A stretch of DNA of 64,000 nt. Source: Akkermansiaceae bacterium (GTDB lineage: Bacteria; Verrucomicrobiota; Verrucomicrobiia; Verrucomicrobiales; Akkermansiaceae). Below, piece by piece: positions 1-64,000 of this stretch; within the stretch, counting starts at the first letter, position 1, and every line of letters begins with the position of its first letter. The notes beneath the pieces are model-generated. The model did not search any database. It was not told the DNA's origin and worked only from the letters and a program-made list of their open reading frames with translations. Position numbers and translations under genes: made by a program. The stretch covers positions 1-64,000 of the forward strand of contig CAJIZY010000011.1 of the NCBI GenBank assembly GCA_905181965.1. The letters are read 5' to 3'.

Positions 1-139
1 GGAGAAAACCCTAGCTATGTAGATATGCCAATTTGGTATACTCATAATATTAAAAATATTGGAGAGATGCTTGATACTACTTTTTGGATAATGAACCTAT
101 AATTCAGAAGATGCAGATACTTTTTTTGAAGAAGTTTAA
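1..139 (+). CDS. capF: C-terminal end of CapF/WbjC-type UDP-sugar reductase (partial)
   Basis: The left edge of the window opens inside a reading frame containing VDMPIWYTHNIKNIGE followed by TTFW and, after two small frame slips near 95-105, YNSEDADTFFEEV and a stop at 137-139. This pattern fits the C-terminal cupin domain of CapF/WbjC/FnlB, the bifunctional C-3 epimerase/C-4 reductase of UDP-N-acetyl-L-fucosamine synthesis (family knowledge). The next gene is a CapG-type 2-epimerase, the following step of that pathway, which supports the call. Only about 45 residues are visible, so catalytic residues of the N-terminal reductase domain cannot be checked. Very AT-rich. Confidence 0.6.
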
Positions 140-156
140 ATTTATAAAACTATAAT

Positions 157-1276
157 ATGAAAAAATTAAAAGTTTTAACAGTAGTGGGTACTCGCCCCGA
201 AATTATAAGGCTTTCTCAAGTTATATTAAAGCTTAGATGATTCAGAGAGTATTGAACACATACTTGTTCATACAGGTCAAAATTATGATTATGAATTAAA
301 CGAAGTTTTTTTAAAGATTTAGGCTTAGAAAACCTGATTATTTTTTGAATGCAGCTGGTAGAAATGCCACTGTAACATCAGGTCAAATATTAATTAATAT
401 TGATCCTATTTTAGAAAACTAAATCCAGATGCTTTTTTAGTATTAGGAGATACAAACTCTTGTCTTTGTGCTATTCGCTGCTAAAAAAAGAAAATTCCAA
501 TATTTCATATGGAAGCTGGAAATCGTTGTTTTGATCAAAGAGTTCCTGAAGAGACTAATAGAAAAATAGTAGACCATATATCAGATGTAAATCTTACTTA
601 TAGCGATATTGCTCGAGAATATTTATTAAGAGAGGGTTTCCAGCGATAGAATAATTAAAACAGGGTCTCCTATGTTTGAGGTGTTAAATCATATGACTAA
701 GCAAATTGAAAGTTCTAATATCTTGAAAAATTAAAATTAAAAAAAGAAGATTATTTTTTAGTTTCAGCTCATCGTGAAGAAAATATTAATTCTTAAATTT
801 TATAAATTTATTGAAAGCTTAAATCTCATTGCTGAAACTTATAAACTCCAATAATATTTCGACACATCCCAGAACTAGAAATAAATTAATGACTGGAGTT
901 AAGTTTACATGAACTAATTCAATTGATGAAACCTATGGGTTTCATGATTATAATCATTTACAGAAATATGCTAAGGCAGTATTGTCTGATAGTGGTACTA
1001 TTTCAGAGGAGTCTTCTATTTTGAATTTTCCAGCCTTAAATATTCGTGAAGCTCATGAAAGACCTGAAGCAATGGAAGAAGCTTCTGTAATGATGGTAGG
1101 ACTTAATCATGAGCGGATTTTACAAGGGTTGGAAATAATATTAAATCAAAAAAGAGGCAATGAGCGAAAAGTATATCAAGTTGCAGATTATTCTAAACCA
1201 AATGTAAGTGAAAAAGTCTTAAGAATAATATTCATATACAGATTATATAAAGAGAAAAGTTTGGAATGAGCTGTAA
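157..1276 (+). CDS. capG: UDP-HexNAc 2-epimerase, CapG/FnlC (WecB) type, multiply frameshifted
   Basis: Starts at ATG 157 with [16 protein letters not shown], the WecB-family N-terminus. Further family blocks occur in shifting frames: [20 protein letters not shown] near 510-560, VSAHREEN near 760, and an intact C-terminal stretch from about 982 containing [20 protein letters not shown]. After a last slip near 1228 the frame reads [14 protein letters not shown] and stops at 1276. The enzyme inverts C-2 of a UDP-N-acetylhexosamine; next to CapF it would give UDP-L-FucNAc. At least six indels, nearly all in A/T runs, interrupt the frame; the otherwise conserved blocks favour sequencing error over decay. 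It overlaps the next gene by about 11 bp. Confidence 0.72.
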
Positions 1277-2491
1277 AAATATTCTCTTCATTACATTATT
1301 AAGAATAGACTCTATTGAAGAAAGAGGTATTTACCATGATTTGTTAAGAAAAATTCAAAGTAAGGGAAATAAAATATTTATAGTTTCTCCTCTTGAAAGA
1401 AGGTTGAAATTAAAGACAAATCTTTCAGTAAATGGTAATTCACAAATACTTAGTGTTAAGACCTTAAATATAAAAAAACAAACTTGTTAGAAAAAGGATT
1501 AGCTACCCTAGCTATAGAATACCAGTACTTATTTGCTATAAAAAAATATTTTAAAGATGTAAAACTTTTAATTAATTCTGAGATAGAAATGCCCTTATAC
1601 ATTGATAAGTTATTGGTTATATAAAGAAAAAAGATTGTGCTCTATCATATTTACTTTTAAAAGATATTTTTCCTCAAAACGCAATTGATCTAAAATTATT
1701 TACAAAAGATGGAATTATTCATAAATATTTTGTTAGAAAAGAAAAGAAATTGTATTCGATTTCTGATTATATTGGTTGTATGTCAAAGGCAAATATAGAT
1801 TATATAAAAACACACAATCCAAATTTAGATTTTAGCAGATTGTAATTAACCCTAATTCGATCTACCCCAATTTTATAAATTACTCATTATCTGAGAAAAA
1901 AATTGTAAAGTTGAAATACCAAATACCCCTTGATAAAAAAGTGTTTATATATGGTGGTAATCTAGGAAGACCTCAAGGTGTCGGTTTTTTACTTGAGACG
2001 ATTAGACTAACTAAAAGATCTGATGTTTATTTTTTAATTGTTGGATCTGGAACTGAGTTAAAAAAAATTAAAGAATGGTTTAAGGAAAATAAGCCAAAAA
2101 ATGCTACTCTAATTTCTATATTACCAAAAATTGATTATGATAAGTTACTTGCAGCCTGTGATGTAGGATTAATATTTTTAAATAAAAATTTCACAATTCC
2201 TAATTATCCATCTAGATTACTTTCTTATTTAGAAATGAAAATGCCTGTTATTGCAGCTACAGATCCAAATACTGACATCGGTATGGATATGAAAAGAATA
2301 AATGTGGATTTGGTATTATTTCTGGTGATTCTGTGGCAATGGAGAATGCTATAAACAAATTAATGGACAATGTTACTAGTTTTGATGAGATGAAAAAAAA
2401 TTCTTGGAGATTTTTGAATCGAGATTTTCATGTTGATCGATCTTTTAATTTGATTATGCAATCAAAAGATAAAGAGAATCAGGAACATTAA
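1266..2491 (+). CDS. WbuB-like family 4 glycosyltransferase, frameshifted
   Basis: ATG 1266 begins [15 protein letters not shown]. An in-frame block from about 1911 carries [19 protein letters not shown], then [13 protein letters not shown] and [16 protein letters not shown], and [21 protein letters not shown], the usual GT-B UDP-sugar-binding region of GT4 enzymes. After a slip near 2310 the frame continues to a stop at 2489-2491. Order and family resemble WbuB, which in O-antigen clusters follows the FnlABC enzymes and is thought to add L-FucNAc to a lipid-linked sugar. Predicted to be cytoplasmic or membrane-associated. Roughly 400 codons with several indels in A/T runs. Acceptor specificity cannot be judged. 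Confidence 0.7.
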
Positions 2492-2621
2492 TTCGGAAAT
2501 AATTATCTGCAATATCAACAAAAGGGATGATAATATTATTTGTATCAAGATTGTGCCGAGCAGTTGAGTCCTGAGCAGATTAGGGGCGAGCTTCCAAAAC
2601 ACCACTTAGCTTCGATCAGTC
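2492..2621. other. Composition boundary between AT-rich and normal-GC glycan genes
   Basis: Within about 130 bases the sequence changes from a very AT-rich stretch (by eye about 30 percent GC) to about 50 percent GC, which then holds for the rest of the window. A short open frame here resembles nothing I recognise. The boundary separates the L-FucNAc module from the 4-amino-sugar module and suggests the two were assembled from different sources. Confidence 0.55.
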
Positions 2622-3788
2622 ATGAAAGAGAATACTATACCCGTCACCATTCAAGAGATTATCAGCAAGGTCATCGACGCCCCGGAAGAGTTTACACCGA
2701 TGCACATCCCAATTTTCAATGAGCGGGAGATTGATCTGTTGCGGGAATGCGTTGAGTCAAATTTTGTGTCCTCTGTGGGGGCGTTTTGCGATCGGTTTGA
2801 AAGCTCTTTAGTGGAGTTCACCGGGGCGAGGCGTGCGGTTTTAACCGTCAATGGTACCTCCGCCCTCCATCTCTCCTTGATCCTAGCTGGAGTGGAGCGG
2901 AACGATGAAGTATTGATTCCGTCGTTTACATTTGTGGCTACGGCGAACGCAGTCCGCTACATTGGAGCGATCCCTCATTTCATTGAAATTGAGGACCAAT
3001 CATTAGGGGTGGATGTCACCAAATTATCGCAATGGTTGGAAACAACGACCGAGGCTCGCGAGGACGGAGTTTGGAACAAGTCCACCGGCCGGCGAATCCG
3101 TTGCCTCGTTCCTATGCATACATTCGGACACCCGGTGAATATGGATGCGCTCAATGCGGTCGCGGCTCGATTTGGTTTAGTTGTTGTTGAAGATGCCGCA
3201 GAGTCTTTGGGGTCGTATTACAGGGACCGTCATACAGGCAATGATTCGCTCTGTGCAGCGATTAGCTTTAATGGCAATAAGATTATCACAACTGGGGGTG
3301 GAGGAGCTATTCTTACAAATGATGATGATCTCGCAGATCGGGCAAAGCATTTATCAACTACCGCTAAAATCCCTCATTCCTGGGAGATGCGTCACGACGC
3401 GGTTGGTTTTAATTATCGCATGCCTGCTTTGAATGCAGCCCTTGGATGCGCCCAGATCGAAAAGTTGCCCGATTTTGTAGTAAAAAAGCGTGCGCTCGCG
3501 GCGCGTTATCGTGCCGCATTTGATGGCGTCGAGGGAGTTCGTTTTCTAAACGAACCAGAATGGGCTACCAGTAATTATTGGCTAAATACGCTGGTTCTTG
3601 ATGATGACTCGGGCGAGGCTCAAGAAAGTTTTCTCGAGCTTGCTAATAGTGAAGGAATTATGACCCGGCCTGCCTGGACCCCTCTCCATTTGCTTCCTCT
3701 TTTTTCTGATTGCCCGAAAATGGATCTAACGGTTACGGAAACCATGGCCCGTCGGGTTGTCAATATTCCGAGTACGGCTTCACTTTGA
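2622..3788 (+). CDS. LegC/PglE-type PLP aminotransferase for nucleotide-sugar 4-amination
   Basis: 388 residues of the DegT/DnrJ/EryC1/StrS fold. NGTSALHLSLILAGV (about 77-91) is the PLP-phosphate region, VVVEDAAESLGS (188-198) supplies the cofactor Asp, and SFNGNKIITTGGGG (215-228) contains Lys220, the likely Schiff-base lysine. The N-terminal NFVSSVGAFCDRFE and the GGGG after the lysine are typical of the LegC subgroup, which aminates the 4-keto group of UDP- or GDP-4-keto-6-deoxy-HexNAc. The next gene encodes the dehydratase that would supply this substrate. Family members usually end slightly later than SL, so the C-terminus may be shortened by an indel. Unbroken frame. Confidence 0.85.
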   Translation: MKENTIPVTIQEIISKVIDAPEEFTPMHIPIFNEREIDLLRECVESNFVSSVGAFCDRFESSLVEFTGARRAVLTVNGTSALHLSLILAGVERNDEVLIPSFTFVATANAVRYIGAIPHFIEIEDQSLGVDVTKLSQWLETTTEAREDGVWNKSTGRRIRCLVPMHTFGHPVNMDALNAVAARFGLVVVEDAAESLGSYYRDRHTGNDSLCAAISFNGNKIITTGGGGAILTNDDDLADRAKHLSTTAKIPHSWEMRHDAVGFNYRMPALNAALGCAQIEKLPDFVVKKRALAARYRAAFDGVEGVRFLNEPEWATSNYWLNTLVLDDDSGEAQESFLELANSEGIMTRPAWTPLHLLPLFSDCPKMDLTVTETMARRVVNIPSTASL

Positions 3789-3819
3789 GGTGCGACGATA
3801 ATTGCTAAATTTTACAGCT

Positions 3820-5009
3820 ATGAATCTAATGGAAGTTATAGGGCGTTCCCGAGCTCTCTTTGATAGTGACGTCCTTTCTCGTAAGCAGGAGCTTCGAGAA
3901 AAAGTAAAGGGCGCCCGAATCCTTGTCATTGGCGGTGCGGGGACGATTGGACAGGCGGTGGTGCGTGAGTTTTTTAAACGTGATCCTGCGTCTCTCCATG
4001 TTGTTGATATCAGCGAGAATAATCTAGTTGAACTGGTCCGTGATATCCGCAGCACGCTTGGATACGGGAGTGGAGATTTTCAGACGCTTCCATTGGATGT
4101 CGGAAGCCGGTATTTTGATGCCTTTGTTGAGTCACAGGAACCGTATGACTACATTTGTAATCTCTCGGCGCTAAAGCATGTCCGGAGTGAAAAAGATCCC
4201 TATACCCTAATGCGGATGCTTGAGGTGAATGTCTTCAATACCGTGAAGACAGCACGGATGGCTGCTCAGATGGGTGCGCGCAAGTATTTTGCGGTCTCGA
4301 CTGATAAGGCTGCCAACCCGTGAACCTGATGGGAGGCTCGAAGCGGATCATGGAGAAATTCCTGATGCGCGAGTCGCTGGATGTCTCTGTCTCGATGGCC
4401 CGATTTGCCAATGTGGCTTTTAGTGACGGAAGTCTGTTGCACGGTTTCAACCAGCGCTTGATGAAACGGCAGCCGCTCTCGGCGCCGAATGACGTGGAGC
4501 GCTACTTCGTGACACCTCAGGAATCTGGTGAGCTTTGCATGATGTCGGCAATTTTTGGGGAGAACTTAGATATTTTCTTTCCGCATCAAGAGGGTGAACT
4601 TGAGCTAACAAAATTTTCTGATATCGCGATTCGTTTTTTGGAAAGCCATGGATACGAGCCGGTCGAGTGCGAGACTGAGGACGAAGCGCGGAGCCGCGCC
4701 GAGGAATTGATTCCGAAACGACAATGGCCGGTTTATTTCTTTGCGAGCGATACTACGGGAGAAAAAGCTTACGAAGAGTTCTTCATGGGAGATGAGAAGC
4801 TTGATATGGAGTCATTCCAGGGAATCGGAGTCATTAAAAACCAACCTGATTTTGATAGTGGGGCACTTGAGCGATTTGAGCAAAAGATTTCTGAAATCAA
4901 AGGATCGCCGGCCCCGTGGGATAAAAAAGAAATTGTTGAGGCGTATCTCGGACTTCTTCCAGAGCTGAGTCATGAGGAAAAAGGAAAATATCTTGATTCT
5001 CGGATGTAA
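3820..5009 (+). CDS. UDP-GlcNAc 4,6-dehydratase-like polysaccharide biosynthesis protein (CapD/PglF family), one frameshift
   Basis: A soluble SDR-fold nucleotide-sugar dehydratase (CapD_epimerase family). The nucleotide-binding loop VIGGAGTIGQAVV lies near residue 40, LSALKHVRSEKDPY follows, and the active-site strand STDKAANP continues, after a one-base loss at about 4320, as VNLMGGSKRIMEKF. The TDK triad with Met at the usual Tyr position is the PglF/FlaA1 arrangement. It would convert UDP-GlcNAc to the 4-keto-6-deoxy sugar used by the upstream aminotransferase. A C-terminal extension of about 90 residues (EAYEEFFMGDEKLD region) is longer than in minimal enzymes and of unknown role. ATG 3820 is preferred; ATG 3829 is also possible. 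Confidence 0.82.
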
Positions 5010-5039
5010 TCTGTAGCAGAGTAAAATAATATTAATTTT

Positions 5040-5727
5040 TTGCATTTATCTCAGTACGTTATGTATCTAATCTTTAAAAGAGTCTTAGATGTGGGGGTTG
5101 CTTTTTTTGCCCTCGTTATTCTAACACCATTTCTTCTCCCGATAATTATAGGTTTGCGATTCACAGGTGAAGGCCACGTCTTTTACCGCCAGGAACGCGT
5201 TGGCCTTAAAAATAAAAAATTCTTAATTTGGAAGTTTGCCACGATGCTTCAGGACAGCCCCAACATGGATGGCGGGATACTGACGACAACAAATGATCCA
5301 AGGATAACTCCAATGGGAACTTTTTTAAGAAAGTCAAAAATTAACGAATTGCCTCAATTGCTTAATATTTTAGTTGGGAACATGAGTATCGTAGGGCCAA
5401 GACCTGTTGTAGAAGTTAGCTTCAAATCTTATCCAGAAGAAGTTCAAAAGATAATATATAACGTTAGTCCAGGTTTAACAGGAATTGGCTCTATCATATT
5501 TCGAGACAAAATATCTTTATTTTTATTTCAAAACAGTCTGAAAAGTTTTTTAGTTTTTACAAAAAAAATATATACCCCTTCAAAGGAGAACTAGAAATTT
5601 TCTATCAAGAAAATAAAGTTTTTTATTAGACATGAAAATAATTTTCGTAACAGCTTGGGTAATATTTTTCCCTCAAAGTCAAATTTACAAAAGAATTTTC
5701 AAAGGTCTTCCTCAGAGAAAAGTCTAG
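5040..5727 (+). CDS. PglC/WcaJ-type phosphoglycosyl transferase, two frameshifts near the 3' end
   Basis: Bacterial sugar transferase family. A hydrophobic segment (DVGVAFFALVILTPFLLPII, residues about 17-36) is the membrane-anchoring re-entrant helix. FYRQERVG, FLIWKFATM, DPRITPMGTFLRKS, NELPQLLNI and MSIVGPRPVV follow the family order, including the ELPQ-type element. Near 5505 an indel diverts the frame; the correct continuation reads SEKFFSFYKKNIYPFKGELE and, after another indel near 5615, LLDMKIIFVTAWVIFFP and ends PQRKV at 5727. The enzyme transfers a sugar-1-phosphate from a UDP-sugar to undecaprenyl phosphate. Neighbouring enzymes suggest a diNAc-bacillosamine-like substrate. Start ambiguous: the first codon is TTG, with ATG at 5061. 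Confidence 0.83.
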
Positions 5728-5894
5728 TGAATTTCCTAAGGTTGATGGGCACTAAGAGTCAAAATCAATTATTTGAACCTATCCAGGTGATTGAACTTTT
5801 TTTTGCTAAGGTTGCTTAACCGCTGGATCTAATTTTTTATAAGTTTAAGTCTACCACCAGTCTTCAAAAAATAATCCCATAAAATATTCTTATA

Positions 5895-7829
5895 ATGACA
5901 AATCATATCTTTGAAAAAGGATTGCGTATTAGATTGGTAGAGGAAAAATTACTGGAACTATTCCAAGAAGGGAAACTCAATGGGACTGTTCATACATGTA
6001 TTGGTCAAGAGCTCATTGGAGTGTGTCTTGCAGAGAATCTTAAACATGAAGACTATGTGATTTCGAATCATCGCGGCCATGGTCACCTCCTCTCACGGGA
6101 GGATGATCTCACTGCGTTTTTCGCTGAGTTAATGGGGCGTAAGAATGGAATTTGCCAAGGTATGGGAGGAAGTCAGCACCTTTGCACATCAAACTTTTTA
6201 TCGAATGGCATTCAGGGCGGAATGACTCCGCTGGCAGCAGGTCTAGCCATGGCCCAAAAGATCAGAGGAGCTGGCCAAGTTGTCTGCTGCTTCATTGGTG
6301 ATGGGACTCTTGGTGAAGGGATTATCTATGAAGCCTTTAACATTGCGGCTAAATGGGAACTCCCTGTTATCTACGTTCTGGAGAATAACCGCATCGCTCA
6401 ATCCACAAGCATCAAACAAACCTTGGCTGGCGATATCCAAAAGCGCGCTGAAGGATTTGGCTTGAAGTATCAGAAGACTAATATTTGGGATGTTGAGGAT
6501 ATGATCAGAACCTTTGGTGAAGCCGTCTCGAATGCCCGCGAACATTCAACTGCGCAGTTCGTCGAAGTCGATGTCTACCGCTTGTATTCTCATTCCAAGA
6601 GTGATGACAACCGCGATGCCTCAGAAGTCGCGAGCTTCCGAGAGAAAGATCTCTTGGGTAAATTTTTAGCGGAAGACCCTTCGGCTACTGATTATGCCGC
6701 CGCCACAAAGCAAGAAATCAATGCTGCCGTTAAAAAAGCGGCGGAAGGAGCGTTATTGACTGAGTCTCCCAAGCAGCCACAGAGAGAAGATTCCGTAAGC
6801 TTCGCTCCGATAAAGCATATCGAAGGAAAGCGTGTGAATGAGCTCATCTATGAAGCTCTGAAAACGCAGTTCGAACAGGACAATCGGACTGTGCTCATCG
6901 GAGAAGATATTCAGTACGTAACCAAGTTCACCCCAGAACCTTATGGAGGTGCCTTTAAGGTAACGAAGGATTTGAGCGAGCGTTTCCCTCACGTTCATAA
7001 CACTCCCATCAGTGAGGCGGCGATTGTTGGTATTGGCAATGGTCTCGCGATCGGTGGGCAGCGGGCCATTGTCGAGGTCATGTTTGGCGACTTCCTCACT
7101 CTGGCCTTCGATCAACTCCTCAATCACGCTTCGAAATTCCGCACCATGTTTGCGGGTAAAGTAAATGTTCCTCTTCTTGTCCGGACGCCGATGGGTGGCA
7201 GACGTGGCTATGGCCCGACTCATAGTCAATCAATCGAAAAATTCTTCTTAGGGATTCCTGATCTCTGTGTCTTAGCGTTGAACCATCGTGTCGATCCCCG
7301 CAAGGTTTACGCCTCAGCATTTCAAGAAAATGGTCCAGTGCTCATGATCGAGAATAAGGTGCTCTACACACAGATGTTAGATACTGATGCTCCTGCTGGC
7401 TTTGAACTCGCACTGACGAATGAAGCCTACCCAGTGGTGAAAATGACCCCGATAGGCCGTTCTCCAGAGGTAACGATTCTTTGTTACGGTGGAATGTTAA
7501 ATGAAGTCGAAAAAGCGGCTCAGACAGCTTTCGTCGAAGAAGAGATTTTATGTGAAATTATTTGCCCAACACAGATTAATCCAGCTGGTAGAAAAGTGGT
7601 TGCTGAGTCTGTTAGATCTACGGGACGACTCGTCGTTGTCGAAGAAGGAAGTAGTGTCGCTGCCTTCGGTTCCGAGGTTGTGTCGTCATTACTGGAAGAT
7701 GGAGTTCCGATCCGTGCGGTGAAACGTCTAGGAAATAACGAAATTATCCCAAGCTCGTTTGAAGGAGAACTTGAATGCCTCCCAAGCGTTCAGTCCATTT
7801 TTAAAAGCATAGTAGAAATAAGCTCATGA
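5895..7829 (+). CDS. Fused E1 alpha-beta 2-oxoacid dehydrogenase (thiamine-diphosphate dependent)
   Basis: 644 residues combine both E1 subunits. Residues 1-290 are E1 alpha: SNHRGHGHLLSR (57-68), MGGSQHL, and the ThDP/Mg motif GDG (135-137) ending with NN (164-165). Residues 311-644 are E1 beta: RTVLIGEDI, PISEAAIVGIGNGLAIGG (371-388) with the cofactor Glu, and RGYGPTHSQSIEKFF with the likely catalytic His443. The family decarboxylates a 2-oxoacid and reductively acylates a lipoyl domain. Such E1 genes normally sit with an E2 acyltransferase and an E3; here the partner is a lipoyl-PglD fusion, overlapping by ATGA (7826-7829), inside a sugar-nucleotide cluster. The true 2-oxoacid cannot be read from sequence. 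Unbroken frame. Confidence 0.93.
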   Translation: MTNHIFEKGLRIRLVEEKLLELFQEGKLNGTVHTCIGQELIGVCLAENLKHEDYVISNHRGHGHLLSREDDLTAFFAELMGRKNGICQGMGGSQHLCTSNFLSNGIQGGMTPLAAGLAMAQKIRGAGQVVCCFIGDGTLGEGIIYEAFNIAAKWELPVIYVLENNRIAQSTSIKQTLAGDIQKRAEGFGLKYQKTNIWDVEDMIRTFGEAVSNAREHSTAQFVEVDVYRLYSHSKSDDNRDASEVASFREKDLLGKFLAEDPSATDYAAATKQEINAAVKKAAEGALLTESPKQPQREDSVSFAPIKHIEGKRVNELIYEALKTQFEQDNRTVLIGEDIQYVTKFTPEPYGGAFKVTKDLSERFPHVHNTPISEAAIVGIGNGLAIGGQRAIVEVMFGDFLTLAFDQLLNHASKFRTMFAGKVNVPLLVRTPMGGRRGYGPTHSQSIEKFFLGIPDLCVLALNHRVDPRKVYASAFQENGPVLMIENKVLYTQMLDTDAPAGFELALTNEAYPVVKMTPIGRSPEVTILCYGGMLNEVEKAAQTAFVEEEILCEIICPTQINPAGRKVVAESVRSTGRLVVVEEGSSVAAFGSEVVSSLLEDGVPIRAVKRLGNNEIIPSSFEGELECLPSVQSIFKSIVEISS

Positions 7830-8905
7830 GTGGTAAGTATAGCCCTGTTACTGTCGGAAAAGAAGGAGTCAGCGATGATTTTTATACGGTTGTTAGAATT
7901 TTTTACAAAGATGGAGATAAAGTAGAAGAGGATGATATTCTTCTTACCTTTGAGACATCAAAAGCGGCAATTGATTTTCCTGCGGATGCAGATGGTTACT
8001 TTTTCTCTCTCGTGGCAGAGGGAGATGAAATTGTAGTTGGCGATACCATTGCTGTGATCGCGGAGGAGGAGAGCTTTGACAAAAGTGGCCTCAAAAGTGA
8101 GTCCCCACCCTCTAGCTCAGTCGGAGATTCTGCGGACATGCGCGTGTCCAAGCCTGCACAACGGCTGATGGACGAACATGGCTTAACGCTAGAGGATTTT
8201 CCCGGGTCAGAGCTCATTTCGAAAGATGATGTCGAAGCGCAAGTTCGCGTAGCAAACTCAAACGTAGACCTTTCGTCTCTGGAGGTGAGGGAAAACAGCG
8301 TTCTCATTCTAGGAGGAGGTGGCCATGCTAAAATGTGCATCGATATCATTCGCCAGCAAGGAGCGCTGGAGCCGATTGGAATCACAGATACCATTAAAAC
8401 TCCAGGAGAAGGCGTCTTCGGTATCCCCGTGCTCGGTGGTGATGAAGTTCTTCAGACTCTCCGAGACAAAGGTGTAAAGCTAGCTGTTCTGGGTGTAGGC
8501 GCTGTGCTCAATCATTCTGTTCGTGAAAAGCTTCATGCGAAGCTCATGGAGCATGGCTTCCAAGTGCCAAATATCATTCATCCATCTGCGAGCATCGAAC
8601 CATCAGTGGAACTGGGAGATGGGAATCAAATTATGCAGGGAGCGATCATTGGTTCCGCTGTGACTATCGGTGATAATTGTATCGTGAATTCCGGCAGCGT
8701 CATTTCACACGACTCCTCAATCGCTAACCATGTCCACATCGCTCCGGGAGCCGTTCTCGCTGGCAGTGTCCAAGTTGGAGCAGGATCAGTCGTCGGGATG
8801 GGATCTACGGTTTTCCTAGGAGTTCAGGTAGGTCAAAATGTGATGATCAACAATGGGGTCAATATTTTTGATGACGTCGCTTCAGATTCGATTGTTAAAG
8901 AATAA
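7826..8905 (+). CDS. Lipoyl domain / peripheral subunit-binding domain / PglD-type sugar N-acyltransferase fusion
   Basis: 359 residues in three parts. Residues 5-80 form a lipoyl domain with FETSKAAIDF around Lys46, the expected lipoylation site. Residues 104-140 (RVSKPAQRLMDEHG, then SELISKDDVEA) match the E1/E3-binding domain of E2 proteins. Residues 157-359 are a NeuD/PglD acyltransferase: a sugar-nucleotide-binding Rossmann start (VLILGGGGHAKMCIDII) then left-handed beta-helix hexapeptides. Its VISHDSSI places His295 at the PglD catalytic His, and VHIAPGA supplies a second His304. The E2 catalytic domain is absent. Coupled to the upstream E1 by a 4-bp overlap. Inference: E1 charges Lys46-lipoyl with an acyl group and the PglD domain moves it to a 4-amino-sugar nucleotide. 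Direct transfer without CoA is untested. Confidence 0.9.
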   Translation: MSGKYSPVTVGKEGVSDDFYTVVRIFYKDGDKVEEDDILLTFETSKAAIDFPADADGYFFSLVAEGDEIVVGDTIAVIAEEESFDKSGLKSESPPSSSVGDSADMRVSKPAQRLMDEHGLTLEDFPGSELISKDDVEAQVRVANSNVDLSSLEVRENSVLILGGGGHAKMCIDIIRQQGALEPIGITDTIKTPGEGVFGIPVLGGDEVLQTLRDKGVKLAVLGVGAVLNHSVREKLHAKLMEHGFQVPNIIHPSASIEPSVELGDGNQIMQGAIIGSAVTIGDNCIVNSGSVISHDSSIANHVHIAPGAVLAGSVQVGAGSVVGMGSTVFLGVQVGQNVMINNGVNIFDDVASDSIVKE

Positions 8906-9288
8906 AACCCTCAAACAAAGAAAGGGCGTAGTTCTCTCTGCGTTTAATATTTTTAATGCAGAAATGGTCGTTGGTGTGAGGGAGATAGCTCAAGAGTTGG
9001 CGACTCAGTTTTTGTCTATACGTCTAGCTCTACCGTGAAATACTATGGAGCTGAGAGACTAATTAGTTTGATCTGCCAGATAGGAGCCGAGCAATTTGTC
9101 TCAGACAACGTGATTATCCATCTCGACCGTTGTAACGATAACGCAATTATCCAGCAGTGCCATTGCATTGATCTTCAACCCAGAACATTAGAGCGGGCAG
9201 GGTTCTCGAAAAAATAAGCAACAGATTGGATTTTTTATTAAACCTAGATAGACATTAAGTGCTAGCAAAGTATCCTTTGTTCCGAAGG
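8906..9288 (+). other. Unassigned stretch with possible frameshifted remnant
   Basis: About 380 bases follow the acyltransferase fusion without a recognisable gene. One frame around 8990-9217 reads GDSVFVYTSSSTVKYYGAE and continues open for about 60 codons to a TAA at 9215-9217; an upstream frame gives VVLSAFNIFNAEMVV. These could be pieces of one short, indel-broken protein or gene debris. No domain is recognised and no terminator-like hairpin is evident. Confidence 0.35.
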
Positions 9289-10847
9289 ATGGATAATCTT
9301 ACCCCCACTTACGCCCTTGCCTTCATCGCAACGGCGTTTTTTGTTTCGATGATTCTTACGAGAATCTTCATCGCGGTGGGGCCGCGTTTGGGTTTGATGG
9401 ACGAGCCTGGTGAACGGCGGGTTCATGTGACGCCGGTGCCTCGTGCCGGGGGATTGGCGATTTGGATGGCATTCCTCATCGTCCTTTGGGTCGCTGATGC
9501 CATTTTCCCGAATTTATTTGTCGGTCATCATCACACCAAAAATATTGCTTGGACGATTTCGAGTGCGATATTGATTCTGGTTGGCTTTATTGATGATCGG
9601 ACTGGCCTTAAGCCGCTGGTGAAGCTGGCAGGGCAGGCAATTGCGGCGGCGGTCTTTTGTTACATCTACTATCCCGAGGGATTTACGATCGCTGGCTTTC
9701 AGTTCCCTTATGCCGGTCGCGCTTGTGATTTTCGTGATCTGGTGTGTCGCCTTGATCAATGCCTTTAATTTGATCGATGGTCTGGATGGTTTGTGCGGAG
9801 GCCTCGTGGTCGTAAGCCTCAGCATGATTTTAGCGATTGCCTGGAGTAATGGGAACTGGAGAGATTCCGCTTTTATCATTCTTATGATTGGGGCTGTTGC
9901 GGGTTTTCTGGTTTATAATTTTAATCCAGCCCGGATCTTTTTGGGAGACGCGGGTTCGATGATGTGGGTTTTTTCATCGCTCTTCGCAACGAATGCTCGG
10001 GCTCGAACGCTGCGCTCATTGGCTCGCTCATGCTTCCGATCGCGATCGCGGGGGTGCCATTGCTCGACGTCATCGTGCGATCTGGCGTCGGAGCTCGCGG
10101 CGAGAACTTGCAGAAAACTCAGGGCGATGAGAAGAAAGGAGGGCTTTTTTCAGCCGACAAAGACCACTTACACCATCGTTTGCTCGAGATGGGGCTGAGC
10201 CAGCGGAAGGTGGCTCTCATTCTTCAGCTATTCGCGGTGATTATCGCAGGTTTGTGTCTTCTTCCGATGGTAGCTGGAGGTAGGGCTGTCGTAGTCACCA
10301 TATTCGGATTTTTAATTGTTGGGCTCTTTAGTGTGAACCACTTTGCGCGGATCGAGCTGACGGAAGCTGGAAATTTAATGCACGTCAAAATTAAGAGCCG
10401 GACTCTGGGGCTCTCGAACCGGGGGCTACACTTTATTTATGATGTTGGAGCTCTCATATTTGCGTGCTTTTTAGCGATGGTTGTTGAAACAAATTTTGGC
10501 CGTCGTCTCGATGCGCAGCATGTTTGGTCAATCAATTATCCGCTCCTCTTTATAGTAATCGGGATGGTTCTGTTAAGTTATTTGACGGGCCTTGCCCATA
10601 GGTGTTTTTGCTGACTTTTTTGTGGTGGGGGGCGACAAACTACAGCGGTCTTCTGGCTTCCTTAGTTTGGTCCTTGAACAAGGAGGATGTGACATGGTCC
10701 GATTATCGAGCGGGTTTGCTAGCTGGGCAGTTTTCACTTTGGTTGGTGCTGGCACCCCGCGCAATCCCAGTCATGTTGCGGGAATTTAAGGTGTGCTCAG
10801 ACAAGCGCCGATCCGATTCTAAGGATTCATCAAAAAAGCGGTCTTAG
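9289..10847 (+). CDS. WecA/MraY-like undecaprenyl-phosphate sugar-1-phosphate transferase, frameshifted
   Basis: A polytopic membrane enzyme of glycosyltransferase family 4 (PNPT). Diagnostic motifs occur in order: VHVTPVPRAGGLAIW, GFIDDRTGLKPLVKLAGQ (catalytic DD), INAFNLIDGLDGL, FNPARIFLGDAGSMM and KDHLHHRLLEMG (nucleotide-binding His cluster). Three indels (about 9725, 9970 and 10600) break the frame, and each side resumes the expected membrane topology. It would attach HexNAc-1-phosphate to undecaprenyl phosphate, starting a second lipid-linked glycan. The protein continues past the usual WecA length with more hydrophobic segments (LLTFLWWGATNYSG) and a basic Ser/Lys linker. ATG 9289 fits the family N-terminus; GTG 9259 is an alternative. 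Confidence 0.85.
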
Positions 10848-11161
10848 TCTATGGCGCTGGAGCCAATGGAGCCCACTTGATCGATTTTATCAAGGTAGGC
10901 GGGAGCGAACGAATCTCGAAGTTCCAGATTGTCGGCTTCTTGGACGAGCATCGGAGCTTCAGGGGGAGGCTTTTTAGATGCTTTAAGGTATTTGGGGGCT
11001 GGACCAACTTGGGGGAGCTGAGCAAAAAGGAGAATCTCGATGGTTTGGTGGTCACAATTTCCAAGCTTTCGGACGAGCGGTGGGTGGAGCTGATGAATGA
11101 AACGAAGGCTCATGGGCTAAAGCTTTATCGCTGGGGTGTGATAAAGATTTTCGCCTGGTAG
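10845..11161 (+). CDS. Rossmann-fold nucleotide-binding segment, probably the C-terminal domain of the preceding transferase
   Basis: Reading from about 10831 in the +1 frame gives KKAVLVYGAGANGAHLIDFI, then FQIVGFLDEHRSFRGR, GGWTNLGEL, LDGLVVTISKLSDERW and KAHGLKLYRW. This is the pattern of the CoA_binding_3 Rossmann domain at the N-terminus of polysaccharide polymerising or nucleotide-sugar enzymes (YGAGxxG loop, GFLDD, GGxxxL). Because the sequence runs directly out of the Ser/Lys linker of the WecA-like protein after one indel near 10838, a single fused polypeptide ending at 11161 is likely. A separate small gene remains possible. Confidence 0.55.
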
Positions 11162-11398
11162 AAGAGTCCTCAAATGAAAGTGAGAGCCGGGCGGACTCTT
11201 GAAGGCTAAGAGAGACGTTAGGTGCTTTTTTTACCGCGCTGCTTTTTGAAAGTGAGAGTAAAAGAAACGCACTGCGACTTGTGATAGCCAAAGAATCAGC
11301 CTAGGTTTCCCAAGGCAACAGTTTATCGCCGCACACCTTTTCTAAATGGTTTCGCTTAATTATTTAATCTCAATAAATCTCGGCGATTTCTAGGAGCC

Positions 11399-12781
11399 GT
11401 GTCTTTGGTGCTTGCCTTTTTGTTGCCTATTACTCCGGCTTTCGCGGCTGAAGCTGACCTGTCCTGGACCGATCTATCACAAGAGTATGATGGGCAGTTA
11501 AAATCTCCGGTAGTGACCACGGAACCACCAAACCTCGAGGTCACCCTAGAGTATTTCCCAAGGTCAAATTCCGAGGTGCTTTTCCAGCGGATTCCTGAGG
11601 TCGACCAACCTTCCTATCCCAGCTACGGGCTCAATGGAAAAGTGGACATAGCGTCTGGCGACTCTGGTTGATTTAGAAATAGATAATCAACGGTTGGAAT
11701 CGGTCGACGTCGCGATGGTGAATTTCGCGCAAGCCGCAAGTTGGCCTCAACTCGCCGAGGAAAATTCTCGAGGGGTATTTTCATCCGCTCACGCTCACAA
11801 TCTATCGGGTCCTCGGTGATGATTTGTTCCTTGTGACCGAGAAGACTCAGGATTTTCTCATTCCGTGGCGGCCTGCGACCTTGGATGATGGCGGGGAATA
11901 TCCTTTTGGGGGCAGGGCCTTTCGGGCACGATTCAATTTTACGGAAGAGCAGTTTTTGGCTGGGTAATCTCGCCCTTGTGATTTCGTATAATACCAATCA
12001 AGGCGGCCCAGCACCACTTGGGGTGGCCGGCCCTTATGATAGTCTCAATGTCGCTTTGAATGATGACACTCCATTGGTTGGAAGCGACGATAACCCTTCT
12101 CGGGTGATCCGGCAGACTGCCACTAGCATCTTCCAATCTGGAGCTTTTGGAACGAGGGCTCCGATGTTCGTGGTGCGTGGGTTTCCCGCCTCTCCTGCAA
12201 CCGGCCAGCCCATCGAGGCAGGCGGTTATCTTGTTCGGGCCACTGTTGATGACGGCGACTTTACTGCTGAGGCCTACGAAAATTTTGAGATTACCCCACA
12301 GGAGGTCGAGCTTGATTTGCTTGGGGTTCGCCAAGTCGCGGACGGGTCTCCTAAGACCATCGAAGTGGCCGAGATTCCGGAGGGGTCTTCGGTCGAGGTG
12401 GTCTTTGCGAAGCGGGATGATCTTCCGGTGGAGGAGGGACTCTATCCCTTCTTCGTGCGCCTGAGCGGAGGGAATTTTTCGGGTTCCCGATCCGGAGTGA
12501 TGCGTCTGGTGGCTGACGAGGATACTTCACCGCTCGTGATCACCTCAATTTCCACTGCTGCCAATGGTGATGTGTCGCTCACGTGGAACTCACGGGAGGG
12601 GCAAACTTATGCGATTCTTGCCAAAGATGATCTGAACGAATCTGATATTAGTCTATGGGATGAGCTCGATGGCAGCATTGAATCACAGGGTGCTTCAACG
12701 ACGGCCGTGATTTCGAGCGAAGTCGTTCACTCGATCACCGATACCGGTAAAATATTCTTCCGAGTCCGCAAGCAGAGATAG
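11399..12781 (+). CDS. Secreted beta-sandwich protein with verrucomicrobial C-terminal module, frameshifted
   Basis: A GTG start is followed by a hydrophobic export signal (LVLAFLLPITPAFA). The N-terminal block LSQEYDGQLKSPVVTTEP resembles the opening of MBG/Ig-like repeats. After two indels (about 11665 and 11885) a long segment from about 11885 contains ITPQEVELDL and several short beta-rich repeats. It ends with a module of about 80 residues (ITSISTAANGDVSLTWNS to IFFRVRKQR) that recurs in two other exported proteins of this window. Function unknown; exported, possibly surface-attached. It lies between two glycan-assembly membrane proteins but need not act with them. A terminator follows. 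Confidence 0.6.
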
Positions 12782-12811
12782 AATTAATCAAAATTACGAT
12801 TTCTCAAGGCT

Positions 12812-12840
12812 GCCCGTTTAATCTCGGGCGGTCTTTTGTA
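12812..12840 (+). terminator. Rho-independent terminator
   Basis: GCCCG (12812-12816) pairs with CGGGC (12825-12829) across an 8-base loop, followed by GGTCTTTTGT. It lies 30 bases after the stop of the secreted protein. Confidence 0.6.
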
Positions 12841-12959
12841 TTTTATATTGAGGGGGCGGTTCCCTCAACTTTTGTTTTTCTTTTTCTTTTTGGATAGTGA
12901 TTTTGAACCTTTGAAGTGGGGACGTTGACTCTCTCTTCTAAATTGTATTGGCTCGTTGC

Positions 12960-14903
12960 ATGATCGGTTTTTCGGAAAGAGCAAGTGGCGAGGTTTCGCC
13001 TCCCCGGGTCGGCTTGTTTTTGATCGGGACGATTTTCTTGGTGGTTCTCGGAGCGTCCGCCCCTTGGCATCTCCGATTGGGCATGGCCCTTCTTCCTCTG
13101 GGGCTCTTGATGGTGTTCTCTTCCGCGTGGTTCGTTTATCCCGCCCCTCCTTGTTTTTAGGATGCGGAATGGTTCTTCTCAGTTTGGGTGCCTTTCTGCC
13201 CGCCGATCTCATCGGTCGCCCTGGCTGGCGAGATGGACTGGAAGCGCTCGGCGTGGAAACCGGAAAGCTGAACGTCATCCAATGGCAGATGGCCCTAGAA
13301 TATCATGCGGTCTATTTGTTCTTAGCTTTTGCCGCGTTCTGGATTTTGGGGCTACGCTTTTCGGCGCGCGCCACTTCTCAATTGGCCCTAGCCTTTGTGA
13401 TGGCGGTGGCTTTCTACGCGATCATCGCAAAGATTTCTGAGAATCAGTTGGCCCTCAATCGAGGGGGTAGAGAGGCCTTTGGTTTTTTCCCCAATCGAAA
13501 TCATAACAGTAATTTTCTCAGCCTTGGATTTGTTTGCGGGCTTGGGGCTTTCTTTCAAACGATCCGTTCCAAGCACTTTGTCCGGATGGCCATCCTGCTG
13601 ATTTGCAATGGAGTGATCCTCTGGGCGGTCTTCAGTTGGAACATGAGCCGGTCGGGAATCGTTTTGTGCCTCCTCGGGCCCTGTTTGTGGTTCATCGGCT
13701 TGGGGTGGCGGTATTTCGGGAAAAATGAGCTCAAGGCCTTCGCCTTGATCTTTCTCCTGGGAGTCGGGGTGTTCGTCCTCAACCAATTTGGCGTCAAAGA
13801 ACGGCTTTCCGGGACAGTCGAAAAAATCGAGGAGACTTTTGCTGATGAGATGTCGCCATAGAGAACAAGCGCCTTCCCTTGACGATGTCGATTTCCGGGT
13901 TCCGATCGCTCGGGATACTTTTCAACTGATTGGGAGCTTTCCTTTGACTGGGGTGGGTTCAGGTCAGTTTCGTTGGGTCTTCCCGCAGTATCGCGATCTG
14001 ACCGTCACGGCTCATACCTCCGTAGCGCCCACCCAGAAAGTAGTTGGTATTGGCTGGCAGCAGAATGGGGGCTTCCCGCGGCTCTTTGCCTCCTTGTGTT
14101 GGTGATCTCTCATCTACGTGGGTGGGTATCGGAACATCCGTAAACGGGGCAATCGAGACTCGTGCGCTCCGTTTTGGCTGCCTCGTAGCTTCAGCAATGG
14201 TCCCCTTGCATTCCCTTTTTGATGTCCCGGCTCATCGCCCCTCGCTTTTGCTCGCTTCTCTCGTTCTCTTCGTGATTTCCCAGAACCACCAAGCCGCCCC
14301 GGAGCTCGCTCCCAAGAAATGGTCCCGGGCTCTCGGAGTGGTCGTCGGATTATGCCTAATAACAACTAGCGTTCTTTTCCTCGGAGCTTCTTCCTTTGGT
14401 TGGAGGAAGCCTCTCATTGTGCAATCTGCTGAGGACCTGGCCCAGGGAGCGGAACTTTATAAAAAAACCAAAGAGGAGTTTAATCCTTTGAATCCACTAC
14501 AAAGTCTTCAAATGAGGAAAGAGGTCGTTGAAGTGGCGGGTCAAATCACGAGGGATGTCCCTCTCGATGGCCGGCTATACCGCTTGCGGGCTCTTGCCTC
14601 GCTTCCGCTGGTTGACCGGAACGAAGAAACGGCCGCTGGACTTTGCGATCGATCGCGCCCTCATCCCTTTTTCTATTCGCATCCCCAAGATCCATGCCGC
14701 GGCCTCACTTCCCTATTTGGATGAGGAAGTCGCAAAGGGCTGGCAGGCTGCCCTTGAAAATGCCGATCGCGATTGATGAGATTAAGGGAGAAGAAAGCCG
14801 TGAGCGGAAGCGGTTAATCAACTCAATCCGTTCGGTGGTGGGACAAAACCCACACCTTGAAGCGATGGCCCTTGAGATCATTGGGATCGAGAAATTTGAG
14901 TAA
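12960..14903 (+). CDS. O-antigen ligase / Wzy-like polytopic membrane protein, heavily frameshifted
   Basis: Hydrophobic helices dominate the first two thirds. The family signature FFPNRNHNSNFLSLGFVCGLGA, shown here in part as PNRNHNSNFLSLG, lies near 13490, and the periplasmic GVGSGQFRWVFPQYR near 13950 is the usual GxGxGxF element of Wzy_C proteins. Reading through indels near 13140, 13855, 14075, 14145, 14640 and 14775 gives one protein of about 640 residues ending EIIGIEKFE. The C-terminal 150 residues are soluble and helical, as in longer O-antigen-ligase-like proteins with a TPR-like tail. It would polymerise or ligate lipid-linked glycan on the periplasmic side. The many breaks could also mean a pseudogene, but the reading blocks are well preserved. 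Confidence 0.72.
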
Positions 14904-15014
14904 TCTGGAGCGGTGAGAAAAGCTCTTATTTGATCGCTGGAAGCATCCGTGGTTAGGAAATGAAAAGAAAATTATAATATTTAGCTCAATTAAATTTAGG
15001 CATTTAATAAGATT

Positions 15015-15066
15015 AAAAAAGACCGCTTGAGACACAGCTTGTTTGCTGGTTCGAGCGGTCTTTTTT
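15015..15066. terminator. Strong bidirectional terminator
   Basis: AAAAAAGACCGCTTGA (15015-15030) pairs with TCGAGCGGTCTTTTTT (15051-15066), with one mismatch near the loop. A-run and T-run flank the stem on either side, so it can stop transcription from the ligase gene (plus strand) and from the convergent gene at 15092-15547. Confidence 0.85.
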
Positions 15067-15091
15067 AATTTGAGTGTTTAAATAAATGAAT

Positions 15092-15547
15092 TTAAGCAAG
15101 ATTCCAAGTCGTCCCCCGACCTTTCCCTGTTGGCCTTACATGCCCTTCGCTTTTCAATCGGCTGAGTAGTGGTGAGGCGGTTTCGTTAATCTGCGCACTA
15201 ATCTCTCCAGCGGTGATTCCAGGGTGCTGCCTTATGAGGTCTTTGACCCTAGTGAGTAACTCTTGGGTCGCCTCTTTCGTTCGGCGGGTATTGTTTTTAC
15301 TTGATCGGCGCTTTGGTGATTTTTCGATATTAACGCCTAAGGCGCTTAGCTTTGCATTTAATTCAGCACGGATATTTTGTATTTCATTTTCAAGAGCCGT
15401 GATTTTATCTTTATATTCTGCTTTAATTTGATTCGCTTTCTTTTCCTTGAACGAATCTAATTGTGAGAGAAATTCGGGGTTAGTCGATAATTCGAGAAGT
15501 CGTTCCATCTCTTGATCCGTCGCGCTATTGCTTTCTGTATTAAACAT
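15092..15547 (-). CDS. Coiled-coil protein with C-terminal winged-helix-like domain
   Basis: 151 residues. Residues about 15-70 are charged and heptad-like (FKEKKANQIKAEYKDK, ALENEIQNIRAELNAKL), predicting a coiled coil for oligomerisation. A basic linker (SPKRRSSKNNTRR) leads to a C-terminal domain (about 92-151: LLTRVKDLIRQHPGITAGEI, then LLSRLKSEGHVRPTGKGRG) that resembles a winged helix with a wing at KGRGTTW. The layout is like H-NS-type chromatin proteins (oligomerisation, linker, DNA-binding domain), but I see no homology to a named family. A perfect AT-rich inverted repeat lies directly upstream and may be its own operator. Confidence 0.7.
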   Translation of the reverse strand: MFNTESNSATDQEMERLLELSTNPEFLSQLDSFKEKKANQIKAEYKDKITALENEIQNIRAELNAKLSALGVNIEKSPKRRSSKNNTRRTKEATQELLTRVKDLIRQHPGITAGEISAQINETASPLLSRLKSEGHVRPTGKGRGTTWNLA

Positions 15548-15557
15548 GTAATTATAA

Positions 15558-15582
15558 TTATAATTAATTCTATTAATTATAA
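15558..15582. promoter_or_regulatory. Perfect 11-bp inverted repeat, likely operator
   Basis: TTATAATTAAT (15558-15568) and ATTAATTATAA (15572-15582) are exact reverse complements around TCT. The repeat sits 11 bases upstream of the start codon of the minus-strand coiled-coil gene, where a regulator would block transcription or initiation. All A/T, so part of the symmetry could be a promoter coincidence. Confidence 0.5.
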
Positions 15583-15615
15583 GTAATTCTTAGTTCATAG
15601 AATTAAAATCTTTTC

Positions 15616-15978
15616 CTAGCTCCTCCTCGCGTTGCGACCTTCATCGATGAGCTTCCAGAAGTGCTTTGAATCGGCCAGTGCTTCGTCTTCTCCTACGGGG
15701 AGTTTCAATCGGAAAAGAAAATCATTAAAAGTTCCGCGGTGAAGGACGCGGTGCACGACGACTTGCTCGTCGACAGCCTCGAAATAGAAGCGCCATTCCT
15801 GGGTCCGAAATCGGTAAAGGGTTTTGCCATCCCGCTCGATCTTTCCAAAGCGCTCGTCCTCAAGATGCTCCAGGTCATCTCGCGTCACCTTGAATTCATC
15901 GAGGAGCTCGAGTTGTTCAAGGGTATCGAGCTGGGAGATTTCAGCCGCACTGATTTCGTTGAAGACGATCTGTAGCAC
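15616..15978 (-). CDS. RelE/ParE-like protein, possible toxin
   Basis: 120 residues. The central part LYRFRTQEWRFYFEA and VVVHRVLHRGTFNDFLFR matches the beta-sheet core of RelE-superfamily proteins annotated as cytotoxic translational repressors. The basic residues of the sheet (RFRTQEWR, HRVLHR) are where RelE toxins bind RNA. The N-terminal 35 residues are helical. No standard antitoxin precedes it; the only same-strand neighbour is the coiled-coil protein 68 bases downstream, which has its own candidate operator. It may be an orphan or domesticated toxin, or a toxin-first pair. Opposite to and diverging from comM. Confidence 0.6.
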   Translation of the reverse strand: MLQIVFNEISAAEISQLDTLEQLELLDEFKVTRDDLEHLEDERFGKIERDGKTLYRFRTQEWRFYFEAVDEQVVVHRVLHRGTFNDFLFRLKLPVGEDEALADSKHFWKLIDEGRNARRS

Positions 15979-16067
15979 GGCGGGACCATAGGCAAATTTT
16001 TCGCCGGACTCAAACTTCGTGAAACAAAAGGATGAAATGAGTACAAAAGAACACTATATTGTATTTG

Positions 16068-17618
16068 GTGATATCGAAAATCTACAGTGCTGCTTTGCGC
16101 GGGGTCGAGGCGGTTGAAGTCGAGGTGGAGGTCGCGGCGCGTGAAGCGGACGGCGCCAATGCAGGTCGTATCAATATTGTGGGCCTTCCTGACGCCGCAG
16201 TCCGGGAATCGGGTGATCGCGTCACCACCGCGATTCTCGCCTCCGCGCTCAACTTTGTTTACGGTGTCCATACTGTCAATCTGGCCCCAGCCGATCTCAA
16301 AAAAGAGGGCCCATCTTTTGACCTCCCCATCGCACTTGCCATGATTGCTTGCGAACAGGAGGAGGAATTATCCCAGGCTCGTGATCTCATGATCGTCGGC
16401 GAACTCGCGCTTGATGGAACTTTGCGTCCGGTCAAGGGGGCACTCTCGATTGCCCTCGGCGCGAAAGCGGCTGGCCGGAGACGGCTCCTCCTACCCGAGC
16501 AAAATGCCCGGGAGGCCGCGATGGTTTCCGGCCTCGAAGTTTATGGGCTGAGGTCTCTTCATGAGGCTTGGCAATTTGTGACTGGGAAGGAGGCCACGCA
16601 GCCACCCGAGCCTCGGCCCACTCTCGTCCAATCGAACAATCGTGAACACGCCGCCGATTTTGATGAGGTCAAAGGGCAGCACAAGTGAAGCGCGCGCTCG
16701 AGATCGCGGCCGCGGGCGGTCATAATATTTTAATGGTCGGTCCTCCGGGCACTGGCAAATCGATGTTGGCGAAACGGATGCCCGGGATCATGCCCGACCT
16801 GAGCGAGGACGAAGCGATCGAGACGACCCGGATTCATTCCGTCGCGGGACTTCTGGATGCCCGCGAAGGCCTCGTGTCTGGACGACCCTTTCGGGCCCCT
16901 CATCACACCATCTCAGATGTTGGTCTCCTCGGCGGCGGGCACTCACCCTGGCCCCGGCGAAATCTCGCTCGCCCATAATGGAGTTCTCTTTCTCGACGAA
17001 CTTCCAGAGTATCGCCGCTCCACTCTCGAGGTCCTTCGTCAACCTCTCGAAGATGGACGGGTCACGATCTCACGTGCTGCGGGAACCTATAATTTTTCGT
17101 CCAAATTCCTTCTCGTTTGCGCCCTGAATCCCTGTCCTTGTGGGTTCTTTGGCGACCCCGTGCGACAGTGCCGTTGTTCACCCCGCCAGGTTGAGTCATA
17201 CCGTGCAAAGATCTCTGGCCCGCTCCTAGATCGGATCGATCTGCACGTCGAAGTCCCGCAGATCGATTACAAGCAACTTTCTTCGAACGAGCAAGGTGAG
17301 CCGTCGGCCACGGTCCGGAGCCGTGTCAGTTCGTGTCGCTCGCTCCAGGGTGACCGCTTTGAGGGGATTCCCGAGGTCCGGACCAACTCTGATATGGGCC
17401 CCAAGGTGATGCGTCAGCACTGCGCTGTGAGCGCTGAGTGCTCCCTCCTTCTTGAACAAGCAATGGAGCAGCTCAATTTCTCGGCCCGCGCTCATGATCG
17501 AATTCTAAAAGTGGCTCGCACGATTGCGGATCTCGCGGGCGCAGGTGAGTTGAGCTCAGACCATGTTCTCGAGGCGATTCAATACCGCTCGCTCGATCGG
17601 AAGTTAAGTTTCTCTTAA
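16068..17618 (+). CDS. comM: YifB/ComM family Mg-chelatase-like AAA+ ATPase, two frameshifts
   Basis: The N-terminus [20 protein letters not shown] and the ribosomal-S5-fold region ([38 protein letters not shown]) are classic YifB/ComM. After an indel at about 16683 comes the Walker A loop [15 protein letters not shown], then RPFRAPHHT; after another at about 16950, [21 protein letters not shown] (here cited as [15 protein letters not shown], Walker B) and CNPCPCG-like [11 protein letters not shown]. It ends with the usual LSFS-type tail. In naturally competent bacteria ComM is a helicase that promotes branch migration during integration of donor DNA. GTG 16068 fits the family start better than TTG 16059. 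About 517 codons, normal length. Confidence 0.9.
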
Positions 17619-17686
17619 GACGAGAGGAGTGAGTTCTTGCTGATCTATTATTTGGAAGAGCTTCTTAGATCTTTCTTTGCGAAAAG

Positions 17687-17713
17687 CCCCCGGATATTTT
17701 CCGGGGTCTTTTT
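17687..17713 (+). terminator. Rho-independent terminator after comM
   Basis: CCCCGG (17687-17692) pairs with CCGGGG (17701-17706) across an 8-base A/T loop, followed by TCTTTTTT. Confidence 0.85.
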
Positions 17714-17785
17714 TAATTACGGGGTTTGCCGTACTTGGAATTTCCAGTCTACACTCGCGTGTGAAGGTTCCCTGAAGATGGTCTT

Positions 17786-18343
17786 GTGATTGGTGCCGAT
17801 GGGAAGGCTCGTTGTTGGTGGTGTGGCGATGATGAAGAATACATCCGCTACCATGATCAGGAATGGGGGAGGGGAACGACCGACGACTTCCGCCTCTTCG
17901 AAAAAATCTGCCTTGAAGGATTCCAAGCCGGACTGTCATGGCTCACGATCTTACGGAAGCGGGATAACTTCCGTGCTGCTTTTGCCGATTTTGATTTTCA
18001 CAAAGTTGCAAAGTTCGTTGCTTCCGATGTTGAACGTCTCGTTCTCGACTCCGGGATTGTTCGGCATCGCGGCAAGATCCTCTCGACGATCAATAATGCG
18101 AACCGGGCCCTCGAGCTCCTCACCGAGTTCGACGATCTCTATTCTTATTTCTGCCAATTTAGGCCCAAATCACAGCCTATCAGGGTGAATGCGGCAATCC
18201 CGAGTCGCACGCCCGAATCTACCGCTCTCAGCAAAGACCTCAAAAAGCGCGGTTGGTCTTTTGTGGGCCCCACCACTGCATATGCCTTCATGCAGGCCAT
18301 GGGCTTGGTAAATGACCATGTTCAAGGCTGCCATCGTTCTTAA
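17786..18343 (+). CDS. tag: DNA-3-methyladenine glycosylase I
   Basis: 185 residues, the normal Tag length. CWWCGDDEEYIRYHDQEWG (about 10-28) and NDHVQGCHR at the C-terminus carry the Cys and His zinc ligands of the Tag family, and GFQAGLSWLTILRKRDNFRAAF is the HhH-like core with aromatic base-pocket residues. The enzyme removes 3-methyladenine from alkylated DNA to start base-excision repair in the cytoplasm. GTG 17786 is used because the family begins just before the Cys-Trp motif. Single gene between two terminator or noncoding regions. Confidence 0.93.
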   Translation: MIGADGKARCWWCGDDEEYIRYHDQEWGRGTTDDFRLFEKICLEGFQAGLSWLTILRKRDNFRAAFADFDFHKVAKFVASDVERLVLDSGIVRHRGKILSTINNANRALELLTEFDDLYSYFCQFRPKSQPIRVNAAIPSRTPESTALSKDLKKRGWSFVGPTTAYAFMQAMGLVNDHVQGCHRS

Positions 18344-18845
18344 ATAGGGGGGCGAGCATCAATTTGGCTCATCCGGAGAACGAAGTCCGTTCATAATCTA
18401 GATTTTGGGGTGCACTTAGATCCTGAATTGTAAAATTTTATTCCTTTAGGTTTCTTAAGTTTAGGCTCGAAACTCATCAGGAAGGCTGACTTGATTCTAG
18501 TTTTTTGAATAATCTTTGCTGTTTTTGGAATCTCTAACAGATCTCACTTTTTTTTTGGCCCAAGAGATTCAATTTGACACGCCCCCTAATCGAGTGGGTA
18601 ACCCTCTGGGTCGCCTATAAAACCGAGGAAAAGTCGATTTTACATTTTTTTTGGCAAGTGCCGAAAAGGGCGCAACACCACAATATATAGTAGTGTGAAT
18701 AATTTGTGTATACTACATGAGCAAATTTGCCCTTGCCCAAAACCTAAATTTACCTTTAGTCTATCTGTCGATCCGAGCTTTTCCCTGATAATCAGGATTT
18801 GCGAAGTAAGCAGCCTGAAACACCCGCACCACCAACTATTTAACC
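18344..18845 (+). other. Long nrd upstream region
   Basis: Five hundred noncoding bases precede nrdB. It contains an NrdR-type palindrome (18676-18695), a TTGACA-like element near 18573-18578 and several A/T-rich tracts. Short open frames here have no family features. No structured RNA was recognised. Confidence 0.6.
18676..18695. promoter_or_regulatory. NrdR box upstream of nrdB-nrdA
   Basis: CACCACAATATATAGTAGTG is a near-perfect palindrome (8 of 10 pairs). Its central 16 bases agree at 13 positions with the NrdR consensus acaCwAtATaTwGtgt as I recall it. TATAGT at 18686-18691 could be a -10 element inside the box, so NrdR binding would block transcription. NrdR represses ribonucleotide reductase genes when dATP or ATP is bound. 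A clear second box at the usual spacing of about 31 bp was not found. Confidence 0.65.
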
Positions 18846-19940
18846 ATGTCAACGACCACCATAAACCTTGGAGACCGGACTTTTGTTCTCGATAAAGACA
18901 AAGCTGATGCCGCCATCGCTTCTAAATCCGTCATTAACGGCCGCGATACCATGTTCTTCAACATGCTCCCCTTAAAGTATCAGTGGGCTTATGACCTTTA
19001 TAAAAATATGAAGGGCAATCACTGGGAGCCCGAGGATATTCAAATGCAAACTGATATTCAGCAGTGGCAGGGGAGCGAAATCTCTGATGTCGAGCGCTGG
19101 ATCATCAAGATGGGCATCGGATATTTTTCAGCGGCCGAGGGCATCGTCGGTGACAACATTCTCCACGTGGTCCGCGAGCTTGTGACTGCTCCCGAGCTCA
19201 AGCTCGTCCTCGGTCGTCACGCTCACGAGGAAAACATTCACGCTGACAGTCTCGTTTACATGATTTCGTCACTCGGCATCAACCCACACGAGTGTGAAGC
19301 GATGTTTGAGGACATCCCGACCATCAAGGCTAAGAACCATTTCGTTGTCTCAAACTCTCGTGCGCTTCGCCGCGATGTCGACCTCACCATTCTCGAAAAC
19401 AAGCAGGCTCTCGCTAAGAACATCTTCATGTTTGGCCAAGTCATGGAAGGGACTCAGTTCTATGGTCTCTTTGGAATGATACTGAGCCTCTACCGCCAGA
19501 ATAAATTCCCGGGGATCGGCCAGATGTTCCGCTATACTTTGCGAGACGAATCCAATCATATTAATGTTTTCCTCAATCTCTTAAACTCCCTTGTCATGGA
19601 GAATCCTGACATCATGACTCCCGAGTTCAAAGAAGACCTCCGCCAGACCATGGCCGAAGGGGTTCGCCTCGAAAAAGACTTCATTCGTGACTGCCTGCCC
19701 GTCGATTCGGTCGGCCTCTCGGTCGCAGAGTTCGAGCAATACATCGACTACATCTCCGATCGTCGCCTCGTCAATTGCCACCTCGAGCCTCTCGCGGGCG
19801 GCAATGTTGAAAACCCATTCCCGTGGCTTTCCGAAGCGATCGATCTCAAAAAGGAGCAAAATTTCTTCGAAGGAAAGGTGACTGAATATCAGAAGGCTTC
19901 GGCCCTCGAAGATTCTGGTTACACCGACGACGATCTCTAG
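18846..19940 (+). CDS. nrdB: Ribonucleoside-diphosphate reductase beta subunit, class Ic-like
   Basis: 364 residues of the ferritin-like R2 fold. Iron-site motifs: SAAEGIVGDNI with Glu98, HEENIHADSLVYM with Glu129 and His132, and RDESNHI near 236. Aligning His132 with E. coli His118 puts Leu136 where the radical Tyr122 should be, and Glu98 where E. coli has Asp84. Both features are those of class Ic R2 (Chlamydia trachomatis has Phe127 and Glu89), which uses a Mn(IV)/Fe(III) cofactor in place of a tyrosyl radical. The C-terminus EDSGYTDDDL supplies the tail that docks on the alpha subunit. First gene of the nrdB-nrdA pair under the NrdR box. Confidence 0.95.
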   Translation: MSTTTINLGDRTFVLDKDKADAAIASKSVINGRDTMFFNMLPLKYQWAYDLYKNMKGNHWEPEDIQMQTDIQQWQGSEISDVERWIIKMGIGYFSAAEGIVGDNILHVVRELVTAPELKLVLGRHAHEENIHADSLVYMISSLGINPHECEAMFEDIPTIKAKNHFVVSNSRALRRDVDLTILENKQALAKNIFMFGQVMEGTQFYGLFGMILSLYRQNKFPGIGQMFRYTLRDESNHINVFLNLLNSLVMENPDIMTPEFKEDLRQTMAEGVRLEKDFIRDCLPVDSVGLSVAEFEQYIDYISDRRLVNCHLEPLAGGNVENPFPWLSEAIDLKKEQNFFEGKVTEYQKASALEDSGYTDDDL

Positions 19941-20008
19941 CCCGCTTTTGGCGGGAGTTTGAAGGTTCGATTTCCAACCTTCAAACTCCGCAGCCAGATG
20001 CTGCGGAG
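19941..20008 (+). promoter_or_regulatory. Three consecutive hairpins between nrdB and nrdA, two mutually exclusive
   Basis: Hairpin 1: CCCGC (19941-19945) with GCGGG (19951-19955), starting right after the nrdB stop. Hairpin 2: GGAGTTTGAAGGTT (19954-19967) with AACCTTCAAACTCC (19976-19989), a perfect 14-bp stem. Hairpin 3: CTCCGCAGC (19986-19994) with GCTGCGGAG (20000-20008), a perfect 9-bp stem. Hairpins 2 and 3 share CTCC and cannot both be complete. None has a T-run directly after it. They could slow 3' decay of the nrdB part or tune read-through into nrdA. Confidence 0.6.
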
Positions 20009-20158
20009 CCTGATTTTTGATCTGGGCCCGCCAACCCCAAGATCCATCGATCAACCATTCTTGTGTCCCTTGTTTCTGATTAATTCCCTTCATCTACTGA
20101 GTCCTTCCAATCTTAATTTCCGCCCACTTTCCTTTTGATCCTTATTTAGTCCTGCCTC

Positions 20159-23100
20159 ATGTACCGCTCTTTATCCCTCTCCGAAGACCAAGCTCTCAAA
20201 GAAACAGTCGCTAACCGCGCCGCTGCCAGTACTTCTTTCGCCTGGCGCGAAATCCTTGCGACCGCCGAGCGCAATCCCATCCCTGAAATCACCGTCACGC
20301 GTGCAGGAAATGAAGAACAGTTTTCCCTCGCCGACGTTGCTGATGCGATTGGTGAATCTCTTACTAACCTCCTGATCTCTCGCGAGACCCCCGAGGATGA
20401 TATCTTCTCCGAACAAAATCGGTCTTTCGTTTCCGCGGTGGCCCACCGCGTTTCCAAATCTTTGATGAACCAGGTCCAGCGTGGGGGGAACCTCAAGCTC
20501 TCGCAAAACGACCTCTACCTCCTCATTGAAAAGGCTCTCATCGAAAATGACGCTTACGATGTTGCTAAATCTCTCATCTTTAAGCGTTCCCTCGAATCAA
20601 CTGGCGAAATTTCGGTCGATGCCGAACCACAGGAGCAAATTGCGGTCCGCCTGATTCGTCGTAACGGCAATGTCGTCCCTTGGTCTGAAAGTAAGATCGA
20701 GCAAGCGGTCGCCCGAGCCTTTCTCACCTTGAAGGAAGACCCCGCTCCTGCTCTCGCAGTGGCCCATGCCGTGACCGACCGCGTCAAAGATGGCGACCAA
20801 GCCTTCGTCCATATCGAAGACGTTCAGGATATCGTTCAGGAGGAGCTCATGAAGCAGGGGCACTACAAGGTCGCTGCGCACTATGTCCGCTACCGCGACG
20901 AACGGGCCCGTCTTCGTGCGGAAAATCCGGTCGAGGTCGAGGACCCAGCTCAGGAATCTTTCGTCACCGTCACAACCGATGGGACTTCCGAGTTTTGGGA
21001 TGGCGCCGAGCTTAAAAAGCGCATCCAATTCGCGATGATCGGCCTCAAGCTTTCTGTGAGTGAAGAGGAAATCGAGCATGAACTCCGGCGCTCGATCGGT
21101 GCCGAAATTTCACGCGAGGACCTGAAAAAAACCATCATCCTTAACTCGAAGACCCTCCTTGAAAAGGATGCTGACATGGCCAAGTTTGCGGGCCGCATCC
21201 TTCTCTCTTATATCTACGAGGAAGTCTTGCCGTGGAATATCCAGACCGATGGCATTGAGTCTCTCAAGGAAGCTCATCGTCAAAACTTCAAAGCCTACCT
21301 CCTCCATGGCGTCGAAATCGGACGCCTGAGCCAGGATATCCTCGATAAGTATGATATCGAACGCCTTGCCGATGCCCTCGATCCGTCTGCCGATCTTGAC
21401 TTCGATTTCCTAGGCATATCGACCCTTTATGACCGCTACCTGAACGTCGACAAAACGGGCGACAAACCACGGAGGATGGAAACTCCGCAGTTCTTCTGGA
21501 TGCGCGTTTCGATGGGTCTCTTTAAGGCTGAAAAGAGCAACGCCGAAGACTGGGTCATTCGCCTTTACAACCTCTACAAAGGGCGCCGCTTTTGCTCCTC
21601 CACCCCAACTCTCTTTAATTCTGGCACTCTGCATAGCCAGCTTTCGAGTTGTTACCTCTACAAGGTCGATGACTCGATCGAGTCCATCATGCACCGCGGT
21701 ATCGCTGACAACGCATTTCTTTCCAAATGGGCCGGTGGCCTCGGAGGTTCTTGGACTGCGGTTCGCGGCACTGGTGGCTTTATTAAAGGTACCAATGGTG
21801 AGAGCCAGGGCGTGATTCCATTCTTGAAGTTGCATAATGACCAACTCGTCGCAGTCAACCAAGGCGGCAAGCGTCGCGGTTCTGGTTGTGCGTATCTGGA
21901 GTCGTGGCACAATGATTTACCCGATTTTCTGGAGTTGCGTAAAAATACCGGTGACGACCGTCGTCGAACCCATGACATGAACACTGCCAACTGGATCCCT
22001 GATCTCTTCATGAAGCGCATGGAAGCGCGGCAACCGTGGACTCTTCTCCGCTCCAATGAGTGTTCTGATCTCCACGATCTTTATGGCAAGGCTTTCGAAC
22101 AGCGCTATCTCGAATACGAAAAAATGGCCGAAGAAGGTAAGATCTGGTCCCGGAAAGTTGAAGCGATTGAGCTCTGGAAAAAGATGCTCAAGATGATCTT
22201 CGAAACTGGTCATCCTTGGATCACTTTCAAGGATCCTTGTAATCTTCGTAGCCCGCAAGATCACACTGGTGTGATCCATTCTAGTAACCTCTGCACTGAG
22301 ATCACTCTCAATACCAGCGACGAAGAAACTGCGGTTTGTAACCTCGGTTCGGTGGTCCTCGACACCCACATCACGAAGGATGGCATGCTTGATCATGAGA
22401 TGCTCCGCGAGACTGTCACGGTTGCGATCCGCGCACTTGATAACGTCATCGACATTAATTTCTACCCGACCGATGCCGCTAAAACCGCCAACTCACGCCA
22501 CCGTCCGATCGGCTTGGGTGTGATGGGCCTCCAGAATGCGCTCTTCAAGAAGAACCTTCAGTTTGCCTCCGGGGCCGCAATCGAGTTCAACGACGAGTTT
22601 ATGGAAGCGATTTCCTATTACGCCTATAGTGCGAGTAGCGAGTTGGCAGGCGAACGTGGCACCTATAATAGCTACAAAGGTTCCAAATGGGATCGTGGAA
22701 TCCTTCCTCAAGACACGATTGACGCCCTCGAAGACGAAAGGGGAGTTAAAGTCGACGTGCCTCGTGGCGGCAAAATGGACTGGCGCCCGGTCCGTGAGGC
22801 GATTGCCCAAAATGGAATGCGTAATTCCAACGTGCTTGCCATCGCGCCGACCGCCACCATCAGTAACATCATGGGAACGACCCCGTGCATCGAGCCGAAC
22901 TACACCAACTTATTTGTGAAGAGTAACCTCGGCGGTGACTTTACGGTCCTCAACTCTGTCCTTGTCAATGACCTCAAGAAAGAGGGTCTCTGGGACAATG
23001 AGATGATTGATCAATTAAAGTATTTTAATGGCGAGTTGGCGGCTATTGAGGGTATCCCCGACCATCTCAAGCAAAAGCACCAAACTGTTTTTGAAGTGGG

Positions 23101-23389
23101 TTATGAAGCCATCATTGATGCCGCGGCCAGACGCCAGAAGTGGATCGACCAGAGCCAAAGCGTGAACCTCTTCTTGGCGCAGCCAGATATGAAGTCCCTG
23201 AGCCACATGTATCGACATGCGTGGCACACTGGATTGAAGACCACCTACTACCTCCGGACCCGCCAAGCTTCCGATATTGAGAAATCAACTGTTGCGAAGG
23301 CCGACAAAAAATCGTTCACCCCTGAGCAAGTTCAGGCCTGTTCCATTGAAGCCATGATGAATGGTGAAGAGTGTGAGGCCTGTCAATAA
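20159..23389 (+). CDS. nrdA: Ribonucleoside-diphosphate reductase alpha subunit with three ATP-cone domains
   Basis: 1076 residues, longer than the 760 of E. coli but like chlamydial NrdA. Three N-terminal ATP-cone-like units are visible: about 42-135 (ITVTRAGNEEQFSLADVADA), 160-255 (AVRLIRRNGNVVPWSESKI) and 270-355 (VTVTTDGTSEFWDGAELKKR). The catalytic barrel follows: STPTLFNSGT, LSSCYLYKVDDS with the first redox Cys, SNLCTEITLN with the radical Asn-Cys-Glu, and ETAVCNLGSV with the second redox Cys. ATPTATISNIMG and the C-terminal CEAC pair complete the class I pattern. It reduces ribonucleoside diphosphates using the radical-generating NrdB encoded upstream. Multiple cones predict dATP control of activity. 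Unbroken frame. Confidence 0.97.
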   Translation: MYRSLSLSEDQALKETVANRAAASTSFAWREILATAERNPIPEITVTRAGNEEQFSLADVADAIGESLTNLLISRETPEDDIFSEQNRSFVSAVAHRVSKSLMNQVQRGGNLKLSQNDLYLLIEKALIENDAYDVAKSLIFKRSLESTGEISVDAEPQEQIAVRLIRRNGNVVPWSESKIEQAVARAFLTLKEDPAPALAVAHAVTDRVKDGDQAFVHIEDVQDIVQEELMKQGHYKVAAHYVRYRDERARLRAENPVEVEDPAQESFVTVTTDGTSEFWDGAELKKRIQFAMIGLKLSVSEEEIEHELRRSIGAEISREDLKKTIILNSKTLLEKDADMAKFAGRILLSYIYEEVLPWNIQTDGIESLKEAHRQNFKAYLLHGVEIGRLSQDILDKYDIERLADALDPSADLDFDFLGISTLYDRYLNVDKTGDKPRRMETPQFFWMRVSMGLFKAEKSNAEDWVIRLYNLYKGRRFCSSTPTLFNSGTLHSQLSSCYLYKVDDSIESIMHRGIADNAFLSKWAGGLGGSWTAVRGTGGFIKGTNGESQGVIPFLKLHNDQLVAVNQGGKRRGSGCAYLESWHNDLPDFLELRKNTGDDRRRTHDMNTANWIPDLFMKRMEARQPWTLLRSNECSDLHDLYGKAFEQRYLEYEKMAEEGKIWSRKVEAIELWKKMLKMIFETGHPWITFKDPCNLRSPQDHTGVIHSSNLCTEITLNTSDEETAVCNLGSVVLDTHITKDGMLDHEMLRETVTVAIRALDNVIDINFYPTDAAKTANSRHRPIGLGVMGLQNALFKKNLQFASGAAIEFNDEFMEAISYYAYSASSELAGERGTYNSYKGSKWDRGILPQDTIDALEDERGVKVDVPRGGKMDWRPVREAIAQNGMRNSNVLAIAPTATISNIMGTTPCIEPNYTNLFVKSNLGGDFTVLNSVLVNDLKKEGLWDNEMIDQLKYFNGELAAIEGIPDHLKQKHQTVFEVGYEAIIDAAARRQKWIDQSQSVNLFLAQPDMKSLSHMYRHAWHTGLKTTYYLRTRQASDIEKSTVAKADKKSFTPEQVQACSIEAMMNGEECEACQ

Positions 23390-23433
23390 CGGGGGAGGTA
23401 GTTTCCATAGATTACCGGAATAGAAAATTCATC

Positions 23434-23469
23434 TTGAGGCGTTTGGGAAACCAATCGCCTCAATTTTTG
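23434..23469 (+). terminator. Rho-independent terminator after nrdA
   Basis: TTGAGGCG (23434-23441) pairs with CGCCTCAA (23456-23463), followed by TTTTTG. A-T pairs at the base of the stem extend into the T-run. Confidence 0.8.
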
Positions 23470-23511
23470 TTCGCTTATCGAGGCCGGTAACGGTCATCAT
23501 TCGAATAGCTA

Positions 23512-25149
23512 ATGAAAGAAAGGTATCATTTTCTAGACGGGCTGCGAGGTGGTGCGATGTTACTTGGCCTTGTCCTTCATGGGATTTTGTCATTTGCAGG
23601 GATCCCGATCTGGCCGGCTATGGATGTGAGATCAGAGCCCGAAGTCATTCTCCCTATCATTGGTTGGATTCATGGTTTTCGGATGCAGCTTTTCTTTTTG
23701 GTGAGTGGCTTTTTTACGGCCATGATGTGGAAAAAGAGGGGAGGGACGGCGCTTGTGAAACAACGTCTGCTGAGGATTGGGATTCCGCTCGTGGCGGGTG
23801 CGGTGATTCTCTTCCCTACAATGATGGTTTTGGGGGCATGGGGGGGAGAGGTCATAGCAGAGCGTACCGAGATGAGAGCCGAAGAATCTAAGGCTAAGCC
23901 AAAGGAAAAGAAGGCAGATCAGAACGCAGAAAGAAAATCAGATCAGGGTCTTCAGGAATAGCATAGTGCTCTTCGGGGAACTATACTCTTGTCAAAGTTG
24001 CTCTCAGCCGAGGCGGAGACGTAAATGCCAAAGATGATTCTGGGACTCCCTTGCTCACCTTGGCGACATTAGCAGATGATTGGGCGATGATCGACTTGTT
24101 GCTCGAAAGGGGTGCTGATATCGAGGGCCGCGGAGCTGATGGAGGCACTGCTCTGATGAGTGCCTCTTTTTGGGGAAGGGAACAAGCTGCTCAGGCCTTG
24201 CTTAGAGCGGGCGCCGAAGTGGACGCTAAAAACAAGAAAGGTGAAACCGCGATTTATCTCGCAAATTTAGATTTTGAGCTAGTTGAATACTTTGGGAAAA
24301 CCTTCGGGGTTGAGGTGACGGAAAAAAACCGAGCGGCTCGGGAACGGATCGTAAAAGCTTTAGAAGATGGAGGTGCAAAAGGTGATCCATGGGGGTGGTA
24401 TAAGTTGTTAGCCTTTATTCCAATTCTTCACCACCTATGGTTCCTCCACTACCTTCTGTGGCTCCTCGCGATTTTTTTGCCAGTCGCGCTAGTAGCGAGG
24501 AACTTCAAGGGGCGTCTGCCCGACTTCTTGATTGGTGTGCCAGGATGTTTGGTTTGGTTGATCCCGCTGACTTGGTGGTTTCAAACCCTCATGCCGGGAG
24601 AGTTCGGGCCGACTACCGCGGTCGGGTTTGTTCCATGGCCTCCATTATTGGGCTACTATGCGATCTTCTTCTTTTTCGGGGCGATGTGCTTTGGCAGAGG
24701 AATTTGGGAGGAAAAGGTCGGTCGTTATTGGCCTTTATGGTTTGTGTTTTCCTTAGTTCTTGGGTTGTGGGGCATGGTGCTTCATGAGGAAGGGGGCGAC
24801 GCAGTGCCGTGGCTTGCGAGCGGGTTTGCCTGGACGACAATCATTGCCATGATGGGTTTTTTCCGGGCATTTTTGAATCAGGGAAATCCCTAAGGTGCGA
24901 TATCTCTCAGATTCTGCTTATTGGCTCTATTTAGCACACCTTCCGGTGATGATCATGGTGCAGATTTTGATTAGTGGGTGGGAGATTCCTTTAATCATTA
25001 AGCTTGTGATTGTCATCGGGGGAGTGACCGCTGTTTTGCTTGTGATTTACGAATTTGCGGTTCGCTACACATGGATTGGAGCGATCTTAAATGGGAGGAA
25101 ATTTCGAGTTTCACCGCCTCCTCTTCCGATAGAAAAGCAAGAGGTTTGA
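23512..25149 (+). CDS. OpgC-like acyltransferase-3 membrane protein with inserted ankyrin repeats, two frameshifts
   Basis: The start RYHFLDGLRGGAMLLGLVLHG and MQLFFLVSGFF are the first helices of the acyltransferase-3 family (OpgC/MdoC-like, with the His in helix 1). After about residue 115 a Lys/Glu-rich linker (ESKAKPKEKKADQNAERKSD) leads, across an indel near 23960, into ankyrin repeats: LVKVALSRGGDVNAKDDSGT, IDLLLERGADIEGRGADGGT, QALLRAGAEVDAKNKKGET. Then helices resume (LLAFIPILHHLWFLHYLLW), and after an indel near 24890 the family end YLSDSAYWLYLAHLPVM appears. The family transfers acyl groups to extracytoplasmic sugars or glucans. The insert would lie in one loop, so it may sense or bind a protein. 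Unusual architecture; both halves fit one protein of about 545 residues. Confidence 0.75.
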
Positions 25150-25181
25150 AATAATGTCGGCTCACGATGCGTCCTGTTCAC

Positions 25182-26075
25182 ATGAAGTTCTCTAGTTTTC
25201 TTGCCGGCACTTTGATGTTTTCGCCTCTTTTTGGGGCCTTAGAGTTTAAAGATAGCAAAGGGAGGCATCTCGATGTGGTATCGGATGGGAAGGTTTTAGT
25301 TCGTTATATGTATGAGCACGATACTTCGACGCCCGAGAAGCATCACGAGACCTATAAGCCTTATTTGCATGTTTTTGATACCGAGGGTAAGAAGCCGATC
25401 ACGAAGGGCGCAGGTGGTCAGTTCACTCACCATCGCGGGATCTTTATTGGCTGGAGCAAGACAAAGGCGAATGGAAAGAGCTACGATCGCTGGCACATGA
25501 AAGGGGGCGATATTGTGCACCAAAAGTTTTTGAAGCAAGAGGTGCAGGACGGCACGGCGGTTTTCACCTCGGTGACCCATTGGATGGACGAATCCGCCAA
25601 GCCGTTTATGGAGGAGGAAAGAACCTTTATGGTTTCGGAAGGAAAGCATGGCGGGCGGCTGATGATTGATTTTCATACCAAGCTGTCTCCAGTGGATGGT
25701 GATGTCTTTTTGAAAGGGGACCCTGAGCATGCGGGAGTGCAGTATCGTCCAGCGAACGAAGTGGAGAAGAAGAAGACGAAGTATCTTTTTCCGAATGGAG
25801 TGACGAAGGTAAACGGGGTGAAGGATCTGCCTTGGGCTGCTGAGAATTACACTTTGGATGGGAAAGAGTATGGGGTCGTTCACATGAATGCGGCGTCGAA
25901 TCCTAAGGGAACGGTGCACTCGGCCTACCGGGACTACGGCCGGTTTGGAGCCTTCTTTGAGAAAGAGATTAAGAAGGGGAATTCACTCGAGCTGGATTAC
26001 GGATTCCTGATTTTAGACGGGAAGCTCCCTCCGGTTGAGAAAATCGACGGGGTTTGGAAAACGTGGACGCAGTAG
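25182..26075 (+). CDS. PmoA-like (DUF6807) exported protein
   Basis: A signal peptide (MKFSSFLAGTLMFSPLFGA) is followed by about 280 residues with the family blocks VLVRYMYEH, KPYLHVFDTEGKKPITKG, FTHHRGIFIGWSK and YRDYGRFGAFFEKEI. HHRG is the most conserved motif. The family is named for methane oxygenase PmoA by annotation, but it is common in Planctomycetes and Verrucomicrobia next to sugar-degrading genes and has no proven link to methane oxidation. Probably periplasmic, perhaps carbohydrate-related. ATG 25182 is preferred over the upstream ATG 25167 because the signal peptide begins there. Confidence 0.8.
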   Translation: MKFSSFLAGTLMFSPLFGALEFKDSKGRHLDVVSDGKVLVRYMYEHDTSTPEKHHETYKPYLHVFDTEGKKPITKGAGGQFTHHRGIFIGWSKTKANGKSYDRWHMKGGDIVHQKFLKQEVQDGTAVFTSVTHWMDESAKPFMEEERTFMVSEGKHGGRLMIDFHTKLSPVDGDVFLKGDPEHAGVQYRPANEVEKKKTKYLFPNGVTKVNGVKDLPWAAENYTLDGKEYGVVHMNAASNPKGTVHSAYRDYGRFGAFFEKEIKKGNSLELDYGFLILDGKLPPVEKIDGVWKTWTQ

Positions 26076-26105
26076 GACTGGATGGGCGGTTGTCAGACCG
26101 GCTTC

Positions 26106-26971
26106 CTATCGTTTTCTGAGGGCGAGGTAATTCCTCGCCTTTTTTCTAAAAAGGGAGCTTCGGGTAAATCCTCCGCCTGAGATTTGGTTCGAAACCCAGA
26201 GGTCGCATGAGGTGCCGCCATCGAGGTTGATGGCGTATTTGATATGAAACCCTTCAAAGGGTTGAGCTTGTAGGTTGTTGGCAAGACCCTGAAGCGTTGC
26301 GCGGTCGGCATGGCCGATCCCAAAGTGGTCGTTACCATCCCAAATGACGAAGGATCTAGGACGTTCTTTAGATTTTGAGAGCCCCGTGAGGCGCTCTTGA
26401 TTCCAAACGAGACGCGGCCCGGATTGGAGGAGCTCAGATGATTTTTGATAGCTCTTACGATGGGAGAGAATGGTGTTTTCTCCATCGATGATGCCAGTCC
26501 CCAAAAATGAGTGAGGCGTTGAATAGCTCCTCTTGACTGTCCATCGGTGATGACAAGGCCGAGAGGAGAACCATCGGGATTAAAAAATCCGCCGTTGATC
26601 GCGGCAAGGCTTCCTCGGCCTGCAAATTCGGCGCGGGCGAATTCGGTGCCGGGGCCTTCTTTTTGATCGATCACTTTTAGAAAGTAGTTTCGTCGATCAA
26701 AAGTGACAGCGGTGAAGGTGGTGCCGTTGAGCGAAGCTGAGTTGACTTTGAGAGGGTGACTTTGCGAGGGGAGGGCGCTTAAGATTGGGGAGGGAGGAGG
26801 ATCTTGAGGAGTAATCATTGATACGGCGCGGGCGGGGAGAGCTAGAGGATCAGCTCGAGATACTGTGGGTAACGGCGGAATCGGGGGCCGAGCGCGGGGA
26901 GTGGTGACCGAACAGGAGCCGAGAAGGGCAATGAGCAAAAGAATGAGGTGGGATTTCCAAAGGAGTTTCAT
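26106..26971 (-). CDS. Phosphodiester glycosidase (NAGPA) domain lipoprotein, one frameshift
   Basis: The N-terminus KSHLILLLIALLGSCS has a lipobox with Cys20. The mature part begins with a Pro-rich linker and then the NAGPA/DUF2233 fold: LKVIDQKEGPGTEFARAEFA, SLAAINGGFFNPDGSPLGLV (family core) and, after an indel near 26500, SFVIWDGNDHFGIG and YAINLDGGTSCDLWV, the second signature. The family includes the uncovering enzyme for mannose-6-phosphate and bacterial exported proteins; the bacterial substrates are mostly unknown. Its start overlaps the stop of the upstream regulator by 4 bp, so the two form an operon. Confidence 0.8.
26121..26146 (+). terminator. Terminator inside the 3' end of the convergent gene
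   Basis: GGCGAGG (26121-26127) pairs with CCTCGCC (26133-26139), followed by TTTTTT. It lies 45 bases past the plus-strand PmoA-like gene but within the last codons of the minus-strand lipoprotein. Confidence 0.7.
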
Positions 26972-27882
26972 TTGGCGGCACTGGCAAGCAGCGTCTGAAA
27001 ATTCGGCGGGATTTCCTCGCGATCAACGATCGCGGTCTCGACCTCTGAGAATCCGGCGGAGGTGATCATTTCTGCAAGTTCGGCTTCGGGAAAACCAAGC
27101 CAAGTGTCGAAGTAGAGTTCGCGTGCTTTTTCGAAAGTGTGCTGGAGGAGATCTAGGACGATGAGGCGACCTCCGGGTTTGAGAATGCGGTGGGCTTCTG
27201 AGAGAGCCTTGGAGGGTTGCTCAGCATGGTGGAGGGCTTGGGAAAGGATGGCGAGATCGACGGAGGAATCGTCGATCGGTGGGGATTCGATGTCGCCAAG
27301 ACGATATTCGAGATTGGGAAGCTCATTTTCTTTGGCGAGCTTTTGGCCAAATTCGACCATTTTTTCTGAGCTATCGATCGCGATGACCTTCTTGGCTCGT
27401 TGGGCGATTAGCTGGGAAAGAGTGCCTTCGCCCGCTCCAAGATCGGCGACGGTATCGTAGTTGAGAATTTTGAGCATTGCTTCGGCAAGCCCTTTCCAGG
27501 ACCGGCCGGGCACGTATTCGCGGCCAAATTTTCCGGCGAGTTCGTCAAAATAGGCTCGCACTTGGTCTTTTCGTTTCCGGAGGATGTGCCGGAGGGATGA
27601 TTGATCTTTGGCGCATTCGGGGAGCTCGCTGCCGGCCTCGCGGATGATTTTTGCAAGGGCGGGAGGGATTTGGGCCGAGTAAATATTGTTTTTCCCCGAA
27701 CGTTGATCGGCGACAAGCCCCTCTTTTTTGAGCTGGGAGAGCTGTGTCGAAATCCGCGACTGCCCCATTCCGAGGATTTGCTGGAGCTCGGCGACTGAAA
27801 GTGATTCGTCTCCGAGCAGCAGTAGAATCCGCAACCGCGTGGGGTCAGAGATCATTTTAAGGGAATTGAGAATTGACGGCAT
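26968..27882 (-). CDS. ArsR-type regulator fused to SAM-dependent methyltransferase (SahR-like)
   Basis: Residues 1-75 form an ArsR winged helix ([38 protein letters not shown]). Residues 105-304 form a class I methyltransferase with motif [14 protein letters not shown] (146-158), [11 protein letters not shown] and [13 protein letters not shown]. No ArsR metal-binding cysteines are seen. The same two-domain design is found in SahR, the regulator of S-adenosylmethionine recycling described in Proteobacteria, where the second domain is thought to sense S-adenosylhomocysteine. The gene diverges from metK-ahcY, with a perfect 24-bp palindrome between them, which supports the same role here. Overlaps the downstream lipoprotein gene by 4 bp. 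Confidence 0.85.
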
Positions 27883-27903
27883 GTGATTGGTGGCTTAATT
27901 CGC

Positions 27904-27927
27904 ATCATCGAATCGCGATTCGATGAT
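27904..27927. promoter_or_regulatory. Perfect 24-bp palindrome, likely operator of the ArsR-methyltransferase regulator
   Basis: The half site ATCATCGAATCG (27904-27915) is followed directly by its exact reverse complement (27916-27927). It lies 16 bases upstream of the metK start and 22 bases from the divergent regulator start, so one bound dimer could control both directions. Confidence 0.8.
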
Positions 27928-27942
27928 ATCAAAAAAAGACCC

Positions 27943-29140
27943 ATGAGCAAAAGCTTCATTTTCTCTTCAGAATCTGTTTCCGAAGGACACCCAGACAAAG
28001 TCTGTGATACTGTCTCCGATGCTATCCTCGATGCTTGTCTTGAGCAAGACCCCAAGTCCCGTGTGGCTTGTGAAACTCTTGTGAAAGACAACGTCCTTGT
28101 CCTTGCCGGAGAGATTACGACTGGCGCCAAGTTTAATTACGAAGAGGTTGCTCGCGAGGCTGTCCGGAAAATTGGATATGACAAAGCATATGCTGATAAC
28201 ACGGAATATAGCTATACTTCCAAGTTTGATGCCGATGGCCTTTTCTTCATGAATCTTCTCGGCAAGCAGTCTCAGGATATTGCGCAAGGGGTGGATGCCG
28301 ATGCCGCAGATCACAAAGATACCGCCGAGCAAGGTGCGGGAGATCAAGGGATCATGTTTGGCTATGCTGCCAACGAGACCGAAGAACTGATGCCCGCTCC
28401 CATCGCTTATGCTCATCGCTTGGGTGAGGCATTAACCAATCTTGGAAAGGATCGAGTGCACACCTGGCTTCGTCCGGATTCTAAGACTCAGGTCTCGATG
28501 AAGTATGTCGATGGGAAGCCTGTGAGTGTTACCGCAGTGGTGGTTTCTACGATGCATGCAGCTGAGATTGATACGCCTGAAATGCGTGAGATTCTTAAGC
28601 GCGATCTCATTGAAAAGATTATCCCGGGTGACTTACTGAGTGATGATACACAGTATCTTATTAACCCGACCGGGCGATTCGTGACCGGTGGGCCTGAGGG
28701 TGACGCCGGTCTGACCGGACGTAAGATTATCGTAGACACCTATGGTGGGATGGGGCGTCACGGTGGCGGTGCTTTTTCTGGAAAGGATCCTTCAAAGGTC
28801 GATCGTTCTGCTGCCTACATGGCACGTTGGGTCGCCAAAAATATCGTGGCCTGCGGGTTTAGCGACCGAGTGTGAACTCCAGCTCGCCTACGCGATTGGC
28901 TATCCTGATCCGGTGAGCATTAACGTGAATACCTTTGGGACGAACGAGGCTGATGAGGACAAGATTGAAAAGGCGGTCCAAGAAGTCTTTAGCTTCAAAG
29001 CAGCCGATATCGTAGCTCAGCTCGACCTCCTTCGCCCCATTTATGGAGAGTCCACAAACTACGGACACTTTGGATATTCCTCTGCTTCGCTTCCTTGGGA
29101 ACAGGTCGACAAAGTCGATGAACTCAAAGCAGCCCTCTAA
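27943..29140 (+). CDS. metK: S-adenosylmethionine synthetase, one frameshift
   Basis: [16 protein letters not shown] at the N-terminus is the ATP-binding MetK signature; [10 protein letters not shown] and [19 protein letters not shown] are the second and third. Near 28862 one extra T shifts the frame; removing it restores [19 protein letters not shown] and the normal C-terminus to 29140. The product joins methionine and ATP to make SAM, the methyl donor whose by-product is handled by the next gene. ATG 27943 is chosen because upstream codons overlap the palindrome. About 398 codons, normal length. Confidence 0.95.
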
Positions 29141-29163
29141 TTTACCCCAAACACAAAAAGATT

Positions 29164-30582
29164 ATGTCAGATTACAAAGTCAAAGATATCGGCCTCGCCG
29201 GTTTCGGTCGCAAGGAACTCGATGTGGCCGAGCACGAAATGCCGGGCCTTATGGCGACCCGCGAAAAGTATGGTCCAGTTAAGCCTCTCGAGGGAGTGCG
29301 CGTGATGGGTTCGCTGCACATGACAATTCAGACTGCCGTCCTCATGGAGACTCTCCGGGCCGTTGGTGCTGATGTCCGTTGGTGCTCTTGTAATATTTTC
29401 TCAACCCAAGATCACGCCGCAGCTGCGATGGCCGAGGCCGGTTATCCTGTTTTCGCATGGAAAGGTGAAACCCTCGAAGAATACTGGTGGTGCACATGGC
29501 AGGCTCTTCAGTTCCCTAACCCGGATGGTGGCCTCCCACTTGGACCCCAGTTGATTGTGGATGATGGTGGCGATGCGACTCTTCTCATCCACAAAGGGTA
29601 TGAGCTAGAAAATGGATCTGATTGGGTCAACGAACCTGCCTCTTCGACTGAAGAAGCCGTCATTAAAGCGCTGCTCAAAGATATTCACGCCAAACAGCCT
29701 GGTATTTTCCATGCTTGGGTTCCCGAATTGAAAGGTGTTTCTGAAGAGACAACGACTGGGGTGCATCGCCTCTACCAAATGCAGCGTGACGGGAAGCTTC
29801 TCTTTCCTGCCATTAACGTGAATGATTCGGTGACGAAGTCGAAGTTCGATAACCTCTATGGTTGCCGTGAGTCTTTGATCGACGGAATTAAGCGTGCCAC
29901 TGACGTCATGATTTCTGGTAAGGTTGGAGTTGTCTGCGGTTATGGTGATGTGGGCAAAGGCTGTGCTCAGGCACTCCGGGCCCAGGGTGCGCAGGTTGTT
30001 GTGACCGAAGTCGATCCGATCTGTGCCCTCCAAGCCGCGATGGAAGGTTTCCGCGTTCTCACCGTGGAAGATACTCTCGGTTGGGGTGACATCTATGTCA
30101 CGACCACCGGAAACTTCAACATCATCCGCGCTGAGCACATGGAGAAGATGAAGGATCAGGCTATCGTTTGTAACATCGGACACTTTGACAACGAGATTCA
30201 GATTGCCGAGCTTGAAGCTCTCGATGGAATCGAGAAGCTGAATATCAAGCCTCAGGTTGATAAATATACTTTCACCAGCGGAGATAGCATTTACATGCTC
30301 GCCGAAGGTCGCCTTGTGAACCTTGGTTGTGCAACCGGTCACCCAAGCTTCGTGATGAGTAATAGCTTCACGAATCAGACGCTCGCCCAGATCGCTCTTT
30401 GGGAGACTAAAGATTCACGCGAGATCGGAGTTGAAGTTCTGCCCAAGGAGCTTGATGAGGAAGTTGCTCTCCTGCACCTCAACAAGATTGGGGCCAAGCT
30501 GACCAAGCTCACTCAGGAGCAGGCCGACTACATTGATGTCCCAGTTGAGGGCCCCTACAAGCCAGGGCATTATCGCTACTAA
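29164..30582 (+). CDS. ahcY: Adenosylhomocysteinase
   Basis: 472 residues, intact. [34 protein letters not shown] and the NAD-binding [16 protein letters not shown] followed by [15 protein letters not shown] are SahH signatures, and KPGHYRY is the conserved C-terminal Lys-Tyr tail that completes the partner NAD site. The enzyme splits S-adenosylhomocysteine to homocysteine and adenosine, relieving inhibition of methyltransferases. It follows metK by 23 bases and should share its promoter and the upstream palindrome. A terminator follows. Confidence 0.98.
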
Positions 30583-30622
30583 GCTTCGGAGCGGATCTTA
30601 AATTCATCGGCTTAAATATTTC

Positions 30623-30656
30623 AAAGCCCGCGCTCTTCGGAGTGCGGGCTTTTTTT
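30623..30656 (+). terminator. Rho-independent terminator after ahcY
   Basis: AAAGCCCGCGCTC (30623-30635) pairs with GAGTGCGGGCTTT (30640-30652) around TTCG, with one mismatch, followed by more T. A stable UUCG-type loop. Confidence 0.9.
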
Positions 30657-30842
30657 AAATTTCAAATGACTCCTTTTTAGGAAAAGTGGCGGGACCAATT
30701 TCTTGCCAAAGATACTTGTTTTACGGTTGGTCCAACTTTTTTATGTTCGAGATACAGCTCGGAAAAACATCGTCTGAGATGATCTCGATTTAATTATTAT
30801 TGATTAGTGTGGAGTTTAATTTGGGCTTAGGGTTGAAATGTT

Positions 30843-32381
30843 ATGAGCGGAGTCACTTTACAGGAGAGATTGATTCGGACTTGCCGAGAGAATAGTAATA
30901 ATGAAGCTCTCGCCGATTCGAGCGGGGCAAGGTTGACCTTTGGCGAGGCCTTTGCAAAAGCGCTTTTCCTCACCGGAAGGCTCGGGGCGATCTTTGTGGA
31001 CCAGCCGAAAGTTGGCATCCTAGTTCCCCCATCGGTTGGTGGAGCGCTTGTCAATTGGGCGACTTTGCTGATGGGAAAGATCCCGGTGAATTTGAACTAT
31101 ACCTTGTCCCAAGAAGGTATCGTTTCTTGTCTTGAACAGTGTGGAATTACCGATGTTGTGGTGTCGGGGAAGTTGATGGAACGGCTCAAAATAGATCTCC
31201 CAGTCCGTATTCATATCCTAGAAGATCTAGCGACCGCGCCACGACTAATGGAGAAATTGCGGGCAGGATTTCTGGCGAAATGCACTTCTTCAAAAGGATT
31301 GTTGAAACGACTGGGAGGTTTGCAAGTCGGGCAGGATGATCTGGCCACTATCATTTTTAGTAGCGGGAGTACGGGACCACCCAAAGGCGTGATGTTGAGC
31401 CATCGAAATATTATCACGAACGTAGAACAGGTTGCTGAGGTTTATTCGTTTCTGCCTAAAGATTGTATGTTGGGAGTGCTCCCTTTCTTTCACTCGTTTG
31501 GGTTCATGGCCACGATCGCCGGGCCTGCCATCGCCGGCTTTGGTTGTGCCTACCATTTTAATCCCATAGAGTCGAAAGTGATCGGACCATTGGCAGAGGA
31601 AAATGAAGTCAGTATCATGATTGCCACTCCGACCTTCCTGCAGTTTTATCTGCGCGGGTTGGCCCCAGAACAGCTGGGGAAGCTCAGACTAGTCGTGGTG
31701 GGGGCTGAGAAGCTTCCTTCAAAGATGGCCCAAGCCTTTGAGAAGAAATTCGGCTGCCTCCCCTTGGAAGCCTACGGTGCGACCGAATGTTCACCCGGTA
31801 TCGCGGTCAATGAACAAAACGCGAATCAACCAGGTTCAATCGGGCAGTTACTCAACAAAATTGAGGCTAAGGTTGTGAATCCTGATACGGGAGAAGAGCA
31901 ATCTTCCGGTGAGCCAGGGCTGCTCAAAGTGAAAGGGCCAAACGTCATGATGGGCTATCTCGGTAGGCCGGATAAGACTGCGGAGGTGCTTAAGGACGGT
32001 TGGTATAACACAGGTGATATTGTGAGGATCGACGAGCAGGGTTATTTGTGGATCGAGGGACGATTAAGCCGCTTCAGCAAGATCGGCGGGGAGATGGTTC
32101 CTCATGGGAATGTCGAAGAAACTCTTAATGATCTCGCTGATCAAAACGAACAGGTTTTTGCAGTGACTGGAATGCCCGATGAGAAAAAGGGAGAGCGTCT
32201 TGCTGTCGTGCACACTGCGAGCGAGGAAGTCCTCGAGGAGGTCCTGAGTAAACTCACAGACGCCACTATTCCAAACTTATGGAAGCCCAAGCGAGGGCAG
32301 TTTTTGAAGGTCGATAAACTTCCCTACTTGGGAACCGGAAAAATCGACCTGAAAAGATTACAAGAAATAGCCCAAGGCTGA
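30843..32381 (+). CDS. AMP-dependent acyl-activating enzyme, acyl-ACP/acyl-CoA synthetase-like
   Basis: 512 residues of the ANL superfamily. The ATP loop IFSSGSTGPPKGVMLSH (171-187), VLPFFHSFGFMATI, the adenine-binding LEAYGATECSPG, GWYNTGDIV and GRLSRFSKIGGEMV follow the family order, and the catalytic Lys is in the final GTGKIDLKRL. The HSFGF and GEMVPHGNVE blocks resemble the acyl-ACP synthetase half of Aas, which reacylates lysophospholipids. The nearby LplT-like transporter on the other strand supports a lipid-remodelling role, though a free fatty-acid ligase is also possible. Convergent with the phosphate transporter, only 16 bases apart. Confidence 0.85.
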   Translation: MSGVTLQERLIRTCRENSNNEALADSSGARLTFGEAFAKALFLTGRLGAIFVDQPKVGILVPPSVGGALVNWATLLMGKIPVNLNYTLSQEGIVSCLEQCGITDVVVSGKLMERLKIDLPVRIHILEDLATAPRLMEKLRAGFLAKCTSSKGLLKRLGGLQVGQDDLATIIFSSGSTGPPKGVMLSHRNIITNVEQVAEVYSFLPKDCMLGVLPFFHSFGFMATIAGPAIAGFGCAYHFNPIESKVIGPLAEENEVSIMIATPTFLQFYLRGLAPEQLGKLRLVVVGAEKLPSKMAQAFEKKFGCLPLEAYGATECSPGIAVNEQNANQPGSIGQLLNKIEAKVVNPDTGEEQSSGEPGLLKVKGPNVMMGYLGRPDKTAEVLKDGWYNTGDIVRIDEQGYLWIEGRLSRFSKIGGEMVPHGNVEETLNDLADQNEQVFAVTGMPDEKKGERLAVVHTASEEVLEEVLSKLTDATIPNLWKPKRGQFLKVDKLPYLGTGKIDLKRLQEIAQG

Positions 32382-32397
32382 GAAACAAGCTGAGGCC

Positions 32398-34022
32398 TTA
32401 TTCGGTGGCTTCGGTCGCTGGCGCTTCGATCGTCGGCTTTTCGGGCTCTTGATTCCCATCTATCTCAGAGGCCATTATCCCTTTAATAGTGAAAAATAGA
32501 ACTGCTGCCATGAGCCCAGAGACAGGAACCGTTATGATCCAAGCCGCCGCGATCTTCACAAGCGCAGATCGTTTCACGAGCTCTTGACGGAACTTCTTCT
32601 TGAGGCTCTTGCGCTCGGACTTGCTTAGCTCGATGCTGGCGTTCTTCTTTTTGAGTTCGGTCAGCTTGGCGCGTTTGTCCTGCAACGAAGCAGCTTCGAA
32701 CTCCTGCATGAAGCGTTCAACCTCGGCTTGGTCTTGCCCTTGATGACACCTCTCAATGGAGTGAATCGTTTCAGCATAGTTCTGTTTGATATATTCCCGA
32801 AGGAATCCAACTCCAAAAACGCCACCTACCGCAATGTGAGTCGAGCTCACCGGTAGGCCGAGTTGTGACGCAATGATGACCGTGATGGCCGCCGCCATTG
32901 CGATACAAAAGGCTCGCATCTGATCGAGTTCAGTAATCTCGCTGCCAACCGTCTTGATCAACTTAGGGCCAAAGAGCGCAAGGCCAATGGAAATTCCGAG
33001 AGCCCCGATGGCCATAACCCAGAAGGGGATGGGAGCTTTCGAGGCAACTCCGTCGCTGGAAACGGCCTCGGCAATAGCAGCCAGTGGTCCGACCGCATTT
33101 GCGACATCGTTTGCTCCGTGTGCGAAGCTCAGAAGGGCAGCTGCAATATCAGAGGAATGGTGAAGAGTTTGTTGATCGAAGGTTTCTCGTTGGCAAGCGA
33201 TGCCGAGTGCTTAGAGACCAAGTTTTTCACGACGAAGTAGCTCACGACAGCCAAGACGAGTCCGATGCCGCCGGCTTGGAGGATGTCGAGTTTGATGATC
33301 TTCTTGAGCCCCTTCATGATGAGATAGGTGCTGAAGGCGAAAACCATGATTGAGACCATGATGGGAACCATCCGGCGACCGGCTCCGATCATGTCCCTCC
33401 GGTAGGTAATACTGCGTTTGATCCAGAAGAGGAAGCCAGCTGCAATCGCGCCACCGATCAAAGGCGAGATAATCCAGCTTGCGGCAATCATTCCCATCTG
33501 GTTCCAGTTCGCGATACCGAATCCTCCGGCCGCGATTCCCGCTCCGAGAACTCCGCCGACAATCGCATGGGTGGTAGAGACGGGTGCACCAAAAGCGGTC
33601 GCAATGTTAAGCCAGAGAGCTCCGGCGAAGAGGGCCGCCATCATCAAAGCGATAAAGATTTGGGCATTGGGGATAAGGGAGGGATCGATGATCCCCTTTT
33701 TCACTGTGCTGACAACGTCGCCTCCAGCGATTAAGGCCCCAGCTGCCTCAAAGATTGCTGCAATCAAAATTGCTCCCAATAAAGTCAGAGCTTTGGAGCC
33801 CACGGCTGGGCCCACGTTATTGGCAACGTCGTTGGCTCCGATATTCATTGCCATGTAGCCACCGATCACTGCGGCAATGACGAGTTCAATGCTAACACCT
33901 GATCCACCAGGCTGAAGGCTGGCAGCAAAGAAGGCAGTTCCCACTAGGAAGAGGAGGGCCAGCCCCAATCGCTTGAAATCTTGTTTTTTAGAAGCTTGCT
34001 CAGAGCGTGTGTCGGGTGCCAT
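32398..34022 (-). CDS. Pit-family inorganic phosphate transporter, one frameshift
   Basis: Two copies of the PiT signature are present: MNIGANDVANNVGPAVGSK in the N-terminal half and, after an indel near 33150, FAHGANDVANAVGPLAAI in the C-terminal half. About ten hydrophobic segments surround them, with APVSTTHAIVGG and LPVSSTHIAVGG as the paired re-entrant motifs. A large charged loop of about 90 residues near the C-terminus (KRAKLTELKKKNASIELSKS) separates the last two helices, longer than in E. coli PitA. The family imports phosphate with cations across the inner membrane. Confidence 0.92.
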
Positions 34023-34273
34023 AGGTTGGTGTGTTGCTGAAGTTTCTTATCTTCTTATCGTTCAAGGTTTTTTAGGTGACAAATAAGACAGGTCAAGCTG
34101 GCTGAAAGGAAACTAAGGCGATTTTTTTTAAATGGTTGGGCTACGGGGAATTTGGTCCCTTAAAGAGTCTTCAAAATATCACTCTCTTCGTTTTTTTATT
34201 TAAGCTATCTTAAAAAAAAGCGGATCATGGAAATGGAAAAAGCTACAGCATGAGTTGGGGGAACCCTAAATTT

Positions 34274-35578
34274 TCAGCTCGCTTCTTTTGAGGTGTTTTT
34301 GCTAAGCGAAGGGTCAAGCAGAAGAGCCCGAATTTTCCACAGAAGAACGCCAGAACCTAGAATTGCGAGAGCGCCAATCGCGAGAAACACTTTGTTGGCG
34401 GGAATTCCCATATCATTTCGAAACAAGCGCACCAATAAGGCTCCAATACTACTGAACACAAAGGACAGGGCATTCGCAGTCCCGAGGAATCTTCCCCTTT
34501 CATCGGGAGGCGAGAGGTGCTGCAGAAGAGACTGTAGTGGCACAATGTAGAATCCCCCAAAAAGCCCTGCCGCCCCCAGAAGCAAGGCGACCGTCCAAAA
34601 ACTCAGCGGGGCTATACCGAGAAGGATGAAGAAGAGGGTCATCCCAAGCGCTCCCACCGGAATAAGACGGGGCTCGATATGCTTTCCTGAAATAAATCCG
34701 GCGATCACGCTGCCGAGCCCGATGGTGATTCCGAGAACACCCAGAAGGTTGTTGTTCATCTCCGGGCTGATTTGTAAAAGCGCGCTAAAATCAGGAAGAA
34801 CTAGGAGTGCCATCATACCGAGAAGGTAGAAAAACGACCAAGCCAAAGCGACGAGAAGAAGGTGCGATTGCGCCATGTCTTTGAGCGCCTGAGCATAAGG
34901 ACGGAAAGGATTAAAATCGATGGGCTGAGGTTGGTCGAATGACTTGAGCTTCGGAATAAAAAGCGAAGGGAGGAGGCCAATCATCGCTATGATTACTAAG
35001 ATCACACCCGGGACCCAGAGCATCTCCGGATTAATGGGTAATTCTGATTCGCTACTTTGAAATCCCGATGAGTAGTGGGTGTAAACTTTTCCTGCCGCGA
35101 GTGTTCCACCAATCACAGCAAGATTGGTAAACATGTTGATTGCGCCATTTGCTTTGCTGAGATGCTTCTCCGTCAATAACTCGGGGATCATGCCATATTT
35201 GGCAGGACCAAAAAATGCACTTTGCGTTGCGAGAAGAACCATGACGCTAAGACAGGCCCAAAGATTACCCGCAAAAAATGCCCCAAGGGCTAGGGCTGTG
35301 ATTCCGACCTCGGCAATTTTTGCTAGCACCGTGATGCGGTTTTTACTGATGCGATCCGCGATTTGCCCCGCAATCCCTGAAAACAAAATAAAGGGGATGG
35401 TCAGGCAGAGTGCGACATAAGCCTGCCCACCCTCGCCCAATTGATTCGCCCAGACTCCTCCCGAAGCCACCGCTAAGATGATGACCTGCTTGAGCACGCT
35501 GTCGTTGATTGCTCCAAAGAATTGCGTGATCAGAAGAGCACAAAAACCTCTGTTGAAAAGTCGGTTGGATCGGGACAC
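34274..35578 (-). CDS. LplT-like major facilitator superfamily transporter
   Basis: 434 residues with 12 predicted membrane helices. N-terminal FCALLITQFFGAINDSVLKQ is the LplT-type start with the conserved FxGAxND, and FFGPAKYGMIPELL matches the lysophospholipid-transporter signature. LplT flips lysophospholipids inward for reacylation by Aas. The acyl-activating enzyme at 30843-32381, two genes away, supports this reading. The genes are not in one operon here: a phosphate transporter lies between them. Intact frame. Transport of another amphipathic substrate cannot be excluded. Confidence 0.85.
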   Translation of the reverse strand: MSRSNRLFNRGFCALLITQFFGAINDSVLKQVIILAVASGGVWANQLGEGGQAYVALCLTIPFILFSGIAGQIADRISKNRITVLAKIAEVGITALALGAFFAGNLWACLSVMVLLATQSAFFGPAKYGMIPELLTEKHLSKANGAINMFTNLAVIGGTLAAGKVYTHYSSGFQSSESELPINPEMLWVPGVILVIIAMIGLLPSLFIPKLKSFDQPQPIDFNPFRPYAQALKDMAQSHLLLVALAWSFFYLLGMMALLVLPDFSALLQISPEMNNNLLGVLGITIGLGSVIAGFISGKHIEPRLIPVGALGMTLFFILLGIAPLSFWTVALLLGAAGLFGGFYIVPLQSLLQHLSPPDERGRFLGTANALSFVFSSIGALLVRLFRNDMGIPANKVFLAIGALAILGSGVLLWKIRALLLDPSLSKNTSKEAS

Positions 35579-35844
35579 GAAAATGGGACGGGGGCGAATG
35601 TGAGACCTGAGTCTCTCATAGTTTTAGTCTGGAGCGAGGACAATCGGAAGGGATGATTCTAAACTTCCTGAAATACTGAGTTGATGGAGGTGGGCATAAA
35701 CGACAGATTGAAAAAAGGTTTAGCCAAACCTTATTTAAGAGAGTCTTAATTTCTTTGTCTCGAAGAGAGTCTTATCGCACGATTTTAAAAATAGTGAGGT
35801 TTTGGATGAATTTAAAAACCAATCTGCACGTTTTATTTAATGTT

Positions 35845-36747
35845 ATGAAGAAGATCCTACTCACTACCTTAGCTATGGTGTTGCCATTTTTGGCTATTTC
35901 GTGCGCCGATTATGGGACCTACGGGTATGGCACTGTCACTACTCCAGTTCGTAGTTCCGGAAGCTCTGTAATTGTGGGAGGAGGCCTAGCTCCATTACAG
36001 GTGGGATTTGTTGCGACCTCCTTTGATCGTTGGGCTTGGGATCCTTATCGCCGACACTACTTTGATCGTTCCTGCCGGCGTTACTGGAATCCTCGGAGTC
36101 GGGGATACTGCTCAGTTATTCCTAGTCGTTTTTCAGCACCAATTTATCCAACCGGATTCCGTAGTGGGCGTCGTTTATCTTGCCCGACTTATCTCCCACG
36201 CCACTCGGCGGTTGCGATCCATCGCGGGGACTCTCATCGATCGGTTGGTGCTGTCTCAAGTCGTGGGAAATATGCTCCGGTAATTCATGGACAGTCCCAC
36301 GGTGTGGTCTCCCTTCGGCCCTCAAGCTATTCAACGTCGACGCGCTCAAGTTCGAGTCGCACCGTGACTCGCAGTTCTTTAAACCATACGTCGTCGCCGG
36401 GGCGGACCTCAAGTCAATCGACTCAACGGCCTAGCAGTTCCAGTCGATATCAAACGGTGAGTTCGGCACCAAGTCGGACCTCGAGTCAACCAACCCAACG
36501 GCCTAGCAGTTCCAGTCGATATCAAACGGTGAGTTCGGCACCAAGTCGGCCCAAAGCGACCCCGGTCGTCCGTTCTTCACCTTATACTTCGAGGAGCACA
36601 TCTTCCCGTAGCCCGGAGAGCACATCTTCTAGGGGATCGTATTCAAAAACGTCGTCCAGCAGGAGCACATCGGCCTCGAGTAGTCCCTCACGAAGTACCT
36701 CTTCGCCAAGCCGATCGGTTAGTCGAGCCCGGCAAAAGACCCGCTAA
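35845..36747 (+). CDS. Ser/Arg-rich lipoprotein with tandem repeat
   Basis: The start MKKILLTTLAMVLPFLAISC has a lipobox ending at Cys20, so ATG 35845 is chosen over ATG 35755. A Tyr/Gly-rich segment and a compact region with paired cysteines (FDRSCRRYWNPRSRGYCS) follow. The last 150 residues consist mostly of Ser, Arg, Thr and Pro, strongly basic and probably disordered. Two exact-length repeats of 24 residues (36403-36474 and 36475-36546) differ at one residue. No family is recognised. Such a tail may bind acidic polysaccharide or the cell wall, but that is only a guess from charge. Confidence 0.75.
   Translation: MKKILLTTLAMVLPFLAISCADYGTYGYGTVTTPVRSSGSSVIVGGGLAPLQVGFVATSFDRWAWDPYRRHYFDRSCRRYWNPRSRGYCSVIPSRFSAPIYPTGFRSGRRLSCPTYLPRHSAVAIHRGDSHRSVGAVSSRGKYAPVIHGQSHGVVSLRPSSYSTSTRSSSSRTVTRSSLNHTSSPGRTSSQSTQRPSSSSRYQTVSSAPSRTSSQPTQRPSSSSRYQTVSSAPSRPKATPVVRSSPYTSRSTSSRSPESTSSRGSYSKTSSSRSTSASSSPSRSTSSPSRSVSRARQKTR
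36403..36546 (+). repeat. Two 72-bp tandem repeats in the lipoprotein gene
   Basis: Units 36403-36474 and 36475-36546 each encode 24 residues (RTSSQ, TQRPSSSSRYQTVSSAPS) and are nearly identical in DNA, with differences clustered around the Ser/Pro codon. This suggests recent duplication. Confidence 0.85.
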
Positions 36748-36767
36748 GGGTTCTAAGATCTGAATTA

Positions 36768-36793
36768 AGCCCTGTGGAGCGATTCACGGGGCT
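36768..36793. terminator. Terminator-like hairpin between convergent genes
   Basis: AGCCCTGTG (36768-36776) pairs with CACGGGGCT (36785-36793), with one G-T pair, followed by GTTT. The T-run is weak. Confidence 0.45.
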
Positions 36794-36889
36794 GTTTCGT
36801 AGGGATACCTTATCTCTAATTATCCTTATGTTGGTTTAGATTTCCACCGTTGGCAGAGGATAAAATGAAAACCTGATCTTTTCCATGAA

Positions 36890-37603
36890 CTACTTTTCTA
36901 GAGAGTAGATCTTAAGGTCGTCGATGATAGCCTTCTGGGGCACAGCAACTCGGAGGGCCCGTTTTGTGGGGTGAGCGATTCCTTCGGAAGTGAACGATCC
37001 GGCTTTCTGATTATTGATTAAGACGGTCATGGTTTTGCCCTTAATTGTGACCGACAGGGTGTGCCACTTATTGGGTTCAAGCCTATTTGCGAAGCGTTTG
37101 GTTTTGGTTTTGAGCATTTTTTGCTGTTCTGCCGTGATTGTTTTATCCTGACGGGCTTTGCGAATCGCGAGCTTCATAGTGCCGGTTTTGAGATCATTGA
37201 TCTGGACATTCTTTGTAGTGATCTTGGTCATGCAGAGGTGGCCGGCGTGGACTTCTTTAAATTTCAGGTCGGCGAAGTTCAGTCCAAGGCTGTCTTTTTC
37301 AGTTGGGAGTTTAAAGCGCAGCGTGACGCGACCATCTTGAAATTCTATGGGATGGACCACAGAGACAGCATGATCGGCAACGGGGTGAAAAGTGATATGC
37401 ATCGCGCCATTCTTCAAATCGACTTGCTTGTTTCCTTTTGCTCGTTTCTTACTGTTCGACGACCAGCCCTTCCCGATTTCCTCCTTGGAATTATTTGCTT
37501 CTTCGCGCTCAAAGTCGTCTTCGAAGATCAAGGTGGCTTTTTCTTCCGCGCTAGAAGCCAAGGGAAAGAGTAGGGAGGCAAAGATGCAGATCGTATGTTT
37601 CAT
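36890..37603 (-). CDS. Exported DUF1080/LamG-like beta-sandwich protein
   Basis: 237 residues. A signal peptide (ICIFASLLFPLASSA) precedes FEDDFEREEANNSKEEIGKG, a common start of the concanavalin-like family used for glycoside-hydrolase-16 or DUF1080 proteins. Later blocks GRVTLRFKLP and NKWHTLSVTIKGKTMTVLIN fit the sandwich strands and the loop near the ligand face. Probably periplasmic. A glycan-binding or hydrolytic role is possible, but no catalytic acid pair is recognisable. Convergent with the Ser/Arg-rich lipoprotein. Confidence 0.65.
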   Translation of the reverse strand: MKHTICIFASLLFPLASSAEEKATLIFEDDFEREEANNSKEEIGKGWSSNSKKRAKGNKQVDLKNGAMHITFHPVADHAVSVVHPIEFQDGRVTLRFKLPTEKDSLGLNFADLKFKEVHAGHLCMTKITTKNVQINDLKTGTMKLAIRKARQDKTITAEQQKMLKTKTKRFANRLEPNKWHTLSVTIKGKTMTVLINNQKAGSFTSEGIAHPTKRALRVAVPQKAIIDDLKIYSLEK

Positions 37604-37614
37604 AGGATGACTAA

Positions 37615-40315
<2,701 letters not shown>

Positions 40316-40363
40316 GTGAAGCCGACGATTTGCGTGCTTTACCGCGCGCTCGGGTGATCAAAA

Positions 40364-42159
40364 TCAATCCCCTGATTTCAAAACTTTAATAAAGGCATCT
40401 TGGGGGATGTTGACTTTTCCGAATGCTTTCATTTTGGCCTTACCTTTTTTCTGCTTCTCTAGGAGCTTACGCTTACGAGAGATGTCGCCACCGTAGCACT
40501 TGGCAGTAACGTTTTTGCGCATCGCTGAGATGGTTTCTCTTGCGATGATGTTTCCTCCGATGGCGGCCTGGATGGCGACAACAAACATCTGAGTAGGGAT
40601 AACTTCCTTAAGCTTGGCGGCTAGTTCCCGACCGCGATAAACGGCTTTGTCACGGTGAACAATGGTGCTGAAGGCTTCAACTGGATCACCGGCGATAAGC
40701 ATGTCCATTTTCACCATGTTGGCAGCGCGGTAGCCGGCGTGCTCGTAGTCCATGGAGCCGTAGCCTTTCGTCATGGATTTGAGGCGGTCGTTAAAGTCGA
40801 CAAGAATGTCTGCGAGTGGAACGACGGCGGTGAGGAGGACCCGGAATTCATCGATGGTCTCGGTGTTTTCTAATTCTCCGCGCTTCTCCATGATGAGTTG
40901 CATCGCGTCGCCAATGTAATCGCCGGGAAGCATGATGAAGATACGGACCATTGGTTCACGGATTTCCTCGATCGTTTGCGACTCTGGGAGATAGGAGGGA
41001 TTATCAACAATGAGCTCTTCCCCGTCGGTTTTGGTCACTTCGTAAATCACGCTAGGATAGGTGGAGATGACGTCCATATCGAACTCACGGCGAAGACGTT
41101 CCTGGATAATTTCCATGTGAAGGAGCCCGAGGAATCCGCAGCGGAAGCCAAAGCCTAGCGCGGTTGAAGATTCGGTCTGGAAGGTGAAGGCGGCGTCGTT
41201 GATCTGAAGTTTGCCCATGGCGACTTTGAGGGCCTCGTAGTCGGAGGTGTCGATGGGGTAGATGCCGGAGAAGACCATGGGGCGAATTTCTTTGAAATCC
41301 AGCGAGTGGTTCAGGGCAGGGCTTGTCTTTGTGTGTGATGGTGTCTCCGATTTTTACTTCAGCAGACGATTTCATGTTGGCGATGATGTAGCCAACGTCC
41401 CCAGTCTGGAGCTTTTCAGTCTTTGTCATCTTTGGAGTGAAGTGACCGACTTCCTTAATCTCGTAGTTGGTGGGAGTATGAAAGAGTTTGATTTTTTCGC
41501 CCTTCTTCATTTCACCGGAGACCACGCGGACATAGGAGATGACCCCTCGATAGGCATCATAAAGAGAGTCGAAGACCGAGGCGCGAAGAAGGCCGTCTGG
41601 GTTTTCTACGGGCGGAGGAACGAGCTCCACCACAGCCTCGAGGATATCTTCGATCCCAATCCCCTGTTTGGCGGAAGCAGGGATGGCGTGGTCACCAGGG
41701 ATGGCGAGGATTTCTTCAAGCTGAGTCCGGCATCGATCGACATCGGCAGCAGGAAGGTCGATCTTGTTAAGGACGGGCACAATCGCGAGATCCTGTTCCA
41801 TGGCGAGGTTTACATTAGCCATGGTTTGAGCCTCGACACCCTGCGCCGCATCAATGATGAGGATGGCGCCCTCGCAGGCGGCGAGTGAGCGGGAGACCTC
41901 GTAGGAAAAGTCAACGTGGCCAGGAGTATCGAGCAGATTGAGCTTGTAGGTCTTACCGTCCTTTGAATTGAAGACGATTGTGACCGGGTGGGATCGGAAC
42001 AGGACACCGAATCGGTCTCCATCGAATCGAGGTGTTGCGGCTGCAGCCATCTCAATAGCACAGCATTTGGGTTTCTTCCATGAGGCGATCGGACAGGGTC
42101 GTTTTGCCATGATCGATGTGGGCGATGATGGAGAAGTTACGGGTGAGTTCGACGGACAC
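40364..42159 (-). CDS. lepA: Elongation factor 4 (LepA), frameshifted with a damaged G2 region
   Basis: From GTG 42159: [20 protein letters not shown] (P-loop), then [28 protein letters not shown] and, after an indel near 41290, [20 protein letters not shown] and the LepA-specific C-terminus ([20 protein letters not shown]). Normal length overall. Between MEETQML and SHPVTIVFN (41985-42110) several indels occur, and the expected G2/switch I block ERERGITIK cannot be found in any frame; that interval is also several bases short. LepA binds ribosomes and acts in initiation or back-translocation. The damage may be local consensus error. Confidence 0.93.
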
Positions 42160-42373
42160 GGGAAGATTGTGGAGGGTGAAGAGCGAATAGTGAAGGACGA
42201 TTGCTACGCCAGACGAGGGCGGGGATAAGGGGTTTCAAGAAAAATGGAAGAATGGAGTGACGAAATGGTGGCATGTTTAGTCCTTCTTTAGCGCTTTTCT
42301 CCTCCTGTTTTATCTCTAACATGGCTTGATGAGAGATTCTTTCTTTAGTAGCGCTAGGGGTTATAGAGAGACC

Positions 42374-45300
42374 ATGAAAATCGTTAACCCTTTAAAAGCC
42401 GTTCCCGCAGCGCTTGTTTTTAGTTTGCCAGTAATAGCTGATGATGCAGTCGATTTGCCAGATGCCCCAAACTTGGTTTTATCCACCGTGGGCGCCCACC
42501 CAACTTTCAATGCACGGAATGATGGATTTGGGGGAAACTCGGATGTTTTGGATGCCACTTTTCTAATCGATGTCGATTTCATCGACAAGATTGAAGGGCA
42601 ACGGGAGACGATCTTCGAAACTGGAGCAGCTACAATTGGAACTTCCTTCGTTTATGAGGCGCCAAATACTCTTGTCGTCAGGAGTGTTGGGAATGGTGGA
42701 CTTGCGTTGGTGACAGCCAGTTATGCCCTTCCTCAGCCGGTGATCGACGGAGGGGAAGTTGAGGTTGGGTTCACGATAGATGTTGATGATGGCAATGGAT
42801 TACAGGCCTTATCGATTGTCGTCGATGGGGGAGTAGTTGAGACACAGGCCGGCACAACGGGTGGCGATTGGTCTGGGGGAGATGGGGCGCGTGTCGGAGC
42901 GGCCGGGGGAGTGACTGGCAATGGCGCAAATGGAACACTCCCATCATCTGCTTTCACCTCGGGCACTCTGAATCTCGCGAATGGTCTGCGTTTTTATGCC
43001 AACACACGTTGGATTCCGGTTGGGAATGATAGTGATAATGATGGATTGCCTGACTGGTGGGAGCAAATTTATACGCCCGGTGACCTTGACGAATTGACAA
43101 CCGGAGGGGACGCGGATGGCGATGGCTTGACTGATGATGCGGAATTTACAGCCGAAACAAATCCGATGTTAAACGATACCGATGAAGATGGGTTGACGGA
43201 TGGGATTGAGGCAAATCCGGCTGAGATTGGATATCTAGGGACCAATCCTCTAAAGGCAGATAGTGATGGCGATGGACGAAGCGATGGAGCGGAAGTTAAT
43301 GACGTGCCTACGAGTGATCCCTTAGATCGGGACTCGGACGATGATGGCGTTGTCGATGGGATTGAGGTCTTACAGGGGACTGATCCGAATGACGCGGCGA
43401 GCCGCTCCGACTTGGGAGAGTTTTTAGTCGCGTATTACTCATTGGACCGGCTTGGTGCGGGACTGGAAGCACCGGACGCTTTCGGGTTTCATCATTTAAC
43501 TGGATCGAACCTTGATCAGTCAGCTGTCGTGACGGGGAAGAATGGAAACGCGATCGTCTTTGACGCGGCAAAAAAGACGATGCTTGCTCGGACGAGTGGA
43601 GCGGACGATAGCTTGCCAGTTTCAAGGCATCCCGAGCATTCAATTGTCATGTGGGTGAATGTCAAAGGGACTGGCCAAAACAATCTCAGTCTTTTTTCAG
43701 AAGGTTCGCTGACCGAAAATACGAGTCGATATAATCTCGGGACACATAATACTGGAGCAAACGATAGTCTCGATCTTTACCTTCGAGCTTCCGATGGCTC
43801 GAGCCCTAATCACCAGTATTCCACATCAACCCCATTGGATGGAACGTGGCATCATATCGCTTGGGTAGTAGCCGGCGAGCAAGCAACTCTCTATGTCGAT
43901 GGGGTTGTAGATGCTTCTGATTTCACCTGGGTGGATCTTTATTCACCGGCAGTCAATGCCACTTCACTTGGCGGAATTCAGCGGTCATTGAAGTCTGAGT
44001 GGATGACTGGTAAGATTGATGAAGTTTCTTTTTGGAATCTTGCACTGACAGCGACAGACGTGGCTGCTCTTGCTTCCTCAAATAATGCGCTCGCAGTGAT
44101 TGATGATTTGGATCGTGACGGTTTGCCTGATGCCTGGGAAAGGAAATTTGGGTTGGATCCAAGTAATGCAGGTGACGCTGCGCTTGATGATGATAACGAC
44201 GATTTAAGTAATTTGCAGGAGTTTGTGGCGGGAACTAATCCAACCTCGCAGGATACCGATGGTGATGGATTAAATGACGGTGTCGAAACCGATGATGGGG
44301 TTTGGGTTTCGGCAGCCGCGACTGGAACGAGTCCTCGAAGTGTGGATACGGATCGTGATGGTCTAGATGATGCCGTGGAGGTTCCGAATCTGGCTTTTGA
44401 TCCAGATAACCCATTTGGTCAGCCCGGAAGTGATCCTTCTTTATTCGACACCGACGGTGATGGGATTTCAGACGGCTCGGAGGTGCTTGCGAATAGTAAT
44501 CCTGAGGATGCGGGATCTTCTCCGGTTGCCGAAGCTCTTGGGATTTGGCTGGCGGATGATGAAGCTTTGGGAACAGAGTTTGGAGGAGACGGCTGGGCGA
44601 TGGGTTCCGAGGAAGCTCCGGCAGGGGCAATTCTTGATCCAATCAATGCTCCTGAGGTGGTTAAAATCTCGGCAGCGGGGGCGGCGCAGACCGGCTTAAC
44701 ACAAGCGGTTGATTTTACGGCCAATGCCCAGTTTGGAGTGGCAGCGGAGCCAAATTCTCTCTTCGAGCTGTTTGGGAGCACCACGATAACGGGAGACGCA
44801 ACGATCGAAATGATTTTTAGCCCAGATTCAGATTTTGGAGGTCACCAGTATCTTTGGGAATCGGGAGGAACCGGTGATGGGCAGGGGATCGTAATCGTCG
44901 ACACCATGCTCTATCTGGGCGTGAATGATTCCAATGGTGCTCCTTACGGAGGTGCTGTGGTAGGAGTCGATTTGGCCCCGCTGTATGCTCCATCAGGTTT
45001 TAGCCCGGATGATTATCTTGTTCTTCGCGCGGTCTTCCAATCCGGTAAAAAGGTGACTCTAGGGGTGACTCATTTGGGGACCGGCCTCTCAGCTGTCGCG
45101 TCAGATGAATGGAGTGGGAATAGTTGGGACGGGGGTGATATTATGGGAATGGGGCGTTGGTCTGGCGGTCGCGGGGGTGACCGGAATCAGCAACTCTCGA
45201 CGTTGCCAGGAGCGACGACGGCATGGCCTGGCTTCGAAGGGCAGATCGCCAAGTTTAGTCTCTTTGCGGTGCCGCTTCCGGCCACAAATTCATCAGTGAT

Positions 45301-45535
45301 AACGAGTGCGCTCGAAATCACAAATATCATTTACGATGAGGATTCGGACCGAATCACACTGACTTGGAATACTAAATCAGGAAAAGTTTATGGGGTCTAT
45401 GCCTCGCCTGACGGACAAGACTGGGCCACTGAAATCGATGACAGCGTGACCTCCGATGGAGACACTGCAACCTTCACCTTTGGTAATCCTACACCGGGTC
45501 TTGAGCGCCAATTCTTTCGGGTCGTGGAGTTTTAA
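42374..45535 (+). CDS. Large secreted protein with TSP type-3 calcium repeats and LamG domains
   Basis: 1053 residues after the start at ATG 42374, whose signal peptide ends ALVFSLPVIADD. The first 220 residues are beta-rich. A run of DxDxDGxxD repeats follows (DSDNDGLPDWWE, DADGDGLTDDAE, DTDEDGLTDGIE, DSDGDGRSDGAE), then a LamG-like domain (MWVNVKGTGQ to TWHHIAWVVAGEQATLYVDG), a second repeat run (DLDRDGLPDAWE, DTDGDGLNDGVE) and another LamG-like region near 44780-45250. The C-terminus is the recurring FN3-like module ending FFRVVEF. A calcium-stabilised cell-surface adhesin or glycan-binding protein is likely. Intact frame. Confidence 0.8.
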   Translation: MKIVNPLKAVPAALVFSLPVIADDAVDLPDAPNLVLSTVGAHPTFNARNDGFGGNSDVLDATFLIDVDFIDKIEGQRETIFETGAATIGTSFVYEAPNTLVVRSVGNGGLALVTASYALPQPVIDGGEVEVGFTIDVDDGNGLQALSIVVDGGVVETQAGTTGGDWSGGDGARVGAAGGVTGNGANGTLPSSAFTSGTLNLANGLRFYANTRWIPVGNDSDNDGLPDWWEQIYTPGDLDELTTGGDADGDGLTDDAEFTAETNPMLNDTDEDGLTDGIEANPAEIGYLGTNPLKADSDGDGRSDGAEVNDVPTSDPLDRDSDDDGVVDGIEVLQGTDPNDAASRSDLGEFLVAYYSLDRLGAGLEAPDAFGFHHLTGSNLDQSAVVTGKNGNAIVFDAAKKTMLARTSGADDSLPVSRHPEHSIVMWVNVKGTGQNNLSLFSEGSLTENTSRYNLGTHNTGANDSLDLYLRASDGSSPNHQYSTSTPLDGTWHHIAWVVAGEQATLYVDGVVDASDFTWVDLYSPAVNATSLGGIQRSLKSEWMTGKIDEVSFWNLALTATDVAALASSNNALAVIDDLDRDGLPDAWERKFGLDPSNAGDAALDDDNDDLSNLQEFVAGTNPTSQDTDGDGLNDGVETDDGVWVSAAATGTSPRSVDTDRDGLDDAVEVPNLAFDPDNPFGQPGSDPSLFDTDGDGISDGSEVLANSNPEDAGSSPVAEALGIWLADDEALGTEFGGDGWAMGSEEAPAGAILDPINAPEVVKISAAGAAQTGLTQAVDFTANAQFGVAAEPNSLFELFGSTTITGDATIEMIFSPDSDFGGHQYLWESGGTGDGQGIVIVDTMLYLGVNDSNGAPYGGAVVGVDLAPLYAPSGFSPDDYLVLRAVFQSGKKVTLGVTHLGTGLSAVASDEWSGNSWDGGDIMGMGRWSGGRGGDRNQQLSTLPGATTAWPGFEGQIAKFSLFAVPLPATNSSVITSALEITNIIYDEDSDRITLTWNTKSGKVYGVYASPDGQDWATEIDDSVTSDGDTATFTFGNPTPGLERQFFRVVEF

Positions 45536-45558
45536 GGTTGCTAGAAGCACGAGGCCGA

Positions 45559-45580
45559 GCGCGGGAGCAATCTCCCGCGC
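45559..45580. terminator. GC-rich hairpin between convergent genes
   Basis: GCGCGGGAG (45559-45567) pairs perfectly with CTCCCGCGC (45572-45580) around CAAT. No strong T-run follows on either strand, so it may act as a stability element for both mRNAs. Confidence 0.5.
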
Positions 45581-45586
45581 GGCAGA

Positions 45587-47044
45587 TTAATAATCCATGG
45601 GAATGGGATCGGTTGGAAGGACTTCATTACCTTCCCAGATCACTTCCTTAGTCTTGGCATCGTAGGTTAAAATGCGAGAGCGACTTCCGGGAGCGGGCTT
45701 ACGGCTGACTTTAGGAATCCACTTTTTATGCTCGGCAATGACTTTTGCGTAACCGGGCTTCCCGATCAGGTTTACCCATTCGTTTGGATCCTTTTCCATG
45801 TCATATAGTTCCTCGCTGCCGTCTGCGTATTGGATGTAGCGCCAGTTCTCCGAGCGGACACCATGGTTGTCGTGGTTATGTGTTGTGATGGCCGGGCGCT
45901 CGCGTTTGGCTTTGGCGTCTTTGAGCTGGGGCATGAGGCTGAGGCCCTCGAGATGGTCAGGCTTTGTTACTCCGATGAGTTCGGAAAGCGTGGGGTAAAT
46001 ATCGAGCAGCTCGGCAGGCTGGCTCGAAACACCTTTGGCAATTCCGGGTCCAGTGAAAATGAGAGGAACCCGGGTGCCGTCATCCCAAAGGGTGTTTTTA
46101 CCGGTGATTCCTTTTTCGCCGATGTGCCAGCCGTGGTCTGACCAGAGAACGACGACCGTGTTCTCGGCGAAACCATTGCGCTCTAGTGCTTCCATGAGCT
46201 TCCCAATTTGAGCATCCACAAAGGTGGTGCAGGCGAGGTAACTCCGGGTGAGGTTCATCCATTCGTTGTGTTCTTCGAGCCAACGGAGACGGGGCTCCGG
46301 AAGCGACCAATGCAGATACCAAGAGAAGCGGGGGGTGTCTTTGCGATCGTCGCGTTTGATTTGAGCCAGCTGAGTTTTGTCCTCGGGATGCATGTCGAAC
46401 CACTTCTCGGTTGCGAAGCAGGGAACGTGTGGGAGAAAAAATCCGGCTGAGAGAAAAAATGGACCTTTGGGTTTTGAATCCAAAGTTTTGACGGCCCATT
46501 CGGCGATCTTGTAGTCGCCCTTATCCTTGTCTTGGTGCGGAAAAAGGCCCCAGTCGACAAGCTTCATTTTGCTGGGAGTATCGATGAGCTTTTTCTTAGG
46601 GAAGGGAGCTCCAGTGGCGCCGGGCCCAAGGTGGTCGAATTCAGAATCCCCCTTTTTTCTGCCATAATTACCATGATAGATTTTTCCGGCCGAATAGGTG
46701 GTGTAGCCGTTTGCTTTGAGATGTTGTGGGAGGGCGGCTAGGTCTTTATAGGGATCCAAATTTCGAAACCAGGGTGCGAGTCCGTAGATACCAGTGGTAT
46801 CAGGGCGGAGGCCCATCATGAGGCTGGCACGCGAGGAGTTACAAAGGGGTGACTGACAGTGGGCGTTCGTAAAAAGAGTGCCCTGAGAAGCCAGTTTATC
46901 GATATTGGGAGTCTTTGCATTTGGATGTCCGCCGAGGCAGCCAATCCAATCGTTTTGATCATCGATCGCGATGAAAAGGATGTTGGGCTTCTCAGCGGCG
47001 AGGGAGGTGAGAGAGACAAAGAGGGTCAAAAAAGCGATGCGCAT
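45587..47044 (-). CDS. Secreted sulfatase (iduronate-2-sulfatase/choline-sulfatase type)
   Basis: 485 residues with signal peptide MRIAFLTLFVSLTSLAA. NILFIAIDDQNDW supplies the first Asp pair of the calcium site. The active-site loop is SPLCNSSRASLMMG with Cys68, the residue oxidised to formylglycine; the motif reads C-N-S-S-R where C-x-P-S-R is canonical. SAGKIYHGNYG, LSAGFFLPHVPC and VVLWSDHGWHIGEKG give the remaining metal and substrate residues. The enzyme would remove sulfate esters from polysaccharides in the periplasm. An FGE maturase is required and must be encoded elsewhere. Confidence 0.9.
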   Translation of the reverse strand: MRIAFLTLFVSLTSLAAEKPNILFIAIDDQNDWIGCLGGHPNAKTPNIDKLASQGTLFTNAHCQSPLCNSSRASLMMGLRPDTTGIYGLAPWFRNLDPYKDLAALPQHLKANGYTTYSAGKIYHGNYGRKKGDSEFDHLGPGATGAPFPKKKLIDTPSKMKLVDWGLFPHQDKDKGDYKIAEWAVKTLDSKPKGPFFLSAGFFLPHVPCFATEKWFDMHPEDKTQLAQIKRDDRKDTPRFSWYLHWSLPEPRLRWLEEHNEWMNLTRSYLACTTFVDAQIGKLMEALERNGFAENTVVVLWSDHGWHIGEKGITGKNTLWDDGTRVPLIFTGPGIAKGVSSQPAELLDIYPTLSELIGVTKPDHLEGLSLMPQLKDAKAKRERPAITTHNHDNHGVRSENWRYIQYADGSEELYDMEKDPNEWVNLIGKPGYAKVIAEHKKWIPKVSRKPAPGSRSRILTYDAKTKEVIWEGNEVLPTDPIPMDY

Positions 47045-47047
47045 GCC

Positions 47048-47461
47048 CTACTTTAAGTAGACTTCGGCAGTGAAGTCGACCCGCGAACTCATTTCAGCCT
47101 CGCGAATGCGATGGTTCTGAATCACACCCGGACGTCTTTTTTCCCATTCGTCGACCTGCTTAAGCCATTCGTCAAGGGAGCCGGTTGGGCCACTGAGAGT
47201 GAGAATGACGTCGATAAATTGTTGGTCCTCGGAGGGGTCGATGTGTGCGTGACGGACGTCGATTTCTTTCGGGACATCGGGAAGTTGACAAGCTGTGGTG
47301 ATCTGAGCGGCGACAGCGCGGAGGCCTTCCTTTTTCTGGTATCGGTGGAAGAGGAGCATGGCGACCACGGTGGCGAGAATCACCGTAAGGTAGGTCAGGA
47401 CTTGGCGAAGGCGGCGAATGGACATATTGGGGAACGACTTGCCGAAAGGTAGAGCTCGCAT
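47048..47461 (-). CDS. Single-pass membrane protein of unknown function
   Basis: 137 residues. One hydrophobic helix (LTYLTVILATVVAMLLF, about 22-38) with basic residues before it suggests an N-in anchor and an extracytoplasmic domain of about 95 residues. That part has DEWLKQVDEWEKRRPGVIQ and ends in MSSRVDFTAEVYLK. No family recognised. It lies 3 bases upstream of the sulfatase on the same strand and may be cotranscribed with it. ATG 47425 (MSIRRLR) is a possible later start. Confidence 0.6.
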   Translation of the reverse strand: MRALPFGKSFPNMSIRRLRQVLTYLTVILATVVAMLLFHRYQKKEGLRAVAAQITTACQLPDVPKEIDVRHAHIDPSEDQQFIDVILTLSGPTGSLDEWLKQVDEWEKRRPGVIQNHRIREAEMSSRVDFTAEVYLK

Positions 47462-47473
47462 TACATCTCTTCA

Positions 47474-48655
47474 ATGATCTATCTCGATAACCACGCGACG
47501 ACGGCGGTGCATCCTGAAGTGCTGGAGGCGATGATGCCCTTTTTGACGGAGCATTTCCATAACCCTTCAAGTGGGTATCGGGCCAGCCGGATCGTGAAGA
47601 ATGCCATCGCAGAAGCTCGTGGGCAGGTCGCGGAATTGATAGGAGCGAAAGAAGAGGAAGTCATTTTTACGGGTTGCGGAACGGAGTCGAACAATATGGT
47701 CTTAAAGTCATTGGCGCGGATTTATGGTCGTAAGACCTCGCGAGTGATCACAGGTGAGATCGAACACAGCGCCGTTCTACGGCCTTGTCAGGCGATGGAA
47801 GACGTGGGCTTTGAGGTTCATCGTTGCGGGGTAGATGGTGAAGGAAGGTTGCGTCTTAATGAGTTTCGCGAAGCGTGTGAGGGAGCTCAGACTGGCTTCT
47901 CTAGCATCATGTGGGCGAACAATGAGACCGGTGTGATTCAGCCGGTGGGTGAGGCCTGTGAGATCGCAAAAGAGAACGGAATTGCCTTTCACACGGATGC
48001 AATTCAGGCGGTGGGAAAGACAACGGTCAACGTCCGTGAGATCCCGGTGGATTTTCTGAGTATCAGTGGGCACAAATTTCATGCGCCGAAGGGCATTGGT
48101 GCGCTCTACCTCCGCGAAGGTGTTCGTTTTGAACCTTTGATCCGTGGAGGCGGGCAGGAGTTTGGGCATCGTAGCGGAACCGAGAATGTGGCTTACGTTG
48201 CGGGTTTGGGAAAAGCGGCAGCCATCATGAAAGCAGCCTTGGAGAAAGACCAGCATGCCGAGATAGCGGCGAATCGTGATCATCTCGAAAAACGTCTTTC
48301 TGAAGAAATTGAGGGCGTGACTTTGAATGGCTCTCGTGAGCATCGGGTGCCGACCTGTGCCCATGTTTCTTTTGAAGAATGCGAGGGTGCAGGGTTACTC
48401 ATCTTGCTGGATGAAGCGGGAGTGCAGGTTTCGACTGGTAGCGCCTGCATGACCGGGAAGCAACAGCCCAGTCATGTCCAGAAAGCGATGGGGATTTCAG
48501 ACGAGCAGGCAAAGAGTAGTTTGCGAATTTCGTTCTCAAGTTTTACGACGCGCGATGACACCAATGAAGCAGTGGAGCGGATTAAAATGGCTGTGAAGAA
48601 ATTACGGCAAGTTCAGGGTGGCAGCGGAGTAGGGCCTGTTGTCGTTTATTCCTAA
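47474..48655 (+). CDS. Cysteine desulfurase, NifS/IscS-like
   Basis: 393 residues of the class V aminotransferase fold. MIYLDNHATTAVHPEV is the family start. GEIEHSAV has His98, ANNETGVIQPV follows, and SISGHKFHAPKGIGALY holds Lys201, the PLP lysine. Cys325 lies in STGSACMTGKQQPSHV, on the long loop that forms the persulfide in group I enzymes. The product supplies sulfur for iron-sulfur clusters or thiolation; a selenocysteine-related use is only hinted at by selB 1.2 kb downstream. Divergent from the membrane protein gene with only 12 bases between coding regions. Confidence 0.93.
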   Translation: MIYLDNHATTAVHPEVLEAMMPFLTEHFHNPSSGYRASRIVKNAIAEARGQVAELIGAKEEEVIFTGCGTESNNMVLKSLARIYGRKTSRVITGEIEHSAVLRPCQAMEDVGFEVHRCGVDGEGRLRLNEFREACEGAQTGFSSIMWANNETGVIQPVGEACEIAKENGIAFHTDAIQAVGKTTVNVREIPVDFLSISGHKFHAPKGIGALYLREGVRFEPLIRGGGQEFGHRSGTENVAYVAGLGKAAAIMKAALEKDQHAEIAANRDHLEKRLSEEIEGVTLNGSREHRVPTCAHVSFEECEGAGLLILLDEAGVQVSTGSACMTGKQQPSHVQKAMGISDEQAKSSLRISFSSFTTRDDTNEAVERIKMAVKKLRQVQGGSGVGPVVVYS

Positions 48656-48838
48656 ATCCTTGTCGGAAGAAGCCGAGCCGTTTTTCGAGCTGCTTTGGTT
48701 TGTAAATGTGGACTGGTTTGTTCTCCAGAGCGCTGCTAGCGCTCATACGCGCAATCGAAGTTTCTGGAAAAGTCGTTGGCGGTTTGCCAATTGATCTCAC
48801 TTGAAATAGGATCCGTTTCGAATCATTCTTGGCGCAAG

Positions 48839-49540
48839 ATGATGATCAAAATTATTCCCCGCTCTGTTACTTTCGCTGGTCTGTTGTGTTCTTCCGTGGC
48901 TTTAGCCGATAAAGAGCAAGCAATCTCACTTTTTAACGGCAAGGACCTAAAGGGCTGGCACACTGATGTTCCTGCCGCTGATAATAATCCCGATGTAAAG
49001 CCCAGCTTTATCGTGCGGGACGGCTTGTTGGTGAGTCTTGGCAAGCCAGGGGGGCATTTAATCACCGATAAGAAGCATGCGAATTTTCGTATCGAGCTCG
49101 AGTATCGCTTCGTGAATAAACCTGGGAATTGTGGCGTTCTCGTTCATGCTTCTACCCCGCGTGCCCTTTATAAAATGTTTCCGGCCTCCATCGAAGTCCA
49201 GATGAACAGCGGACACGCTGGCGATTTTTGGTGTATTGCCGAGAATATCGAGGTGCCGAATATGGAGAAGCGTCGGCCGAAGGGAAAGAATCAGAAATGG
49301 GGTGGTCAGCAAGGCGATGCGCGCCGTATCCTCAACTTGACGGATAATTCAGAGAAACCGGTGGGCGAATGGAATAAGATGATTATCGAGTGCCCCGGCG
49401 ACGAGATTAAAGTTTGGGTCAATGGTGATATGGTGAACCACGGCAAGAATTGTACGGTTCAAAAAGGACAGATTGCGCTGCAGGCCGAAGGGGTGGAAGT
49501 TGAATTCAAAGGGTTAACTCTCACCAAGCTCAAGAAGTAA
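48839..49540 (+). CDS. DUF1080 (3-keto-disaccharide hydrolase-like) secreted protein
   Basis: 233 residues. A signal peptide (IKIIPRSVTFAGLLCSSVALA) precedes the family start ISLFNGKDLKGWHTDVPA. FRIELEYRFVNKPGNCGVLV, SIEVQMNSGHAGDFWCI, GEWNKMIIECPGDEIKVWVN and the ending VEFKGLTLTKLKK follow the DUF1080 sandwich order. The family is very common in Planctomycetes and Verrucomicrobia and includes 3-keto-glycoside lyases or hydrolases. Likely periplasmic and linked to sugar breakdown. Start at ATG 48839, with an adjacent ATG at 48842. Confidence 0.88.
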   Translation: MMIKIIPRSVTFAGLLCSSVALADKEQAISLFNGKDLKGWHTDVPAADNNPDVKPSFIVRDGLLVSLGKPGGHLITDKKHANFRIELEYRFVNKPGNCGVLVHASTPRALYKMFPASIEVQMNSGHAGDFWCIAENIEVPNMEKRRPKGKNQKWGGQQGDARRILNLTDNSEKPVGEWNKMIIECPGDEIKVWVNGDMVNHGKNCTVQKGQIALQAEGVEVEFKGLTLTKLKK

Positions 49541-49595
49541 GATTCTTAGTCGCTCGCTTCTTGCTTCTGGAACGTAGCTATCCAAACTTCAAAGC

Positions 49596-49817
49596 GTGCC
49601 TAGCGAACCTATCATCACGACCGGCGAGGTCCTACTTGTCTACAGCGACCGCGCCTATCAGGTCAGCTTGCCGAATGGTAAGAAGGTGATTGCGCATCCG
49701 GCTAAGGCGCTCGAATCGCAAAAAGATAAAATTGTCCCGGGCGCGAAGGTCACGCTGGAAATGACTCCTTTTGATTTCGAAAAAGCCCGCATCGCTGAAA
49801 TTGCTCCTCCTTCCTGA
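49596..49817 (+). CDS. IF-1-like S1/OB-fold protein
   Basis: 73 residues from GTG 49596. GEVLLVYSDRAYQVSLPNGK, VIAHPAKALESQKDKIVPGA and KVTLEMTPFDFEKARI follow bacterial translation initiation factor IF-1 (GTVxExLPNAxFxVxLxNGxxVxAH, then PGDKVxVExSPYDLxxGRI). It differs at many IF-1 positions, including the loss of the Leu-Pro-Asn stretch and of the final basic RITYR motif, so it may be a paralogue rather than the main InfA. It ends 5 bases before selB, suggesting cotranscription and a translation-related role. Confidence 0.7.
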   Translation: MPSEPIITTGEVLLVYSDRAYQVSLPNGKKVIAHPAKALESQKDKIVPGAKVTLEMTPFDFEKARIAEIAPPS

Positions 49818-49822
49818 AAATC

Positions 49823-51757
49823 ATGCCTCGTAATTTCATTATCGGGACCGCCGGTCATATTGATCATGGGAAATCTACTCTCGTGCAGACTTTGACGGGC
49901 ACTAACCCGGACCGCCTTCCCGAGGAGAAGGAACGCGGGGTAACGATCGAACTTGGCTTTGCCCATTTTTCGTTGCCTATTCCTAACACGCAAAGCGATA
50001 CTTTTGAGATCGGAGTGGTTGACGTTCCCGGACATGCCGACTTCGTGAACAATATGGTCGCTGGGGTTGGGTCGATCGATCTCGCCATTTTTATCGTAGC
50101 GGCGGATGACTCGTGGATGCCGCAGTCTGAGGAGCATTTGCAAATTCTCACTTACCTCGGGATCAAAAATTTCATTGTCGCTTTGACGAAGGCTGACTTG
50201 GTCGATGATCTTGAGTTCGTTACCGAAATTCTTGCGGATGATTTGCAGGGCACTGCTCTTGAGGGTGCACCTATCATTCCTGTTTCAGCCCCGACTGGAC
50301 TCGGGATCGACGAGCTAAAAGGGGCTATTGCAAACACTCTTTCGGATGCGGCTGACCCCCGTGACTTTGAACAGCCGCGTCTTGCGGTTGACCGGGCTTT
50401 CTCGCCCAAAGGGGTGGGAACCGTCGTGACTGGGACTTTGACCGGCGGAAAACTCGCGGTGGGAACTCAGCTCACGGCCTATCCCTCGGGTCTCAAAACT
50501 CACGTGCGTTCGATTCAGAATCACAGTGCTTCACTTGATGAAGCAGTGCCTGGGATGCGTACCGCTCTTAATCTCCCCGATCTTCCGCTTTCTGCAAAAG
50601 GAAAGAAAGGAGTCTCGCGCGGCCACCTTCTTGTCGGGGGAAATCCGGGCGAGGCAACGCTTGAGATTGATGTTGAAATCACTCGCGCTCGTCGTCCAAT
50701 CCCTGGGCAGACTGGAACTCAGCGCCCTTTAAAATCAAACCACCGAATCTTCGTGCATCATGGTTCAGGTCGCACGCAAGCGCGGGTTCTTTTTCCCGAA
50801 GATATCGTGCTCAATCCAGGAGATACGTCGATCGCACAGCTTCGTTTTGATCATCCTATTCATACCTTAGCCGGCGAGCGGCTTGTGATTCGTGAGCTTT
50901 CCGGCGAAGCCACTTTAGCGGGTGCTATCGTGTTGGATCCCCATCCGACTCGCCGTCAGTTTCGCTCAGTGCAGCGTCAGTCATTCCTCCATGCCCGAGC
51001 GGAATCACCCAACGACCTTCAGGGGCTCTTGCGCACTCATCTGGAGCGGGATCATTTTGTTCCGACCCATGTTCTGAACCAGTCGCTTCCGTTTTCGGAT
51101 GCCGAAGTTAAGGCTGCGCTAAAAAAGCTGACAAAAGCCAACGAGATTGTGGCCCGTGGCGAGAAACATTTCGCTTATGCGTCCTATTGGAAAGAGCTTT
51201 TTAAAAAAGCATCCAAAGCGGTTCAGGATTATCATCTCAGTCATCCTGATCATGTGGGAATGTCGACTGATCTTCTGAAAAAGAATCTTGGCACGGCGAC
51301 GGCTGTTAATGGGCTATTTGATGCCCTTTTGATTCAGCTGTCCGAAAAGAACTTCAAGGTTGCTGACAATATTATCTGCCACAATTCCCATTCACTTGAA
51401 CTTCCTCCTGAGCTCGAAGCTCCCGCTGCAGAGATCCTCAAAATACTCGACGAATCAGGCTTAACTCCGCCATTACCAGCGGAGTTGCAAGCGACGCCAA
51501 ATCATCAGGCGGCTTATAAATTTCTGGCACGGACGCGCCAAATTATTCCTCTTGATCCCAAGGTGACTTTGGGGGGGGGGATCTTCCAAGCGACTCTTGA
51601 TAAGGTGAAAGATTTCATTGAAACAAATGGGCAAGCGACGGCTTCCGAGTTGCGCCAGCATCTTAATACCTCTCGAAAGGTGATCATGCCTCTGCTTGAG
51701 CGTTTGGATCGCGATAAAGTCACCCGGCGTGAAGGTGATTTTAGGACCTTAATTTAG
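49823..51757 (+). CDS. selB: Selenocysteine-specific elongation factor SelB
   Basis: 644 residues. G1 is GHIDHGKST (11-19), EKERGVTIELGFA the switch I block, DVPGHADFV the G3 motif and ALTKADLV the G4. EF-Tu-like domains 2 and 3 contain FSPKGVGTVVTGTLTGG. The C-terminal 250 residues form the winged-helix repeats of SelB, which bind the SECIS hairpin. SelB delivers Sec-tRNA to recoded UGA codons. The rest of the Sec machinery (selA, selC, selD) is not in the window, and no UGA in the genes here looks recoded. Intact frame; coupled to the IF-1-like gene. Confidence 0.92.
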   Translation: MPRNFIIGTAGHIDHGKSTLVQTLTGTNPDRLPEEKERGVTIELGFAHFSLPIPNTQSDTFEIGVVDVPGHADFVNNMVAGVGSIDLAIFIVAADDSWMPQSEEHLQILTYLGIKNFIVALTKADLVDDLEFVTEILADDLQGTALEGAPIIPVSAPTGLGIDELKGAIANTLSDAADPRDFEQPRLAVDRAFSPKGVGTVVTGTLTGGKLAVGTQLTAYPSGLKTHVRSIQNHSASLDEAVPGMRTALNLPDLPLSAKGKKGVSRGHLLVGGNPGEATLEIDVEITRARRPIPGQTGTQRPLKSNHRIFVHHGSGRTQARVLFPEDIVLNPGDTSIAQLRFDHPIHTLAGERLVIRELSGEATLAGAIVLDPHPTRRQFRSVQRQSFLHARAESPNDLQGLLRTHLERDHFVPTHVLNQSLPFSDAEVKAALKKLTKANEIVARGEKHFAYASYWKELFKKASKAVQDYHLSHPDHVGMSTDLLKKNLGTATAVNGLFDALLIQLSEKNFKVADNIICHNSHSLELPPELEAPAAEILKILDESGLTPPLPAELQATPNHQAAYKFLARTRQIIPLDPKVTLGGGIFQATLDKVKDFIETNGQATASELRQHLNTSRKVIMPLLERLDRDKVTRREGDFRTLI

Positions 51758-51826
51758 CTTTTTGAGCCGTCGTGGGACATTCCGATCCCAGTGCCCGGCA
51801 AAGGTAAGTTTTGATTACCGTTTTGC

Positions 51827-52702
51827 CTAGTTTTTGGATGGCGACTTTAAGAGTTGGTCCAGCCAGTCCATTGATTGAGCCTGCCAAGCATCCCACATGG
51901 GGCCTTTGTAACCATTGAGTCCGTGGCCTCCCCGAGGGAGGGGGAGGTATTTAGAAACGACTTTTTTTTCGGCGAGGGCTTTGTAAAACTTTTCGCTGTT
52001 GCTAGCGGGAACGACGTAATCATCGATGGCGTGAGCGAGGTAGGTGGGAGGAGTTCTTTCGGTGATATGGAGTTCGTTGGAATAGAGCTTGATAAGCTCG
52101 TCGCCAGGCTCGGCACCGAGGAGATTTCGGCGAGATCCTTTGTGAGTACCTTCGCGCATGGTGATGACGGGATAGACGAGAATGGCGAAATCTGGACGGC
52201 TACTTTGCCGTTGGATTGGGTCTGTGGCTTTGCTTTCACCAAGATCGTATTTGGTGATGACCATGGAGGCAAGATGGCCGCCAGCAGAGAACCCGATAAT
52301 GCCAATTCTATCTGCCTTTAGGTTCCAGTCTGCTGCTCGCATGCGGGTCATCCGGAGCGCACGTTTGACATCGAGAAGCGGGCGGAGTGGGTTTCCTCTT
52401 GGCAGACGATAATTGAGCACTACTCCAGTGATGCCGTGGGTGTTGAGCCACTTAGCGATGGGAGCACCTTCGCCTTTAACAACCTGTCCGTAACCTCCGC
52501 CGGGCGTAATGACGAATGCGGTGCCATTTGGCTTTTCAGGGTGAAAGATTGTGAGAGTGGCATTGGCCTGCTCGAAGTGATCATTGCCAAGTGGAGCTTT
52601 TCCCTCAGGCCACAGTTTGATCGTTTCATGAGATTGCTGGGCGAAGAGATTCGCGGTCAGAATGAAGAGGATGGCGAATGTATTACGGGAAAATCGGATC
52701 AT
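51827..52702 (-). CDS. Secreted alpha/beta-hydrolase, acetylxylan-esterase-like
   Basis: About 291 residues after the start at 52702, chosen because MIRFSRNTFAILFILTANLF is the signal peptide. FVITPGGGYGQVVKGEG forms the oxyanion-hole region, GIIGFSAGGHLASM the nucleophile elbow with Ser, AHAIDDYVVPASNS the acid and PRGGHGLNGY the catalytic His. The layout is of the BD-FAE/acetyl-xylan esterase group, which removes acetyl or feruloyl groups from plant or algal polysaccharides. Convergent with selB. Confidence 0.85.
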   Translation of the reverse strand: MIRFSRNTFAILFILTANLFAQQSHETIKLWPEGKAPLGNDHFEQANATLTIFHPEKPNGTAFVITPGGGYGQVVKGEGAPIAKWLNTHGITGVVLNYRLPRGNPLRPLLDVKRALRMTRMRAADWNLKADRIGIIGFSAGGHLASMVITKYDLGESKATDPIQRQSSRPDFAILVYPVITMREGTHKGSRRNLLGAEPGDELIKLYSNELHITERTPPTYLAHAIDDYVVPASNSEKFYKALAEKKVVSKYLPLPRGGHGLNGYKGPMWDAWQAQSMDWLDQLLKSPSKN

Positions 52703-52800
52703 TGAGAGAAGGGTGGCGGAGAGGATGAATGGCCGCAAGTTCAGTTTTATTTTGCACACGGGTGTGTTCGAAAAATCGGGAACGAAAGAGGGTATCTTTC

Positions 52801-53952
52801 TTAGAAAAAGTGGGAAGAAGTGGCGCTATCATTTCCCGGTGGGATTTCGAGGTAGCCAGTGCCTTCGAGAGGGGTCACGAAATCGCCCGAGTTTTGTGGA
52901 GAAAGTGAGACCGCCTTCCCTTCAGGATTGATTTTTGCGGGGAGGAATTGAGTGAGGAATGGGTGCTGAGAAATAGGCTCTGCGAGTGGCAACGTGATTC
53001 CTCCTTCGTCGGGGGCACCGGTCATACGACGGAGGAGAGGGACAACATAGCGGCGGAAAGTGGTGAGGGTAGAGTTGGGATTGCCAGGAAGAGCTACGAT
53101 GCCTTTCCAGAAGGCGAGTGGCTTACCTGGGCGCTGTGCAACTCCGTGAAAGAGAGGGTCACCACGAAGAACACCGGAGACTGGTCGGACGAAGTCTTTT
53201 CGGCCTTTTGAAATGCCGCCGGAGAGAATGACGAGGTCGCATGATTCGAGCGCTTGGGCAATTCCGTTGGTGGTCGCTTGAAGATTATCGGGCAAGTGGT
53301 CCCAGCTGGCATCAATAGGCCCCCAATTTTGGATGGCACTCAAAAGAGTGATGCCGTTGGATTGTCGAAGTTGGTGGGGAAGAGGAGTTTCATGAACCGG
53401 GATTAGCTCGTCTCCAGTAGTTAGGATCTTGATGCGAGGTAAGCGGGTCACTTTGACTTGAAGAGCTCCGATGGAAGCCATCATGCCAAGGTGGCCGGGG
53501 TTGATTCGGGTCCCAGATTTGATCATGAGGTCGCCGGCTGAAGCATCGGATCCTTGACGGTGAATGAATTTTCCAGGAACCGCATCACCGTTGATGGTGG
53601 CGTGAGTTTCGGTAAGTGAGACTTCTTCGTAGGGAATCACAGTATCGCAGTCGTGCGGAATGACAGAGCCGGTCATGATTTGCCAGCAGTGTTTTTCCTT
53701 AAGCGGTGGCGGAGTGGGGTTGCCTGCGGCATGAATGCCTTGCAAGGTGAGGAGAGAACCCTCGAGGTCGGAAAATCGAAACGCGACACCATCCATCGTG
53801 ACTCGGTCAAAAGGTGGAAAGGGCCGATCTGCGAAAAGATTTTCTCGCAGAACACGGCCGAGAGAGTTTTCTAAGGCAACGGTTTCGGTCTCGAGGAGAT
53901 CGATGTTAGAAAGCATTAGGGATTCGGCCTCAAAGGGCGTGATCAAGCTCAT
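52801..53952 (-). CDS. moeA: Molybdopterin molybdenumtransferase
   Basis: 383 residues from ATG 53952. FPPFDRVTMDGVAFR is the MoeA N-terminal signature, IMTGSVIPHDCDTVIPYEEV the second, and ILTTGDELIPV with DLVILSGGISKG the MPT-binding core; VALPGNPNST is the third conserved loop. The enzyme inserts molybdate into adenylated molybdopterin. No other molybdenum cofactor gene is nearby. Start chosen by family; an upstream in-frame ATG (53994) is less likely. Confidence 0.95.
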   Translation of the reverse strand: MSLITPFEAESLMLSNIDLLETETVALENSLGRVLRENLFADRPFPPFDRVTMDGVAFRFSDLEGSLLTLQGIHAAGNPTPPPLKEKHCWQIMTGSVIPHDCDTVIPYEEVSLTETHATINGDAVPGKFIHRQGSDASAGDLMIKSGTRINPGHLGMMASIGALQVKVTRLPRIKILTTGDELIPVHETPLPHQLRQSNGITLLSAIQNWGPIDASWDHLPDNLQATTNGIAQALESCDLVILSGGISKGRKDFVRPVSGVLRGDPLFHGVAQRPGKPLAFWKGIVALPGNPNSTLTTFRRYVVPLLRRMTGAPDEGGITLPLAEPISQHPFLTQFLPAKINPEGKAVSLSPQNSGDFVTPLEGTGYLEIPPGNDSATSSHFF

Positions 53953-54022
53953 GGAGTGAGTTTGGTTCAATCGCGGGAACTTCTCAACTGTCACTCGTTA
54001 AAAAATGAGTTAAGCTTTCGTT

Positions 54023-55339
54023 GTGCGACTTGCTTTCTTGTTTTTCCTCCTCCCTCTTCTCCAGGCCAAGACGATTCGGGTGGCGACTTACAATGTGGCA
54101 TTATCGCAGAGCGGCGAGGGTCGTTTGGCAGCGCTGCTGCGGACAGGAACCAACGCGTCGGCGAAGCGGGTTGCAGAGGTGGTTCAGATTGTGCAGCCGG
54201 ATGTCCTTTTACTCAATGAGTTCGATTATGATGCGAATGGCACGGGAGCGACCCGGATGAATGATCGTTTTCTCAACGTCAGCCAGAATGGCCGTGCCGC
54301 TCAAAATTATCCTCATCGTTACGTGGCGATTTCAAACACTGGAATCCATTCGGGATTTGATTTGGATAACAACGGGGTGATCGATAGCACGCCAGGTGAC
54401 CAAAATTATGGGGGTGATGCCTTCGGATTTGGGGAGTTTCCGGGGAAGTTTGCGATGGCGGTTTTTTCCAAGTATCCGATTGATATAGAAGCGATTCGGA
54501 CTTTTGAAGAGATTCTTTGGAAGGATATGCCGGGGAATTTGATCCCGCCGGGTTTTTACACAGCGGACGAGCAGGAGGTCATCCGGATCTCCTCTAAGAG
54601 CCATTGGGATGTCCCAATCGAGATTCTGGGTACTCGTTTTCATTTCTTGGTGAGCCATCCGACCCCTCCGGTTTTTGATGGACCTGAAGATCGCAATGGG
54701 CGACGGAATCACGATGAAATCCGGCTTTGGTCGGACTATTTAACACCCGGTTCTGCTGGTTATCTGAGCGGAGGTCTTGAGGAGGGAGAGAGGTTTGTGA
54801 TTGCGGGTGATCAAAATGCTGATCCAACGAAGGGCGATAGTGTAAATGCGGCGATAAATCAGCTTTTGGATCATCCGCGTGTAAGCGGTGAATTTGTGCC
54901 AGCCCGAACGGGTGAAACTACGGCATCCAATCGCTTTAATACCGCGACCTTTCGGCTTCGGGCCGATTATGTTCTCCCCTCGAAGGAGGGATTCCTAATC
55001 GAAGATGGAGCGGTTTATTGGCCCACCAAATCAGAGGAAGGCGCTAGCCTCGTCACGGTGTCGGACCATCGACTTGTTTATCTAGATTTAAAATTAGTTC
55101 CTTTGATTGATGAAGTGGTTCAGGATCTTTCGGTTGAGAGCTTTGACCGTAAATTGGTCTTTCGTTGGAAAGCGAAAAGCGAGGCTTCATATCGGTTAGA
55201 GAAAGCTACCAATCTGGATTTGGATACGTGGATTCGGCTCGATGAAGTTGAAATTGAGATCAATGAGAATAGAGCGACTGCTATTTTTTCCGAGCCGGTG
55301 GATCGGTCGTTTTTTAGAATTGTGGCCTATTACGAATAG
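54023..55339 (+). CDS. Secreted endonuclease/exonuclease/phosphatase-fold protein with C-terminal module
   Basis: 438 residues. A short signal peptide (LAFLFFLLPLLQA) precedes IRVATYNVAL, the EEP strand with the first Asn; DVLLLNEFDYDANGTG gives the metal Glu; VIAGDQNADPTKGDS and VTVSDHRLVYLDL give the GDxN and the SDHR catalytic pair. All EEP core residues are therefore present. The last 80 residues are the recurring FN3-like module (KLVFRWKAKSEASYRLEKAT to FFRIVAYYE). An exported phosphoesterase or nuclease is likely, perhaps for phosphate salvage. GTG start. Confidence 0.85.
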   Translation: MRLAFLFFLLPLLQAKTIRVATYNVALSQSGEGRLAALLRTGTNASAKRVAEVVQIVQPDVLLLNEFDYDANGTGATRMNDRFLNVSQNGRAAQNYPHRYVAISNTGIHSGFDLDNNGVIDSTPGDQNYGGDAFGFGEFPGKFAMAVFSKYPIDIEAIRTFEEILWKDMPGNLIPPGFYTADEQEVIRISSKSHWDVPIEILGTRFHFLVSHPTPPVFDGPEDRNGRRNHDEIRLWSDYLTPGSAGYLSGGLEEGERFVIAGDQNADPTKGDSVNAAINQLLDHPRVSGEFVPARTGETTASNRFNTATFRLRADYVLPSKEGFLIEDGAVYWPTKSEEGASLVTVSDHRLVYLDLKLVPLIDEVVQDLSVESFDRKLVFRWKAKSEASYRLEKATNLDLDTWIRLDEVEIEINENRATAIFSEPVDRSFFRIVAYYE

Positions 55340-55505
55340 GATCCAGTCCTTTTAAGGGAATATGAGGAACCTTCCGTCGGGAAAGAAGGAATCGAGGTTG
55401 GAAGTTATTAGGGAAGAAATTTTTCCTCGGTGAACTTGCTGCGACCCATTTTCCCCTAAATTTTGACCTTTCTCAAGATTCTCAGAAATCGTTAGTCTCA
55501 CCAGC

Positions 55506-56198
55506 ATGCGGCTTCTTCTGCCTCTTGGGCTCTTGGCGACCACGATCTTTGTTGCTTGTTCGACAACTGCTCGCTGGGCTGGGCGAGATCCAGTAAAATC
55601 AACGCTACCCCGCTCCTCTAAGTCGAGGCTCGCGGAGGCGAATCTGATTCGGATTTCCGAGGTGGATCGCAGCATTGCGATTGATCTACGCTATACCCGG
55701 GAATCAGCGATCGCGAAGAAGCCACTTTATTCGAAAAATATGCCGGCTTTGCTACGCCCTGAGACTGCAGTCAGGCTTCGTAAAGCTAATGAGCTGGTGA
55801 AACTCTATGGTTATCGCATTAAGGTGTGGGATGCTTATCGTCCTCCCAGCGCTCAATTGGTTTTGTGGGATTCATCCGGCCATGATGATCGTTTTGTTGC
55901 GAACCCCTTCAGCCAACCTTCGCAGCATTCTTGTGGAACGGCCGTTGATGTCACTTTAATCGCAAAATCTGGTAAGGCGGTTGAGATGCCCACTGGCTTT
56001 GATAGTTTTACCCCGCAGGCGGCCGCGGCCTACCAACATCCGGATCCGAAAGTGATGAAGCGAAAGAAAATCCTTCAACAGGCAATGAGGAAGGCGGGTT
56101 TTTTCCCGCTGCCTAATGAATGGTGGCATTTCACTGATCGTAATTTTCGCAACTATCCGAATACAATCCCGCTCTCTTCCATCAAATCGGCATTTTAG
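55506..56198 (+). CDS. VanX-type D-Ala-D-Ala dipeptidase, probable lipoprotein
   Basis: 230 residues. The N-terminus ends in IFVAC, a lipobox-like site. IAIDLRYTRESAIAKKPLY and VWDAYRPPSAQ carry the family Arg. SQHSCGTAVDVTL provides the SxHxxGxAxD zinc ligands and PLPNEWWHFT the catalytic Glu and third zinc His. VanX-like enzymes split D-Ala-D-Ala; in non-resistant bacteria they act in wall recycling. The outer or periplasmic face location suggests scavenging of wall peptides. Directly followed by the beta-propeller gene after 4 bases. Confidence 0.9.
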   Translation: MRLLLPLGLLATTIFVACSTTARWAGRDPVKSTLPRSSKSRLAEANLIRISEVDRSIAIDLRYTRESAIAKKPLYSKNMPALLRPETAVRLRKANELVKLYGYRIKVWDAYRPPSAQLVLWDSSGHDDRFVANPFSQPSQHSCGTAVDVTLIAKSGKAVEMPTGFDSFTPQAAAAYQHPDPKVMKRKKILQQAMRKAGFFPLPNEWWHFTDRNFRNYPNTIPLSSIKSAF

Positions 56199-56202
56199 TC
56201 CT

Positions 56203-57606
56203 ATGAAGCTTCTCGTATTCTTTCTTAGCTGTCTTTTGTCACCTGCCGAGATCAAGCCTTTGATCTCTTCCTACCTCGGTGACAACCAGCGAAACTTTTA
56301 TGGGAATCAAGCTCCGTCAAAATTACGGATCAAGTGGAAGACGTATATGGGTTCAGGTCAGACCACGTTTGGGGCCGAGGCTGTTCAGAGCTGGAAGGGC
56401 GTGGGTTGGACCGGCCAACCTTTGGTGATTCAGGAGAGTGAAGAGCTCTATCTCATTCAGGGAACATTGAGCCATCACCTCAAAAAGATTAGGGCTCGTG
56501 ACGGGAAGGTGATTTGGTCAACCAGTGTTGGCGATGCGATTAAGGGGACTCCTACTTTTGTTGATGTGGGTGGTCCAGCGGCGACGCGCCACACTCTGAT
56601 CGTGGGCAGTCGTAGTGGGTTTGGGCAACATTGGCGGAATGGAACCGCCTACAGTCTCCACGGGATTTCTTATACGACAGGGAAAAGATTATGGGCATAC
56701 AACTCGCAGGCGACGGCATCAATCAGTCGGGACTGCGATGCCTCCGCTGTGATTCTGGGAAGAAAGGCTGCCATTCCTCTCGAGAATGGATACTTCACGG
56801 TGTTTTCTCCGGATGTCCGTAATGCGCAAGAAGGTGGGGGATTGCCAAGCCCGGAGATTATTGAACAAACCCGGCTTTTTAAGAGTTCCGATTTTGAGCT
56901 TTATCGGAGGGAGTTGTGTTGCGAATCATCTCCCACGATGGTTGGGAATACAGCTTATGTGGCAGCCGGAGTGGGACGGGTCTATGCTAGTGGATTGGGC
57001 TTCTTTGGGGTTACTAGCACCAAGCTCGAGATTGGTGGCGATCTCAATGGGACGATGCCGTTAACAAACGACAAGCACCTTTTACTTGGAATCGAGAAGC
57101 AGTTTATTTCAGGACAGGGAGGGGTGGTGAAATTCTCGACTAGCGGGAAAGTAAAGTGGTTTCACCCGCTTCCGGATCGAAAATGGTATACGTGGAATGG
57201 TGGTCTCGTAGGAAGTCCGTCGGTCAATCATCGATACAATTCAAAGGTTTCAAAAGATCTTGCCTGCTTTGTTGGCATTGATGGTGTGCTGACCTTGGTA
57301 AATCATAAGAAATTACAGCCGGGGGTGAAAAACTGGGGGCCAAGACGATTGGAGCAATACCCGGCGCCTTTGGTTTTGGATCGGGTGCAATTACCACAGG
57401 GTTCGATTTCTACTCCCCTCTTCGTGGGTGATAAAATCGTGGTGGGCTATGACAGTGGCCTAGATCTTTATCAGGTGACTCCGGCCGGGAAATTGGTCCG
57501 TTTAGATCGTTTGGAGGGACCGATGTTTGATGCAACCCCAGTCGTCTGGGATGAACGTGTCTACGCGGGATCTAAGGATGGCTTTTTATATTGTCTCGGT
57601 CATTAG
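56203..57606 (+). CDS. Exported PQQ-like beta-propeller protein
   Basis: 467 residues from ATG 56203 with signal peptide LLVFFLSCLLSPAE. Repeated blade motifs include KIRARDGKVIWSTSVGD, YTTGKRLWAYNSQATA, FSTSGKVKWFHPL and VVWDERVYAGSKDGFLYCL, the AxDGxxxW pattern of PQQ-binding-like propellers. The catalytic and calcium residues of quinoprotein dehydrogenases are not evident, so a scaffolding or binding role is more likely. Probably cotranscribed with the VanX-type lipoprotein. Confidence 0.8.
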   Translation: MKLLVFFLSCLLSPAEIKPLISSYLGDNQRNFYGNQAPSKLRIKWKTYMGSGQTTFGAEAVQSWKGVGWTGQPLVIQESEELYLIQGTLSHHLKKIRARDGKVIWSTSVGDAIKGTPTFVDVGGPAATRHTLIVGSRSGFGQHWRNGTAYSLHGISYTTGKRLWAYNSQATASISRDCDASAVILGRKAAIPLENGYFTVFSPDVRNAQEGGGLPSPEIIEQTRLFKSSDFELYRRELCCESSPTMVGNTAYVAAGVGRVYASGLGFFGVTSTKLEIGGDLNGTMPLTNDKHLLLGIEKQFISGQGGVVKFSTSGKVKWFHPLPDRKWYTWNGGLVGSPSVNHRYNSKVSKDLACFVGIDGVLTLVNHKKLQPGVKNWGPRRLEQYPAPLVLDRVQLPQGSISTPLFVGDKIVVGYDSGLDLYQVTPAGKLVRLDRLEGPMFDATPVVWDERVYAGSKDGFLYCLGH

Positions 57607-57661
57607 TTCAGCGGTTTTGAACAGCCTCGTTGAATCCAGCACGGTCATCTTGTTCCGCGGT

Positions 57662-59604
57662 CTATCTCGTTTTGGATCGATTGAGAAAAGGACGGGAGCT
57701 AACGATTTGGAGGATAAGCTCACGGGAAGAGTCGTTCTTTTTTGCGATTCCAGTCACGATCTGGTTTACGGTGACTTCGTCATAGTATTCGAGTCCGCGA
57801 CCAGTGGCGTAGCTGATAAGTTTTCGTGTCATGTTTGCCGAGAATTTATCCTTACCCGCTAGGAGGAGCTGCTTGAGTTCCTTCGGTGTGGAGAAGGTGA
57901 TGTCGCCTGGAAGGGTGGCGGAGCTATCAATGGGTCTTCCATTGGCGTCTTTGGAGCGCCAGCGACCGATCGCGTCGAAGTTTTCGAGGCCAAATCCGAG
58001 GGGGTCTATGCGGGCATGGCAACTGGCGCATTGCTTAGCTGTTCGATGGCGGTCGAGCTGTTGACGGAAGGTGAGTCCGTCAGCTTTGGTGTCGTCGGCT
58101 GGGAGTTCTCCAGCATCGGGCGGAGGGGGTGGAGCGGGGTCTCCGAGCATGGCGTCGAGGATCCAAACACCACGGTGTACTGGGCTGGTCCTGAGGGGTA
58201 GGGAAGTTGCCGTGAGAATGCTGCCCATACCGAGAATTCCGCCACGGTTTGGATCATGCAGCTTGATCTTTCGGAGTTCGTTTCCAGTTACGGGTTCTTT
58301 GAGCTGATAATGACGAGCCAGAGTTGCATTAGCGAAGGTGTAATCACTATTGATAAGGTCAGTAAGAGGGCGATTTTCACGAATGAGATGGGTGAAAAAT
58401 TCAATACTCTCATAATACATTGAGCGGCGGAGTTCGGGAGTGAAGCTGGGAAAGCGTTTGGGGTCAGGATCGACTTGGTCGATCATTTTGTCGAACTCAA
58501 GCCAACGTCCGGCAAAGTGTCGGGAGAGTGCGGTAAACTTAGGGTCAGCGATCATGCGGAGGGTTTGCTCACGGAGGATCTTGGGGTCGCGGAGTTTCCC
58601 CTGATCGGCGAGTTTGAAGAGTTCACGGTCAGGCATGGAGGACCAAAGGAAGTAGGAAAGGCGGGTGGCAATTTCGAAGTCGTTGAGCGGCCACTCGTCC
58701 TTGCCGGGTTCGTCGTGTTCGGCACGGAAGAGGAACCGTGGATTGACAAGAAGGGCGGTGAGAGGTGCCCGGAGAGATTGCTCGAAATCTTTATCGTCTT
58801 GTTGTGCTCTGGCAAAAGCCTTGAGAAGTGGGTCAAGGTCTTCTTCGCTGAGTCGGCGGCGATAAGCTAAGGTGGCGTGGTAGGTGAGAACTTGTCTGGC
58901 CGCAGATTTCGGGTCTTCACAGGTAGTTTGAAAATGACTTTCTTTTTTAATGCCGGATCAGCATAGACCGAATCAATTACCTTCTTAGCGGCCGAAAGAT
59001 ATTTTTCGAGCAGAGTGGGGGTGGAGAAAAGAGCGTCTGCCATATTGTCGAAACCTTCGCCACCTGCGCCATCAGCCGGGAAATCTTTGGATGGGTTAAA
59101 ATTAACCCCGAAGAGGTCACGGACCGTATAGTGGTATTCGTTACGATTGAGGCGGCGCAGAGTCGTGCGTCCGGCGCGTTGGGGGACGTTCCCGGACCTC
59201 ACGCGCTCGACCACTTCGGAGAGGGCCTTGATCAGCGTTTCACGTTCGGTATCAGTAGGCTGGATATCTTCGTCATCGGGTGGCATTTCCTCGTGTTCGA
59301 CCTGGTCGATGATATTTTCGAGGAGCTGGAAGTTTTTGAAGGCGTCGTCGATCGAGTCGATTTCGTGAAGAGTGATTCCGCCTTTTTGTTTGTCGGGTCC
59401 GTGGCAGGAAATGCAGTGCTTCTTGAAGATCGGATGGGCTTGATCGGCAAAGCGATCGGCAAAAGCGGGAGCAACGCAGCTGAGAAAAATAAAAATGGAA
59501 GTGAGTAAAGGCACTTTGGATGGGATACGGCAATTTTGACGCCAATGTATCAGGAGAGATACCTCTTGGCGGCGGCGATAATTTGAGTCATTTTTACGCA
59601 CCAT
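57662..59604 (-). CDS. Cytochrome c domain protein of the DUF1587/1592/1588/1585 type, one frameshift
   Basis: A signal peptide (LTSIFIFLSCVAPAFA) leads to KHCISCHGPDKQKGG, a c-type heme site, then RRLNRNEYHYTVRDLF (DUF1587). After an indel near 58905 come AYRRRLSEEDLDPLL, LLVNPRFLFRAEHDE, RLSYFLWSSMPD (DUF1592), HRGVWILDAMLGDPAPPPPP (DUF1588, with CASCHARIDPLGFGLENFD) and LISYATGRGLEYYD (DUF1585). This domain chain is a hallmark of Planctomycetes and Verrucomicrobia. Its oxidation substrate is unknown. Divergent from, and overlapping at the start by 2 bases, the second sulfatase; a later start near 59514 is possible. Confidence 0.88.
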
Positions 59605-61130
59605 GATAGCGCGATTTTCTGCAATTTTCTCGATTATTTTTGTTGGGATAGCTTGGGCGAAGCAGCCTAACGTTTTAATTCTTTATGCTGATGATTTGGG
59701 ATTTGGAGATTTGGGCTGCTATAATAAAGAAGAGTCGAATCCCAACTCCGAATCTGGATCGCTTAGCGAGCGAATCAGTGCGATTTACCGATGGACATTC
59801 TTCTTCTGGAATTTGCACTCCATCGCGTTTTGCGATGCTGACGGGTCGTCATCATTGGCGTGACTTTCATGGAATTGTGAATGCTTTCGGAGGTTCAGTT
59901 TTTAAGCCCGAGCGGCTGACCTTGCCGGAGATGTTAAAGGAAAAAGGTTACAAGACAGCTGCGATTGGGAAGTGGCACTTGGGTTGGAATTGGGATGCGA
60001 TTCGAAATAAGGAGGTGAAAGCGATCACGGTTCAAGAGGGTAGAAGAAAGAAGCAACAACTCGGGCCGGAAGCCTTTGATTGGACCAAGTCAATTCCGAA
60101 CGGTCCGCTGAATCATGGATTTGATTATTACTTTGGCGACACCGTAATTAATTTCCCGCCCTATTGTTGGATTGAAAATGATAAGGTAGTCAAAGCTCCC
60201 GACACCCTCATGCAGACAGGTAAGTGGAAGAAGATTAAGGAAGGGGGGTGGGAGTGTCGTCCGGGGCCCATGGTGACCGGTTGGGATCCTTATGAAAATA
60301 TTCCGACAACCACAAAAAAGGGTGTGGATTATATCAAGGAGGCTGCGAAAGCTGAAGAGCCGTTTTTTCTCTATTTTGCCTATCCTGCGCCGCATGCGCC
60401 TATTATCCCGAATGATGAATTCGATGGGAAATCAAAGGCAGGGCCTTATGGAGATTTTGTTTATGAGACCGACCACTCGATCGGACAGCTTTTGCAGGCG
60501 CTCAAGGATTCCGGACAGGCCGAAAATACGATTGTCATATTTTCGGCAGATAACGGACCCGAACACTACGCTTATGCGAGGGATGCCAAGTTTGATCACT
60601 GGTCGGCTCATCCCTTTCGAGGCTTAAAGCGTGATGCTTACGAAGGAGGTCATCATGTACCTTTTATCGTTAAGTATCCCGGAGTGACGATGGCTGGAAC
60701 GGTTAATGATGCGCTTGTTTCCCAAATTGATATCATGGCGACTTTGGCTTCGGTGGTGGGTTATGATCTTCCCGACAAAAATGCGGCTGAGGATTCGCAC
60801 GATCTTTTACCACTTTTGAAGGGTCAGGTGAAATCGATCCGAACGAGCCATATTCACAATACCTTCGACCATACGTGGGCTTTTCGTGAGAGTGATTGGG
60901 TCTTGGTGACTGGGAAGAGTGGTCATCACTCGCGAGTAACTAAGGAGTGGTTGAAGAAGCACGATTACCCGAAAACTGAGAGTAAACAGTCTCGGCTTTT
61001 TAATCTCAGGGAAGACATTGGACAGCGTAATGATCTTGCCGCGAAACATCCTGAGAAGGTGAAAGCGATGGAGGCTTCATTGGCTCGAATCCGCGAGCAA
61101 GGTTATTCGGCGCCGAGGCTGAGAAAGTGA
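59603..61130 (+). CDS. Secreted arylsulfatase, one frameshift
   Basis: The signal peptide [17 protein letters not shown] precedes [18 protein letters not shown] with the calcium Asp pair. After an indel near 59745, [18 protein letters not shown] and [15 protein letters not shown] give the canonical C-T-P-S-R formylglycine site. [20 protein letters not shown] and [11 protein letters not shown] supply the other active-site residues. The arrangement is that of S1 arylsulfatases active on sulfated glycans. The only visible neighbour of matching theme is the divergent cytochrome protein. About 508 codons. Confidence 0.9.
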
Positions 61131-61276
61131 TTTAAGTAACGAGGGACGCTTGGCTCTTTTGATTTGAAAAAGGCAGATTTGATGCCAGACCCGAGCGGCA
61201 TGTTTGTAAACTCAACGTATGTCTCTTCGCCCTTTGAATGAGATGTTGTCACTCACCCCGAGGCTGGGCTTCCCCC

Positions 61277-62122
61277 TTAAAATCTAAATCTCAAGGCGGC
61301 GCCTGGATATTTCATTCCCCAGTAAATCGCGCTCAGCGAAAGTTTCTCGTTGACCTTACGGCTCAAGGAAAGGTGGCTGTCAGTACCGCTATACTGGAAC
61401 ATAAGAGAGGCTTCCTTGTGAGCAAAATTGATGCCGGCGAGTGGTCGTGTTTCGTTTAGGCGGTCAATCCAGACGGCGCCCACATAGGGAGAGGGAGTGA
61501 TGTTAAGAAATTTAAGGTGGGGCATCGCTTTGCTCACGGTAGCGAAGTAGGAGCGTGACTGTGTTTGAACTCCCTTGGAGGTAAAGTCATCAAAACTTGT
61601 CCCAAGTAAAATCGCTGGCTGCCATCCTTTCGGGTCCTCGCTCACGAGTCGATAGGTTGCGTTGAATTTCAACTGGTCGATGAGCGGGCGATAGTCAAAG
61701 CCCACACCTAGATCCCGGGTCGCCCAATAGCGCAGGCTCATAAATTGCTGTCCTGCATCAGATTTCTCAGGAATCCAGCGTGCCGTTAGCACAAACTTGT
61801 AATGATTTGCCACGCCACTCACGGTGCCGCCTTCGCCTGGTCACATCGGTCAGGTAGGCACCTGTGAGACCAATCCTCCATCGTCGGAATCGATTAGGGT
61901 TCCATCTTGGCAAACTTGAGTTTCGGGCCCGACGGCGCTCAACCGTCGAGTGAAAAAAGAAATCTTGCCGCCAGTCGGCTGACTTGGCGAATGGAAGGCA
62001 TTTCTCGAATTATTAGGTGCTCCCTTTGCGATAGGATTTAATGCGTCTTGTCCATGGCTATTAGATACCATCGAAAAAAATAAGGCGACGCCAAGAAGGT
62101 GAATGGGTGTTAGTAGTTTCAT
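61277..62122 (-). CDS. Outer-membrane beta-barrel-like protein, frameshifted
   Basis: The start at 62122 has signal peptide LLTPIHLLGVALFFSMVSNS. After a stretch with SFFTRRLSAVGPETQ, an indel near 61860 leads to IGLTGAYLTDVTGEGG, then HYKFVLTARWIPEKSD, ILLGTSFDDFTSKG, PYVGAVWIDRLNETRPLAG and ALRFRF at the end. Alternating hydrophobic and polar residues in short strands and the terminal Phe are typical of outer-membrane barrels assembled by BAM. Family not recognised, function unknown. Confidence 0.6.
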
Positions 62123-62276
62123 AAACTCCTCCGAAAGATATAGGCATTGGGAACTTCGATAAGAAAAAGCAGCGTGATTCATTACGGGTTTTAGCTTCGG
62201 GCGATTGCCTCTAGGCCTAAGTCCATTAATTTTTCAGTAGCTCGATGGCTTGGTTTTATCGCAGAAGACGCCGCCA

Positions 62277-62441
62277 CTAGCCCTTACATTGGCAGCTGTT
62301 TTCGCAACAGCCGGTACCCGAAGCGTGACCACTCGCGCAGGCTTCACTGCAGAATTCTTTGCCATCTAAGGTGACACGGTGGTCGTCATAGACTTCACAT
62401 TTGCAATCAGGGCATTCACATTTCACTAAATTTTTGTTCAT
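62277..62441 (-). CDS. smtA: Bacterial metallothionein (SmtA/BmtA type)
   Basis: 54 residues. Starts MNKNLVKCECPDCKCEV and contains FCSEACASGHASGTG and CCENSCQCKG. Ten cysteines (8, 10, 13, 15, 31, 35, 45, 46, 50, 52) and His39 follow the cyanobacterial SmtA pattern, including the CSEACA zinc-finger segment. It binds Zn, Cd or Cu in the cytoplasm. The gene diverges from an SmtB-type repressor gene, and a 12-2-12-like SmtB operator lies between the starts, as in Synechococcus. Confidence 0.93.
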   Translation of the reverse strand: MNKNLVKCECPDCKCEVYDDHRVTLDGKEFCSEACASGHASGTGCCENSCQCKG

Positions 62442-62453
62442 TGCACGAATACA

Positions 62454-62467
62454 TGAACATATCTTCA
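62454..62467. promoter_or_regulatory. SmtB-type operator between smtA and smtB
   Basis: TGAACATATCTTCA is an imperfect inverted repeat (6-2-6), matching the TGAACA-nn-TxTTCA core of the Synechococcus smt operator as I recall it. It lies 12 bases from the smtA start and 22 from smtB. Confidence 0.8.
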
Positions 62468-62489
62468 GGTATTTGTCTATTGTATTTTT

Positions 62490-62876
62490 ATGATGTTTAA
62501 GAGAGTATCAAATGTGGCCAATTCTCCTACGGATAAAATTTGCGAAACTAAGTGTTCCGACCCTCATTCGGGTGCCGCAGGACAGGTGGTTCCGTTGGCA
62601 ATGGGGAAAGCCCAAAAAATGGGCGAGTTTTTCAATGTTCTGAGTGATCCTACTCGTTTGCGTCTGATTTCGCTTCTGGCGGAAGAGGAGTTTTGCGTGT
62701 GTGATCTGGCGATTCAATTGGAAATGACAGACTCCGCCATTTCTCACCAGCTTCGTGCTCTGCGTGCTGCCCGGCTTGTCAGTTACCGGAAATTAGGTCG
62801 GCAAGTTTTTTACCGTCTACACGATCAACATGTTGTCGATCTCTACCGCACGGTCCATGAGCACTTGGAAGAGTAG
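62490..62876 (+). CDS. smtB: SmtB/ArsR-family zinc-sensing repressor
   Basis: 128 residues. FFNVLSDPTRLRLISLLAEEEF and SAISHQLRALRAARLVSYRK form the winged helix. Both known metal sites look present: FCVCDL with Cys69 and Cys71 (alpha-3N side) and Asp112, His114, His125, Glu128 in the last helix, equivalent to Asp104, His106, His117 and Glu120 of SmtB (alpha-5 site). Metal binding would release the repressor from the smtA operator and induce metallothionein. Divergent gene order supports the role. Confidence 0.93.
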   Translation: MMFKRVSNVANSPTDKICETKCSDPHSGAAGQVVPLAMGKAQKMGEFFNVLSDPTRLRLISLLAEEEFCVCDLAIQLEMTDSAISHQLRALRAARLVSYRKLGRQVFYRLHDQHVVDLYRTVHEHLEE

Positions 62877-63074
62877 CCCCCATCACTGAGTGAACTATCC
62901 CGATTCTCCCCAAACTTGATCCCTGAATCAGGAAAGGGAGGGGGAGTAAATCAGGGGTGAGGAATGTGGGGTTGACAGCATCAGATCCTTCTATCACTTG
63001 GCGGTTACACATGAGATGCGTAACTAAGATATGACGATTGGGGACTAGTCTGAAGTTTGGCAAAATGACCTGGC

Positions 63075-63560
63075 TCAGCCTTTATTGTCGTAGTATTTCC
63101 ATTTTCCTTTATGCCGGCGGAAACGAGAGTGCTCGCGGAGTTGCTGAACTTCTCCCTCCCAGTAGTAATCCGCGATGAATTCGACTTTTCCTCGACTTTC
63201 ATTTTTTTTGCCTTTCGAAATGGAGACGATGGTGAGGAATTTCCAGTCGGTATGGTGGATGGTGTCTTCGAGTTCGCGTTTAAGGTTCTGGCTGCGGTTG
63301 TCGGGATGAGTGGTTTCGATGAGGTAGTCGACGAGGCGAAAAAAGAAAGCGCTGTAGCGTGAGCGCATGAGTGCCTCGGCGGTTTTGGGCAGAGCCTTGT
63401 TCTGATGAAAGGGCAGGCAACAATCCTGATAGCTCTTTTTGCTCTTACAGGGGCAGAGCGAAAGGTGGCGTTCTTTTGGGATTTTTTCAAAGGTCTCGGA
63501 CACAGGCGAGTGTTGGAAGCATCTTCTTCGATTGCAATTCCATCTTTTGCCGTGGGCCAA
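63075..63560 (-). CDS. YchJ family protein (UPF0225, SEC-C)
   Basis: 161 residues. HLSLCPCKSKKSYQDCCLPF is the SEC-C-type zinc motif, and EALMRSRYSAFFFRLVDYLIET with a later WKFLTIVSISKGKKNESRGK matches YchJ. The usual C-terminal tail is present. The first 28 residues may not be translated, since the family starts nearer the Cys motif. Function of the family is unsettled; it is thought to bind zinc and perhaps RNA or protein. Confidence 0.85.
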   Translation of the reverse strand: MAHGKRWNCNRRRCFQHSPVSETFEKIPKERHLSLCPCKSKKSYQDCCLPFHQNKALPKTAEALMRSRYSAFFFRLVDYLIETTHPDNRSQNLKRELEDTIHHTDWKFLTIVSISKGKKNESRGKVEFIADYYWEGEVQQLREHSRFRRHKGKWKYYDNKG

Positions 63561-63583
63561 GAAGTCGGTTCCGTTGTGTGTTC

Positions 63584-64000
63584 TTAATTCGGGTGTTCTT
63601 CGAGGAGATCGGCCGGGGCGAGGAATCCGTTTTGAGCCTTCGTGGCCTTGCGGACTTCGGCGACTTTGGCTGGCGTGATCATGGGAGCTTTATTGCTAAA
63701 AGTGTTCCTCACGTAGGTCAGGACAGCAGCAATTTCTTCGTTGCTGAGTTGCTGGAAGGCGGTCATGGGTACTTGGCCAGGGTATTTTTTACCCTTCACC
63801 TCAATTGGGCCAAGGAGGCCGTGAAGAGTTAACTTGATAAGTCGTTCTTCTGATCCGTTGATCCATTTGGTTCCCGCCAGTGGTGGGAACATGGCGGCGG
63901 GGAGACCTTTGCCATCAGATTGGTGGCAGGTAATGCAGTGCCCTTCGCGGCTGTAAACTTCATGGCCCTTTTTGAAAAAGGTGAGGGCTTCACCTTTAAG
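63584..64000 (-). CDS. Class I cytochrome c domain (partial)
   Basis: 139 codons are visible to the right edge. HEVYSREGHCITCHQSDGKG is the heme-c attachment site with CITCH, followed by AAMFPPLAGTKW and, further on, YPGQVPMTAFQQLSNEEIAA with the axial Met. ALTYVRN-type helix VLTYVRNTFSN ends the fold. Usually such domains sit at the C-terminus of larger dehydrogenases or stand alone in the periplasm; the N-terminus lies outside the window. Confidence 0.85.
   Translation of the reverse strand, partial: LKGEALTFFKKGHEVYSREGHCITCHQSDGKGLPAAMFPPLAGTKWINGSEERLIKLTLHGLLGPIEVKGKKYPGQVPMTAFQQLSNEEIAAVLTYVRNTFSNKAPMITPAKVAEVRKATKAQNGFLAPADLLEEHPN

Follow-up and report, generated by a model that had tools for sequence, protein, structure and literature searches.

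A putative CoA-independent N-acylation module for nucleotide amino sugars, encoded by an E1-type ThDP enzyme and a lipoyl-PglD fusion

E1 systems that load a carrier protein with a C2 unit derived from a ketose phosphate are described in the available portions of two reports, in which the roles of Scl and Din are proposed by homology (PMC6335953, PMC7570522). For pepteridine, the accessible text of another report states that production increased with 2-oxobutyrate and pyruvate and that 13C-labelled 2-oxobutyrate was incorporated (PMC5384830). In a relative of PglD, acetyl-CoA lies wedged between the subunits, and the last turn contains a proline that is cis when CoA is bound and trans when it is absent, as given in the accessible part of PMC8040287.

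The window analysed here, a stretch of 64,000 nucleotides from an Akkermansiaceae bacterium, contains a gene for an E1 alpha-beta fusion followed by one for a lipoyl-PglD fusion. The two proteins probably constitute a CoA-independent N-acylation module for nucleotide amino sugars, whose donor is most likely a ketose phosphate and whose acyl group would be glycolyl, a reading derived from sequence comparison. The features of the pair are the following.

5895..7829, + strand: E1 alpha-beta fusion, ThDP enzyme, 644 aa (Pfam/NCBIfam, tree, clade-fixed residues)
about 5895-6740, + strand: alpha part of the E1 fusion (Pfam/NCBIfam)
6066-6068, + strand: clade-specific Asn58 of the E1 (tree and clade-fixed residues)
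about 6834-7388, + strand: beta pyrimidine domain of the E1 fusion (Pfam/NCBIfam)
7221-7223, + strand: His443 of the E1, within the GPTH stretch (residue numbering)
about 7437-7826, + strand: C-terminal domain of the E1 fusion (Pfam/NCBIfam)
7826..8905, + strand: fusion of a lipoyl domain, a degenerate subunit-binding-like segment and a PglD-NeuD acyltransferase, 359 aa (ORF, profiles, alignment, model, structure match)
7826..8080, + strand: lipoyl domain (Biotin_lipoyl E 1.2e-10; Foldseek match to lipoyl domains, e.g. 2q8i_B, TMt 0.75)
7961-7963, + strand: Lys46 of FETSK, predicted lipoylation site (ETSK invariant in 4/4 fusions)
8135..8260, + strand: peripheral-subunit-binding-like segment, two helices, without GxGxxG loop (alignment with E2 proteins, pattern check, model)
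8291..8902, + strand: PglD/NeuD domain (TIGR03570 above cut-off; residue counts against 39 canonical proteins)
8291 to about 8569, + strand: nucleotide-sugar-binding N part of the PglD domain, followed by the left-handed beta-helix
8708-8710, + strand: His295, catalytic His by residue counts
8762-8764, + strand: Gly313, oxyanion Gly by residue counts
8852-8854, + strand: Asn343, by residue counts

The initial annotation had named the E1 fusion, a 4-bp overlap of the two genes, the lipoyl Lys46 and the PglD-type His295; all these coordinates and residues proved exact, and the domains were confirmed by Pfam and NCBIfam. The E1 stop and the fusion start share the 4 bp in an ATGA overlap. The E1 fusion scored above the Pfam cut-offs for E1_dh, Transket_pyr and Transketolase_C, carries the ThDP motif (GDG-NN) together with the E1 alpha and beta domains (Pfam/NCBIfam, alignment), and has the fold type of the 2-oxoacid dehydrogenase family. 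It also contains SNxH and GPTH, putative transketolase-like motifs. In the second protein, Biotin_lipoyl (residues 18-78), PglD_N (159-240) and Hexapep were all above the Pfam cut-offs, and the NCBIfam NeuD/PglB/VioB model TIGR03570 scored 180.2 bits (cut-off 160.8), covering profile positions 2-196 of 202. Its lipoyl domain has the lysine in the E[TS][DS]K turn. Biotin attachment uses the MKM motif; since ETSK is of the E2 lipoyl type and not MKM, biotin in place of lipoyl is not favoured. The AlphaFold model of the fusion is moderate (pLDDT 71.5), and its domains float, which keeps the TM scores of the whole chain low.

An E1/E3-binding domain had been proposed at residues 104-140. Two helices, at 109-117 and 133-144, were indeed predicted there by the AlphaFold model, but the segment was not recognized by Pfam in any of the four fusions found (see below), and the GxGxxG loop was missing from all four, compared with its presence in 10 of 10 ordinary E2s (seven by pattern and three by eye in the alignment). 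The E2 catalytic domain (CAT, PF00198) was absent from all four by Pfam, which rules out a plain E2 of a pyruvate complex.

The search of genomes for the pair and its sugar neighbours, suggested in the initial annotation, yielded three further overlapping loci (L001, L002 and L003), so that the same overlapping gene order occurs at all four known loci, in four lineages; the E1 of L003 lacks its alpha half. The genome_contigs scan used exact peptide patterns, by which distant members are missed. In a tree of 43 proteins the four fusion PglD domains formed one clade (support 100/100, stem 1.08). A chance join or annotation artefact was ruled out, as the pair recurs in four lineages with overlapping genes and a single PglD clade. 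With a fusion profile (A1, E <= 1e-60), the sole carrier in each sampled set was the seed genome: 1/387 genomes in the phylum of the window, 1/349 in the family of L001, 1/25 and 1/303 in the order and class of L002, and 1/397 and 1/324 in the family and class of L003, these sets being samples of which the larger were scored by the best five or six candidates per genome. The four fusions are all members known so far. Spread of the module by plasmids or viruses was rejected: none of 21 matching plasmid records covered 80% of the fusion, the pattern search of viral_contigs did not find it, and of the 27 phage records that matched the E1, the best five were acetoin-type or unannotated.

Among plasmid records, the E1 was most similar to RenH, encoded on the renieramycin plasmid, with 43% across the full length. 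In a 20-row tree, the three full-length sugar E1s and five E1s from NRPS/PKS clusters (RenH and those of L017, L018, L020 and L021) formed one clade with 100/100 support, apart from the 12 others, and the same clade was recovered when L003 was added in a beta-only tree. This clade lies outside the pyruvate, acetoin and branched-chain E1s, and the Cupriavidus E1 (L024), which adjoins an ACP, falls outside it as well. Ten residues were fixed in all eight clade members and absent from all 12 others, one of these columns being gapped in 11 of the 12. RenH paired with the L002 E1 (98/97 in the 20-row tree; AU p 0.043 in the later analysis; only 85/85 in the beta-only tree). This pairing disfavours a clade of sugar-module E1s without RenH, while the beta-only tree is compatible with one sugar clade; because the PglD domains form one clade while RenH pairs with the L002 E1, the histories of the E1 and the transferase may differ. 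The lipoyl partners of the five NRPS/PKS-cluster E1s all contain the E2 catalytic domain (PF00198) and, like the four fusions, are without the GxGxxG loop; four of the five have the ETSK lipoyl motif and that of L020 has SSSK. Carrier-protein matches were obtained at all five of these loci, weakly in L021. A lipoyl-domain tree, which left out the Priestia, Acinetobacter and BCKD E2s because the motif search had missed them, had no starred branch, and its long Smel row, excluded from later E1 trees, joined the ACP side.

The placement of the E1 suggests a ketose-phosphate donor, the link being made through cluster arrangement and the papers on C2-unit loading, with the RenH clade as the sequence comparand; given the ketose-phosphate use described for such enzymes, the acyl group here would be glycolyl. 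The initial annotation had instead proposed CoA-free acylation from a 2-oxoacid. Its CoA-free part gained support from the PglD clade, the aminotransferases and the altered CoA-side C terminus, but the RenH clade speaks against the 2-oxoacid origin, and derivation of the acyl group from a keto acid is probably wrong. The corresponding alternative, that transfer from lipoyl to sugar is direct but the E1 decarboxylates a 2-oxoacid (pyruvate, 2-oxobutyrate or a branched-chain one) and the acyl group is acetyl, propionyl or another simple one, we consider unlikely, though it deserves more weight than the others below. It agrees with the fold type of the E1 and with the pepteridine E1/E2-NRPS, which, in the available text, uses 2-oxoacids as judged by feeding and 13C and whose acyl group ends on a pterin nitrogen (PMC5384830). 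A 2-oxoacid donor is nevertheless made less likely by the position of the E1 within the RenH/NRPS-PKS clade with its own fixed residues, and an acetyl group would hardly require such machinery, judging from ordinary NeuD/PglD proteins, which use acetyl-CoA.

The C terminus beside the CoA site bears on the preferred reading, direct transfer from the lipoyl arm. A GxP tail is common, though not universal, in NeuD/PglD proteins. It was present in 36 of 39 canonical NeuD/PglD proteins and in none of the four fusions (Fisher p 2.8e-4, uncorrected for kinship, the four tail-less fusions being one clade and thus one event, not four); the window fusion ends eight residues past Val351, without a GxPA tail. 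The usual GAG coil next to the tail was lost or changed in 4/4 fusions, and position 343, Ala in 33/39 canonical proteins, was Asn in 4/4 fusions. His295, by contrast, was kept in all canonical proteins (39/39) and all fusions (4/4), and Gly313 in 37/39 and 4/4, respectively. The spacing between the two is 18 residues, matching His142 and Gly160 in the accessible part of PMC8040287. The loss of CoA-side elements together with the retention of the catalytic residues supports CoA-free acyl transfer by the PglD domain, although shifted CoA binding could also be the cause of the tail loss.

The PglD domain might instead keep its acyl-CoA use, with the lipoyl part recruiting E1/E3 or acting as a regulator or scaffold, and with the E1 acylating CoA via the housekeeping E2. 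The TIGR03570 score above cut-off, the intact catalytic residues and the lipoyl-bearing E2-like paralogues in three of the host genomes would fit this, but the altered tail and coil of all four fusions, the carrier proteins adjoining the E1 clade and the retention of the fusion across distant lineages make it improbable.

Upstream of the pair lie three sugar genes.

2622..3788, + strand: LegC-family sugar aminotransferase (TIGR04181, 499.9 bits against cut-off 420)
3802..5009, + strand: Polysacc_synt_2-type nucleotide-sugar dehydratase, frame broken near 4320 (two ORFs, profile 1-134 and 135-290 of 293)
5040..5594, + strand: Bac_transf initiating sugar transferase (PglC-like), C-terminal part atypical (PF02397 E 1.4e-43, profile 1-142 of 179)

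A sugar aminotransferase was found near the pair at all four loci, on the basis of Pfam DegT for the window and for L002 and, for L001 and L003, of NCBIfam sugar-aminotransferase models that scored below cut-off; the L002 locus also has NeuC and NeuB above cut-off. The LegC-family enzyme presumably makes the amine that becomes acylated. The statement that an E2 catalytic domain and an E3 are missing held for the ORFs around the window pair, where neither was seen. Elsewhere, however, the genome encodes LipA and a lipoamide dehydrogenase, as well as one paralogue of the E1 and another protein paralogue that bears a lipoyl domain. LipA and E3 were above cut-off in three of the four host genomes, and neither was in that of L002, whose completeness is not stated. 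A small acyl carrier protein profile, which recovers the held-out carriers of L017 and L020, matched none of the 480 frames from window positions 1-20000, L001, L002 and L003 at E <= 1. The genome of the window is 62%-complete, and the broken frames in the dehydratase and other neighbours may be assembly errors. That the module in this genome is a decaying, horizontally acquired relic, as these breaks, its very sparse distribution in the samples searched and the missing E1 alpha of L003 might imply, is highly improbable, both window genes being full length and open with their catalytic residues kept, and the breaks perhaps reflecting assembly of an incomplete genome.

In the CoA-independent module, Lys46 lipoylation, the donor, the identity of the acyl group and its direct transfer are the elements that we infer. 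The E1 fusion would bind ThDP and cleave the donor to a C2 carbanion, the likeliest donor being a ketose phosphate, for example xylulose 5-phosphate, and the oxidised lipoyl group on Lys46 would oxidise and accept the C2 unit, giving S-glycolyl-dihydrolipoyl. The lipoyl arm would then swing to the PglD active site, located at the interface of the trimer. There, with His295 as base and Gly313 as oxyanion hole, the glycolyl would be transferred to the 4-amino group provided by the LegC-type aminotransferase. The dihydrolipoyl would be reoxidised by a general lipoamide dehydrogenase (E3) whose gene lies elsewhere, and the product would be a diamino sugar nucleotide with a 4-N-glycolyl or another N-acyl group, for the synthesis of surface glycans or nonulosonates.

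More broadly, and with rather less than even confidence, we suggest that the lipoyl arm serves as a third acyl carrier beside CoA and ACP: the CoA site of PglD would have been traded for a tethered lipoyl that a transketolase-like E1 loads with glycolyl from a pentose-phosphate ketose, so that surface amino sugars and nonulosonic acids become N-glycolylated without glycolyl-CoA and in a way tied to sugar metabolism, and the module would have originated when an NRPS-type C2-loading system exchanged its acyltransferase domain, or by a swap in the opposite direction. If true, a beta-helix acyltransferase that moves an acyl group directly from a lipoyl arm onto an amine would represent a new strategy of acyl donation; no description of it was found in the titles and abstract openings among the matches listed, a body of literature with subscription papers mostly outside. 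The module could explain N-glycolyl groups on the surface sugars of some bacteria; the titles and abstract openings among the matches listed held no clear case of an N-glycolyl diamino sugar, and the term 'glycolyl' is absent from the available part of a review that gives other 4-N-acyl groups on bacillosamine (PMC3210612). It would connect nucleotide-sugar chemistry with the way in which tetrahydroisoquinoline natural products employ C2 units, and a two-protein CoA-free route could serve to equip amino sugars with acyl groups of choice.

Among known systems, the pyruvate, acetoin and branched-chain dehydrogenase complexes have E1 chemistry, lipoyl chemistry and the lipoyl fold in common with the module, which differs in having no E2 core, no E3 seen in the locus, an E1 of another clade and a loop-less binding segment; CoA is an unlikely acceptor here. 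The pepteridine E1 and E2-NRPS fusion (plu2796), compared by description alone from the available text, also places an acyl group on a small-molecule nitrogen without free acyl-CoA, after an NRPS step, and is proposed to borrow E3 from the host, but it uses 2-oxoacids, a carrier-protein arm and a condensation domain, and its product is not a sugar (PMC5384830). In QncN/QncL, NapB/NapD, SclQ2-4 and RenH/RenI, an E1-type ThDP protein likewise adjoins a lipoyl protein, and the L017 and L020 stretches, like the sugar module, have no annotated E3; RenH and the L017, L018, L020 and L021 E1s fall in the clade of the sugar E1s, whereas QncN and NapB are likened by description alone. These NRPS C2-loading systems employ an E2-type catalytic transferase at loci with carrier-protein matches, while the sugar module has a PglD-type beta-helix instead and no such match. 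PglD, NeuD, VioB and PerB belong to the same family as the fusion (HMM, structure match) and share with it the catalytic His, the oxyanion Gly and the sugar-gene surroundings; unlike them, the fusion has N-terminal lipoyl and binding-like segments and a dedicated E1, and its CoA-side tail and coil are lost or changed.

In the window, a gene for an E1 alpha-beta fusion is followed by a gene for a lipoyl-acyltransferase protein (hereafter the fusion), the two overlapping in the sequence ATGA:

5895-7829, + strand: E1 alpha-beta fusion, 644 aa (Pfam/NCBIfam models above curated cut-offs)
7826-8905, + strand: lipoyl domain, binding-like segment and PglD/NeuD acyltransferase, 359 aa (domain models above curated cut-offs)

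These coordinates and models confirmed the initial annotation of an E1 fusion overlapped by 4 bp by a lipoyl-PglD protein. The nearest solved structures were pyruvate or branched-chain E1 for the window E1, E2 lipoyl domains for the N-terminus of the fusion, and PerB, PglB, PglD and VioB for its transferase part. Upstream of the pair lie genes for a LegC-family aminotransferase (above its model cut-off), for a dehydratase with a broken reading frame and for an initiating transferase of the Bac_transf type, a set that we take to resemble the bacillosamine route PglF-E-D-C. The window represents the start of its contig, and the host genome (2.64 Mb) is 61.6% complete. The frames of the dehydratase (3802-5009) and of a glycosyltransferase-like gene (9259-10614) are split into overlapping ORFs, pointing to assembly base errors or decay.

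It had been proposed to search genomes for the pair of E1 and lipoyl-LbetaH protein with its sugar neighbours. Scanning of a species-genome collection with peptide patterns revealed three fusion relatives, in Polaromonas (L001), a gammaproteobacterial MAG (L002) and Polaribacter (L003), showing 40-44% identity to the window fusion protein. In all three, the stop of the E1 gene falls within the start of the fusion gene; the pair is a conserved module. A sugar aminotransferase was found nearby in 4/4 loci: the window and L002 match Pfam DegT, and L001 and L003 match NCBIfam sugar-aminotransferase models with scores under cut-off. In L002, a dehydratase and above-cut-off matches to NeuC and NeuB are also present, thus the product of this locus probably feeds a nonulosonic acid, while an initiating transferase adjoins the module in L003. 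The Polaribacter E1 lacks the alpha half and starts midway through the beta part (L003:8700-9993). Upstream, no ORF of at least 130 aa encodes alpha and the one frame read (8700-9200) contains numerous stops, so alpha was cut away or lost in assembly. Since profile searches of genome samples detected no further carriers, the module looks rare and patchy, which is consistent with horizontal transfer. LipA and E3 were present above cut-off in the genomes of the window, L001 and L003; neither was found above cut-off in that of L002 (MAG, 1.0 Mb), which is either a point against the proposed pathway or a gap.

The top match of the window E1 among 711 matching plasmid records was RenH of the renieramycin plasmid (43%, whole length), which is preceded by the NRPS RenF and followed by RenI, containing lipoyl and E2 catalytic domains. 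Other close matches belong to a Streptomyces NRPS cluster (L017; consecutive ACP, E1 alpha, E1 beta and lipoyl-E2), an S. cattleyicolor PKS locus, a Nonomuraea locus encoding lipoyl-E2 and a reductase-domain protein, and a Paenibacillus cluster (L020) in which E2 is accompanied by two ACPs and a ketosynthase-like gene. A tree of 20 rows grouped the three full-length sugar-locus E1s with these five NRPS/PKS-type E1s in one branch (100/100, stem 1.36), apart from 12 rows including an acetoin-type, a Bacillus pyruvate and a branched-chain E1; a beta-only tree with L003 added agreed. Ten positions, among them Asn58, Gln94, Thr138 and Tyr439, are fixed in 8/8 clade E1s and absent in 12/12 others (for one of the ten, 550, the column is gapped in 11/12). 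Judged by these comparisons, the window E1 is of an unexpected type. In the RenH/RenI pair (L016:4947-8115, MK748464.1), RenH falls among the E1s of the sugar clusters, joining L002 at 98/97 in the full-length tree and at 85/85 in the beta-only tree, even though RenI has an E2 catalytic domain. E1s and transferase domains may have exchanged partners.

The lipoyl motif ETSK occurs in 4/4 fusions and 4/5 E2s of the NRPS/PKS-type group (SSSK in Paenibacillus). The GxGxxG loop is absent from 9/9 proteins (four fusions, five group E2s) but present in 10/10 others, 14 of the 19 being scored by pattern and five by eye. In Cupriavidus (L024), SK is present, the loop is kept, the E1 is of ordinary type and an ACP adjoins, therefore the E1 clade cannot be defined by SK or by ACP loading alone. 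This plasmid operon (L024:2411-5807; E1, E2 with a DTSK lipoyl motif, acyl carrier protein) is possibly a separate case of carrier loading. A profile built from six carrier domains matched 6/6 comparison loci (L016, L017, L018, L020, L021 and L024; weakly in L021, 2.9e-4), and held-out controls recovered the L017 carrier at 6.6e-9 and the L020 carriers at 8.1e-7 and 5.7e-5. Across 480 frames from the sugar loci (window 1-20000, L001, L002, L003), the same profile had no match with E <= 1. The sugar modules have neither E2 core nor carrier within the stretch seen. On a Priestia plasmid, an E1-E2-E3 set (L019:4903-12761) adjoins a sorbitol PTS operon as well as sugar-binding regulators, and may use a substrate other than the annotated pyruvate.

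The four fusions were compared with 39 ordinary NeuD/PglD proteins (eight are plasmid-borne, two are paralogues in carrier genomes, and 29 belong to the window's own phylum, where L073, one of 30 loci, was excluded as the window itself). The catalytic His295 is conserved in 39/39 ordinary proteins and 4/4 fusions, and Gly313 in 37/39 and 4/4; their 18-residue spacing matches that of His142/Gly160 in Pcryo_0637 (PMC8040287, consulted section). In contrast, the GxP tail occurs in 36/39 ordinary proteins and 0/4 fusions, and 7-9 residues follow Val351 in the fusions versus at least 14 in 38/39 ordinary proteins. The ordinary G-A-G coil (G 36/39, A 33/39, G 35/39) is replaced by N/A/S/Q-N-G/Q, with Asn343 in 4/4. 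In the same section of that source, acetyl-CoA sits wedged between subunits and the last-turn proline is cis with CoA and trans without it. The four fusions form one clade (100/100), therefore the C-terminal changes represent one evolutionary event, and the Fisher p of 2.8e-4 for tail loss does not stand for four independent losses.

The sequences, with their changes beside the CoA site, support the putative CoA-free, lipoyl-armed acyl transfer initially suggested; the keto-acid source proposed with it is probably wrong, as the E1 falls into the RenH/NRPS-PKS clade, a class assignment resting on RenH and cluster layout. According to the part of PMC6335953 consulted, QncN/QncL/QncM make a glycolicacyl unit and attach it, and SclQ1-4, a set likened to that of L017, were proposed by homology to convert ketose phosphate. 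In an excerpt of PMC7570522, DinS/DinU, which are homologues of NapB/NapD, are taken to produce from xylulose 5-phosphate a hydroxyethyl unit destined for a carrier protein. From these descriptions, the best reading by analogy is that E1 would make glycolyl and load it onto the lipoyl arm, from which the PglD domain would transfer it to the sugar amine. A 2-oxoacid donor appears rather unlikely; it stays a rival because the pepteridine E1/E2-NRPS system uses 2-oxoacids, as feeding and 13C data indicate in the consulted portion of PMC5384830. That portion also proposes an E3 borrowed from the host, which the present module would likewise require. Glycolyl transfer would combine known kinds of reaction, lipoyl C2 loading and PglD N-acylation, the pairing of acceptor and donor being new.
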